Part shown: positions 1 to 64,000 of the stretch, in pieces
How positions within the stretch are numbered: position 1 is the stretch's first letter
Layout of the letters: each line of letters begins with the position of its first letter
Source: Cucumis sativus
Lineage: Eukaryota; Streptophyta; Magnoliopsida; Cucurbitales; Cucurbitaceae
DNA: 64,000 bases
Assembly: GCF_000004075.3 (NCBI RefSeq)
Contig: NC_026657.2
Span: 18,357,501 to 18,421,500 of the forward strand
Direction: 5' to 3'
Program-made: the position numbers and the translations under genes
Notes under the pieces: model-generated
Seen by the model: the letters and a program-made list of their open reading frames with translations, nothing else
The model's database searches: none
What the model was told of the DNA's origin: nothing

Positions 1-1043
1 TAGGGGTAAGATACAATTTTAATTTTAACAACCACAACTAAATAAATTGTTAATTACTTGATTTGAAACCTACAAACACGTAAATATGAAATAAATTGCA
101 CGCTTAAATCTAGGGGATGTTGATTCAATCAAATTCATTTCGAAAATAAATATTTATTTAATATTTTTACATAACTGAATGATTTGCAAATACACTGTAT
201 TCGTGATTCTGAGTTATATTCCATCATTTTAACCTACACAAGTACATTGTATCTATCAGATAAGAATTTTTCTCTATACAAGTAAAATCGGCTAAAAATA
301 TAAAAAAATAAAATTATTGTATTTATATTTGACACAATTTTAGATCTATCTAAAATTGAAATTGAAATTGTTATTAAAACTATATCATGTATTATTTAAA
401 AAATTGTACAAAATAACATGTTTAGTTAAGATTTACCAAATTTGAATGTTATTACTACAATATTCTAAAGATATCAATGGTAAGAGATATTTAAATTAAG
501 AAGGTTAAAGAAAGGTGACATTTGTAAACGTTGGATTATGAGAATGTGTTAGTAAAATCCTAGTTGTTAGTATAAATAGGATGGATGTCCTACCATTTGT
601 ATTGAACCAAAAAATAATTAGAAGTGTCCAAAATTTCTTTCCAACATAAAACAAACATGTATTTAGAAAAGGGTGGTGTGAACCAAACTCTAATAGAGGT
701 GCTGCAAACATAACTTTGTAGATTTAGGGACAAGTTTTCCAAGATAGATCTGATCAACAACCGCTAGTTCTAATCTCCTTAGGGTTTGTATATATACTAA
801 GATCATAATGTAGTACATAGTACATACGTGAGGTTTATTGATATATTTTATTTTAATTAATTTCAGGATTTTATCTTCCTTATTTAGTGTGCTAATAATA
901 TGGAGATATACATTTGCAAAATAACTAAATACACATGTGTAAATATGACAAAACATGAGAACTTATATCTTCTTACATATATATTTTATGTAACATACAA
1001 AAAACTATCAATACTTGAAATAAATAAATCTCCTCGTACATAT
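1..1043. other. AT-rich intergenic DNA, no gene recognised
   Basis: Very AT-rich sequence. Short open frames on the minus strand at 505-956 have no recognisable protein pattern and look like chance frames. I see no repeat termini or RNA gene here. Confidence 0.5.
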
Positions 1044-1252
1044 TGTTAGAATCTTAGAATATTTGTGGAAAGATTATGGGAATATTTTCTTTAATTCCTA
1101 AATCTTTTCCTTTTTTATTTCTTTGTATATTCTATTTATTCTTCATTGTACTTATTATATTATTCATTAAAAAATAATAACAAAAAATAATCATGGTTTT
1201 TCTCCTGGTACTTGGCTTTCCACGTAAATCAACGTGTGCTCTTTGTCTCACA
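1044..1252 (+). repeat. Possible short Copia-type LTR
   Basis: Begins TGTTAGAATCTTAG and ends in CA near 1252, as Copia LTRs often do. A plus-strand Copia gag remnant follows directly. The tract just before the end (GGTTTTTCTCCTGGTACTTG) resembles the conserved 3' part of several plant Copia LTRs. No matching partner LTR is in the window and the primer-binding site is not clear, so the boundaries are tentative. Confidence 0.4.
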
Positions 1253-2380
1253 ACCATATTGAAACTCTAAAAAACACAACCAATGATGAAAATCAAATAG
1301 AGGAGACAACCATCGGTTTTAGTGTCGTCATCGCCGTCGATGCTCAAATGAGTGCTGCCATGGATGAATGGTTCAGCTGCCTACAAAAAATGATGAAAAT
1401 AAATTCTCGTAAGTTCTGCAGTTGTTCGCATCACCGAGCATGTCTATGTGCCGTTACCGTACACGCGTCGATTTTTCCTCCTTAGATGGTGTCGGTCATC
1501 CCATTTATGCAACCATTTTCTTCATTTGCAGCCTATATTGCTCCTCACACCCGAATTTATGTACTGCCACCTAATTTTGGTCAGCCACCACCACTTTTGC
1601 CGTCAAATCTGTATGCTATGCCACCTATTGATCCAAGTTATCATCCCGATGTTAAGAATCCTCAAAATCACTCAACATTTGAGGTTGACACATTCCAACC
1701 ATAACTTGCAAGCTTCCTCGAGAATATCTCAATAGCATTTGAAAGGGCTTTGAAAATAGATCACAACACTTGAGGTTACCTTAAGACTACATCCAATATT
1801 TTTGTACCGATGTATTATGAGAATCCATAAACCCGTTCCCTAATTTGTCCTCTCCTTATGTGACTAATTCCATGGCTCAATCTTCGACATATCATCTTCA
1901 AGGAAAAAAGTTGAATGATAATAACTATTTCTCATGGTCTTAGTCGTCCTTGAAGAACAACATAAACTTAGCTTTCTAACAGGGGAAATACCTCGCCCCC
2001 TATCGGTTGATCCAAAGGAACTATACTGGAAGGTGAAAAACTCTATTCTTGAATACATATTGATCAATAGTATGGAACCTTAGATTGACAAGTTGTTACT
2101 GTTTGCTACAACAACCAAAGATATTTGGGACACGACCTAGACACTTTACTTCAAATGTCAGAATACATCTCGCCTATACACGCTGAGGAAGCAGGTTCAT
2201 GAATGCAAGCAAAGAACCATAGATGTCACATTTTTTTTTAATAAGCTTTCTTTTTATTTGGCAGGAAATGGACCTATATAGAGAACTAGTCTGACATGAT
2301 TCGAGTGTTAGTGTGTAGCACTCTAGAATTGAAGAGTGATAGGATTTTATGACTTTCTTGCTAGGTCTTAATTCTAACCT
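1253..2380 (+). pseudogene. Decayed Ty1/Copia gag (truncated)
   Basis: Reading plus-strand frames from about 1486, a Pro-rich N-terminal stretch (1486-1704) is followed from about 1873 by the Copia gag signature: a KLNDNNYFSWS tract, then SLKNNIN, a region ending in [18 protein letters not shown], and near 2262-2378 remnants resembling EMDLYREL and DFLAGLN. These match the plant Copia gag order (gag N-terminal, then UBN2-type capsid domain). The frame is broken by many stops and shifts, for example TAG in place of a Trp codon near 1940. The gag stops abruptly at about 2376-2383, where the minus-strand Gypsy reverse transcriptase begins, so protease, integrase and RT are missing. Recognition is by motif order and the element is certainly non-functional. 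Confidence 0.75.
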
Positions 2381-5047
2381 TTGCTTAAGGTTCTGAAAAC
2401 TATCCTCACAAGCTGGACTCCAAACAAATGGAGTTCCCTTCCTTGTCAACTGAGTCAAGGGAGTAGCCAAACGTGAAAAATCCTCCACAAACCTCCGGTA
2501 ATACCCTGCTAAACCCAGAAAACTACGAACTTCACTAACTGTAGAGGGTCGAGACCAACTGGTAACCGCTTCAATCTTTGCAGGATCTACAGAAACTCCC
2601 TCACTGGAAACCACATGCCCAAGAAAAGCCACCTGCTTCAACCAAAATTCGCACTTAGAGAATTTAGCATACAGTTTATTGACTCGAAGAGTCTCTAACA
2701 CTTTATGTAAGTGTTTCTCATGTTCGGCCTCAGTCTTGGAATAAACCAAAATATCATCAATGAAGACTATCACAAAAGTGTCTAAGAAATCCTTAAACGG
2801 GTCCATAAATACTGCAGGTGCATTAGTCAAACCAAAAGACATTACTATGAATTCATAATGTCCATACCTCGAACGAAAAGCAGTCTTAGGAATATCACTG
2901 TCTCTAATCCTCAACTGGTGATAACCTGACCGTAAGTCAATCTTAGAGAACACCGTGGCTCCCTTTAACTGATCGAACAAATCATCGATTCTAGGTAAAG
3001 GATATCTGTTCTTGATTGTTACTTTATTCAACTCTCTATAGTCAATGCAAAGACGCATCGACCCATCCTTCTTCTTCACAAACAATACTGGTGCACCCCA
3101 AGGCGACACACTAGGTCGAATAAAACCTTTGTCAAGCAACTCCTGTAACTGTACCTTCAGTTCTTTCAACTCGGCAGGAGCCATCCTATAAGGGGCTCTA
3201 GAAATGGGAGTAGTGTCTGGCTCCAACTCAATGGCAAAATCAATATCCCTATGTGGCGGAAGTCCTGGAAGATCTTCTGGAAACACATCTGGGTACTCTC
3301 TTACCACAGGTTCTGAAGTTAAAGAAGTCTCATCTTCCCTAGTATCCACCACACTTGCCAAAATACTCCAGGTACCCTGGTTGAGCAGTTTACTAGCTTT
3401 CATAGCTGAGATTACTTTAGGCAATACTACGGTTCCTACCCCTTTGAACTTAAAGCTAGATTCGGTAGGGGGACTGAACACAACCTCCTTACGAGAACAA
3501 TCAATACTAGCATGATTAGTAGCTAGCCAATCCATACCTAAAATTACATCAAAGTCACGCATATCTAATACCAACAAGGTTACGTCCAGCACACGACCAG
3601 CTATCTCAATTTCACATGCTTTAATCTTTTCCTTAGACAACATAATTTCTCCAGACGGTGTAGACACTGACAAGACATAATCTAAGGGTTCCACCTCTAA
3701 GCATGCATGCGTCACAAAAAGCGATGAGATAAATGAATGAGAAGACCCTGAGCCAAACAAGGTTAAGGCAAAATGCCCTAACACTGGTAATGTACCTGTC
3801 ACCACTGTGCCGACCTTCTCTGCTTCTGATCTATTAGTGGTAAAGATTGTACCCCGCTGTGGAGGTCTTGCTCCCTGACTGCTCTGTCCAGCCCCAGTAG
3901 ATCTCAAGGGACATCGATCAGCCATGTGTCCCTCTTGCTTGCACTTAAAACAGACTCTCGTTCCCATCAAACAACGACCCAGGTGGCATTTCCCACACGT
4001 ATTGCATAGTGGCTTCTTTCTAGTAGTGTCTCCTGCCCCACCAGAACTCTGCTGGAAACTGTGAAAAGGATCGCCTGATCTCAAGTTTCTCTGAGGAACT
4101 CCCACAATTCTCTGCTCTGCTTTCCTCTTCTGACCAGACGACGTTCCCTTATCAGAACTCCTTGCCTGAATTTCATCCTTCCCAATACTCATATCCACTG
4201 CCAGACGCAGCGCTTCAGCCTGGGTAGTAGGCTTTAGTGCTCGCACAAAACCTCTAATCTCATCTCTCAATCCTTTGACAAACCTCTCAGCTCTAGCCTG
4301 CTCATTACCAACAAGTTCAGGGGCAAAGCGCGACAGCATATCAAACTCCTGGTTATACTCCTCAACTGTCATGTGTCCTTGCTTCAATTCCAAGAATTCC
4401 TGGCTTTTGGCGTCTCTAAGGTTAGCCGAGAAAAACTTGGTATAGAAGCAGTCTTTAAACTGATCCCAAGTGATCTGTCTCACATCTCCACCCAACATAC
4501 GCATCGTAGTCCTCCACCAAATAATACCTCTGTCCCTCAGAAGAAAAGCAGCACACTGAACCCTATGCTCCTTTGGACATCTCATGTAATTAAATATGGC
4601 TTCCACAGAGGACAACCACAACTCCGCTTTAGTAGGATCCTCCAGTGACCCATCAAACGTCTGAGGGTCATATTTCCTAAAGTCCTCTCAAATGTTTCGC
4701 CTCAGCAGAAAGTTGGTTCGGTAGTATCTGTGCGGCTGTTGTGCAGCCAATCCTTGTGCAGGAGGGGCTGCTGGTGTAGGTGGAGCTGCTGGTACAAGGG
4801 GAACCACAGGTGCAGGCGGAACAACTGGTGCAGGTGGAATTGCAGGTGCCTGCTGGTTCTGAGCTATAGCCGTCATAAGCTCCGTGAACCTCTGCTCCAT
4901 GTGAGTAGACAGTGCAGCAAACTCAACGTGAGTCACGGGTGCAGTAGGAATTCGCTGTTCAGCTTGACCCTCAGTAGGTTGATTACGACCTGCTCCTCTA
5001 CCCCGGCCTCTACGACCTCCTCTACGAACACCTCTCTTTGGCGGCAT
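2376..5047 (-). pseudogene. Gypsy gag-pol (gag, protease, RT), truncated
   Basis: One reading frame runs from the ATG at 5045-5047 (basic Arg/Gly-rich start MPPKRGVRRGGRRGRGRG) down to the truncation at about 2376, broken only by an in-frame TGA at 4688-4690. In order: Pro/Ala-rich gag N-terminus; retrotransposon gag domain (about 4620-4190, with [15 protein letters not shown] and the [19 protein letters not shown] tract); a CCHC zinc knuckle [14 protein letters not shown] (about 3955-3910); aspartic protease (about 3765-3480); RT (about 3200-2520, with LRSGYHQL and the catalytic FIDDILVYS near 2752-2766). The protease motif reads [10 protein letters not shown] where the family has DSGSS, so the catalytic Asp is lost. 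RT has also lost a few residues before the FLDTFVIV segment. After the tract ending LKQRL the frame runs into Copia sequence, giving a meaningless tail. The copy encodes no working polyprotein. Confidence 0.93.
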
Positions 5048-5268
5048 AATTCCTATTATCCACCAACAACTCTCTTTTAAAAAGTCTTAATCATAAGCAT
5101 AAGCAAGTCTTTATCATCGTGCAATCTAGTTTAATTTACAAAGTCATGCAAATAAACCATATATATAAGCATAAAGCATACCTGACGAGAGACGAAGGGT
5201 CGCGTTAGCCATATGGACACAAAAACATAGACTTACATCGTAAGTCAGTCTACAGAACCTAAAGCTTA
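5048..5268 (-). other. Untranslated leader of the Gypsy element
   Basis: Lies between the primer-binding site and the gag ATG on the minus strand. The short minus frame at 5144-5365 overlaps PBS and LTR and is not a gene. Confidence 0.6.
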
Positions 5269-5281
5269 GGCTCTGATACCA
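5269..5281 (-). other. Primer-binding site (initiator Met-tRNA type)
   Basis: The minus strand reads TGGTATCAGAGCC, complementary to the 3' end of plant initiator Met-tRNA. It lies two bases inside the LTR end (…GTTACA at 5284). It fixes the element's orientation and its LTR boundary. Confidence 0.9.
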
Positions 5282-5283
5282 AC

Positions 5284-7296
5284 TGTAACGACCTAACTTT
5301 TTACCTAAGTCGATGTCATTAACGTTTGACAAAAGACCTTGGTTAATTAAAATTTCAAACCTCAAAAGAACAAAATTTATTTTGTTTGTTTGGGCCCCAG
5401 TTTTAAATTACTAAAATCCACATGAAAATTTAAAACTAAAAAGTTTCAAATCTTTGAATACTTTAAAACCTTAAAATTTTCTAAACAGTCTCACGTTCGA
5501 ATACAAATAATACTATAAATCACTAAGCGGAAGCAAAATTTTAAAGTGTCCCTTGTGGCGGTCACGCTTCCTTCCTGCCCCTCGCCGGTTTGCCGCATTT
5601 ATTACCTTTGCCTGAAAAATTAAACTTAAGGAGGGTGAGTATAAAAATACCCAGTAAGAGACCTTCTATTGGTCCCGTCAGGGGAAAATAAATTTTTAAC
5701 ATTCTATTGGGACACCCTGTACAGTCGCAGTCTTGTGATCCTGTAGGATGCACATTTCAGTCTAATGCCCCGAGGGACGTACATTTCAGTCTAGTGTTCT
5801 GCAGAAACACATATCAGTCTAATGCTCCCGAAGGGTGCAGAATAATTGGTGATCCCGTTGGACACCTACAAGGCACACATCCCAATAAAAGCTAACAATT
5901 TTTCCCCTCAGTCCATTCTAAACTTTTAAACAGTTATTCATAGTTCAGTTAAATATTCTCATTTCATAAACTCTTCACTTGGTCCCTAACAGTCATCTTA
6001 TTTGAACTTAGCTCAAGGCCAGTCAGAAGCACGTCAGTACATCAGTGAACAACTAAACAATCATAACATCCACTTTAGTCTACAAGGACACAACCACGAC
6101 CTTTCCTCAATTCACAGAAACACAATCATAACCATATATCATATATTCAGTCAAACGACAATCTACCAGTTCCACCCTACATTTAAGCAAGAACATCTAT
6201 AACTTTCGGTCATTCAAAATCCATATGTGTAAAAATACATATCCAGTCAGTCACATCCAGTCAGTCACAGCATGCACTCAATACCAAGTCCACATCATTC
6301 CATACATAAATATATCTGTCTTTCCTAGTTAAACACAATATACACTAAATTCCAATTTAACCATACAGTCCAACATAACTCAAAATTTTAGGTGAGTCCA
6401 GTAGAAAGTCCCTTACCTCAAAGTTAGGGAACCTCCTTAATCAACTAACGTCCACGAAACAATCCTAAGCCTAACAATACAAAATTCGATTACTTTCACG
6501 ATACATATCTCACTTACTTTCCTCAACGTAAGTTCCAACTCACCGAAGTATTGGCGAACTGAACCCTCAACAATTCACAAATTGGTTGTGAATTTAAGGG
6601 GCCCAACGTTACTCCCAACACCTTCAAGAATCAATTAACAAATTAGCTAAACATTCCAACCATTCCAACCATAACGCTTGAACCACTTTGAAACAAATTA
6701 CCATTCATACTTAAATTATTACCAACAAAGCAACCTCGATAAGATTGTAAAACAGAGGCAGCGGCACACCTTGACGCACGACTGTCGAACTCGCAATAAA
6801 AATCCTAAGTGTGGGTCGGTCAGCGGTCGGCTAAAGGAGATGTGGCGGCTGGGCTTCACAGATGGAGATCGACGCGAACAAACCGCGAATCTGAACGGTT
6901 ACAACAAATCTGAACGGTTACAGCAACTAGTCAGCCGACGTCGATAGCAGGTGGAGCGGCGGAGCTTCGCGAAACAGAGTGATTCGTGATGGAGAGACGG
7001 CGTACGGCTGGACTTGGCTTCGACGGAGACAGAGGTTGCGCGGCGGGGCTGGGCGGACGGTCACGCGGCGCTGGGAAGCAAACAGAGGAGAAAGGAGAGG
7101 GGAGACAGCCGGCGGTTGGGCTGCGGCGAACGGAAGGGAAGAGAGGGAGGCGTGCGGCTAGGGTACAGGAAGGAGAAGAAGAAAAAAAATGGAGAGAGAG
7201 GGGTTTGCGCGCGGGAGGAAGAAGAAAGGGAGATTTTCTTTTCTTTTCTTTTATTTAATTTAATAATAAAATTATAAAATAAATAAATATATATAA
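5284..7296 (-). repeat. Gypsy 5' LTR, main part (left of the nested MULE)
   Basis: The plus strand starts TGTAACGACCTAAC. It shares long blocks with the LTR at 58923-61074: the tract around 5560-5700 (GTCACGCTTCCTTCCTGCCC, then GGTGAGTATAAA and CCAGTAAGAG), the following CAGTCTAATG repeats at about 5755-5890, and the AGTCCCTTACCTCAA tract near 6410. A GC-richer zone at 6760-7200 contains overlapping chance frames and corresponds to 60200-60860 in the other LTR. LTR sequence continues at 14289 beyond the MULE. Confidence 0.87.
7288..7296. other. 9-bp target-site duplication of the MULE (left)
   Basis: TATATATAA lies immediately before the MULE end and is repeated exactly at 14280-14288. Nine bases is the usual duplication length for Mutator-like transposons. 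Confidence 0.9.
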
Positions 7297-7359
7297 GGAT
7301 TTTTTTTAAAAATAACGTGTCTTGTGAAAGTATTTTCAAAAATAGGGTAGTTGGGAAAG
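7297..7359 (+). repeat. MULE terminal inverted repeat, left
   Basis: Starts GGATTTTTTTTAAAAATAAC. Its reverse complement matches 14217-14279 at all but about four of 63 positions, by my own base-by-base comparison. Confidence 0.9.
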
Positions 7360-7424
7360 AAATTATAAGAATAAGGTTGTTTCCCAAACTATTTTCAAAA
7401 ATAGGTGTTTTTTTGAAATTGAAC

Positions 7425-7588
7425 GAAGTCGTGTACGAGGTACACGACTTCCAAATGAAATTGAACGAAGTCGTGTACGGGGTACACGACTTCCTAAATG
7501 CACATGTCAGCACATTTGACCACTTCGCTCCACGTATGCACGAGTTTGACCCATGTGGACGGAAGTCGTGGACGGGGTACACGACTTC
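7425..7588. repeat. Three subterminal palindromes, left side of MULE
   Basis: Near-perfect 27-bp palindromes at 7425-7451, 7467-7493 and 7562-7588. Each has arms GAAGTCGTG and CACGACTTC around a GTAC-type centre. Four more lie near the right end. Repeated motifs just inside the termini commonly bind transposase; that role is inferred here. Confidence 0.85.
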
Positions 7589-7940
7589 CTAAATATATGT
7601 TTGTAAAATTATTATATTTTAAAAGATTAACAAAATTAGTTTTTGTTTAAATGGCCAAATTTTTGGTAGTTTATGTTTATTATGAACAAATTAAAAAAAT
7701 AAACCAAAGTTAAACACATCATGAGTGATATCTTATAAGAATTTTGAACGTTTTTTTTTAATACTTGGTTCTCTACTTTTAAAAAATATATATTATATAT
7801 TGATATTATTAAGAATACTCCTACATCTAAATCATATATTAGCAACTTCTAATTTATAATTAATTTAAAAAAGTTCAACTTTTTATTTATACAACTTGAA
7901 TAAGTTCTAGCAAAATTTAAAAACACTTAAATTATACAAC

Positions 7941-9667
7941 TTAAGAAGCTTCCCCATCTCCCTCTACGACATCATCGCCTTGTCGTCGTCGTCGCCGTCG
8001 AATGCGTCTACGATCTGTGTCGGCAACATTTAAACGTCGAGTCCGCTGAACAAGGCTGTCTATATCTCCCATGACTTCGTCACACATTGGACTAAAAATT
8101 TCAAAATTGTTTTCCATGGAGACTCGACGTACGTCTTCAACAAAATTATTCTGAACGATTGTAAATAATATAATTAAAAAATGTTCATGCTTGTATTAAA
8201 TTTATAAATCATATTAAAACTATTACCATGCGATAACAGTAAGCGTCATCAGGTGTCATGAAGCGTCGGGTAATCGACGTGTACCAGGAAAAGTAGTTAT
8301 CTGATACTGTGGGCTTCTGTGTTGCTTCTGCTTCGGCACAAAAAAGTATTTCGTGAATGCCACATTGCTATATGCTCTGCATGAATCCTACTCCAATCTT
8401 GATCGTGCTTGCCTCTTAAATCAATTTGGTGTAGGCCCTGATCTGTGGAGCAAAACTCTGGTGGCATTTGTAGCATATGGAACTGTCGCAATACACGATC
8501 TGCTTGATGCTTCTCAACGAGATGAAAGCAAATCATAGGACCCACATATGTCCACATCGCTTGACCGTTATGACATTGACGTGGAAGCAATGCCATAATG
8601 TGGGACGTGTATGGTGTCCAATTAATCTGTTAAAAAAAACGAACATAAGGAAACAACAAAAAACATGCCTACGCAATATTGAATATAATATTTTACTACC
8701 TGAAGAGTTGATCAGCCGATCAAAAAACATTCGGTAGGTGATCAACATATTTGCGGACAGTTCTGACAATGGTATAACGCCGCTCCATCTAATGTGAGAA
8801 ATGAAATCATTAATAAGTTATAAACCTTGCAAATTTTACTAAAAATAATATATATATATAATAATACCTGAAACTCAAAGGTCGACCAACTGACACCTCA
8901 ACTGGTACTTGTGGTGCCAGAATAGGAAATCTGTCATACGCCCATACTTGCAACAATATTAATGGGCCAGCAATCTCTAAAGATCGTGCATTACTCGCTC
9001 GACACAATTCCCTATACAACCATGCGAGGCATGCAGCGCCCCAAGCGTACGTACCAGCCTGGTCAAAATTAATTAAAAGCGGGAGGAACATATAGTGGAC
9101 CAGGGTGTTTGATTTGTCTGTAAATAGAAAGCCTCCAATTAATTGCATAATGTATGCACGAGCGTATCTTTGAACGCTCACTACATCAGCATCTGGTGGC
9201 AATTCTGTGAACTGTTCTGCCAACCAAGGAAGGCTCAATCGTTGACCTTTCATTTCAGGTGGACGAACTCCCAAGTAATCCTCACATAGTACCTTCCAGT
9301 CATATAATAACGACCCTACCACAGGCTCACCATCCACAGGTAACCCTAACTGAACTGCAACATCCTGTAGGGTGATCGTGCATTCCCCACAAGGCATATG
9401 AAATGTGTGGGTCTCTAGTCTCCAACGCTCGATCAGAGCAGTAATCAAATGCCAGTCCAACTGCATAAATCCTATTTGGGAAGCCCCTAGAAATCCAGCA
9501 GCCTCTAAATATGGTACAATACGCTGATCAAATGGGATCGTACGCTGAGATGCTGCCTCTCTTCGTCGACAACTCAAAACAACTGTGGAGGATGCCTCCC
9601 ATATAGACTGTGAACGATGGGATGGTTGTAGATATAGCTGTGTAGGATCACTCGGCCCAGGTTCCAT
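7941..9667 (-). CDS. Plant-mobile-domain (aminotransferase-like, PMD) protein carried by the MULE
   Basis: Likely exons on the minus strand are 9667-8868, 8788-8700, 8626-8227 and 8150-7941, with GT/AG at the three introns. Exon 1 gives a typical PMD N-terminal half: a Pro/Gln-rich start (MEPGPSDPTQLYLQPSHRSQ), then YLEAAGFLGASQIGFMQLDW, a WRLETHTFHMPCGECTITLQ tract (about residue 95), VAVQLGLPVDGEPVVG, and a WAYDRFPILAP tract near residue 250. Exon 2 continues with the RWSGV core and exon 3 with INWTPYT. Exon 4 ends in a basic RRRIRRRRRRQ tail and TAA at 7941-7943. PMD proteins include host nuclear factors of the MAIN/MAIL1 type and copies carried by transposons; the biochemical role is unclear and the name 'aminotransferase-like' is historical. 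The exon 2/3 junction as drawn is out of phase, and an A-run at 8340-8345 shifts exon 3, so this copy may be damaged. Sure of the domain, less of the splice sites. Confidence 0.85.
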
Positions 9668-9876
9668 TATGCAAATAACCTAAAAAATATCGAAATACTA
9701 TGAGGATCAATTGACCCAAATTCCATTACATGATTACAATATTATAAATTTAAGTTATTAATTTTAAATACCAATAAATTATAATTAAACTATTCATCAA
9801 ATATTAAGATATACATCAAACAATTACATAGAAGTTATGCATTAAGAATTACATCAAACCCTAAAATAATTACATA
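9668..9876. other. Spacer between the two MULE genes
   Basis: 209 bp of AT-rich sequence with no ORF. It holds the transposase 3' end region and presumably the PMD promoter. Confidence 0.6.
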
Positions 9877-11890
9877 TCAGTGTCTTGAAGAAGAAGCACG
9901 TTCAGGACAAGTACGTCTGTTATGTCCTTCTACTTTACAGATCGTGCATCTAATTGATTGACTAGACTCTTTCCAATCCATTTCATTTTGGATCCTTGTA
10001 GTTCTTGGTCGACCGGGTCCTTTAAGTAAGTCCGCATTGGGGCGAACTTCAGTGAATGATATCTCTGGCCAATAATCTGAGTGTTGGATTGGATGGAAGC
10101 GACCGTCATAACAACGTTTGAATGTCGACAACAAGTAGCATTCATCAATGTATGGTACGTATGTCAAGTGCATGTAATTACAAATTGCAATTACATGCGA
10201 ACACGGAATCTTAAACGACTGCCACTTATTGCAAGAACATGTCCCTTCCATCAAACTTACTACCTGTGTGTGTTGGCCTTTGTATGGAGAAGTCATACTC
10301 ATACCCGTGTGAACCTCAAATGTCTGGGTTTCTCTATCAATGGATGTCACTGAATGTGCAGAAGCTCGTTTTTCCCACTTCTTAAGCTTTCTTATCGCAT
10401 ATTTCGTATAAATATCACCACGATCGAGTGCTTCACTTATCTCAGCTCGCCGACGTTCGAAATAAAGGATTGTGCGATAAAATGTTAGTCTAACCAAAGA
10501 AGTGATGGGTAACATTCGAGCTCCTTTAAATACACCGTTCATACATTCAGCTGCATTGCTTGTCATCCACCCATATCGAGACCCATTGTCATGTGACTGA
10601 GTCCATTTTTCCACGTCAATATCTTCAAAAAACTCAAGACACTCTGGGTTCAATCGTTGTAGTTCTTTCATTATTTTTATAAATTTGCGCCTTTGGTGTT
10701 GATTACCTGCCCTAAACACCAAGTCTTTCAGTTGCTTTGATTTATATTTCTGATTGAAGTTGCTAGCAACATGACGAAGACAATATCGATGGACAGCTCG
10801 AGGTTCACTCCAACCTACCTCTTCATTGTTAATGGCAGAAAGAATGTCCCTATGTCTGTCAGAGATCAAGCAAATACCATATCGATCAGTAACGTATTCG
10901 CGAAGTGCACGAAGAAACCATGACCAACTAGACGTGTTTTCCCCTTCCACTATAGCAAATGCAAGAGGAAATATATGACCATTTGCATCAATCGATAAGG
11001 CAGTTAACATTTTTCCCTTATACTTTCCATACAAATGGGTTCCGTCGATCTGAATTAATGGTCTACAATGCTTGAACCCTTCTATTGCAGGACCAAATGA
11101 CCAGAAAACCCTTCCAAAAATGGTTGTACCTGGTACATCGGATGGAAGAAAAAACCAATCAACTCGAGTTCCCGGATTATAATGTACAACAGCACTCAAC
11201 CAGTATGGAAGCTCATTATATGATTTCTCCCAATCACCAAAAACTGTTATCAAAGCTTTTTTCTTCGCTTGCCAAACTTGTCCATACTTAACACCGTAAC
11301 CGTATTGTTGTTTTATGATTTCCATAAGCACAGACACAGTAATAGTAGGATCGGCTTTCACCATGTTTTGAATTTGAACACTCATGAAATTTGAATCTAA
11401 CTGTGAGTGATCTTGTGTTAGATTTGAGTACAGACACGAGTGCTCTCCTTGGAGCTTAGTTATCTCAAACAATCCGTGGCTCTTACGCTTCGTACCACGT
11501 AACCTCCAGTTGCAGCCATTAGTCCACTGTTTGCATCGAATATTCCACAAATGTTGGTTTGATTCGACTACAACAATTTCATAGTGTTGTGTCACACAAT
11601 ACCTCTTAACAGCCAACATAAGATCTTCCTTAGAGTCAAATATCATTCCCTTCTGTATTAAACAAGATGTGTCAACAGATACATTTCTATCTGTCAATGT
11701 ACAACCTTGTTCACAAACAGAATTCGCAATGTCCCAATCTATTTGTGCAAATATATTGGACGGGATTCATTTCATTCTCTTCCTCTATATTTTCTTCATT
11801 ACCAAATAGTTCATCGACTTCTACATCTATATCACTATCTCCATCATTACCAGGTTCAAGAATAACTAAATCTTCAGGTCGCAACGACAT
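9877..11890 (-). CDS. MuDR-class MULE transposase
   Basis: Cut-and-paste transposase acting on the MULE ends. A 606-residue open frame spans 11697-9877, and coding-like sequence continues up to an ATG at 11888-11890 (start MSLRPEDLVILEPGNDGDSD, acidic). The two parts are in different frames; a C-run at 11762-11764 is the likely place of a one-base shift, so the N-terminus is probably broken in this copy. Seen in order within the 606 residues: MuDR N-terminal zinc-binding region (about 15-90, with GMIFDSKEDLMLAV, CNWRLRG and GEHSC); MULE DDE domain (about 215-320, with IDGTHLYGKYKGKML and LISDRHRDI carrying the first acidic residues and a YCLRHVASNF tract after them); SWIM zinc finger CSCNKWQSFKIPCSHVI (about 485-500); C-terminal CCHC knuckle CTICKVEGHNRRTC. 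Length and domain order match full transposases of this class. The ATG at 11890 follows a good splice acceptor (11901-11902). Confidence 0.93.
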
Positions 11891-11995
11891 ATTTAATTAG
11901 CTGTTAAATACAAAAACGATCATCAGTTTAATGTATCTATTTATTTTATTAGTAATGTAGTGTACACAAAAAAGTGTACACAGTAAATGTATGGT

Positions 11996-12047
11996 TTATT
12001 ATTATTATTATTATAATTATAATTATAATAATAATAATAAATAATTA

Positions 12048-12079
<32 letters not shown>

Positions 12080-12081
12080 GG

Positions 12082-12120
<39 letters not shown>

Positions 12121-12352
12121 GTTATTGTTATTGTTATTGTTATTGTTATTATTGTTATTATTATTATTGTTATTATTGTTATTATTATTGTTATTATTGT
12201 TATTATTGTTATTATTATTGTTATTGTTATTGTTATTGTTATTGTTATTGTTATTGTTATTGTTATTGTTATTGTTATTGTTATTGTTATTATTATTGTT
12301 ATTATTGTTATTGTTATTATTGTTATTATTGTTATTATTGTTATTATTATTA

Positions 12353-12424
<72 letters not shown>
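11996..12424. repeat. Long TTA/TTG trinucleotide microsatellite
   Basis: About 430 bp of TTA units with interspersed TTG units, some blocks alternating TTATTG regularly (about 12120-12290). It produces long homopolymeric open frames (poly-Ile/Val, poly-Leu, poly-Asn) in several frames that are not genes. Confidence 0.97.
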
Positions 12425-12425
<1 letters not shown>

Positions 12426-12865
12426 AGTTAAAAAAACAAAAAAAATACACTAAGGTTAATGGTGCATTAATTAGGTTTTCCTTTTAGATTTTTATTAATA
12501 ATTGTATTTTTTAATAATAACCCCAATAATAATTATTATTAATAAAATCATTATTATTTTTACTATTATTTTTTTATTATTAGTCAAATCAAGATTATTT
12601 TTTATTATTTTATTATTATTACTATTAGTCAAATCAATTGGGAAAGAAAAAAAAAAGTACATTTAACATTAATTAGGTTAGGTTTTGATTTTTTTAATAA
12701 TTATTATTTTTAATAATAATAATAATTATTATTGTTATTATTATTATTAGTCAAATCAATCGGGAAAGAAAAAAAAAGGTACATTTAACATTAATTAGGT
12801 TAGGTTTTGATTTTTATTAATAATTATTAGGTTAGGTTTTGATTTTTATTAATAATTATTATTTT

Positions 12866-12901
<36 letters not shown>

Positions 12902-13140
12902 TAATAAGGTTAAAAAATAACAAAATTCAGAAAAAATATAATAAAATTCAAGGCATATAACAAAACTCAAAAGATATAACAAAATTCAAATATATAACTA
13001 CATTAAAAAATATAACTAAATTCAAAAATATAACAAAATTCAAAAATATAACTAAATTCAAAATAACATAACTAAATTCAAAATAACATAACTAAATTCA
13101 AAATAACATAACTAAATTCAAAATAACCTAACTAAATTCA
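12425..13140. repeat. AT-rich simple and tandem repeats inside the MULE
   Basis: TTA/TAA-rich blocks with a repeated tract around TTAATTAGGTTAGGTTTTGA (copies near 12670, 12790 and 12830). A 20-bp tandem repeat with core ATAACTAAATTCA runs at about 13020-13140, at least four near-identical units ending AACATAACTAAATTC. Confidence 0.85.
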
Positions 13141-13370
13141 AACAATTTTTTTCCACAAAATAAGAAAATAAAATAACAAATCTAAATAAAATTAGGGTTA
13201 GACTAAACATACCTTGTGAAGATGAATGAGACAATGGAGGATAGGAGACAATGGAGGATAGGGGAAGCCTACAACAAAAAATAAATTATTTTATCAACAT
13301 AATAATAAAATAAAATAATTTTAACAACAAAATCGTATACCCCGTCCACGATTTTTAGAAAAACATACCT

Positions 13371-13868
13371 TTATAAGGTAATAGAAGAGGAAAAGTGAAG
13401 ATGAAGAGAAAATTTGAAGAGGAAAAGTGAAGAGATGAAGAGAAAATTTGAAAGGAAAAATGGATGAGAGGAAAAGAGAAGAGGGGAAGAGGAAATTTGA
13501 AGTTGGAAGGGAGAATGAAATAAGAAGAGAAAAGATGAAGAGGGGGAAAGGAAAGATGAAGTTGGGATGAAGAATGGGTTAGAAAGAGGAAAGATGAAGT
13601 TGGGATGAAGGATGAGTTAGAAAGAGGAAAGATGAAGTTGGGATGAAGAATGGGTTAGAAAGAGGAAAGATGAAAGATGAATGAGAGAAAAAACTAGATG
13701 AAGGAAGATGAAATATGAAGGAAGAGGAGAGGAAATATGAAGGAAGAGGAGAGGAAATATGAAGGAAGAGGAAAGGAAAGAGGAAGGAAGAACGAAAAAG
13801 ACGAAGAGGAAAAGTTTAGAGAAGAAGGAAAAATTGTTTGGGATGAAGGCAGAATGAGAGAAATTTAG
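13371..13868. repeat. Half-kilobase purine-rich tract with tandem repeats
   Basis: Almost all A and G on the plus strand. It includes three tandem 38-bp units at 13555-13668 (each starting GATGAAGTTGGGATGAAG) and about three 22-bp units with core GAAATATGAAGGAAGAGG at about 13705-13775. On the transposase strand this would be a CT-rich leader. Confidence 0.85.
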
Positions 13869-13884
13869 GGTTTTTAAAATAGGT

Positions 13885-14195
13885 GAAGTCGTGTACCCGG
13901 TACACGACTTCCTGCATGCGCGACACGTGTCCGCTCCCTCTGCACCCTACGTCCACCCGTGAACCCTACGGTTGACTGGACTGTTGACCGTTGACTCATT
14001 GTACGGAAGTCGTGGACGGGGTACACGACTTCCATCATACGCGGCAAAATGTGCCAGCTGTACGGGAGTCGTGTACCGGGTACACGACTCCAGTCAGAAA
14101 ACGTGGGCCGGGTCCACGACGCCACTCGGATATCGTGAGCCCGGTCCACGACACCAAATCCATTTGTGGAAGTCGTGTACCCCGTACACGACTTC
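13885..14195. repeat. Four subterminal palindromes, right side of MULE
   Basis: Palindromes at 13885-13911, 14006-14032, 14066-14090 (25 bp, arms one base shorter) and 14169-14195, same arms as on the left side. Half-sites with GGTCCACGAC occur near 14110 and 14142, and a decayed copy near 13333-13352. Confidence 0.85.
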
Positions 14196-14216
14196 AGTCA
14201 CCTATTTTTGAAAATA

Positions 14217-14279
14217 CTTTCTCAACTACCCTATTTTTGAAAATACTTTCCCAAAACACATTATTTTTAAAAAAAATCC
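14217..14279 (-). repeat. MULE terminal inverted repeat, right
   Basis: Mirror of 7297-7359, ending in AAAAAAAATCC on the plus strand. A second partial copy of its CTATTTTTGAAAATACTTT block lies just inside, at about 14202-14220. Confidence 0.9.
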
Positions 14280-14288
14280 TATATATAA
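14280..14288. other. 9-bp target-site duplication of the MULE (right)
   Basis: TATATATAA, identical to 7288-7296. Confidence 0.9.
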
Positions 14289-14412
14289 TTATATTATTAC
14301 ATTTTCAAATCTTCTTTCTCCCCCTTCAACATATTTTCTTCAAAAAAATAAATCTTGAACAAATCGAAAAAAATTTCTTAAAATAAAATACCTTCGAGTT
14401 TGGGGTGTTACA
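14289..14412 (-). repeat. Gypsy 5' LTR, outer end (right of the MULE)
   Basis: Continues the interrupted LTR and ends GGGGTGTTACA, as the LTR at 61074 does. On the minus strand this is the TGTAACACCCC start of the LTR. Confidence 0.85.
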
Positions 14413-15618
14413 CTTATGGATCGTTATGACTGATGCTTCATGCCATGTTTATTTTGACGGTTACATGCTTCTCAGATTGATGGTGTTTCAAGCTTTGGTT
14501 GTGTCACACTCTATTCTAGGTTTTCCCCTCCAACCTAGATCGTGCATGAAAACACTTTTCGAAAACTACCAGCTTTTTCAACTTAAACTTTTATAGAACA
14601 AGTATTATGAAATTCTACAAAAATTTCAACATCTCTATGTATGTATGGATGTATGTATGTATGTAACTTCAGACTCAAATCACATCAAGTGTGTCTCACT
14701 ACACACTCATCCAAACTAGTTCAGAGTCTCAATCAGAGTTTGTATCCAACTAGGAATTTAGTTACAAAAGAATTACATTCCACTTATAAATCTTTCAAAA
14801 TACATAACCATAACATGACCCTTACTACTTCTAACTACCCCATGAAGTAATACAAACTTAAGTATATACATATGGAAGAAATGAGAATCTACAAATAGTG
14901 ATGGAAAACTCAACGAAATGCTTGGACCTTGACCTTTACCATGGGAAAAAGAACATTGAAAGTGTAAGCGAAAACTTAGTGAGTGACAAGGTTTTAAAAA
15001 TAAAAGCTCGTAAAACATGCTCTAAAACTGTTTAAATATGACATCAATAAAAAAAATAATAATTAAAACGTTAAAATCGCATATTACCAAAATTTGCAAG
15101 TATTTGCGAACAAACCTGTACCATATGAGAGTCTATTATATCAGAGTGCCTAAATATACAGCCGAGAATAGCTTGCACATGGTTAAGAAATCATGCTGCC
15201 AAACTAAGCTCACGCACATTGTCACACGTCACTCTATCCACTTTATGCGATAGATCGGAGAAGCAAGCACTTAGACATTCTACGCTATATTCTCCTCGAA
15301 GTAAATCGTCGAATGCCTAGTGAGCAAAATTAAAACAACACTGCAGAAACTTAACAAAGAAAACGAAATTTTATTAATATTTCAAGTATAAGTACTATTA
15401 GTACCAATTACAATGCTTAGCACAACTCATTGATCCTAACTCAAAACAATACACGGACTTCTTCGGCTAACTCTTACATGTTATACAAATAGACAGTTGT
15501 GACTATTGCGATCAAGGGACACAACAGGTGATCAAAGTTGCAAGTTCAACAATGAATGTCCTTCTCTACCTAGGGGGACAAAAATAAAACAAAACATTTG
15601 AAAATGTTAGACTAAAAT
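14413..15618. other. Unassigned repeat-like sequence, no gene
   Basis: Contains a short TATG microsatellite (about 14637-14663) and a stretch near 14930-15000 (GACCTTTACCATGGGAAAAA, then GCGAAAACTTAGTGAGTGAC) that resembles the intronless LTR signature of the neighbouring Gypsy families. Short open frames show no known domain. Probably eroded LTR sequence; no boundaries could be fixed. Confidence 0.45.
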
Positions 15619-16960
15619 TGTAACAACCTAACTCTTTATTCTAAGTTGAGGTCATTATTCAAAATATAAAGATCAAAAGACACTTTCTTGAAAAGAGGAA
15701 AAATAAAATTTTAACGAAATTTATATTAAATAAATATTTGAAAGACATAAAATTTGAAAATTCAGTAAATACTGTAAAAACATGACTCGTGCAAGTAATA
15801 GTTTTTTTAAATAAAATAAATGTAAATAAATATGTCTAAAAATAACATGCTGAAAAAGTGATATATAAATGCGAAAGCAGAACTGTGTTCCCATATGACA
15901 TGTCACGGATCCTTTTTGTCGCTTACCAGTTTTTTGAATGATCTACCTTTGTATGAAATATTAAACATAGGAAAGAGTGAGTATATAAAATATACCCAGT
16001 AAGGGACTCAGTACTAGCTCTGCTAGAAGTTTGTTAACTTCCCACTAAGGTTTCATGAGGAGGTACCCGAAACTATCGTGTGTCCGATGGAACATACACA
16101 ATCTTGTGATCTCAAATGAACACTCTCATTTGTCAGTGATCCAAAGGAACACCTATGATATTGGGTTGTAACTATCGTGTGCCTGATGGAACACATGCAA
16201 TCTAGTGTCTTGGAGGAACACTCTCATTTATCGATGACCCGTCTGACCACTTATAAACATAAACATGACAGACTAGTGGTCCCATCAAGCTCACACAGTC
16301 CTAAATTTGTGAAAAGGTGGTGATTCTGAGAGACACCCATATGGGTACAATCTTAATAGACAGTTAAGAGAACACCCATCCATAGCATGTAACATCATCA
16401 CAAACATGACATGAATATTAATCATAACGTCCTTAATCATGTGATTAATATATCATATATCATAAATATTATAAACATATTAGTCATATCGGTCATAACA
16501 TATCGGTCATAACATATCGTTCATATCAGTCATCCATATCAGTTATCTATACCAGTCATCCATATCAGTCATCATTATTACGCATTTTAGCTACATCAAT
16601 GCATAATGAAAAATACATTCAAACTCTTAATTTTAAGCTCGAAGGCCTAGTGGTAGAATCTCTTACCTAAGAGATTAGTCAAACAAAATACTCCCTACAA
16701 AAAATTCTTCAATTAAATTGATCCTAATCATAAAAGAAAATTTCAGTATCTTAATTAATAAAATTAACAATTGGCGTATCCAAAAAATTCTTTCAAATTA
16801 ACTTACCTAAAATTGAGGTTGAAACCAATTCATCCTTGATGAGAAAGATTTGTCATTTAAATCTTCAAGATTTGTGAAATGGACTTTCGAAATGCATGCA
16901 ACCAAAATCAATTTTAACATGAGGAATCTTTTCTTTTTCTATTTCTCTTTTCAATTTTCT
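15619..16960 (-). repeat. Gypsy-type LTR fragment (second family)
   Basis: Starts TGTAACAACCTAACTC. It shares with 50672-51800, in the same orientation, the blocks AAAAGACACTTTCTTGAAAA, GAGTGAGTATATAAAATATA, CCAGTAAGGGAC, and the CATATCAGTCATCCATATCA region. The reverse-complement version is at about 53030-54190. The outer end is not recognisable, so it is a truncated LTR. Orientation is assigned by analogy with the complete LTRs. Confidence 0.7.
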
Positions 16961-17439
16961 CTTTACATACTCAAATAATAATATTTATCATTATTATTCT
17001 TTTTTCCTTTTAGGATATATATATAATACCAATATATACATATATTTTTATTCTCATTATCTTTTCTTAATCAAATCCTTAAATGCACAAAATCTTAGGC
17101 ATTTATAATCAATAATGATGATCGCTATCCTCTCACCAAAAGATGATCACTATTATCTCACCAAAAGATATAATAGATATATATTTATTTAAATCATTAT
17201 TGTCTCTCTTAATTAAATATATCTTATTTTCTCGTCCAATCAAATCAACAATCTCTCTCCTCATGGATTATCTTATTTTTCAAACAATTATAATTATACT
17301 CTATCATGTAATTAACTTTACTTTTCCATATTAATTATTTATACAAAATCAAATAATTAATATCATATTCAACCAAAATCAAAAATCTTAATTAAATATA
17401 TATATCCATATATAAATACTTAATTAATTCGAATACCAC
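16961..17439. other. AT-rich DNA without recognisable feature
   Basis: Short-period AT-rich sequence with chance frames only (for example 17143-17334). Confidence 0.5.
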
Positions 17440-18035
17440 TAGAACCAACTTTTTATGTCCCTAGCTATCCAGCCAGTTTGACCCTTTAAATGGGAGACAT
17501 ATTGGGCCAACGTTGATGAACCTGCCCCACCTATATAGATCTAATGATAATCCCTTGAGAATAAGAGTTCATATAGTTAGTTCAGGATTAAGGTTAAGTT
17601 ACATAGGTCATCAAATTAAAAGAAGTAGTCATTTTCAAAACGCAAATGGTGTTATAACGTAAAAGTGACTATTTAATGGTTCGGTCTTATGAAAACTCTT
17701 TACATGTGATGTCCACACTTTCATGTATTTACATGAACGAGTCAGGATCACATCGTTTGTACTAACTACAAAGCATGTCACATCCATAGTGTTACCAAAA
17801 TAAGGCACCTAACCTTATTCATACTATAAACCATTTAGATTATAAACTTGAACTTGATCCACATTTATGTCTTTATATAAAGTTCAAGTCTATAAGATAG
17901 CTTTGAGACATTAATTTATTGGATTCAAGATTATAGTATTCTATTTCACTGATAAATAATTCAATAATCAAATTGTTGAACGTAGTTTACAAACTATGAG
18001 TTTTTATACGAGTTTTTAGAACATAAAATCCAACA
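17440..18035 (-). repeat. Fragment of a dispersed LTR-like repeat (TGTTGGA… family)
   Basis: Read on the minus strand it starts TGTTGGATTTTATGTTCTAAAA. It parallels 47574-48135 block by block (CATAAATGTGGATCAAGTTC against CATAAACGTGGATCAAGTTC; the region with repeated Lys-like AAAGAGTTT; the GGCCCAATATG/GGCCCAATAAG block). A third partial copy is at 52133-52510. The TG start and length fit an LTR, but its internal region is not here. Confidence 0.65.
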
Positions 18036-21000
18036 AATAAAAAATCAAATGAAAGCAAAATGTAAATTAAATTAATAAGAAATGTACTTACTTTAGAGCT
18101 TTCATCAATCTTTTTCTTTTCCTTGATTTATTGACTGAACATTTAGCTTTTTCAATTTTTCTGGATAGTTTTTTACTTTTCATTTCTTGTTTGATCTTTC
18201 TATTTTTACAATAGACACAATAAAACATATGATAAAATCATTTAGTTTGTATAGCTATCAGAGGGTCATTGAGGTTATCACACATGCTACTCAAAATTTA
18301 AAACAACAAATAATAGGAATCAGATGGCAATCATACAAAAATCGGAAGGTAATATCGGTTAGAAAGTTAAAGATGAGCACAAAATGGGATAACAAATAAC
18401 ACTACTACAAAAATGAGTTTACTTGACGCTAGCAACTTTTACATACTTGACGTTTTTATTAAAAAAACGTCAAGTATGAACTATGTTAAAGAAAAAACGT
18501 CAAGTATAGTCTTAAAAAATATGAAGTTTTCACGAATTTTTTTTAATTATTTTATGTTAGCTTTATTTGACGTTTTTTTTTTTTTTTTTTTTTTGCGTCA
18601 AGTATAAAGTAGATTTTACTTGACATTTTATTCGAGTTAAAAGTAGTGAACATTTACTTGACACAAAAAACATGTCAGGTATGGTTTTAAAAAAGAAAAT
18701 TTTTACGTTAACTTTTATATGACATGGTTTTCGCGTCAAATATAATGGAGATTTATTTGACAGTTTATTCGCGTCAAATATAGTGGAGATTTTACTTGAC
18801 GTTTTTTTCGTGTCACGTATAGTGGACATTTACTTGACGCGAAAACAACGTCAAATATAGTTAACATTTTTTATTTAACACTTTTAAAATGTCAATTGCC
18901 AAAATGTCATATAAAACGTTTAAAAATATGAAAATAAAAAGTATAAAAATCAACTTATTAAAATAATTTTTTAAAATCAACTTATTAAAATAATTTTTTT
19001 AAAATCAACTTATGAAAATAAATCTTTTGAAATTTTTCACTTAAATAATTTGAAATCTCTCATTAAATTAAATTTACTAAAATCTCTCGTTAAAATAAAT
19101 TTGTTGAAAATTTTCCTTTAAATAAAATTATTGAAAATATTTCCTTAAATAGATTTATTAAGATATTTTAATGAAAAACTCAATAAATAAATTTATTAAA
19201 ATATTTTAATAAAATATTATTAAATAAATTTTTTGAAATCTTTCACTAAAACAAACTTTTACAAATTTTTGACTAAAATAAATTGGTTGAAATCTTTACT
19301 TAAATTAAATTTATTAAAATCTTTCTTTTAAATAAACCTATTGAAAATATTTTATTTAAATAAATTTATTGGAACCATTTCTTTAAATAAATTTATTAAA
19401 ACATTTTAATGAAAAGTTTATTAAAATACTTTAATAAAAAATTGTTAAATATTTTTTTTGAAATTTATCACTAAAATAATTTTTTGAATTCATTAAAATA
19501 AGTTTATTGAATCTTTCCTTTATAACAATTTTATTGAAAATATTTTATTAAAATATTTTATACAAAATTTATAAATAAATTTATATATTTTAATGAAATC
19601 TTAAGTAAATTTATCAAAGTATTTTGATGAAATGCTTATTTAATAAATATTAAAATATTTTAATGAAAACATTATTAAATGTATTTGTTAAAAACTTTAA
19701 CGAAAATATTATGAAATAAATTTATTAAAAAAATTAATAAAAAAATAATTAAATAAATTTATTGAAATCTTTCATTAAAATATTTTACCAAAACAGATTT
19801 GTTGAACTGTTTCACTAAATAAATTTATTTAAATATTTCATCAAAGAAATTCATTAAAATATTTTATTGAAATGATTATTAATGAAATTTATTGAAACAT
19901 TTTAATAAATTTTAAATGGATCAACTTTTTGGATTGTTTAGTTTTTAGTTTGTAGTGTAGATTAATAATAGATCCAATTTATTGGTATATCTCCATAATT
20001 ATTTACTTTTACACATCATTTATCACTACTCACATAAAAAAAATTACAAATTTTGTGACATGATTAGACAATTTGATAGACAAAAATAGGTGATATCCAG
20101 GAGATGCATATCTAAATATTGTGTTGGTAAGTGATATAATATTAAGTTCTCGCACATCAACTTGATTTTATGAAGTTTTGTTTAATAAAAAAATCATTTT
20201 ATTAAAGTGAGCATATATAACTCAATTCAGTTATTTACCAAAAAAATTAAAATCAAAATAATTTAGGGTTTCATTTTTCTTTTTTTGTTTCTTTTTATGG
20301 AAAGATTGAAGATCTTGGAAACCTAAAACATAATTTAAGAAAATTGTTTAATGATAGCGAAAATTAAGAATAAATTAATAAAAACAAATAAATTGAAACA
20401 AAAACTCACAAACCGCTCTATTTAATTTTTTTTAAAATGATATAATTAAAAAAAATATTATCAAAAACTAAGAAATAAAGAAAAATAATAATAATAATAA
20501 ATTGAAAACAAGGTACAAATCCATTGTTTTCTAATTTTCACCCTTTCAACTTATTTTCTATTATCAATTCCTAATTTCTCCTATAAAAACCTTCTTTCCT
20601 AATTCAAAAAATATTCATCATCTCAAATCTTTATATTCTCATGATCAATCCATGGATCTTTCTCAAAAGTTAACAAAAACTCATGTAATTTTCTTTCCTT
20701 TTTAATGTTTCTTTCATTTTTTTCTATAGAAATTTTCATGTTGATTATTAAAAATGATTAGTGGGCTTTTTTTTCAACTTCCTCAATAACACTTCTTTCC
20801 TTTTATATATTGTTAAAAAAGGTATCCAATGAAAAGATGAAAAATTTATTGCTTTTCAAGTTTTAACCTTAAAACAATATATATGGAAAAAATTTATATT
20901 TATATATTGTTAAAAAAGCTTGTTTTATTTTATATTTATATATGAAAAAAATAATTTTTTGAAAAGTTTATCAAATATATTTATTGAAATATTTTAATTA

Positions 21001-21104
21001 AATTTATTAAATTCATTTAATTAAAAATATCAAGTAAATATATTAAAATCTTTTATTTCCCTATTTTTAGTAATCCCTCACGTCTCCACGATGAAACCCT
21101 ATTC

Positions 21105-21375
21105 TCATCTCCACGCTTCCACACAACACAGGCGAACGACCACTTCTTCGAATCGACGGACGACTTCCACACAACACAGAGTGGCAAACGGCGAATGACT
21201 TCCACACGACGAACGCTTCCACCCTGCGAACAGCTTCTACCCGGCGAACAGCTTCAACCCGTTGCGAACAGCTTCAACCCGACGAACGGCTTCCACGCAG
21301 CGAACAACTTCCACAGTGAACGGCTTCCACGACTGCGAACATCTTCCGCACGGCGAACTGCTTCCGCGTTCAAAG
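21105..21375. repeat. GC-rich minirepeat island inside CACTA copy A
   Basis: About 14 degenerate units of roughly 18-20 bp built on GCGAAC…CTTCCAC, in sharp contrast to the AT-rich surroundings. The frame at 21195-21407 is a by-product. The equivalent in copy B is about 29315-29585. Confidence 0.8.
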
Positions 21376-21841
21376 GTTTTTATGCTCCTCATTCTTATTG
21401 TATTTAACATTTTTCAATGAATAATGCTCCCTTGAATTTGATTTATATCTTGTAATTAAGGATGATATTGTAAACCCAAAGTGAGAAAAACACAAAGAGA
21501 AGAAAATTGAGAATGACTCTCGTATATTTATATTTATTTGTGTTATATGTTTATGTTGTTTATGTTCAAATTCGTAAACAAATGGTATAATCTAATTGAC
21601 AAATCGAGAAGACCATCATTTTTCTTTATTGTTGTTTTTTTTACAGGAATGAGTAATGAAAAATTAAGGGTGACTCTTGGATGTTTTAGACCGTAATTAA
21701 TTTGTTGTCGTTATGGTTATAATTATCATATTGATTTGTTTATAGTAATGAGTAATGAATTGGTATATTTACTCTTGGTAAGATTCATACTTTTGAATGC
21801 CATTTTTTTTATAGTAATGAGTAATGAATTGATCTTGTGTG

Positions 21842-22492
21842 CATCATCATATCCCAATTACACATGCATCTTGGAAGCTGGTGTCGACTGAGTTGAAAGA
21901 AAAAGTATACAATATGATTGAGGTATGTAATCATCCTTCTCATTTGGAAATCATGCAAATACTACACACTTATTGTATATTTTGAGTCATACTATCTTGT
22001 GGTTATCCTGTAGCCTTGGTAGCCCCGTAGCATTGGTAGCCAATCATGTATATATTACACAGTTATTGTATATTTTAAGTTGTATTATGTGTGGCTATCC
22101 TGCTATGGTAGCCAATCATGCATATATTGGTAAATGTAAATATATTTATAAAATAATTTTTATTTTAATCTAGCACATAATATAATATATATGCATTGTT
22201 AATTGGTTGTGTTATAGTGTTCTTTACAAGTAGGTACGGTTGAATGTGGATATTATGTCATGAGATACATGCAAGAAATTGTGACTAAGGACACAAACAT
22301 TATCACTGGTGCGGTATGTTTTTAAACTATTTACATTATAAAGTTATAGATAGTATATTATGACTAACTCAAATATTTTACAAAGTGTATCCTACTTTTT
22401 ATGTTTTATAGATTGATACAAGAAGCCCATACACACAGCTTGAATTGGATAGACGAGGGGAGTGGGCTGGATTTTTAGCTCGGTACATATGA
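21842..22492 (+). pseudogene. Ulp1/C48-type SUMO-protease C-terminal remnant in CACTA copy A
   Basis: Three exon-like pieces with consensus splice sites. The first ends at 21922 (WKLVSTELKEKVYNMIE, then GTATGT). The second is 22218-22313 (after TTATAG, before GTATGT), encoding CSLQVGTVECGYYVMRYMQE, which carries the Gln and Cys context of Ulp1 proteases (Q…ECGYYVMRYM). The third, 22412-22492, encodes IDTRSPYTQLELDRRGEWAG and stops at TGA. Reading phases join cleanly. The His and Asp part of the catalytic triad, which lies upstream in this family, is not seen, so only a C-terminal fragment is present. Ulp1-like genes are well known as cargo of plant transposons; transcription is not testable here. 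The same exons occur inverted in copy B. Confidence 0.75.
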
Positions 22493-23357
22493 TAGACACA
22501 CCTAGATATGATCATGTTAATTTTGTAAATGGCTAAGATATGTGAATGCTCATAACCTTTTTGTGGAAACGTTTTGTTCATAGCCATTATGAGGGCAAAA
22601 GATATATGGGGATAGACTTCAATTTTGATTATATAAGACAACTATTATCATTTAATATTTTGGAATAGGACACATATAGGAAATTTTAGTTGGCTATATT
22701 GGATTGGAATTGTGTAATTGTTGATGACATTGTTGAGAATAATGAAATTATTGTTGGTTTACATATTATACTAAACTTTTTGTCCTTTTTTTTGTTGTGT
22801 AATTGTTCGTTGGAGAATTTGTTTTGTTTATGGATATGTCTTATTGAAGTAAATGTATGTAATGCAGGAAATAAAAAATGAAAAAAGAAAAATTTAGTAT
22901 ATTTAATATATTAATAAATGGTATACATGACATTAAATACATGTCACATATACTATCTTATTTGAGTTAAATATACCATTTTACTTGATGGATATATAGT
23001 GTCAACTATAAAATTTTACTTGACATATACATAATGTCAAATATACTATCTCACTTGACAGGTAAATAGAGTCAAATATATATCTTACTCGACTTGTAAA
23101 TAGTGTCAAGTATACTATCTCACTTGACAGGTAAATAGAGTCAAGTATATAATTTACTCGACGTGTAAATATTGTCAAGTATACTATCTTACTTGACACA
23201 AAAATGATGTCAAGCAATAGAGTACTTGACGTTTTTTTAGTGTCAAGTAATAGAACTATACTTGACAGTCGATTACTTGACGCTTTTTAAAACGTCAAGT
23301 ATAGATTTACATGACACTGTATTAATGTCAAGTAATTCAATTTTTGTAGTAGTGTAA

Positions 23358-25770
23358 AATAGATGATAAAATCATTTAGACCGTAAAGTAATGACAAGAC
23401 AATCAGAGGGCTATCCCACGTGCTGCTCAAATTTAAACCAACCAATAGAAATTAGCTAGAAAATTAAAGAAGACAACAAAATGGGAAAACAAATATATAA
23501 TAGAAAAATTGATTCACATGACAAAAATATTTAGAAATTAAAAGGGACACTTGCAAAAATGACAAAATAAGTTATAATAATTAAGTTCATATCACACATA
23601 TTTTATTATTTACAAAAATGACAAAAACGAAGTCCAGCCCACACATCAAGAAGTAAAGTGTCACAAATGCTCTCGTTACTAATATACGTCTGATACACCT
23701 TATACACGCTTGTTACACCTAATACACGTCTGATATACTCTTTGATACACCTAATACATTTGATTGATAAACTTAATGCACCTGATACTCTTTGATACAC
23801 TCGATACTGAAACATACTAATATATGTTTGATACACACGATACACTGCATATACATTTAGTATTCTTCACTTATACAATTGATTGATTAAATGCACTTGA
23901 AATGCTTGAAGTCCTTATTATACACTTGATATACTATTGATATACACTTGTAAACTCGATTCATATACTTGATAATGATTCACTTTACTGATATGTTTTA
24001 ACAATATATTGTTGATGTACTTGATAATGATACACTGAGTTACATCATTCATATACTTAATAATACTCTAATGAACTGCATAAAATTTGAAAAAATGAAA
24101 ACACGTAGTAAGTATATTAACCAACTAATACATATAAACAACACTGACATACAAAACTGAGACAAAGTAAAACAAAAATATTAATGTAAGAAAATAAAAA
24201 AATAATCATTGGAATCAAATTCAACTCAAAATACACATCGAAGAAAGTAAAAAAAATCACAAATGGAGTTAAATTACTCTAATTAACAACCATTATATTA
24301 TATTATTCATATTACAATTATTGTACTATTGATATTTTAAAATTAAGACTAAGATAGAAAGAATAAAGAATTTTTCTAATATAAGAATAAACAAATAATT
24401 ATGGCCTTAAAAAGTGGAAGCATAGATAAATAGTAAGTAGGACATTAAAAAGATGAAGGGAAATAAGTTATTGAAGAGTAGTTTATGAATAATATTAAAT
24501 TTAAGATGGAGAAGTGAAATTTTTGCCATATTTACAAAATTCGAAAACAATGTGCTATAATTGTTATATCATATTCTCAAAATGCTATCCTATGCAATTT
24601 CCCAATTTAAAAAAAGTTCATGATATCTCTTTTTTGTATATTACAAATATGACAAATATTACCAGCAATTAGTGATATCTGGTTATCAGATAACTATCAA
24701 ATCACTATTAAAGGATTATCAAAGGGCTATTAGGAAGTTATCGGTTTTTAAGTTTGCTATTTTTACAATTTAGAAAATATAGTACTATTGACTCTATTAT
24801 CCTAAATTGTTTTGCTATTTTTGCAAACACTCCTATAGAATATGAGCTGCAAACAAAAAGAACAACAAATACAAACATAAACAACCAAAATTTCTTCAAC
24901 TACTCAAATGGAAACCAAATGTAATCAATATATAGAAATAGGTTTGCAATTAGTTAACCTTCATTTTTTTTACTCCAACTACACACTGATTTTGAACAAT
25001 ACCTCATGCAGAGAATGAGATCACAAATATAAACAATAACAACTAAAATTACTCCATCTAAATACTCAAATGGAAACCAAAATTTAATCAATATATAGAA
25101 ATTAGTTGGCAATTCGTTAGAAATCTCATGTTTGAACGGATTAAAATGAATGGATTAAAGAAACTATGGTTTCTGAGATACATGTAGAAGAAGAAAAAAG
25201 AAGAAGAGATATACCTCATGTTAATTCGGAAGTTATTAACGAGGAGAAGAGAAGAAGAGTAACCGAAGAGAAAAGCTAGGGACGTTGGAGAGAAGAAGTA
25301 GCTTGAAAGAAAGAAGGAATAAAGTTGACGTTGAAATCATAAAGATTGTAATTAATTTGTAAATTATAATAGTTGAAAACGCTAAATATATATTATAGTT
25401 CGACATGCAAACAATGGGAGTGAGCTATAGATCACTCGAAGATGTGATTCAAAAAAATTAGACAGTGTTTAGAAATCAAAATAGAATGAGGTTACGAATC
25501 ATAATTTTTGTTATGCTTTACAAGAGGTGAAAAGCTGAAAGGTTTCCTAATGAGGTATTGTTAGGTGGAGAGAGCTAATTAAATTGGTATCAACAAACCA
25601 GCACTAAGATTAGTTTAAACATTTTGATTAAAATATATAGTTAGTGGGGGAAACAAAGAGTGCATTCATAATCTGCGGTCACAAAAGTGTTAAAAAAATG
25701 ATCAAAGTTGGCCAAATTATTGAGTGGGCGGTAGTTCAAATCGTTCCTAAAATAGTCATCTAAATTTCTC
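23358..25770. other. Intergenic DNA upstream of the first MLP gene
   Basis: No gene recognised. At about 23680-24070 there are many copies of a TGATACAC / GATACACCTAATACA type motif. The ends of 23548-24832 carry similar inverted tracts (GGGACACTTGCAAAAATGAC on the left, TTTTTGCAAACACTCC on the right), suggesting a decayed MULE-like non-autonomous element, without a convincing target duplication. The rest is AT-rich. Confidence 0.45.
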
Positions 25771-25778
25771 TATAAAAT
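25771..25778 (+). promoter_or_regulatory. Likely TATA box of the first MLP gene
   Basis: TATAAAAT lies 49 bp upstream of the ATG at 25827, a normal distance for a short plant 5' UTR. Position-based inference. Confidence 0.65.
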
Positions 25779-25826
25779 GCTTCTCTTAGCTTTAAGATTT
25801 GATCACAATTAGTACAAAACAAGAAA

Positions 25827-27256
25827 ATGAGCCAAAGTGATAGCATTTGGGTAAAAGTTCACCTAAAATCTTCCATCGAGAAGTTCTATGGGTTCTTCAG
25901 GAACCATATGGAGGATTTGGTCAATATGTTTCCTGAGCAATTTAAGAGCTTCGCATTTGTTGAAGGTCAAAGTTTATCTGCTGATACTGTTGTACAGTTG
26001 GAATACAACCTTGGTGAGTATGATGATTTCTATTCTCCATTCTTCTTCTAGATATTTATATTTAGGCTTAATTGTCGAGCACTCTTTATTGTTTTTAAAA
26101 TAACCATTTTAAAACTCAATGAATAACCGATTAACACATAATTTAAGACATCTTAAGACTATATATATATATAATTAATTAATTTATAACTAAAATATTT
26201 TTTTTAAAAGTTTGGAAGTTGCATATATAGCATTCAAGCCAGACTATTATTTACTGGTATAGCTTAATGCAAAATGGTTTGTAAATATAGCAAAATTTAG
26301 ATCCAGATCACGATATCTATCATTGATAAACCATATCGCTAATAGGAACTTGATCTATAATATACTATATATATAGTAGTAAGAGTCTATGAACAATAGA
26401 ATTATTATATTTATATAATTTTCTAAAAGTGGTTGTAGTATTATTTTTTAAGTACTACTTATTATGATTACCCTATTTTAAAGTTGAGGGACTAGTTTGA
26501 AACATTGAATATTTTATTCTTTGTGCACGAAGATATATATAGTCTTAATTATATAGTCATTGTAAAGAGAAATTGTTTTAAATGACAACTTTTGAAAATA
26601 TTTACAAATATAACAAAATATTACAATCTATCTCTGATTAACCAAGATAGACTACTATTTGTGTGTATCGTCATATATATAGGCATACAAATGATCATAT
26701 ATCTTGGTTTATCACGTAATAGATAGTTGATATTTTACTATAATTTATACATACCTTATATCATTTGGTTGCATTTGAAAATAAGTCTAACTATTATCTA
26801 TATAGTAGAAATTAAACAAAAATAAAACGACATATCAAGGGATCATAAATAATAATTTTGCATAACACTATACATATGTTCACTACATATTTGGTTAAGT
26901 AAAGAACAAAAAGTAATTAAAGATCAGCGGGTTTAATATATTTTGGATGTGAACAAACAGGAAGTCATCAATTATTAACAGCAAACATAAAGCTAAAAGT
27001 GGTGGATGATATGAAGAAATACATAATTTATGAGGCTGTTGAAGGAGATGTGCTAAAGAATTACAAAGTGTTCACTACGAGACTTGAAGTTGTTAATGGA
27101 AGCTTAAGCAAAGTTGGAGGAGGAAGCTTTGCAAAATGGACTATTGATTTTGTGAAGGCAAATGAAAATGTGCCTTCACCTGAAAACTACTTGGAAATGT
27201 TTATCAACATGTCCAAAGGTGTTGATGCTTATTTTTCCAAGAACCAAAAGCCCTAA
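25827..27256 (+). CDS. MLP-like protein (Bet v 1 / major latex protein family), gene 1
   Basis: Two exons: 25827-26013 (donor G/GTGAGT) and 26961-27256 (after AACAAACAG), joining in phase 1 to give about 160 residues; a second possible acceptor at 26981 would give about 153. The start MSQSDSIWVKVHLKSSIEKF, the FRNHMEDLVNMFPEQF tract and, in exon 2, YEAVEGDVLKNYKVF, AKWTIDFVKANENVPSPENY and the final KGVDAYFSKN match MLPs in order and length (150-160). The longer exon 2 is preferred because it supplies the residues corresponding to those after the intron in the second gene. Bet v 1-fold proteins form a hydrophobic cavity binding small ligands; MLPs are cytosolic and linked to defence, stress and, in cucurbits, transport of hydrophobic compounds. 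No signal peptide or membrane segment is seen. The gene looks intact. A CACTA element is inserted in its 3' UTR 77 bp after the stop, and another lies 2.5 kb upstream. Confidence 0.92.
26014..26960 (+). other. Intron of MLP gene 1
   Basis: GT-AG intron of 947 bp. AT-rich, with tracts such as ACGATATCTATCATTGATAA (about 26311) and AACTTTTGAAAATATTTACAAA (about 26589) that look like pieces of small MULE-type elements; no clear termini. Confidence 0.7.
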
Positions 27257-27332
27257 ATTACTCAAGCTGTGTAACCTAAAGTTTGGAGACTTTCTACTTG
27301 GCTTGTTCTTAAAATAAGAAAATGGATGCAAT
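27257..27332 (+). other. 3' UTR of MLP gene 1 before the CACTA insertion
   Basis: Contains 27270-27328, a 59-bp segment that occurs again, identical, at 32309-32367 on the far side of the CACTA element. The target duplication AAT is at 27330-27332. Confidence 0.8.
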
Positions 27333-28194
27333 CACTACTACAAAAATTGAATTACTTGACATTAATACAGTGTCATGTAAATCTATACTTGACGTTTTAA
27401 AAAGCGTCAAGTAATCGACTGTCAAGTATAGTTCTATTACTTGACACTAAAAAAACGTCAAGTACTCTATTGCTTGACATCATTTTTGTGTCAAGTAAGA
27501 TAGTATACTTGACAATATTTACACGTCGAGTAAATTATATACTTGACTCTATTTACCTGTCAAGTGAGATAGTATACTTGACACTATTTACAAGTCGAGT
27601 AAGATATATATTTGACTCTATTTACCTGTCAAGTGAGATAGTATATTTGACATTATGTATATGTCAAGTAAAATTTTATAGTTGACACTATATATCCATC
27701 AAGTAAAATGGTATATTTAACTCAAATAAGATAGTATATGTGACATGTATTTAATGTCATGTATACCATTTATTAATATATTAAATATACTAAATTTTTC
27801 TTTTTTCATTTTTTATTTCCTGCATTACATACATTTACTTCAATAAGACATATCCATAAACAAAACAAATTCTCCAACGAACAATTACACAACAAAAAAA
27901 AGGACAAAAAGTTTAGTATAATATGTAAACCAACAATAATTTCATTATTCTCAACAATGTCATCAACAATTACACAATTCCAATCCAATATAGCCAACTA
28001 AAATTTCCTATATGTGTCCTATTCCAAAATATTAAATGATAATAGTTGTCTTATATAATCAAAATTGAAGTCTATCCCCATATATCTTTTGCCCTCATAA
28101 TGGCTATGAACAAAACGTTTCCACAAAAAGGTTATGAGCATTCACATATCTTAGCCATTTACAAAATTAACATGATCATATCTAGGTGTGTCTA

Positions 28195-28845
28195 TCATAT
28201 GTACCGAGCTAAAAATCCAGCCCACTCCCCTCGTCTATCCAATTCAAGCTGTGTGTATGGGCTTCTTGTATCAATCTATAAAACATAAAAAGTAGGATAC
28301 ACTTTGTAAAATATTTGAGTTAGTCATAATATACTATCTATAACTTTATAATGTAAATAGTTTAAAAACATACCGCACCAGTGATAATGTTTGTGTCCTT
28401 AGTCACAATTTCTTGCATGTATCTCATGACATAATATCCACATTCAACCGTACCTACTTGTAAAGAACACTATAACACAACCAATTAACAATGCATATAT
28501 ATTATATTATGTGCTAGATTAAAATAAAAATTATTTTATAAATATATTTACATTTACCAATATATGCATGATTGGCTACCATAGCAGGATAGCCACACAT
28601 AATACAACTTAAAATATACAATAACTGTGTAATATATACATGATTGGCTACCAATGCTACGGGGCTACCAAGGCTACAGGATAACCACAAGATAGTATGA
28701 CTCAAAATATACAATAAGTGTGTAGTATTTGCATGATTTCCAAATGAGAAGGATGATTACATACCTCAATCATATTGTATACTTTTTCTTTCAACTCAGT
28801 CGACACCAGCTTCCAAGATGCATGTGTAATTGGGATATGATGATG
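28195..28845 (-). pseudogene. Ulp1/C48-type protease remnant in CACTA copy B
   Basis: Reverse-complement counterpart of 21842-22492. Exons are 28845-28765, 28469-28374 and 28275-28195, with the same splice sites and the VECGYYVMRYM motif. Same limits: only the C-terminal part, with the catalytic His and Asp region missing. Confidence 0.75.
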
Positions 28846-29314
28846 CACACAAGATCAATTCATTACTCATTACTATAAAAAAAATGGCATTCAAAAGTAT
28901 GAATCTTACCAAGAGTAAATATACCAATTCATTACTCATTACTATAAACAAATCAATATGATAATTATAACTCATAACGACAACAAATTAATTACGGTCT
29001 AAAACATCCAAGAGTCACCCTTAATTTTTCATTACTCATTCCTGTAAAAAAAACAACAATAAAGAAAAATGATGGTCTTCTCGATTTGTCAATTAGATTA
29101 TACCATTTGTTTACGAATTTGAACATAAACAACATAAACATATAACACAAATAAATATAAATATACGAGAGTCATTCTCAATTTTCTTCTCTTTGTGTTT
29201 TTCTCACTTTGGGTTTACAATATCATCCTTAATTACAAGATATAAATCAAATTCAAGGGAGCATTATTCATTGAAAAATGTTAAATACAATAAGAATGAG
29301 GAGGCATAAAAACC

Positions 29315-29585
29315 TTTGAACGCGGAAGCAGTTCGCCGTGCGGAAGATGTTCGCAGTCGTGGAAAGCCGTTCACTGTGGAAGTTGTTCGCTGCGTGGAAG
29401 CCGTTCGTCGGGTTGAAGCTGTTCGCAACGGGTTGAAGCTGTTCGCCGGGTAGAAGCTGTTCGCAGGGTGGAAGCGTTTCGTCGTGTGGAAGTCATTCGC
29501 CGTTTGCCACTCTGTGTTGTGTGGAAGTCGTCCGTCGATTCGAAGAAGTGGTCGTTCGCCTGTGTTGTGTGGAAGCGTGGAGATG
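29315..29585. repeat. GC-rich minirepeat island inside CACTA copy B
   Basis: Reverse complement of the island in copy A (units around GTGGAAG…GTTCGC). The open frame at 29468-29662 arises from it and is not a gene. Confidence 0.8.
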
Positions 29586-32302
29586 AGAATAGGGTTTCAT
29601 CGTGGAGACGTGAGGGGATTACTAAAAATAGGGAAATAAAAGATTTTAATATATTTACTTGATATTTTTAATTAAATGAATTTAATAAATTTAATTAAAA
29701 TATTTCAATAAATATATTTGATAAACTTTTCAAAAAATTATTTTTTTCATATATAAATATAAAATAAAACAAGCTTTTTTAACAATATATAAATATAAAT
29801 TTTTTCCATATATATTGTTTTAAGGTTAAAACTTGAAAAGCAATAAATTTTTCATCTTTTCATTGGATACCTTTTTTAACAATATATAAAAGGAAAGAAG
29901 TGTTATTGAGGAAGTTGAAAAAAAAGCCCACTAATCATTTTTAATAATCAACATGAAAATTTCTATAGAAAAAAATGAAAGAAACATTAAAAAGGAAAGA
30001 AAATTACATGAGTTTTTGTTAACTTTTGAGAAAGATCCATGGATTGATCATGAGAATATAAAGATTTGAGATGATGAATATTTTTTGAATTAGGAAAGAA
30101 GGTTTTTATAGGAGAAATTAGGAATTGATAATAGAAAATAAGTTGAAAGGGTGAAAATTAGAAAACAATGGATTTGTACCTTTTGTTTTCAATTTATTAT
30201 TATTATTATTTTTCTTTATTTCTTAGTTTTTGATAATATTTTTTTTAATTATATCATTTTAAAAAAAATTAAATAGAGCGGTTTGTGAGTTTTTGTTTCA
30301 ATTTATTTGTTTTTATTAATTTATTCTTAATTTTCGCTATCATTAAACAATTTTCTTAAATTATGTTTTAGGTTTCCAAGATCTTCAATCTTTCCATAAA
30401 AAGAAACAAAAAAAGAAAAATGAAACCCTAAATTATTTTGATTTTAATTTTTTTGGTAAATAACTGAATTGAGTTATATATGCTCACTTTAATAAAATGA
30501 TTTTTTTATTAAACAAAACTTCATAAAATCAAGTTGATGTGCGAGAACTTAATATTATATCACTTACCAACACAATATTTAGATATGCATCTCCTGGATA
30601 TCACCTATTTTTGTCTATCAAATTGTCTAATCATGTCACAAAATTTGTAATTTTTTTTATGTGAGTAGTGATAAATGATGTGTAAAAGTAAATAATTATG
30701 GAGATATACCAATAAATTGGATCTATTATTAATCTACACTACAAACTAAAAACTAAACAATCCAAAAAGTTGATCCATTTAAAATTTATTAAAATGTTTC
30801 AATAAATTTCATTAATAATCATTTCAATAAAATATTTTAATGAATTTCTTTGATGAAATATTTAAATAAATTTATTTAGTGAAACAGTTCAACAAATCTG
30901 TTTTGGTAAAATATTTTAATGAAAGATTTCAATAAATTTATTTAATTATTTTTTATTAATTTTTTTAATAAATTTATTTCATAATATTTTCGTTAAAGTT
31001 TTTAACAAATACATTTAATAATGTTTTCATTAAAATATTTTAATATTTATTAAATAAGCATTTCATCAAAATACTTTGATAAATTTACTGAAAGATTTCA
31101 TTAAAATATATAAATTTATTTATAAATTTTGTATAAAATATTTTAATAAAATATTTTCAATAAAATTGTTTAAAGGAAAGATTCAATAAACTTATTTTAA
31201 TGAATTCAAAAAATTATTTTAGTGATAAATTTCAAAAAAAATATTTAACAATTTTTTATTAAAGTATTTTAATATATTTAATAAACTTTTCATTAAAATG
31301 TTTTAATAAATTTATTTAAAGAAATGGTTTCAATAAATTTATTTAAATAAAATATTTTCAATAGGTTTATTTAAAAGAAAGATTTTAATAAATTTAATTT
31401 AAGTAAAGATTTCAACAAATTTATTTTAGTCAAAAATTTGTAAAAGTTTGTTTTAGTGAAAGATTTCAAAAAATTTATTTAATAATATTTTATTAAAATA
31501 TTTTAATAAATTTATTTAATGAGTTTTTCATTAAAATATCTTAATAAATCTATTTAAGGAAATATTTTCAATAATTTTATTTAAAGGAAAATTTTCAACA
31601 AATTTATTTTAACGAGAGATTTTAGTAAATTTAATTTAATGAGAGATTTCAAATTATTTAAGTGAAAAATTTCAAAAGATTTATTTTCATAAGTTGATTT
31701 TAAAAAAATTATTTTAATAAGTTGATTTTAAAAAATTATTTTAATAAGTTGATTTTTATACTTTTTATTTTCATATTTTTAAACGTTTTATATTTGACAT
31801 TTTGGCAATTGACATTTTAAAAGTGTTAAATAAAAAATGTTAACTATATTTGACGTTGTTTTCGCGTCAAGTAAATGTCCACTATACGTGACACGAAAAA
31901 AACGTCAAGTAAAATCTCCACTATATTTGACGCGAATAAACTGTCAAATAAATCTCCATTATATTTGACGCGAAAACCATGTCATATAAAAGTTAACGTA
32001 AAAATTTTCTTTTTTAAAACCATACCTGACATGTTTTTTGTGTCAAGTAAATGTTCACTACTTTTAACTCGAATAAAATGTCAAGTAAAATCTACTTTAT
32101 ACTTGACGCAAAAAAAAAAAAAAAAAAAACGTCAAATAAAGCTAACATAAAATAATTAAAAAAAATTCGTGAAAACTTCATATTTTTTAAGACTATACTT
32201 GACGTTTTTTCTTTAACATAGTTCATACTTGACGTTTTTTTAATAAAAACGTCAAGTATGTAAAAGTTGCTAGCGTCAAGTAAACTCATTTTTGTAGTAG
32301 TG

Positions 32303-32661
32303 AATATATGTAACCTAAAGTTTGGAGACTTTCTACTTGGCTTGTTCTTAAAATAAGAAAATGGATGTGTAATATGTAATGTGTGTCGTTTTATGTCTGT
32401 TATGGATGCATGTGTAGTTTAATTTGGGGATCGGAATAATGTATAATATATTGCAAGTACTTGTAAAATTGAAAATCTATCATTATTGTGTGTGTGTCAA
32501 AGCTCTCAAGCGTGTGTGTCAATATCTCTAATTGGCTAATGGATCACAACTTCATGTATGCAAAATAATTTGTTGATCAACTTATTAAAATGTATTTGGG
32601 AATTAAGGATATATCCTTTATCTTAAATTGTAAGCCATGCATTCTCAAATTTTGAAAGGAG
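32303..32661 (+). other. Displaced distal 3' UTR and downstream region of MLP gene 1
   Basis: Starts with the target duplication AAT, then the second copy of the 59-bp 3' UTR segment (32309-32367). TG-rich and AT-rich sequence of the kind seen at plant 3' ends follows (for example AATGTATAATATATTGC near 32436). Before the CACTA insertion this was probably the rest of the gene's terminator region. Confidence 0.6.
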
Positions 32662-34489
32662 CACTAGTAGAAAAGTGGTCTACTATGACAGTTGTATACA
32701 TCCCAAATTGAAAAGAGAAAAGAAAAAATTGTCACAAAAGCTAAAAAACCGTGTTTTTGGAAGGAAAAGACGGAATTTTTCGGATTTTACTTTCCGCGAC
32801 AGTTATTTGGTGTCATAAAATATATAAAAAATATTTTATTTAATTTATTAAAATAAAATTTATTTTAAATAAAAAATTTATTAAAATCAGATTTTTTCCT
32901 AATTCTAAAAACATTAAATAATTTATTTATTAAAATAAAACATCTCCAAAACTCTTTCTCTACCTCCTCTTCCTCTTCTTCTTCTTCTCTGTGGAAGATC
33001 CACACGTCGCCCCTCTTCGATTTTTCCTCCCTTCTGCTAACAATCTCTCTCCCTCTCTCACGCGCGCCGGAAAAGACTAGACTTTTGGTCAACAACGCGC
33101 AAAATCCCTCTCTTTCTCTCCTTCAGCCGACGCAACCACCTGACACCCATTGCACCGGTGAACTCCCTGGTGAATCTCAACCATTATTTCTATTGTTTGT
33201 ATTTATACAGTATATTAACTTCAAATGCTTTCATTTTACCCACAATGTGATATATTGGTGGTTCTTTTTATGAAAAACATCCCTCGTAGTTTTGCTTTTA
33301 TATGAGATATGTGTTTGTTTTGTCTACCATCCTATTCAATATTGTTGTTTACAATCATTTTTCTAATTTGATTCTACATTTTTTCTTTATGGTTGGATAT
33401 GTGATGAAACATTTTGGTAGCTTACAATGTGTTTGATGAAATGCCTCAATGAAGCATTTGGTTGATTTTTGATTGATTTTTGTTCGTTCGAATTAAGAAA
33501 TCAAGGCCAAGGGAGATGTCATGGCTATGGGCTGAAGCTTTGAGAAAAAGAGAATGAAAAATGAAATGTGAGATTTTAAACTTTGATGGTGTGTAGGGTA
33601 CTCTTTTTGTTTGTCTATGCATTTTCCAAGTGAATTTTAGTACTTTTGATTTTTCTATTGATGTTTTATTTATGGTTGCTATTGAGTTGCTTTGATTGAA
33701 GGATAGAGGGAAGTGATTATTGATAATTATAGGTATGTTCTCTCTCCCTTTCTTACAATAAGGATAGTAACAACAAAAATTACTACATGTTCTATATTGA
33801 AAGGAAAGACAAAAAAAATGATGGTGAATTAAGATTTATTTTGTATGGTAGAATTTTATTTGCCACTTACCATGCTAGATCTTTCCAAGAGGAGTAAATT
33901 TGAAAATGTCGAAATACACCCTCTGCTTGAAACATAAACCGCGATGTATGTTGTACACATTGGAAAGGTATGAATGTGTATGTTGAAACTTAAGCCTATA
34001 CACTTTCCAAGAGAATTTCTGTATGTTATCTATTTGGTTTTTGGCTTTAAGTTTTTGAAACTTAAGCCTATACACTCTTTTTACCTCTACTTTTTATCAA
34101 CATTTTTAAACTATATTTTCTTCCTATGACTACCTTATGACATTTTGAATAATTGATTGAATTGAGGATTAGCAGAAAGTTCTCTTACTTCAAGGACGTT
34201 GTCGTTATTTGTTCATGTAAGTAGTATCTACCTCCCTACCAAAATACATATTCAACTATTGTGGTTTAAAGTATATTTTGTATAATTCTAGTCTCGTTGA
34301 AAGTGTTTTAGTCTAATTAGTATGGTATATTAGTAGTATATCAACGTTTGCTTGAATCAATATCATCCAAAATCTCCATAGTAGTTCTTTCCTTACTTTG
34401 AAAGATCTTGTTGTTCCTTTCCAACAATAGTGTTGGAAATTGGGGGGAGGGGGGATTAAGAGCTTTATGAAAATGACAATGCTTGTTGA

Positions 34490-34655
34490 ATTTTTATGAA
34501 AATGCAACATTGAAAAAGTATTACTTATGAGTATTTATGTTCAATCTTATTTTGTTGTGATCAATGGAGATGCATAATATGCACTAGAAATTTGTTAAAG
34601 TGTTAGACTTATATGTTTTTTTGATAGGGTTGGAAGGACTCCAAGGTAGGTTTTT
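34490..34655 (+). repeat. Internal direct repeat of CACTA element C (first copy)
   Basis: From TTTTATGAAAATGCAACATTG through TAGACTTAT and GGAAGGACT. It is matched at 36392-36560 with few differences, giving a roughly 165-bp repeat about 1.9 kb apart. The two copies suggest an internal duplication in the element's past. Confidence 0.85.
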
Positions 34656-36391
34656 AACTATTGAATTACAATGAAAATTGTATGGACTTGTTAGTTCAAA
34701 GTTTAAATTGAGTTTAGCTTGTGAAACTCAAAGATTTCATTTGTATACTGATTATATATGTTGGTGTGGAATAGTTTATCTTGCTTGTACCTAACAAAAT
34801 GATTATGTTTGTTTGATTATATTTCTATTTGTCCATTTTCTTAAAGGTTTTGAGTGAACTCAAGTTTATGGTAGGTTGGGGTACATTAAAGTTTATTGAA
34901 CTTATTCTTCATTGTCCCATTACATAATGTCCTATATAAGGTGTGTATATATATATCTTGTTATATTTTTTTAATCTTTCTTAACGTTTATAAACCATGG
35001 AAGGTAATTAGGTTGAACAGTAGTTTCTCGTTAGCTTTTGTTTCTAGAGACATGTCTTTTATGTACATAGTTCTCTTTAGGGTTTGTTGAAATTGGTTTG
35101 TTGTGAATATCTATGGATTTTATGAGAGTCACCAAAAAAAAAAAAAAAAACACAATGGTTTGTTTATCCCACATTGTTCTTGTAGTGTACTATTTTGATC
35201 AATTATGTTAATAACATGTTTTGAAATTGGAGCTTCTGCGTTTTGTTGTGTCGTTTGTTTATTGATTAATGGTAATTTGTAGTATCAAGTCTACGCTAAT
35301 CTATTGGCATATTTGGGGAGATTGTTGATTTTTTTCCCCTGTATTTTACTTCTTCAAGTTAAACTAAGTGAATAATGAATCCCATTTCATCCATTTTTGC
35401 TATTTGGTATCTCATCGTTTTTTTTTTTTTATTAAAATGAAGTTTGTTTAATGATCAACAGTAGATTAAGATATTATAAACTCTTTGTATTAGTAAAGAA
35501 GAGTGAAGGGAAGGGATTTGAAAAGATTCAGAATTAGCCTCCAGTATAACCGTATCGTTTTTAGTTTGGGGGATTTAATTTAGGTTAGGTTCATCATCAT
35601 TTCTTTAGTATTGTCTTCACCTTCAAGAAGAAAGGGTTGAATTAACAAGTTTTTACAGAGGCGAGCATATAAATTCTAACCATCAAGTTTTTGTCTTATC
35701 ATTCTTTCATTGTCCAGCAACGTTTTTGTTGTGTTTTATTTTTTTAAGTCAAAATGTGCACTACTTCTGTGTATCTTAACTTTTGTCTTCTCCTCAATTT
35801 GGTGGTTCAATTATGTGTTGGGAGCTATTGAAACATTTTTGAATGTTGTACCAGCTGCAGGGATATTCAGAGGTAATGATGAGTATTTGTTGTTTTAGAG
35901 TTAGACTACAAAACTTATTTGTATCTAGTTAAGCCTTTTTATATTGTTATTAGTTGTGGATTTCATTATTTTTCATTTATAACTTGGATTTAAACAACAT
36001 TTTTTAGTTTCTAATTTCTATTTCTATCAAGGATATATTTGTGTGGTATGTGAGGTTTTGATATAATTTTACATGAGGCACTGTTACTCTAGTTTATTCT
36101 CATGAAGACACCATGTCCTTTTGTTTACAACATATAAAATTTGGTGTTGTATGCTATGGGATTCTAGATATTTTCCATATTTAGTATTACTGTATTAGCA
36201 AGACATGCTTAATTAAATTATATTAGAGATACTTGCTGCACTATGTTGATAATTTTGCTATTGCTATTGTATTGCAGAGACTATAGTTTTCATGTTTTAA
36301 ATTTAGCTACAAATTCAAATCTTATTTAACTATCTGCTCTACTAGACTTTCTAGATAAGTATTGGTGGTAGAATTTATATGCTCACCCTTG

Positions 36392-36560
36392 TAAGTTTTA
36401 TGAAAATGCAATATTGCAAAGGTATTACTTATGGGTATTTATGTTCAATCTTATTTTGTTGTGATCAATTGAGATGCATAATATGCACTAGAAATTTGTT
36501 AAAGTGTTAGACTTATCTTTTTTTTTTTTTTAATCGGGTTAGAAGGACTTCAATGTACGT
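36392..36560 (+). repeat. Internal direct repeat of CACTA element C (second copy)
   Basis: Partner of 34490-34655. Shares GTATTTATGTTCAATCTTAT and GATGCATAATATGCACTAGA exactly. Confidence 0.85.
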
Positions 36561-38147
36561 TTTGTTAAAGCAAATTTGATCTTTATATGGCTAGGTTGAT
36601 GAGTTTCCAATTTCAAAAGTCTACCTAAAGCTCTATTGTTTGTTTAACTCAAAGGTAAAAAAAAGTAAAGTATGTGGACTTGCACCGAATAGAGCCATGG
36701 TAAGTTTCCAATTTCAAAAGTTTACCTAAAGCTCTATTGTTTATTGATGAGTTTCCATAGAATTTTGAAGGTTTGAGAAGAGTTGTGAAAATTTGGGACA
36801 ATACCACCCTCCTTACTTGTATTTATTCTCATTCTTATTAAGTTTTTCTAACTACGCTTCTTTGGTCCCTCAAAGATATGTCAAATAACTATTCAACTTT
36901 AAGGACTACAAATTGTCATACATGTATTGTCGTAGCGTTTTTGTTGTAAGGACTAGGAACGACCCAACTTTAAGGACTACAAATGGTTATTTTGCTCTAC
37001 TTTAAACATTGTGAACTTTTCATTGATGAAATTTGCATACCTTGGACATTTTCTTTTTGAAGTACCTTTCTTACCATGGACAACAGTGCAGTAAGCCTAG
37101 GGAGGAGGAAACTTCTTCTTTGGTCGGTCTCACATTTTTCAATGTAATAGGTTTTAACTTAAGAGTAGAGTAGTACAGATTCTCAGAGCTAGTATTTACA
37201 ATGGGACAATAAACTAAATTTCATCGGAGAAGAGTTAACCAAAGAATAGCTAATGTGTGTTATGGATGCTTATATTCATGTTGTCTTTGTAGGTTCAAAC
37301 GGAGCGACAACTTCATGAGTTTTCTTTCAAAGAACATTTTCAGAGATGAACATTCTCGGTTGGTCGTTTATGCTTCTGCAGAAAATCTTGTTAGATGTAT
37401 TCTAATGCTATTTAAAATATATTTTGATTAAGGGTTGGGATTCCGTACTTGTAAATTGTTGACACTTGATTGGAAATGTACGAATATTATAAATTGTATA
37501 TCGTATATATATTAAAGTGTTGGCTACTTTTTTCTATATGGGTGTCAATATTATAAATTCAAAATTGTCATTCTCAGCTACATTATTGTCATTCAAATGG
37601 TTCGTGTAATGGTGGAGCGGCAAGGAGAACATGAAAAAACTGTAGTAAATTGAGAAATTTGCAACAGAAAATAAATGACGTAATAAATGAATTTGTGACA
37701 GTTATTAATTGTTGTCAATCCGAAAACGATGACAGTTGTTTAATAAAATAAATTGTCACGATTGTCCTATATGTGACAGGAAAAAAATGTCGTCAATACC
37801 AAAACAATGACATTTTTATACAAAAAAACTGTCGCGATTAACATATTCATGACAATTAAAAAATGTCACAATAAATGAATTCGCGACATTTATGTAACCG
37901 TCGTTAATACACAAATGATGATAGTTATTTGTTGTCATAAAATAAAATATGACAGTTATTTGACGTCGTTGAATTCTGACTAACGACATTTATTTCATAT
38001 CATAAAATAACTTATTGCGACAGTTTTAAAAAACTGTCATCGAAGGACTTTCCATGATTCCCGCTTCTATGACTGAAAATAACTGTCGCGAATTTCGTTT
38101 ACGACAATAAATAACTGTCGTCGTAGACCACTTTTCTACTAGTGGAG

Positions 38148-40867
38148 GTTCTTTCACACAGTATATAGAATATAGATGTATGCCACACAACACATCCTAC
38201 CAATCATAAAGACGAGCAAATCAACAAAGTATAGAAAAACAATAATAACACACAAAAGTTGATAACTTAGCTTCGTGATCGAACATCTATGTCTGGAGGT
38301 AGTGTGTGCCTATGAAGATAAACTACTAACATAATCATACTAAACGATTATAATGTTGTACTTATTTCTAGATTATACTGAAGATTACATAATTAACTCA
38401 TCTAAATCCAGACTTTTTTGAGACGTGAGACATCAACTCTTTCAAACTTAAACTCCTAAGAGTAGACTTCCTCTCACTTGAAATTATCTTTCCTACCCAT
38501 CTCGAGCTTCTGTCATTTGAGAATTTACACTCTCTTATGTGAATGATAACTCATGTATGGTAGGATCCCCTTACGTGGAGAAACTTTTCAGGATCAAATG
38601 GTTTTGCTTTAGTCTCCCCCAACATTGCTTTTGGAAACTAAAGTAACCTCAATAAAAACAATACTTAGAATTCGCCCGCACACTTAAAAAAAACTCTGGT
38701 CTTCAAATACACACAACTTAAAAAGTTTCATGTCATAGGTCAGATCGGAAACACTTAACAATATGTGAGGCAACACTAGCACACACAGCTTCTTAAACTT
38801 AATTAGCATAGTCCAGCTATGTAAAATATCCTTACAAATAATGGGCATTGCAATAGAAAAGGAAAATATCTAAGAGAAAATATTGTCATAATAAGCTAAA
38901 AAATGAAAGAAATAATTTTACAGGAACAACAACTTCCTTCAGCAACAGTGAGACAAGATCTCACTGAAAAACACATTCTGAGACAACCTTAAACAGCCCA
39001 AAAAGCAAATATTGCTAGGAAACTTAAATAAATATATTTAGCCAAGAGCATAGAACTAACAAATTAAACTATCCCTTTGGTTAAGATATTTGTTTAAGAT
39101 ATAATACTTTCACACTTACAAATCCATCCATAAATATTGCAACAAAAAGGCTGATAAATAATAGGACTATTGAACCATAACAGCAAGAAGGTCCACGCAT
39201 AAAAGTAATAAATCGACGGGATAAAAAAAGAAACTAAAAAAAATAAACCAAAGATAGGTTAGCGCAATTAAGAACAACTACGATAACAGACATCAACTAG
39301 AAACTAGAAACTACAGCCCAAAAACCACATCAAATGTTTGCAACTACAACCATCTAGAGCTCAGAAAAGCAAGGCATCCAACAACTCTACCAACTCCCCC
39401 TATAGCCTAAAAAATCAGGAAAAAGTACCAGTCTGATCTTGATCATCAACAACCTATCGCATCAGGGACAGCACAATAGTAGTCTCGCGCTTTCTTTTAG
39501 AGACATAATCAATGGCATCATTAACCATTTGAAGCTCTCATGACGAGAGTCCATAAGGCCATTGCAAAAAGATGAAGTAACAAACTTAGTTGTACTTAGA
39601 GAGTTTGAGCTATTAACCTGCCATGATCTTCCTAAATAGGTGGAAGAATTAGTTCACATGTTATTTTTCTATTTATCGTTTTGGTTATTTATTTTTTTCA
39701 ATTATCTTCAAAATTTTAGCAAACACTAAGCTAGTGGGTTACTAATTTTTGCTCTTTTTTACGGTTACTAATTTTTGCTCCTTTTTTAGACTATAAATAT
39801 TAGTCCATTAAATTGAATAAAAGCAAGAAATTCCATTTATTCTCTCCCTCTTGACAATATATCTTACAAAGTATTTATCTTTGTTTTTATTTGTTTTCTT
39901 CAAGAAGAGAAGAGTGTGTGATATTTTTACAGATCCTTTGTTTTAAAACCAACAGAGTAGGTGGAGCAGTGTCAAGAACATGGTGGCCTTTAAATATTTT
40001 GTAGTTAAAGTTTAGTAAGCCATGTTTGGCACCAATTTTATCGTTTGTTGTAAACAAAGCTGTCAGGCTTATGAGATAGCAGAATCCTACAAATTATTTC
40101 AACATATGCAATAAGTAAATGAAGAGTCTCAGAACCAATGGGTTGACATAGCTGACGAATGACAAACGCTTCACAATTAAAGGTGCCACATTTTTAAATT
40201 TTGTTTTGAGATAAATTTGAGAACTTAACAACAATTTAACAAGAAAAAGAAGTTCAAATTTTTACGACTGAATTTGGGATAAATCATGAAATGTGACCAA
40301 TGATAGTGCAATATATATTATCACAGTGCCTCAAACCTTGCCTACTTAGGATATTTGATGTGGTGTTTTGGGATTAATTTGGAGCAAATAGAAGCTAAAA
40401 AGGGTATTTGAGGCCTCAAACGAGAGAGAAAATGACAATTCTGCCTTTAGGTGAGTGTTCGGGCAGCCTATGGTATTGAGGCACAACACTTTTCACAAAA
40501 TTCTAAAAAATTGTGGAGCAGCGTAGCGTTGGATGTCATAGTAGCACTTTCGTAAGCATCTCAGAGCGGTCGTGCGACATTCGTACCACACCAGACAAGT
40601 CAGTCAAACTAAATCAAAATTGTTGATAGAACAATGGACGTATTTCATAACCTCCTTGCTCTTGACACGAGGAAAAAGTTTTTTCAAACATATGAAAGCA
40701 TGTTTGAGAAAGGAAATTTGTTCTAAGACTATAAGCAATAATGGATGAGAACAACATTATATTTTGCAACTCATGGATGTGTGGATATGAGGATTAGTCT
40801 TACTCCCACATAATACATGTTAAACAAAAAGAGATGTGACAGGTTTGCATATGTTAACGTGAGAGTG
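38148..40867. other. Intergenic DNA, no gene recognised
   Basis: No open frame above chance. About 39659-39910 could be a decayed Copia LTR: it starts TGTTATTTTTC and holds ACTATAAATATTAG followed by AATAAAAGCAAG, a TATA-like and polyA-like pair. About 40340-40620 resembles LTR U3 sequence of Gypsy families by style only. Neither could be bounded. Confidence 0.4.
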
Positions 40868-42055
40868 TCACTTACAATAAAAATATAAAGATACTAAAAT
40901 ACGATGAAAGCAATAGTAAAAGGTGTCGATCACTTCCATGGGTCCATCATATGTTTGCACAAGGTGTTGGTCTCCCTGCCCACAAAACCAAAACTGCTCA
41001 AGTTGTAGTTTGATTGGCACTCTATCACCTGCTTGGAATTTGTGAGGTCTGCGTCTTGTATCCACCCACTTTTTCATACGCTTCGACATCTTTCTCTAAA
41101 TAAGAGCGAGCAACTATGGAAGATTGTCTCCACCCTTTAGAAAAATTGTGGGTTTGAAGACTTTTGAGCATAGGGACGGTTAAGAACATGTGGCATGAGG
41201 GGGTTGTCTACCGCATACAATTTCAAACAGTGTCTTTCCTGTAGATGAGCTTTTTTTATAATTACATCTGAATTAAGCAACATGTAACACTTGTACTAAG
41301 TTCTTCTGTCGTGCATCAATAAAGTGACACAACAGTATTTCTAAAGCATGTTGTTAAAGCGATCTGTTTGTCCATTAGTCTATGGGCGATACTTGTTCAT
41401 ATGTTTAGTAACCCCAACATCTTCATTAATTTGGTCCATAACGTTCTAGTGAATCGACCATCGTGATTACTGATAATGCTCGCTAAGACACATTAAAGTT
41501 TCACAACATGCCTTGAAGAAAAGTTAGACTATCATTTCACAAGATCATATCTTAGGTGTTAGAATGAATGTGAGAAAATGTGTGATGAAGTGTAGATCTA
41601 GAGATATGCTATCCCACGACATTGAGGACACATGAAAGGGTTCCAACAGACTTGGTAATTTGGCTCGTTCAACATTATCTTGGTGACATACAACACGAGT
41701 ATTAGTAAATTGCATCACCTCCTTCCTATGAGTTGACCAATAGTCACCTTGTTTCGGTAGTGCATAATGTTTGTTGCCAACCATCGTGCCAGCCCACACT
41801 GTGTCATGAAATTCTTCCATTAGTAGTCACTTGAATGTGGGACAAACATGCAATTGCCTTTGGTGAACAATAGATCGTCTTCCATCCAAAAAGTCAGTAT
41901 TCCCTTCTTTGATCAACTATATTATAGCTTAGGTCGTAGTATCCTTTACAAAGCAAGCCTTGACAGTCTCTCCAACAACGTCGCTCAAGTTGCTAGCTTT
42001 CAAATGGGTGAATGTGGACAGGGCTGCATGTTCCCTATCCATATTTGTAGATAAA
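40868..42055 (-). pseudogene. Decayed Ty3/Gypsy integrase region
   Basis: On the minus strand, from about 42055: an RNase H to integrase linker remnant, then the integrase zinc domain (41820-41545; EEFHDTVWAG, a YWSTHRKEVMQF tract and CHQDNVERAKLPSLLEP), a damaged core (recognisable QTDR near 41360) and the C-terminal part at 41089-40868 (KRMKKWVDTRRRPHKFQAGD, then KLQLEQFWFCGQGDQHLVQ, YDGPMEVID). The order is correct for a Gypsy pol 3' half. There are several frameshifts and stops, and it lacks RT and both LTRs. It is a different lineage from the 2376-5047 element judging by the linker sequence. The Copia element at 42201 lies next to its upstream end. Confidence 0.85.
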
Positions 42056-42195
42056 TAAGGAGATAGAATGTTATTTGCTTATTCGTATTTGTAGATAAAT
42101 AAATATATCTAATTGACAATGATAATTTATTGTATTAGATTTGAGTACAGTAACAACCTACAATCGTTTGTAAATCCTTTGATAGATGCATATAT

Positions 42196-42200
42196 ATATA
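42196..42200. other. Target-site duplication of the Copia element (left)
   Basis: ATATA directly before the LTR; repeated at 45626-45630 directly after the other LTR. Five bases is standard for Copia integration, though the surrounding TA-repeat lowers its weight slightly. Confidence 0.8.
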
Positions 42201-43022
42201 TGTTGGGAATAACAACCCCAAGTTCTATTACCCACTTTTATGACTATACCAAACTCCTAACCACTTGATATAGTTTTATGCACTAACTAGAGAACACAAT
42301 CTAAACAAGCAAAACACAACAACCAGATAATCACAAAAGAAGCAAAAATAAGTGAAACAATAATATATATTGGGTTTGACCAATTCGGTCTCCATCCGCT
42401 TTCAGAACCAGGTTGGAGGGATTTTATTAAGAGCAAAAATAGGATACAATTACAAAGTTCAATAAGACTAGCAATCTGTAATCAACCAAGACAAACTCGA
42501 CTATATTGTCAACCAAATGCCAAGAAGGACTAAGAGACCCACGCTAAAACCTCTGTTACTGTGTCCCAAACTCGTTGAAAGCAAACATTGAAGTAAACTT
42601 GTCGAAACCCAACGCTTAGACCCGTCGAACTCGACTTCTATCCCTAAAAAAAATGCTTGAACCCGAGGCCAATATGCCACTCGAACCCGATGCTAATGCA
42701 CTGTCAGAATAACACTGCAAACATGCATCATTCATCTCTGCCATGAACATTGTTCAACTTTGGTATAAGGCGCAAGCTCGCCGACGTCGATGCCCAAAAT
42801 CTGCTCAAACGAACGTCGTTGAATGCCTCTCTCTCCCACACCCCTCTTCCTTAGTGTGGTTGTGGTTCGCTCTCTCACCGTTTTCCTTTTTTCTTTGTCT
42901 AATTAAAAGACATAAGGTAGAAGATGTGAATAATTACAAATTTACCATAAAAGCAAATTACCACTCTACCCTTAACTTAAAACCCATTTTACCAACCTTT
43001 AAATACTTGTCATTTTTCTACA
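42201..43022 (-). repeat. Copia 3' LTR
   Basis: The plus strand starts TGTTGGGAATAACAACCC and ends TTTTTCTACA. Pairs with 44822-45625. On the minus strand a purine-rich tract (GAGGGAGATT) just upstream (43023-43032) is the likely polypurine tract. Confidence 0.92.
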
Positions 43023-43078
43023 AATCTCCCTCATGACAAGCTATTTAAGACACCAAACTGATTCTCTTAATCACCCTA

Positions 43079-44726
43079 TCATGCAGAATCAACCTTCAGC
43101 TCATCTAACCAATACTTAAACCTATGAGCTGGAAAAACCTTGGCTACCATCCAAGCCTTATACCTAGACTTATTGTCACCTCTTGGCTTAATCCACTTTG
43201 TTTGAATGAGTTTATTAATACGAGGCTTTGGAACCAATGACCATGTATGGTTCCTTCTCAAAGAAAACAACTCTACTTCCATAGAATCCTTCCATTGTTT
43301 CTTCGAATCAAATATAATATGTCACTAAAAACTCCCTCATCAATCAAAGCCCTCTCCTGTTGAGACTGTACACCATCAAATTCAGACTCGTCTGTAACCT
43401 CTATTTATGAAACTAGTGGTGACTATTCACCAGATAGATCAGAACTTTTCCCTGAAAGTTGTACTCCATAATCAATTCTGACACCTATCACAACATGATC
43501 AACTGTCTATTGTTTCTATTGTTTTGATGTTGTAGCAACACTACTTGAAACTGCAGTACCTTCCAACACATACAGACCATTCTTCAAATTTCTCCTCAAT
43601 TTAACCAAAGAACCCTTGGGTTTCAAAACTCCATAGATTTAAAAGCATAACCTGATCTATCTAATTTACCAAGAGATATTAGATTACATTTGAGTTTTGG
43701 AACATACCTCACATTTGTGAGATTTTTGATTATTATGTCATGTGCTACAATTTTAACTAACCCAGTTCCCTTGATATCATAAGTACTGATATCACCCATG
43801 AAGACTTTCCCCCATCATTTTTTTGAAAATAAAAAAATCCCGATTAGAAATCATGTGATACGTGCACCCTGAATCCATGATCCAAGCATCTTGCATATCC
43901 CTATGAGACACCATCAAGACGTCTATTGAATCAAAATCATACTCATCAGTAACATTTGTTGCACTTGTCTGAGTTGCATGCTTGCTACTTTGCTTCCTTG
44001 CTCTATTCAAAGGGCAATGTTTCTTAAAGTGTCCTTTTTTATGAAAAAGGAAACACTTTCTAGCTTCCCTTTTTGAATTCAACTTGGAACTCTTCTCTTT
44101 TCTTTTCCAATTCTTTTTGTCACTTCTTCCTTTGGCCATGAGTAACTCTCCATCAATGTTTTTTCTTTCTTAATTTCAAGATTTCTAGTCTTTAAGGCAA
44201 CTAACACTACATTTATGGTCAATGAATTCTGACCATATTTAATAGCTGTCTTAACCTCTCGATATGTTTCAGGTAATGAATTTAAAAGAATCACTGCTTG
44301 ATTCTCATCTGACACCTTCTCACCGATGTTATTGAGATCAATTATAATCTTCTGAAATTCATTTAAGTTCTCTTATAAGCCTTTACTTTGGTCCATCTTA
44401 TATCCAAAGCATTTCTCCTTTAGATATAAATTTATTTGGCAATGACTTTGTCAAGTAAAGACTTTCTAGCTTCTTCCATAAATCCCCTCTAGTAGTAGCC
44501 TCATCTACAAGCCTAAGCACATCATCTGACAGATACAGAAGGATCGTTGAATAGGCCATTTAATTTGTATCCTTTTTCTCACTTTCTCTTATAGTTTCCA
44601 AAAGGTTCTCTTCATCTAAGATTTTAGCTACTTTTTGTTGAACTAAAATAGCTCTAATATTTTCCTCCAAAGAGCAAAATCACCCATCCCGTCAAACTTA
44701 ACCACCTCAAACCGTCTTGAAGTCAT
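43079..44726 (-). pseudogene. Copia gag-pol remnant
   Basis: The minus strand from 44726 gives a gag start (MTSRRFEVVKFDG). Capsid remnants follow to 44079 (DENQAVILLNSLPETYREVK near 44310-44250), then the nucleocapsid knuckle CFLFHKKGHFKKHC (about 44060-44020). Next come the protease-type start DAWIMDSGCTYHM (about 43890-43850) and the stretch GDISTYDIKG…RYVPKLKCNLISLGKL (about 43800-43670). Broken sequence then leads straight to the RT N-terminus at 43282-43079 (SLRRNHTWSLVPKP, LIQTKWI). The whole integrase core is absent between these, so a large in-element deletion is clear. Multiple stops and frameshifts occur; in the zinc knuckle the second Cys is Phe-flanked but the CCHC spacing is kept. 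Non-functional. Confidence 0.88.
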
Positions 44727-44807
44727 CTTTACAGAACTGATTAAAACAACAATATGTAAACCACAAACTACCACGCAAAACTCAAATCTTCTTTTGGATC
44801 AAATGAA

Positions 44808-44819
44808 GCTTTGATACCA
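44808..44819 (-). other. Primer-binding site of the Copia element
   Basis: The minus strand reads TGGTATCAAAGC two bases after the LTR end, one base off the usual initiator Met-tRNA complement TGGTATCAGAGC. Confidence 0.85.
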
Positions 44820-44821
44820 CT

Positions 44822-45625
44822 TGTTGGGAATAACAACCCTAAGTTTTGTTACCACTTGTTATGACTATACCAAACTCTAAACCGCTCGATATAGTTTTAT
44901 GCACTAACTAGAGAACACAATCTAAACAAGCAGAACGCAACAGCCAGATAATCACAAAGAAAGCGAAAATAAGTGACACAACAATATATAGTGGTTGGAC
45001 CTATTCAATCTACATCCACTTTGAGAACTAGTTTGGAGGGATTTTATTAAGAGCAAAAATAAGATACAATTACAGAGTTCAACAAGATTAGAAATCTGTA
45101 ATCAACCAAGACAAATCTGACTATATTGTCAACCAAATGCCAAGAAGGACTGAGAGACCCACACTGAAACCTCTATTACTGAGTCCCGAACCCGTCGAAA
45201 CCCAACGCTTAGACCTATCGAAACTCTACTTCTATACACCTCGGAAAAATGCTTGAACCCAATGCTGATACTCCACTCGAACCCAACGCTAATGCGTCAT
45301 CGGAATAACACTGCAAACATGCGTTATTCACCGTCGAATCTGCCACGAGTGTCATTCACCGTCGGTATAAGGCATAAACTCACCGATATTGATGCTCGAA
45401 ATTTGCTCAAACAAACGATGTTGACGCCTTTGTCTCTCCCTCACCCCTCTTCCTTAGTGTGACTATTGGCTGCTCCCTCACCCTTTTCCTCTTTTCTTTT
45501 GTCTAATTAAAAGACCTAAGGTAGAAAATGAGAATAATTACAAATTTGTCATAAGGCAAATTACCACTCTACCCTTAACGTAAAACTCATTTTACCAACT
45601 CTTAATTACTTGTCATTTTTCTACA
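44822..45625 (-). repeat. Copia 5' LTR
   Basis: Homologous to 42201-43022 from TGTTGGGAATAACAACCC to TTTTTCTACA. The open frame at 45253-45462 lies in it and is not a gene. Confidence 0.92.
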
Positions 45626-45630
45626 ATATA
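45626..45630. other. Target-site duplication of the Copia element (right)
   Basis: ATATA, same as 42196-42200. Confidence 0.8.
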
Positions 45631-46279
45631 GAATAAAACAAAGAAGAATTAAATCATTTTGGAATTTTTTGGTGGTCCATTTGAAATGATCGATGAAGGA
45701 AAGAATTTAGTGTGGATTAATTGGAGGTTGACAACAACCCTTTGACTTTTGACAGACTTATAGAATTTTTTTGGCAGCTGGTTACACAACTTTTCAATCC
45801 TCACCATAATGTTCTCTATTATTCCAAGAGTTTCAAGCAAGTATAAAAATTTAATTATCTGATAAACACACTTGAAACCTTCATTATCGATATTATTTAC
45901 TTTAACATAAATTAAACTCTTATGATTTTGAGTTTGGAAACATCAAGACTTATTTGATAGTTTATCTTCATTTATATATTTATGATACTTTCTTTTCTAC
46001 CCAAAATGTGAGATTGTTTTTGCACTATTAATAATTCTTTTACGTGGACTACTTAAACTCCAGTCTTTGATGATGGCTAAAAACTCAAAAAAAAGAAGAA
46101 GAAGAAGAAGAAGAAGAAAATAAAGAAAGAGAGAGAAATAAAAAGAAAAAGAAAAAGAAAAAGAAAGAAAGAAAGAAATTTGTGGCATGTGAATAAAAGA
46201 CATGCAAATGAACTCTAAAAGACTCCTCATTTGGATTTCACTCGAGTTTATTTTAGGTATGAGTTTAGGTACTACAGTC
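45631..46279. other. Intergenic DNA with a purine microsatellite
   Basis: No gene. 46089-46180 is a GAA / AAAAG / GAAA purine run that creates a spurious Leu/Phe-rich minus-strand frame (45997-46230). Confidence 0.7.
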
Positions 46280-46752
46280 TAAATAATAGTTTAGATCACG
46301 ATACACGATAGTGTAGTTCATTCTAAATGATGGGGGAAAATGCTTCAAATTTAAACGATCGGATAATAAACTCTTAATAATGCTAAGAAAGCTTCATACA
46401 TAAACGATTGCACAATATAATCTTCTTTTAAATGATTGTGTATTACAGTCTAAATGATGATTTAGATCATGATGTTATCGTGTAAAAAAGGCTTCAAATT
46501 TAAACTATCAGATAATAAACTGTAAACAATGGCGAGAAAGCTTCAAACATAAACGATCGTATAATATAATCATTTTCTAAATGATAGTGTAAACTACATT
46601 CTAAATGATGGTTTAGATCATGATACAAGATCATGTAGTTCATTTTAAATGATGCAAAAAAATGCTTCAAATTTAAACTATCGTATAATAAACATAAACG
46701 ATCGTATAATATAATCTTCTTGTAAATGATTGTGTACTACTATAGTCTAAAT
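46280..46752. repeat. Tandem repeat of about 150-170 bp units
   Basis: Three units starting CTAAATGATGGTTTAGATCA-like at 46280, 46450 and 46601. Each contains TGCTTCAAATTTAAAC, GATAATAAACT, CATAAACGATCGTATAATAT and AAATGATTGTGT blocks. The array stops at 46752 with the start of a fourth unit and resumes at about 49584. Confidence 0.85.
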
Positions 46753-49583
46753 TGTTAGAAGATTTGTAGGCCCGTGGTCATTATATTTGTTGAGAATTAT
46801 CATTGTGAAAGTTGACGTGGCAAAAATTAAAGCTTTTTGTGTAAAGAATTGAAGATTTTTCGTATCAAAAGATATTATTTTGAGGCATTATGTAAGTAAA
46901 AGATATTCCTTAAATTAGAAGATATTATCTTATATTATTTGATGGAGTAGTTTTTGGGCTTCAAGATCCTTTCCTTTTCAAATGCCGAATTCGTTATGAT
47001 TATGGATTGCGAGGTCCTTGGCATGTGTGGTGTGTGCGTACAACATTACAATTGAAAGGACAACCCTTGTGAAGAGATCAAGCGAACATGCAAGTCTTTT
47101 AGATTGTTTTGGTTCTATTTGGCTATCTTTGTGTTGAAAAAAAGTCTTAATGACTTAATTACAAACATCAAACTTTTGTTGCAATAAGAAATAAGGTACC
47201 TTAATCTGCAATTTGACGAGAAATATAATTAAGGGGGAGATCTTCAATTATACATCTGTAATCTGTTGAATGATGAGAAACATGATTAAGGGGGAGATTT
47301 TTATTTTATCCAAGTCATCTTTGAAATAACACAGTGATAGTTTTACGTGCCGTAAAGTTGTATCACTCAAAGAACATAGTGAAGAATAATCTATGTGTTT
47401 AAGATCATACAATTGTAATTATGATTTATATGTGAAAGAAATAAAATCTATGAACTCATGTCATAGATCCCCAGATGTAGATGATGTATCATCAAACTCG
47501 GTTAACAATTTTTTGTGTTCCTACTATGTTTAATTATTGCACAGTTTGCTATATGTTCTATTATTACCTCATGTGTTGGAATTTATGTCCTAAAACTTGT
47601 AGTTTGTAATAATATTCTATTTAAGAAGTCGTTATTGATACTATAACCTTAAAGCCAATAAACTAAAGACTCGAGACTATTATTGAGTAAACTTGAACTT
47701 TATGTAGAGACATAAACGTGGATCAAGTTCAAGTATTTAGCCTAAATAGTCTATAGTGTACGAATATGGTTGGGCACCTTCTTTTGGAAAAACTATGGAT
47801 GCGACCTGCTTTGTAGTTAGTATAAACGATGTGATCCTGAATTGTTCATGTAGTGATATGAAAGTGGGGGCATCCTATGTAAAGAGTTTACATAAGACTG
47901 GAACCATGAAATAGTCGCTTTTAGGTTATAACACCTTCGACTTTAATAAAACCGAATATTTCGTTTATAGATATCCAGTGTAATTTAATTTTAATCCTGA
48001 GCTAATTATGAACTTCTGTTTACATAGAATTATCCTAAGATCTGTATAGGTGCGGGCAGCTCAATGGCGCTGGCCCAATAAGCCTCCCATTTCAGGGCTA
48101 AGACCAGATGGATAACTAGGGACATAGAGTGCAAAGACAAAATTCACTCATATCCATTTTAGGGATAGTAGATAGGTTGTTTCCTTAATAACTGAATCCA
48201 AATCTTAAACAAGAGGCCCCACCCTCTCATTGGTCCGATAGGGATTCAGTTTATAGGATGGACGTTAAACCAATTGTTCAATAGTGGATAAGTTGGACTT
48301 AATGAGCAAGATGTAATCTTGAGAGTAAAATGATACTTTGATCCAGCCAAGGTTACGAACAACTTGTCAAGGATTATCTTACTTATCATGTCTATATCAC
48401 ATGGACACAAATATATCTATAGTGAGAGGACTGCAACTACGGAACTTTAGTGGACTGATCCTTTAGTTAACAAAGGTTGAATAACTTGGTCTAAAAGAGT
48501 TTAGTCATTTAATCTCGAATCGTTGGAGCCCATGATCTATAGGTCCATTAGGTTCCCCCCTAGCTCACAAGGAATCAACTTAGAAAATTATGATGAAATA
48601 ATTTGAATTGTTCGAATCAGTAAAGAGAGAGAAACAAACGAATATATTTGATATAGTTGTCGGTTATAAGTTTAAGATAGAGCTTCATGATTAAATGTGG
48701 TTTAGATATTAAAAATATGAATATGAATTCATATTTGGAAGCTCGAAATTGATGAAAATGGTCAAAGTTGTGAAAAGTCAAAATGTTGACTTTTGACTTT
48801 TCAAAGTCAAACTTTGACCGGCTTTATATTCAAATTTGATTTGATTTTTTGGAGAAATGAATGTAGATTCATGCTCGGAGGTTGAAATTAGTCAAGACGA
48901 ACAAAATGATAAAAAGTTGATTTGAAGTTTGAATTTTTTGATTTAAAATGTCAAATTATCATATTACCCTAGACTAATTTGTTGAGATTTGGCAAGCTCA
49001 TCACATGCCAGTGTTGCATGTGACTTGCAAGTGGCTTCATGCATGTGAGACACCTACTCCACTAATAGTTAGTGGAATGCCAAGTGGTGAGATAGGGAAG
49101 CCTTTGTTTGTAGTTTGCCTGTAGCAATTGTGAAAGGTCTCTTATTTTTTAATGGTGAGATTTTATTTTTGTAACTAAGATTTACAAAATACAAACAAAA
49201 AACTCAATTTGCCCTCCAAAAAGATATATATATATATATAAAAGCTTGGTTCCTCCAAAAGAAAAGCTCTCTCTTTTTTTTCTCCACCATTTTTTAGTCC
49301 TGCAACCTAGTTCTAAGTCTGGAGATTAGCGGATCAACTCTAGCGGTAGTCCTGACTTCAAATTCGTCAAGAGAATACAAGAGAAGAAAAGCTTCAAAGG
49401 TAAGTTTTTCTATTAACCCCATCTTTGTTTATATTTTGGTTATTATGCATGTTGATTACTAAATTTTGTTTAGTTGCAATTAGAGTAAAGTTTGTTCATT
49501 TTTCCACTGCTCATGTCTATCATTTCCATCAATATGTGGGATCTTCTCAACCACTGTTGTTAACTCTTTCACTGCTTTATCAT
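46753..49583. mobile_element. Insertion of LTR-type sequence splitting the tandem repeat
   Basis: Foreign DNA between the two parts of the tandem array. It begins TGTTAGAAGATTTGTAGG. From 47574 a second TG start (TGTTGGAATTTATGTCC) opens a repeat family also present at 17440-18035 (inverted) and 52133-52510. Near 49200-49400 a TATA run followed by AAAGCTTGG and a CT-rich stretch resembles an LTR transcription start and leader. No coding region was found. It may be one LTR element lacking genes or several nested fragments; no target duplication was identified. Confidence 0.5.
47574..49400 (+). repeat. LTR-like member of the TGTTGGA… family
   Basis: The longest of the three copies. It shares the block with AGACATAAACGTGGATCAAG and the CATAAGACTGGAACCATGAA block with the others. 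The 3' boundary is a guess, based on the TATA and leader-like region near 49200-49400. Confidence 0.5.
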
Positions 49584-49697
49584 AAATGATGGTTTAGATC
49601 ATAATACACGATTGTGTTGTTCATTTTAAATGATGGGGAAAAAGGCTTTAACAATTTAAATTATCAGATAATAAACTCTAAACGATGGCGAGAAAGT
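49584..49697. repeat. Detached unit of the 150-170-bp tandem repeat
   Basis: AATGATGGTTTAGATCATAA through AAACGATGGCGAGAAAG, matching units of 46280-46752. It is cut at 49697 by unrelated sequence. Confidence 0.85.
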
Positions 49698-50671
49698 CGT
49701 CCTACTGCAGTTGCACGCGTATTTGTCTTTGATCTTGTCCAATTCTCACTGTATCTCCTAGATATCATTAGAGGTCTTGCCATCCTACCGCATCCATAGA
49801 GTGAAACCCAACATATAAATCCTAGATTTCATTGTCTTTAGAAACTCTAATCTAGAAAGAAATCTATGACTTTAGCGTGGTTGTTGTGGCCGTTTTGTTG
49901 TTAAGATATTTTGAAGAAAAAGGAAAGAAAAAAATTTGCCTAAAGTGTTGATGTAATTGATTTAAAGTTGGCAGCAAAAAAGAAGGAAGAAAAGTGAGAT
50001 TTTTTATTAAGTGTTTTACTTAGGTAGAATGGCAAGCCCTGTGCGAGATGGTTATATGGTCTAGATAGCAAGGGTAACCTCCATGTGTTAAAGGCTAGGC
50101 AGCATGAGGGACTTTGTCATTCGAGATTAGTTTCGCAAGAGCATTGCTAGATGAATCGAAGTGTCCTAGGTGTCCAAGCACACTTGATGGAATGGAGAAT
50201 AGATGTCTTGAGCATATAAGAACACTTTTCATGGCAAGGAGGAGGTGTTACCCTCAACCATGCACATACTTGTATAAATAGGTGAACTTCAAATGATTTG
50301 TTTTCTCATTCTACTCGTGCATTTTCTCTCAAAATCATGATTGAGTCTAGTGTTTTAGGTAGGGCTACTGGTTTAAGAAGACACAAGACACGTGGAAGAA
50401 GTTCAACCAATTGAAAGAAGGTCATAAGGTCATTTTTTACGAAAATATGGTAATGTTGGGTGTTGGAAGACTACAGAACTCAATACTTTGAATTTTACGC
50501 TAAAATTTGTAGGTAAGGTAGTTAAGACATTTCTAAGAAATTTTATTGAAGGAAAATTTTCATTATAAAGGTGGGATTAAATGTTACAAGCTATATAAGT
50601 TGAGTTTAGTTTCTTGAATGTATAGGATTTCAGGGCAAAAGTTGAGCGTTGGTCGAGCATGAAGGACATCA
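49698..50671 (+). other. Possible solo or truncated LTR, no gene
   Basis: No coding pattern. TTGTATAAATAGG at about 50271 followed by a leader-like stretch and CTCATTCTACTCGTGCATTT looks like an LTR promoter in plus orientation. Boundaries unknown. Confidence 0.35.
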
Positions 50672-51800
50672 TGTAACAATCCAGACTTTTAAACTAAGCT
50701 AAGACATTACTCACAAGAAAAATATCAAAAGACACTTTCTTGAAAAAGAAAAAAAAACTACAAATTTTATAAAATTAATTTAAAACTAAATAAATGGTTG
50801 AAGACTTAAAATCGACAAATCTAATAAAAATATTTTGAAAACGTGACTCGTGGGTACTAACATTTTAAAGAAAACTAGAATAAATAAATAAGGTAAGACT
50901 TTAAATAAAATGTGTAAAATTTAAAATACTGAAAAAGCATGGAAACAAACGCAGAAGTATAACTGAGTCCCTTTATGGCATATCACATATCCTTCATATC
51001 ACTCACCAAGTTTACATATCCTTTATCTTTGCCTGAAATATTAAACATAGAAAAGAGTGAGTATATAAAATATATCCAGTAAGGGACCCCACTACTAGTC
51101 CTGCTAGGTGATCTGTTAACTTCCTGTTAGAAACATAATAATAGTGTTGTATGTCCAATAGAGCACACCTGGGCGCGTGAGACCATATGAACACCCTTTA
51201 CCATTTGAGAGATCTTAGGTACATACTCCATAAACATGTCTGTTATCCGTCGGTACAGCCCTTATCATGCGAGTGGTCTCGTAGGATCATTCGTTATCGT
51301 GTGAGTGATCCCATAAATAGGAACACAATACAAGTAGGGTAAAAAAAACTCAACAAACAAAGTTAACAAACACACAACAATCCAAAAGCATGTAACATAG
51401 CCATAACATCATAAACATGACATGAATATTAATCATAACGTCTTTAATCATGTGATTCACATATCATGGATCATAAACATCATAAACATATCAGTCATCC
51501 ATATCATTCATCAATATTAGACACAATATGCATATTTGCTACATCAATGCATAATGGAAAATACATGCAAGCTTTTAAAATTTAATTCGAAGGTCCACTA
51601 ATAGAATCTCTTACCTCAAGATTTGCTAAAAATATAATCCTTTCCTAACAATCAATTTTCCATTTGAAGCAGATCATAAATAGTAAGGAAAAATCAAATA
51701 TCTTAATTAATAAATATTAGCAGTTGGCTATGTTCTCCAAAATTCTTTAGTTAGTCAACCTACCCAAAGTTGAGGTTCAAAACCAATTCAACTTTGATTG
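50672..51800 (-). repeat. Gypsy-type LTR fragment (second family), another copy
   Basis: Starts TGTAACAATCCAGACTT and follows 15619-16850 block by block in the same orientation, including GAGTGAGTATATAAAATATA and the ATCATAAACATGACATGAAT region. Its outer end is lost. Confidence 0.7.
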
Positions 51801-52132
51801 GGAAAACTTCACAACTCAAAACCTCAAACTAAAATTTAGCCAAATGTACCTAAAACCCAACCAAATACACACATACAAAAAAAAAAAAAAAAACCAAAAC
51901 AGCTAAACTGACTTGAGAGAGGAGCTCTTGGCTTGGCTAAACAAAAGAAAGGAGGTGGCTTGACTCAAAGAGGAAGCGATTCGGATGGCTTGGTAACAAG
52001 GGCTTTGGCGCACATGCGGCTTGGTAAGGACCGTAATCAACTTCAATGGAAGAACATCAGCTTGTAGGAGCAAGAAGGCTGACGAACACTACAGGGACAG
52101 AGATGACCGACGTACTTGGACATCTTTGGACA
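51801..52132. other. Short unassigned stretch
   Basis: Includes a poly-A run near 51879-51893 and a GC-richer segment at 51900-52120 with no protein pattern. Possibly the distal part of the preceding LTR. Confidence 0.4.
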
Positions 52133-52510
52133 TGTTGGGATTTTTGTCCTAAAACTTATAGGTTCTAAATATAATCTATTGATCGTTATTATCCTGGTAA
52201 CACTATGGATACAACTCACTTTAAATTTGATACAAATGCAATGATCCAACATGTTTGTGTAAGTGACTTGCGAGTGAGGGTATCTTATGCAATGAGTTTG
52301 CATAAGACCTGACCACGAAATAGTAACCACTAGAAGTAACTTCATTAAATGGTTAGGTTTCTATTTCATTAAGATGACCTAGATAAATTAGTCTTAATCC
52401 TGAGTGTATTATGAACTCCTGTTCACATGAGATTATCCTTTGATTTGTACGAGTGAGAGTGGTCAGATTGTCGACTCAATATGCTTATCATTTTGGGAAC
52501 AAAACTGAGT
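52133..52510 (+). repeat. Fragment of the TGTTGGA… LTR-like family
   Basis: Starts TGTTGGGATTTTTGTCCTAAAAC and runs parallel to 47574-48130 (CTTGCGAGTGAGGG… then TTTGCATAAGACCTGACCA). Truncated after about 380 bp. Confidence 0.6.
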
Positions 52511-53029
52511 GGGAGCTGAAAATATAATCACATAAAATGAAATTTACTCTTTCCCAACTTTAAATGAGTAAAGAAGAGGATTTTTTATAAAATAAGTGAA
52601 CAAAGAAGAAGGTTTCATGTACGTCCGATCGTCGATGCTTCACCTGCGTTTATCTCCGTTCAGATCTGGTCATGACATCTCTTTCATCATTGCTCGCCAC
52701 TGGCTATGTTTCTCCTCCGTTCGAGCTATGGGCCTTGCAACACGAGTCGAGCCTTCACATGTCCAAGCTGAGATCTCCTATCATACAATCACCCTCTCTG
52801 TTCGTGAGTTGTGCGAGCTAATTCTCCCTTCAAGCCAAACAAGTTATTTTTATCAGCTTTTCTTGCAGCCATTTGAGTCATTGGGTTAATTCTTGGTGAG
52901 TTTTTGGATAATACCCATCAATGGTGATTTTCGGTTCTAAATAATTTAATCTTGGATTTATTTCAAAATTTTGCTTGAAGGATTGACAAGTTTTAATTGG
53001 AGAAGTGATTTGTGAAAATTTTCCCAATT
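52511..53029. other. Unassigned sequence
   Basis: Contains an open frame at 52596-52889 with no recognisable domain; it lies in what is probably the GC-richer R/U5-like part of the inverted LTR that follows. Not called as a gene. Confidence 0.4.
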
Positions 53030-54190
53030 AAGGTTGAATTTGTTTCAACTTTTGTTGTTGGTAAGTTGCATTGGAAAGGACTTGGAAGTTAGACACATGT
53101 TATTAAATTATTAAATTGGTTCCTTTTATGTTTAGGATTGGGCTCATTGATTTTGATTGTCAACGAAGGAAATATTGTTTTGGCTAATCTCAAGGTAAGA
53201 TATTCTATTACTAGAATTTCAAAACAGAATTAAGAGCTTAGATGTAATTTTTTCTTATTATGCATTGATGTAGCTAAGATGCATAATGTGATTGTTATGG
53301 ATGATAGATATAGATGGCTACACAGATTACCAATATTCTATCACTGAGATATGATATGACCGAGATATGTTATGACTGAGATATGATATGACTAACATGT
53401 TATGACTGAAATATGGTATGACTATATTATGATATTGACAATATGTTTCATGTTATAGACTGTAGTGTTCTGTTAACTTTGTCTGTTAGGGTTGTACCCA
53501 TATGGGGTGTCCCTCGAAATCACCACCTTTTATGATTGTGCGTGCTCAACGGGACTACCATTTTGTCATAATAACTTTTATAACTTTTATGAGTGATTTG
53601 ACGGAGTGACTTACAACCCAATTATCTAAGGTGTTCCTTCGAGTTCACCAAAGACCAGATGTGTTCTTACGAAATCACTAGATAGCGTATGTTTGAGAGC
53701 ATGATAGTTATGGGGTACTTCCTTATGGAACCCAAATGAGAAGTTAACAGACACCTAGCAAGACTAGTAATGGGTCCCTTACTGAGTATATATATGTTTA
53801 TACTCACTGTTTCTATGTTTAACTTTTCAAGCAGAGGTAGAGGTAGAGGAAACCTGTCGAATGATAAGAAGTGACCGTGACTTGCCATAGGAAAAATCTT
53901 ATGTCGCCTTCATATTTCAATATTTGAGTTTTAGTTTTTTATTTAAATTTATTGAACTTATGAATTACTTTTATGTTAGTTTTCTTTAAAAGTTAGATAG
54001 GGTCTGAACTAGGACTAAACTTTGTAGTATTTATTTCTATCTATCCAAATTATGAATTATGAAAGATTATTTAAAGTTCTTTATTTAAGAAATTGGTTTC
54101 CTCTTTTTCATTTAAATGGAGTCAAACTATTATTTATTTTATTTAAGAAATTGGTTTCCTCTTTTTCACTTAAAGAGTTGGGTCGTTACA
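53030..54190 (+). repeat. Inverted copy of the second-family Gypsy LTR
   Basis: Reverse complement of the type seen at 15619 and 50672: CCCATATGGGGTGTCCCTC (53497) mirrors AGACACCCATATGGGTAC (16341), and GGGTCCCTTACTGAGTATAT mirrors CCCAGTAAGGGAC. It ends AGAGTTGGGTCGTTACA at 54190, the LTR terminus. Beyond it lies dead TNP2 sequence, so the LTR inserted into, or recombined with, that gene. Confidence 0.7.
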
Positions 54191-54358
54191 ACATTCCACC
54201 CCATCATGCCAAAGTTTTTTATTTAAGAAATTGGTTTCCTCTTTTTCATTTAAATGGAGTCAAACTATTATTTATTTTATTTAAGAAATTGGTTTCCTCT
54301 TTTTCACTTAAAGAGTTGGGTCGTTACAACATTCCACCCCATCATGCCAAAGTTTTTT
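54081..54358. repeat. 138-bp tandem duplication across an LTR / TNP2 junction
   Basis: Units 54081-54218 and 54219-54356 appear identical. Each contains the LTR end (…GGGTCGTTACA) plus about 28 bp of the TNP2 pseudogene (ACATTCCACCCCATCATGCC). Inside each unit the block TTATTTAAGAAATTGGTTTC occurs twice, 66 bp apart. The open frame 54052-54420 is a by-product. Confidence 0.92.
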
Positions 54359-55480
54359 CAAATCATCAACTAATGGAGCTAAATGAATATTTATTTCATT
54401 TCTCGGTTGTTTGGGACTAGATATTTGTATAGTCAACATAAATTTTTTTCGCTTCATACACAACCATGGAGGTAGGTTGTATATCACTAACATTACTGGA
54501 CATTAACTATATATATTACTAAGATCTCTACGTGGATTGACCCATCTGTGGAAAGATCATGACATAGATTTCTAGGTTCTAAACCTAACTCTTGCTACAA
54601 ATTGTCTATCTTTTTTTCACGATAATGCATTTTTTGGATGTTGTAATAAACCATTCACTTCTCTATTTCTGACATGCCATGTCAATAATCTTGATTTTTC
54701 TTTGCTTCGAAAAATTCTTTCAAATCTTGGAATTTGGGAGAAGTACCACATGACTTTCACTGCACATTCTTAAACTCATTATAATTTTTTAGGAATCTTT
54801 CATCTTGAAATACCACAAGAGGGGCATACATTTGCATAAGAGAGTTCTTTCCTAAACAAGCAACAATCATTCCTACATGCATAAATCTTCTCGTACTTCA
54901 CTTGAAGTGTACACAAAATCATTTTTGCTTCATAAGTAAAAGTAGGAATTTCATTAGAAGTAGGTAAGATGACACAAATTAATTAATTCTAACAACTCGA
55001 TGAAACTCTTTCACTCTATCCAAATTTAGCTTTCAAATTATATAACTTTATCAATGTAAATATTTTGGTAAAATTTTTACAATTTGGATATAATGGTTTC
55101 TTGGCATCATCTAGAAGTTCCTCAAAATTTTCTGACTTGTCATTAAAATAATTGTGTGCAACCTCAAACATTCCAATTGTGTCATCAACATCATCCTCGT
55201 GAATTTCTTCTCTTGCACTACTAAAGACACTTTCATTGTTTCTCTTAATTCATTGGTAGTGATTCACCATGAAAAATCCATACTTGATCTTGATCGATGC
55301 AGGTAAAAAATAAGTGATCTCTAATTGCATTCACATCTAAAGTTTTTGCATTTACACATTTTAAACATTGACAAGTCATGACGTTCGACGTCTTCGAATG
55401 TTTAAACTCATTTTTAACAAACACATCTCAATCCCAAAAGCATAATCAATTAACATTCTATTCCTTTTCATCCCTGAGAC
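54329..55480 (-). pseudogene. TNP2-type CACTA transposase remnant
   Basis: The minus strand from about 55480 shows a TNP2 N-terminal zinc region (CQCLKCVN) with IRDHLF and WIFHGES. Further on come CRNDCCLFRKE, ANVCPSCGISR, the tract VKVMWYFSQIPRFERIFRSK, LTWHVRNREVNGLLQHPKN and, close to 54480-54340, YNLPPWLCMKRKKFMLTIQI, PLVDDLKKLWHDGVE. This order is that of plant TNP2 / Transposase_21 proteins, the main CACTA transposase. Many stops and shifts occur, and the C-terminal half is cut off by the inverted LTR at 54328/54190. It does not sit inside any of the CACTA elements bounded here, and its own termini were not found. Confidence 0.85.
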
Positions 55481-56095
55481 TTATCCATGTTATATAAAAT
55501 GTAACTTAATCTACAAAAATAAAAATTAAAAAACAATAAGAAATAATTAAGTGATCTTAAACTTGTGGACTTAACTAAAATCAACAATAATACCTAAAAA
55601 GTTGAAAACTAAATATAATCAATAAAAAATTTAAAAGGAATTTTAATATGATATTTAAACCGACAATAAACATCCACCTTTTGAAAAACAATATTAAACC
55701 CCATTTTTCATGTTTCCACCTAACATTTAAGGTCATATTTCTTCTAGTGAATCAAATAAAAATCAAAGCAGTTGAAAATGTATTTTTTCAGAAGAAAATA
55801 AACAAATAAATAAAAATACTAAAGTAGGTTTGTTAATTTATTTAACCATATTCGCCATCATTATCAAGAAAAAGTAAATTGTTGAGTAGTAGGACTCGAA
55901 TCTTAGGTTGCAATGGCTGAAACAAACTCAGCCAGAGAGAGAGAATATATGTCATTTAATATAAAATTGAACGTCAAATCATTCTTCACAAATAGACAAC
56001 GTAAAGAATATAATAAAGAGTAAATTACATGGATGGAACACTCAGTTGAACTAATACATGTGTATGTGCGAGCGATACATATATTATTTCACCTG
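55481..56095. other. Upstream region of MLP gene 2
   Basis: AT-rich, no open frame of note, no clear element ends. Probably promoter-distal DNA of the following gene. Confidence 0.5.
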
Positions 56096-56105
56096 TATAT
56101 AAAAA
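56096..56105 (+). promoter_or_regulatory. Likely TATA box of MLP gene 2
   Basis: TATATAAAAA lies 46 bp upstream of the ATG at 56151. This is closer than usual and implies a very short 5' UTR; the match to consensus is good. Confidence 0.65.
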
Positions 56106-56150
56106 CCCCTCCTTCTTTAATTAAGAAGCCAGAGAGGCTAGCTTTGGAAA

Positions 56151-57636
56151 ATGGCTCAGATTTGTAGCATCTCGGAGGAGGTGAAGCTCAAGGCTTGTGG
56201 ACAAAAGTTCTATCACTTCTTTTTAACCAAAATGGATGTTTTGAATCAGATGTTCCCTCAAAATATCAACTGCACCTATGAGTTTGTGGAGGGAAATAGT
56301 TTCACTCATGGAACTGTTATCCACTGGAAATATGATTTTGGTGACACTTTCTCACTCTCTCTCTCTAACAAAACGTTGCAGGGTCTTAAATGCTTATTCT
56401 CTAGGTCAAATTAATGTTTCAATTTTCTTACAGTTAGGAAATATACCTTTGGTTAAGAGGTCGTGAACTTGAACCTAATTTAGCTACTTAAAACACACAT
56501 ATATTTTTGGTCAAGAGGTCAAAGGTTGATTCCATCTTAACCCCCATGTGTTGTTGAATTCTAAAGAAAGAAACAAAAGATAGGTTAAGAAATACTTTTT
56601 GTTAAATGAACTTTAGTTTGTAATGCTTTTTATATTCGGAACAATTTAGCTATGGATCTTTTTAATAAATAACAATTTAATTCATATAATTTACCATCTA
56701 TAATAATTTAGCCCTTGCAATATACTCTATAATTTGTAAGGTTTTAGTTTAGTGTGAAAAGAGTTAAATGAAATTTACATTACACATGTAGATCACTAAA
56801 CTTATTGATCGGGAATCCTTTTTTTTTCTCTTCTTTTTCTATAAACTAAAGGCATGAGTTGTTTCATAATTACTAATTAGTTGTTGGCACATAACTTTGA
56901 AGAGAATGTTTAGGAATAATAGCCGTCTAAATTATAATAAATTTCAAAGTATAGGTATTAAATCGTCGTAAATTTAAAAGTTCAAAGATTAAATTGTTTG
57001 CAATAACAGTAAGAAGACTAACTTAATTATTGTTTAAAGTATAAAGAAGCAAAAATCTTTTTTTAACCATGATAATCGTGAAGTTATTTGAACACCTTTA
57101 ATTTTTAGCATAGAAGAAAGTAAATAAAGTATTTTAATCAATTGAGCGACATTCATTCAGATGTATTGATATGGCTTAAGATTTAGCTATATATATATAT
57201 AGAGGTTGTTTGATAATCGACTGAGTTCTCTTTTTTTTAGATTTTAAAAACGGGATCCTTTTGATATCCAGTAGGGTTTATTGTCTTAAACCATTAAATT
57301 TTATAAGCTTAGTTTCAAAAACCCACTAAATAAAGTTTATTTTTGGTGGAGTGTATAGGAGGTGGCCTAGAAGAATCCAAGGTAAGGCTAACTGTGGATG
57401 AGCCAAACAAATCAATAGCTATGGAATGTCTTGAAGGAGATGTACTCAAAGAATTTCAAGTATTCAAAGTGAAAGTTCAAGTTAAGGACAGTGATGTTGT
57501 TGGTGTCAACTCAGTTAAATGGTGTGTGGAGTTTGTGAAGGCAAATGAAGATGTGGCTCCACCAAATAACCATCTTAAATGTGGAATTAAAGTGTGCAAA
57601 GACCTTGATGCTTACCTTTGCAATAACTCAAACTAA
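56151..57636 (+). CDS. MLP-like protein (Bet v 1 / major latex protein family), gene 2
   Basis: Two exons, 56151-56340 (donor G/GTGACA) and 57359-57636 (after GTATAG), phase 1, giving about 155 residues. The start MAQICSISEEVKLKACGQKF, FLTKMDVLNQMFPQNI and VEGNSFTHGTVIHWKYDFG match MLP N-terminal halves. Exon 2 carries DEPNKSIAMECLEGDVLKEF, KWCVEFVKANEDVAPPNNHL and LDAYL near the end. The intron falls at the same codon position and phase as in gene 1, supporting common descent. The proteins are clearly divergent (shared core EGDVLK, FVKANE.V..P.N.L). The donor GTGACA is a weaker match than in gene 1, but the alternative frame stops soon after. Function is inferred by family only: cytosolic small-ligand-binding protein. 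No frame damage is seen. Confidence 0.92.
56341..57358 (+). other. Intron of MLP gene 2
   Basis: GT-AG intron of 1,018 bp, AT-rich, with no recognised element ends. Confidence 0.75.
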
Positions 57637-58088
57637 TTAATTGAAGGTTGAAACTTATTTGGAAATGTTGAAATCTTTCAATACGAGGGTTTAGGGTGGG
57701 GCACTTGTAAATTTACTAAAAAAGATTGTAAACTTGGAAGTGTGTCATTGATTTTTCATCTTTCCAAAAAAAAGCAAAATGAAAATAAATAAAAATAGGT
57801 TTGAATTCTATTTTTTGTTGTCCCTACCCTTTGTATCATATTCTATTTTGGTCCTAAACTTTTTAAAATGTTTGTTTTAGTTCCAACTTTTATAAACTTA
57901 TTTTGATTCTTGCCCTTAGAATTTCATTAACTATTCAATGAAATAATGGTATGACTTCTATATTTGGATGATTAAACTACAACAAAATTGTCATTTGATG
58001 TCAGTTAAAAAAGGGTACGGATGTATAATGTCAGGCCAGATGGAAAAAGAAAGTGAATTTTTAATGTCGATTTTCAATTTACACTGTA
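57637..58088 (+). other. 3' flank of MLP gene 2
   Basis: 3' UTR and downstream DNA; a TTGTAAACTTGG-type, AT-rich stretch without genes. The open frame 57968-58231 continues into the next repeat and is not a gene. Confidence 0.55.
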
Positions 58089-58922
58089 CACTACAAGAAA
58101 TTGGACGATTTTTGACCCCAAAACGAAGGTCGGGAATGTCCTACCATTCCCACCGCTCGAAAAGCACCATCGGTATAGGGGTGCAATCCCGAAGTCCTAA
58201 TTATAATGTCGGAAATGCTTCATCAATTTGATTTTTCTAAAATTTATTTTCACGTTTCTCAGACACACTGAAAAAGAAACGTTGACGAATGTGAAAAATT
58301 ATTTAATTATTTAGCTTCTTCCAATGCCAAGGTAATAATAGTTGAGGAAACTAAAAATAATTATTTAATTTTTCAACTTTCTCCAACGTCACGACAAGAA
58401 TCGTCAACGAAAGTTGAAATAATTAATTTAATGTTTAACTTTTCTCAAAGTCATGTACAAATGTCGGAGAAAGCTCCAACCAATACCAACACCATTATTG
58501 AAACATCAGCATTGGTTGGCACCATTATTGAAACAACCAATATATGTGTATGAATGAACTTCAAAATAGGTTTAATATAATTATATGAATATTTAAAATT
58601 GTACAATTTTTCATTTGAAATGAAAAAAAGTCTTGACCTGCAAAATGTGTCAAGAATAAACATATTTTTTACGTTTATAAATTGTCAAGTATAATTTTAC
58701 TTGATGCGTAAAAATTGTCAAACAAAAAACCCCCTTACTCTTGACATTGGATTATTTGACGTGTAAAAAGTGTCAGGTAATCTCATATACTTGACGTTTT
58801 TTACCTGTCAAGTATAATTATACTTAACGCTTAAAAAGAGTCAAGTAAACCTCCCTTATTCTGGACACTGGATTAAAACAAATACTTGACAGTTTCTAAG
58901 CGTCAAGTAAAACCAGTTTTGT
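58089..58922. mobile_element. CACTA-type fragments cut by a Gypsy LTR
   Basis: Starts CACTACAAGAAATTGGACG, a CACTA-like end, followed by repeated TCGG/CGTCGG-type motifs. From about 58630 the sequence changes to ACTTGACG / CGTCAAGT repeats like those of CACTA copies A and B and ends CCAGTTTTGT at 58922, where the expected …GTAGTAGTG end is replaced by the Gypsy LTR. Two CACTA families may be joined here. No coding content. Confidence 0.6.
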
Positions 58923-61074
58923 TGTAACGATCCAACTTTTCTAACTAAGTCGAAGTCGTTAATTTTTGACAAAAGACCTTGATTGACACAAAATAAAATA
59001 TAAGACATTTGAAAACATACAATCGAGGGAAAAACAATTTAAGTCGGGTCCGGTTTCAAATATTCAAAATTTTAAAAGTACTGTTTACCAAAATAATAGT
59101 TTATAAGCTCACTTCCATCACAATGTTTTAAACATTAAAAAACATAAAGTGGAAGCAAATTAACATATTCTCTATGGCAGTCACGCTTCCTTCCTGCCCC
59201 TCGCCGATATGCCACCCTTGTTACTTTTGCTTGAAAAGTTAAACATAAAAGGGTGAGTATAAACATACTCAGTAAGAGGTCTGCCACTGCTCCCATTAGA
59301 GGAAAATAAACTATTAGCTCCATATGGAGTACCATGCACAGTCACAGTCTTGTGATCCCGTAGGATACACGCAATCAGTCTAACGTCTCGAAGGACACAT
59401 AATCAGTCTAGTGCTCTCGAAGGATGCACATATCAGTCTTGTGATCCCGAAGGATGCACATAAAGGTGGTGATTCCGTAGGACACCGGCAAGGTAACTAC
59501 CCAATAGGAAAACTAATAATTTCCCCCTAAGTTCATTCCAAACATCTTAACAGTCGTTCACAGTTCAGTTAATTACCCTTCTTACATAAACTCCTCATTT
59601 AACCCCAAACAGTCGTCTTACTCTAATTTAGCCCAAGGTCAGTCAGAAACATAATGGTACATCAGTCAACAACTATCTATTCATGTCTTCTAAGTTCACA
59701 AGAACGCAACCATAACAATATCATACATTTAATCCAAACCACAACACACCAATTCAAAACTACCCAATATAGGAAAAACATCTACGAGTTTCAGTCATTC
59801 CACATCCACATCAATCCATACATATATATAAATTTCTCCCAGTCAACGCAGTAGACATTACACATTAAGTTCACATCCAAACATACATCATAATCATTGT
59901 CCCAATTTAGTTTAGATATAACATTACAATACATATAGTCGATACATTTTAATTTTATTGTTGAATCCATTAGAAAGTCCCTTACCTCAAGGTAACTCAA
60001 TTTCTCGAACAAACTATATCCAACGAAAGACACCAAGGTATTAGCGAACCGAACTCCAACAATTTACAAGTTGGTTGTGAATTCAAGGGACTCAACGTTA
60101 CTTCCAACGCCTTCAAGAACAATGTTAACGAAACGTTTAATTTGATATTTCATCTTAACAATCCATCACGCAAAAACCATCAATTTCACTTATCAGAGAA
60201 CTCACAACAAAACAGCGGCAACGGCGATCGAACCTAAACGACAAAGATCGTACAAACAGATTAGAGTGTACATCGGTTTGTGAATCACGGCTGGAAGAAG
60301 AAGCACGATGCTGCCTTACTGTCGGCCCACGAACAGACGCGGCGGTGCAGATGGTTGAGGAAAGCGGAACAAAACCCTCAGTTGGAATATGGAAAGTCGT
60401 GGCGGTGTGGAACGGTTGCGGACGTCACGACGGCACAAAACGTGAGGCAGAAGACTTGTGCAAGCTGAGCAACGCAGATTTTCGAGCAGTTAGACTAGCA
60501 GAAGATGACGGACAGTGTGATGAAGTGGCTCGAGTGGTTGCGGATCTGGACAGCAGGGAGGCGCTGACGAACCGCAACGAGCAGTTGGGGGTTTGAGTAA
60601 CGGCGGCGCCAAAAAATGAAAGAGAAGGGGGAGAGGAGATGTTCAACGGCTGGAGGAAGCAGTGGGATGCAGCACGAACAGAAAAAGTACGCGGCGACTT
60701 TGTAACCTGGACGGACGACGACTTCAGGCAAATAGTGCAGCGGCGACGACGGGATGAGGAGATTTGGACAGTGATGGTGGCTGGCGGACGAGCGAAAATG
60801 AGAGGGGAGATGTGAGGCGACTGGGTAGGGAGAGAAATAGGAGAAGATGAAGAAGAAAATGGGGATCGTGCGTGGGAGAAGAAGAAAAGGAAATTGTTTT
60901 TCTTTTATTTTCTTTTTTTTTAAAAAAAAAATATATATTATTGTTATTATTTCTTTTTTTTTTCTTCCACCCCAAGTATAGTAAAATCACACCCAAATTT
61001 TAAAATCATTAGATAACAAGGCAAATTAACTACAATGATAATAAAAAAAATGCCTTAAAGCTCGGGGTGTTACA
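58923..61074 (-). repeat. 3' LTR of a second Gypsy copy
   Basis: 2,152 bp, plus strand TGTAACGATCC…GGGTGTTACA. Homologous to 5284-7296 plus 14289-14412, with shared blocks at 59180-59290 (GTCACGCTTCCTTCCTGCCC), 59340-59490 (CAGTCTAACG-type repeats) and the AGTCCCTTACCTCAAGG tract near 59970. The GC-richer part at 60200-60860 yields overlapping frames on both strands that are not genes. A T-run at 60896-60963 shows length differences from the other LTR. Confidence 0.9.
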
Positions 61075-61089
61075 TTCTTCCTTCCTTAA
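61075..61089 (-). other. Polypurine tract of the second Gypsy copy
   Basis: The minus strand reads CTTAAGGAAGGAAGAA directly upstream of the LTR start, the usual site for plus-strand DNA priming. Confidence 0.85.
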
Positions 61090-61161
61090 GAAACTTTCGT
61101 TCTCGAAAGTTCTAATCCTGGAACAACTCTCGGTAACGAACTCTAAATCATTTTTTCGCTT

Positions 61162-64000
61162 TCATGTCGCCTCTTCAACTCGTTGATTTTGCCACATTAC
61201 TTTCACTAATGCAAACCCTCTGTTATGAAGCATCTTCACCTGTCTAGCCAGAATCTCAACTGGTTGTTCTACATAGCTCAAATTCTCATCAATCTCTAAT
61301 GGTTCATAATCCACTACATGAGATGGATCTGCCACGTACTTTCTCAACATCGAAACATGGAAAACATTATGAACTGCAGAGAGGGATGGTGGCAATGCCA
61401 AACGATATGTCACAACACTGATTCTCCCTAAAATCTCAAACGGTCCTACGAAACGAGGACTCAACTTCCCTTTGTTTTCAAAACGCATAACAACCTTCAT
61501 AGGTGCTACCTTCAAGAACACCTTATCTCCCACATCAAACTCAAGGTCTTTTCGCCTCACATCTGCATAACTTTTCTGTCTACTCTGCGCTGTTTGCATA
61601 CGTGCTCTAATTGTCTGAATAGCCTCATTAGTAGACTAAACTAACTCATGACTCATCAATCTCTGTTCACCAACCTCATTCCAACAAACAGGAGATCTAC
61701 AACATTTACCATACAAAGCCTCAAATTGCGCCACGCCAATAGTAGCCTGAAAACTGTTATTATAAGCAAACTCCCTCAAATGCAAGTGAGAGTCCCAACT
61801 ACCTGAAAACTCTAGTACACAAGCTCGTAGCATATTCTTTAAAACTTGGTTCAAACGTTCAGTTTGACCATCAGTCTGTGGATGGAAAGTCGTACTGAAA
61901 TCTAACCTTGTGCCCATAGCAGTCTGAAGTCCCTTCCAAAACTTAGAAGTAAAACGTGCATCCCTATCAGAAACAATCGATACAGGCACTCCGTGTAGTC
62001 TCACAATCTCAGTCAAATATAACTGTGCCCGCTTACTAGCAGTATAAGTGGTTTTCCCTGGGACGAAATGTGTTGATTTTGTAAGTACGACGACAACAAC
62101 CCAAATCACTATGTAACCCTTTAGGGTTCTAGGCAGTCCTGTAATAAACTCCATAAACACATTCTCCTACTTCCATTTTGGCACACTCAAAGGCTGCAAC
62201 AAACCTGCTGGTTTTTATCTAGGTGCTTTAACCTGCTGGCACACCAAGTACTTACTAACAAACTTTGCCACTTCTCTCTTCACACTACGCCACCAGTACA
62301 CTCGTTTCAGATCTTGATACATTTTTATTTTGTACTACCAAGATGCATGGAAAATGGGGAACTATGAGCCTTAATCAATAATTCTACCTTAACTGCTTTG
62401 TCTGTTGGCTCACATAATCCTTTCTCAAACATAAGTTCGCCATCAGAGGATATGGAGAACTTCTTACCTTTCCCTACTTCTACTAGGTGACGCTTCTCAA
62501 TCAAATAAGGTTTAATGAACTGAACAACAACAATTCTTTGTCTCAAGGTCGGATGTACTGACAACTGAGCTAACTGTGAGGTGACTTCCCCCACTGAAAC
62601 TACAATCTCAGCTCTCTCGTGGTTTTTGTCTAATGAAACCTGTCTGGTAATAAGTGCTGTCAAAATGTGATACTTTTCTACGAAGAGCATCAACTACAAA
62701 ATTCGCCTTACCTAGATGGTACAAAATCTCACAATCATAGTCATTTACTAACTCAAACCATCTTTGCTATCTCATACTCAACTTCTTTTGAGTGAAGAAG
62801 TATTTTATACCTTTCTTTTATTAGAAAATATCTATATCTTTTCATCATACATATAGTGCCTTCAAATCATTAATGTAAAAACCACAACTGTCAATTCCAT
62901 ATCATAAGTTGGACAATTTTCCTCATGACTCTTCAACTGACGAGGAGCATAAGCAACTACTTTAACTTGTTGAATCAGAATACCTTTTAAACTTTCCTAA
63001 AAGCATCACTATAAATTACGAAACTTTGTGAACCATCATGTATGGCAAGCACGGGAGTTATACAAGCTTCTGCTTAGATCCTGAACACTATCCTCATAGG
63101 TTTTGTCCCAAACAAACGGAGTCCCGTTTCTTAGTTAACTGAGTCAAAGGAGTAGCTATACAAGAAAAGTCTTATACAAATCGTCAGTAATAACCTGCAA
63201 AACCCAAAAAGACTACGAACCTCACTGACTATGAAAGGTCGAGGCCAACTAGTAACGACTTCAATCTTTTGTGAGATCCACATAAATGTCATCTCTAGAT
63301 ATCACATGGCTTGGAAAGATACTCGGCCTTATCCAAAACTCACATTTTGAAAACTTTGCATACAATTCGTTGACTCGAAGATCCTCTAAAACCATGCTAA
63401 ATGCTCCTCATGTGTTATCCCTGTCTTGGAATAAATTAAGATATCGTCAATAAATACAATCACGAAAGTGTCTAAAAGATCATTAAACATTTTGTTCATC
63501 AAGTCGTAAACATTGTTTGAGCATTTGCCAACTCAAAAGACATCATAATGAACTCATGATGTCCATATCTGGAACGAAAATCTGCCTTAGGAATGTCACT
63601 GTTCTCTAATCCTCAACAAGTCATAACCTGAATGTAATTCAATCTTAAAGAACACGGACTTATTGCAGTTGATCAAACAAATCCTCATTCATTGGTAAAA
63701 GATATTTATTCTTAACAGACATCTTATTCAACTTTCTTTAGTCAAAACATATGTGCATCGGCCCATCTTTCTTCTTAACAAACAAAATTGGTGCACCCCA
63801 AGATAACATACTTCGTCGAATGAAGTCCTTGTCAAACATTTCTTTCAATTGCACCTTCAAATCTTTGAACTTTGTTGGGGCCATTTTGTATAAAGCTTTA
63901 GATATAGGAACGAGTCTAATTCTATCTCAATAGCAAGACCAATTTCTGTATAGCACGGTAATCTTAGAAACTCTTCTAGAAAAATATCATAATACTTTTT
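61162..64000 (-). pseudogene. Gypsy pol remnant (RT, RNase H, integrase)
   Basis: Minus-strand pieces in several frames. RT at 64000-62960 is heavily shifted but keeps the FIDD-type catalytic tract near 63440-63455. Integrase linker and HH part are at 62693-62325 (KAHSSPFSMHLGSTK). The integrase zinc Cys pair is near 62270-62220, with the first Cys as Tyr (KYLVCQQ). The core is at 62160-61636 (FITGLPRTLKGY, SDRDARFTSKFW, the QTDGQTER tract) and the C-terminal domain at 61599-61162 (SYADVRRKDLEF, GKLSPRFVGPFEI, VFHVSMLRKY). Where the family has Val-Asp-Arg before LTKS, this copy has Val-Val-Val, so the first catalytic Asp of the integrase DDE set is gone. Several stops separate the pieces, so this copy is inactive. 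Confidence 0.92.

Follow-up and report, generated by a model that had tools for sequence, protein, structure and literature searches.

Plant Mutator-like elements (MULEs) that carry a plant mobile domain (PMD) gene have been described before. Dupeyron 2019 (PMC6446971, Table 1) records an extra ORF, PMD, for plant MULE groups 42 and 45-50 (MULE-Solanaceae_1, VANDAL, MuDR-9_OS, MULE-Monocots, MDR, MUDRAVI2 and MUDR); "PMD" stands unexpanded in the abbreviations list and main text of that paper, and its equation with the plant mobile domain is ours. Ikeda 2017 (PMC5418596) describes MULE-carried PMDs, proposes an anti-silencing role for them, as does a 2021 review, and presents MULE-PMD-C of grasses and Amborella, a fusion protein that joins a MULE transposase and a PMD in one element. 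VANDAL21/Hiun, as described in Hosaka 2017 (PMC5735166), is a MULE with an extra gene and a repeated non-coding motif, YAGTATTAY; the extra gene encodes the anti-silencing protein VANC, with DUF1985 and DUF287 domains. The host proteins MAIN and MAIL1 (Nicolau 2020, PMC7156037) have the PMD domain in common with the element-borne PMD, but unlike it are encoded outside transposon ends. Given the Dupeyron and Ikeda papers, the view of the first-pass annotation that the present locus belongs to an incompletely described system is not supported. What is new here is the occurrence of DUF1985 beside distant PMD-less transposases, together with a weak alignment between PMD and DUF1985.

The element occupies positions 7297-14279 (6,983 bp) of the window, by which we mean the whole 64,000-nucleotide stretch of cucumber DNA that was analysed. 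With the Dupeyron groups it shares a SWIM-finger MULE transposase, a PMD extra ORF and, where Table 1 gives them, 9-bp duplications and inverted ends; compared by Table 1 features only, the PMD is often antisense there, whereas in the window it lies downstream in sense orientation. It differs from MULE-PMD-C in having two separate genes, 209 bp apart, and in residing in a eudicot. Like VANDAL21/Hiun it is a MULE that has a further gene and motifs recurring in its non-coding DNA; it carries a PMD and palindromes in place of DUF1985/DUF287 and YAGTATTAY, and its anti-silencing function is only putative. We are highly confident of the anatomy described below and of the PMD as a selected second gene of the element. 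The complete reading, in which a gypsy LTR hosts a now defective Mutator-like DNA transposon whose two genes are a transposase and an anti-silencing PMD, we regard as evenly poised between right and wrong.

The terminal inverted repeats (7297-7373 on the forward strand, 14203-14279 on the reverse) are identical at 59 of their first 63 bases and at 68 of 77 overall in the end alignment, against a best value of 34/63 in 2,000 letter shuffles. Comparison of the flanks identified a perfect 9-bp target site duplication, TATATATAA, at 7288-7296 and 14280-14288; the flanks are AT-rich, and 7 of 36,100 offset pairs match as a duplication, the real pair counted among them. The 63-bp inverted ends and the duplication claimed at first reading were thus both borne out. 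The insertion site is a gypsy LTR, a relative of which, at 58923-61074, is continuous across the insertion junction. Inside the ends lie three subterminal palindromes on the left (7425-7588, cores at 7429, 7471 and 7566) and six on the right (13333-14191, cores at 13333, 13889, 14010, 14069, 14133 and 14173). Inverted repeats, 9-bp duplication and transposase domains, the features that define a MULE, are all present.

The transposase core is a reverse-strand ORF of 606 amino acids (11697-9877) in which Pfam profiles recognise the MuDR DNA-binding domain DBD_Tnp_Mut (PF03108, 1e-8), the MULE catalytic domain (PF10551, 4e-20) and the SWIM finger (PF04434, 4e-8); a CCHC knuckle scores under its curated cut-off. 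The N-terminus (11890-11698, reverse strand) starts from an ATG at 11890 and lies in a different frame from the core in the window, but in the core's frame in both of the copies checked, so that the annotated transposase at 11890-9877 stands for its core and domains and fails as a single open frame. Upstream, we infer from the sequence a 5'-leader intron (11901-13212, reverse strand, GT...AG) that contains a TTA/TTG trinucleotide array; donor and acceptor are both retained in the copy at C1:13.97 Mb, and in the copy at C1:11.10 Mb the acceptor is retained and no match to the donor was found.

The PMD gene (9667-7941) lies on the same strand, 209 bp downstream of the transposase as first annotated, and comprises four exons. 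Exon 1 (9667-8868, 266 codons) holds the first part of the domain (PF10536, E 1e-60) and exon 3 (8626-8227) its end (E 6e-11); the score of 206 bits against a curated cut-off of 34.9 places the protein among the plant mobile domain proteins. Exon 4 (8150-7941) encodes an arginine-rich C-terminus with its stop codon at 7941-7943. The annotated multi-exon structure therefore stands, interrupted by two frame breaks, which comparison of copies located in exon 2 (8788-8700; 89 nt here, 88 nt in 25 of 27 other copies) and in exon 3 (400 nt here, 399 nt in 17 of 27 others). Exon 3 of one further copy, L025, is also 400 nt long, with its break elsewhere. Under the splice sites used, all 28 PMD copies, the window included, carry at least one lesion, and the copies examined look dead; exon structure is largely retained across them. 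The description of the element as enclosed by intact ends is thus accurate for the ends, while neither gene is intact, there being three frame breaks in total, which argue against present transposition of what appears to be a now defective copy. Single-sequence structure prediction for exon 1 was unusable (mean pLDDT 35.9), and a search of solved structures returned three chance-level matches only (best E 0.072).

Copies were sought in the cucumber genome (226.6 Mb), and a transposase was counted as paired only when a same-strand PMD exon 1 lay no more than 6 kb downstream of it. By this measure PMD exon 1 is paired at 14 of 18 same-family transposase loci and at 6 of 8 diverged relatives, including relatives of 36-73% transposase identity, and at none of 35 distant MULE transposase loci. 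Another full-length element (6,835 bp) also carries the two genes and is flanked by a perfect 9-bp duplication of its own. Among 18 other family elements, duplications are perfect in 12, shifted by one nucleotide in one, mismatched at one position in two and at two positions in one, and absent from two; two of the 12 perfect cases are probably one insertion assembled twice. The first-pass annotation had named as a refuting outcome the absence of the PMD gene from most copies that share these ends, and literally this was found: among 30 loci sharing the left end, 17 have no PMD and 5 have a PMD stub only. Those 17 are also without transposase, so they are, as judged from their sequence, short non-autonomous derivatives, and transposase-bearing copies provide the fairer test. 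PMD sequence also persists in seven elements in which the transposase is gone or nearly gone (L023, L026, L029, L035, L037, L038 and L046; L026 retains 121 bp of transposase DNA). A selected lineage of PMD-only elements was ruled out because the deletion breakpoints of the seven differ and five of them are without part of exon 1. No relatives turned up in viral contigs, prokaryote genomes or plasmids.

The other refuting outcome, neutral evolution of the PMD gene in all copies, was not what we found. In the eight deepest comparisons with the window, PMD dN/dS is 0.18-0.45, with all bootstrap intervals of these deep pairs below 1; examples are L048 at 0.33 (0.23-0.46), L039 at 0.37 (0.27-0.50) and L030 at 0.18 (0.14-0.24). 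In the DNA examined, just two of these eight, L048 and L039, adjoin transposase sequence (at L039 a 107-bp piece), and the window-L048 transposase value is 0.45 (0.30-0.68). Of 11 copies compared with the window in both genes, 9 have the lower dN/dS in PMD, L028 shows no difference and L031 has the higher value in PMD, several dS values being tiny; L034, whose transposase alignment is poor (13 stops), is counted in this comparison and in the pooled value of 0.70. Recent copies drift: the window against 19 copies gives a pooled 0.51, and the 173 core pairs whose dS exceeds 0.02 have a median of 0.63. The ratios of the deep pairs indicate purifying selection on the PMD gene. Together, pairing and selection make the PMD look like a selected second gene and not a chance capture, as the first-pass annotation had supposed, and the association of transposase and PMD appears ancient and maintained by selection.

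A passive capture of the pack-MULE type, in which a host gene hitchhikes without any role for the element, would agree with the frequent capture of host gene fragments by MULEs noted in reviews, with the damage now seen in each PMD copy examined and with the gene's absence from the 17 left-end loci. It is contradicted by the pairing, which reaches far into the diverged relatives, by the deep-pair intervals and by the mostly retained exon structure, and we consider it very improbable and already largely refuted. We likewise judge improbable, though less strongly so, that MULEs repeatedly re-captured a host PMD under constraint and that their PMDs inherited its low dN/dS. The lowest ratio comes from L030, a PMD between two apparent host genes; 10.1 kb were read there, reaching 6.2 kb upstream and 2.2 kb downstream, and contain no transposase. 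Five more deep copies have no transposase in the DNA examined, and MULE PMDs are related to stand-alone PMDs in a tree built from own-genome PMDs only. In that tree, rooted on L001, L030 nevertheless branches (support 75-91) between L044 and L050, both linked to a transposase, and the window family. It contains a premature stop, a palindrome of the family adjoins it, and constraint is also evident in the window-L048 and window-L039 pairs. L030 itself, having no transposase, could be a host gene, and the lowest dN/dS rests on it.

For the selected second gene, an anti-silencing role is a tentative proposal to which we give somewhat less than even weight. While the element was active, its transposase would have worked on the inverted ends, and perhaps also on the subterminal palindromes, and the PMD protein, with its arginine-rich C-terminus, would have served as a nuclear accessory factor relieving host silencing of the element family. 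One route would be to mimic or poison the host's MAIN/MAIL1-type PMD silencing proteins; another would be to act, like VANC, on the DNA of the element itself. Alternatively, the PMD could be a transposition accessory for excision or reinsertion, as mudrB is thought to be for MuDR, and no silencing factor. Its position beside the transposase, dN/dS values that are broadly alike for the two genes when the same pairs are compared, the PMD-C fusions and an apparent requirement of mudrB for integration (Dupeyron 2019, PMC6446971) are consistent with this. Against it, host PMDs of known phenotype act in silencing and gene expression, and no PMD lies near any of the 35 distant transposases, 21 of which have DUF1985 in its place. 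We consider the accessory role possible but rather unlikely.

In favour of the anti-silencing role, a DUF1985 match lies within 8 kb on the opposite strand at 21 of the 35 distant PMD-less loci; none was found near the other 14, nor, under the same limits of strand and distance, at any of 26 PMD-lineage transposases. PMD resembles DUF1985 weakly but colinearly: the alignment extends over 118-120 columns and scores 28.5, where the best of 300 column shuffles reaches 25.3, or with more sequences 25.0, where the best of 200 reaches 19.2, at an hhalign probability of only 8-12%, and the window PMD has no match to PF09331 (DUF1985) in Pfam up to E 10. PMD and DUF1985 may be branches of one ancient domain family filling the second-gene slot of plant MULEs, one or the other per lineage, both anti-silencing and with the palindromes as targets, a reading we find doubtful. 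If true, it would make the host silencing proteins MAIN and MAIL1 relatives of a transposon counter-silencing gene. The broader question is what the PMD does for transposons and why plants silence them with its relatives. Conserved pairing and purifying selection suggest a benefit to the element that random capture does not explain; PMD and DUF1985 accompany different MULE transposases in this genome, and their weak likeness ties the question to VANC, whose measured anti-silencing function makes it directly testable.

Since the palindromes show no extra conservation relative to neighbouring spacers (0.049 against 0.034 on the left, 0.037 against 0.048 on the right), they are putative bound sites at most, and none of 14 papers listed as containing their sequence is relevant by its title. 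They recur at four to eight subterminal copies in each of the 17 elements counted.

The MULE spans 7297-14279 of the window. Its inverted ends agree at 68 of 77 bases and at 59 of the first 63 (maximum 34 in 2,000 letter shuffles), and TATATATAA flanks the element on the left and on the right. Matching offset pairs around the ends numbered 7 of 36,100, the true duplication among them; because the flanks are AT-rich, this duplication, taken alone, is modest evidence. Once joined, the flanks form a gypsy LTR, and a relative of this LTR at 58923-61074 continues uninterrupted across the junction and terminates in the same GGGGTGTTACA, which identifies the MULE as a nested insertion. Two gypsy-like elements lie at the window ends (2174-4621, 5284-7296, 14289-14412, 58923-61074 and 61162-62160), the LTR of the first being split by the MULE.

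Both genes of the window copy lie on the minus strand: a transposase core ORF (11697-9877) with MuDR DNA-binding, MULE catalytic and SWIM domains and, beginning 209 bp past it, a four-exon PMD gene (9667-8868, 8788-8700, 8626-8227 and 8150-7941). Three frame breaks distinguish this copy. In the window the transposase ATG at 11890 and the core lie in different frames, and in both copies checked they share one; PMD exon 2 is 89 nt long vs 88 in 25 of 27 copies; and exon 3 is 400 nt vs 399 in 17 of 27. Exon 3 of one further copy (L025) also has 400 nt, but its break sits elsewhere. With splice sites as modelled, on which the lesion count depends, all 28 PMD copies examined, the window's included, are damaged by one or more stops, frame changes or lost pieces, and GT is retained at all three PMD donors in 19 of the 27 others. 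The putative 5'-leader intron of the transposase gene holds a long TTA/TTG array (12000-12430).

We searched the host assembly (226.6 Mb, 88 contigs, at least seven of which span 22 to 41 Mb). At least 150 matches to the PMD exon-1 protein, at least 77 to the transposase and, with internal repeats counted in, at least 105 to the left end were obtained. A second full-length element at 13.97 Mb of contig C1 (6,835 bp, perfect 9-bp duplication) carries both genes, each broken, at about 98% DNA identity to the window copy. Among 18 family elements with both ends, the window left out, 12 have perfect 9-bp duplications at their exact ends, two of these probably being one insertion assembled twice; one more is perfect with a 1-nt shift, two have one mismatch, one has two mismatches and two have no duplication. 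Fewer than three mismatches occurred in 0 of 90 cross pairs. At nine loci (L053, L055-L057, L066, L073-L074 and L076-L077), an extra terminal repeat copy lies about 365 bp inward of the left end, resembling MULEs with multiple terminal repeats.

The PMD gene mostly accompanies the transposase in this family. Counting only same-strand downstream PMDs, exon 1 lies within 6 kb of the transposase at 14 of 18 family loci and exon 3 only at two more; of the last two, one has a 333-bp PMD stub (L075) and the other a transposase match limited to residues 2-149. Relatives at 36-73% transposase identity, counted in the same way, have PMD exon 1 in 6 of 8 cases, and no PMD was found near any of 35 distant matches (27-32% identity). 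Of 30 left-end loci read about 1.5 kb inward (some 11 further left-end places lie outside this count), 8 continue into PMD sequence until the DNA read ends, 5 contain PMD stubs and 17 have neither PMD nor transposase within that distance.

Between the window PMD and the eight most diverged copies, dN/dS is 0.18 for L030 (bootstrap 0.14-0.24), 0.28 for L040 (0.21-0.37), 0.33 for L048 (0.23-0.46), 0.37 for L039 (0.27-0.50) and 0.38-0.45 for L041, L042, L047 and L049; values up to 0.70 occur in other deep PMD pairs. The median is 0.63 for the 173 core pairs whose dS exceeds 0.02, and pooled comparison with recent copies gives 0.51 (PMD, 19 copies) and 0.70 (transposase, 13 copies). Damage carried by dead copies raises these ratios. 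Transposase dN/dS is 0.45 for window-L048 (0.30-0.68) and 0.50 for window-L036 (0.28-0.84). Both genes could be set against the window in 11 copies: the PMD value is below the transposase value in 9, the two coincide in L028, and PMD exceeds the transposase in L031 (0.58 vs 0.55); where intervals are given they overlap, and several dS values are tiny. In the DNA read, transposase sequence stands beside only two of the eight deep copies (L048 and L039); none was found in the 10.1 kb read at L030, which could be a host gene. The element's own PMD looks like a selected second gene, in line with the first-pass annotation, which had favoured a second element-encoded function over random capture.

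MULEs carrying PMD are already known, and what is added here is host-genome evidence for PMD as a selected second gene. PMD is listed for MULE groups 42 and 45-50, often antisense (Dupeyron 2019 Table 1, PMC6446971). According to Ikeda 2017 (PMC5418596), PMD was first described in a rice MULE, MULE-transposase/PMD-C fusions occur in grasses and Amborella, and PMD is suggested to act in anti-silencing, a suggestion repeated in a 2021 review. Eudicots are described as having mainly genic PMD-C (Nicolau 2020, PMC7156037), and 175 phased-siRNA loci at PMD genes are reported for tea.

For the element's PMD we favour, as an inference, an anti-silencing role. VANC, the VANDAL MULE protein whose anti-silencing activity has been measured, is reported to contain DUF1985 and DUF287 (Hosaka 2017, PMC5735166). 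DUF1985 matches lie on the other strand, no more than 8 kb away, at 21 of the 35 PMD-less distant transposases and at none of the 26 PMD-lineage loci. A scan of six PMD proteins gave weak DUF1985 matches in three (E 7e-4 to 1e-2), at identical profile positions, and none in those of the window, L030 and L001. The PMD and DUF1985 profiles align colinearly over 118-120 columns, with a score of 27.4 vs 16.8 for the reversed profile and 10.4-14.1 for three shuffled profiles; when set against 300 shuffles the alignment scored 28.5, which none of them reached (maximum 25.3), and with eight DUF1985 sequences the score was 25.0 vs maxima of 19.2 (200 shuffles) and 16.2 (17 decoys). As the hhalign probability is only 8-12%, we treat this likeness as a lead. 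Our literature search found DUF1985 and "plant mobile domain" together in no paper; the PMD-VANC link is testable. Sixteen distant transposase matches (e.g. C1:10581881, C1:19272680 and C5:30594005) are stop-free 810-aa open frames with near-equal scores, possibly a young MULE family, and DUF1985 lies near many of them.

The element also contains palindromes. TCGTGTACCGGGTACACGA matched with at most three mismatches at nine window places, all within the MULE and none elsewhere in the window, and both-strand matches numbered 16 vs 0.01 expected. The 17 elements counted keep 4-8 palindromes each, at mostly corresponding positions. With a duplicate (L072) omitted, they are no better conserved than spacers (0.049 vs 0.034 at 28 left ends; 0.037 vs 0.048 at 13 right ends). 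One family palindrome lies upstream of the L030 PMD. That locus, with L083 and L084 (contig C5, 31427600-31437700), comprises a PMD gene that carries a premature stop and is flanked by apparent host genes, which we take to encode a mannanase-like and a kinase-related protein. Elsewhere in the window, a 4.97-kb inverted duplication (18400-23354 and 27333-32302; 99.5% identical) is accompanied by an identical 59-bp direct-orientation pair (27270-27328 and 32309-32367), and 138-bp units, 99% identical, are repeated in tandem at 54073-54358.
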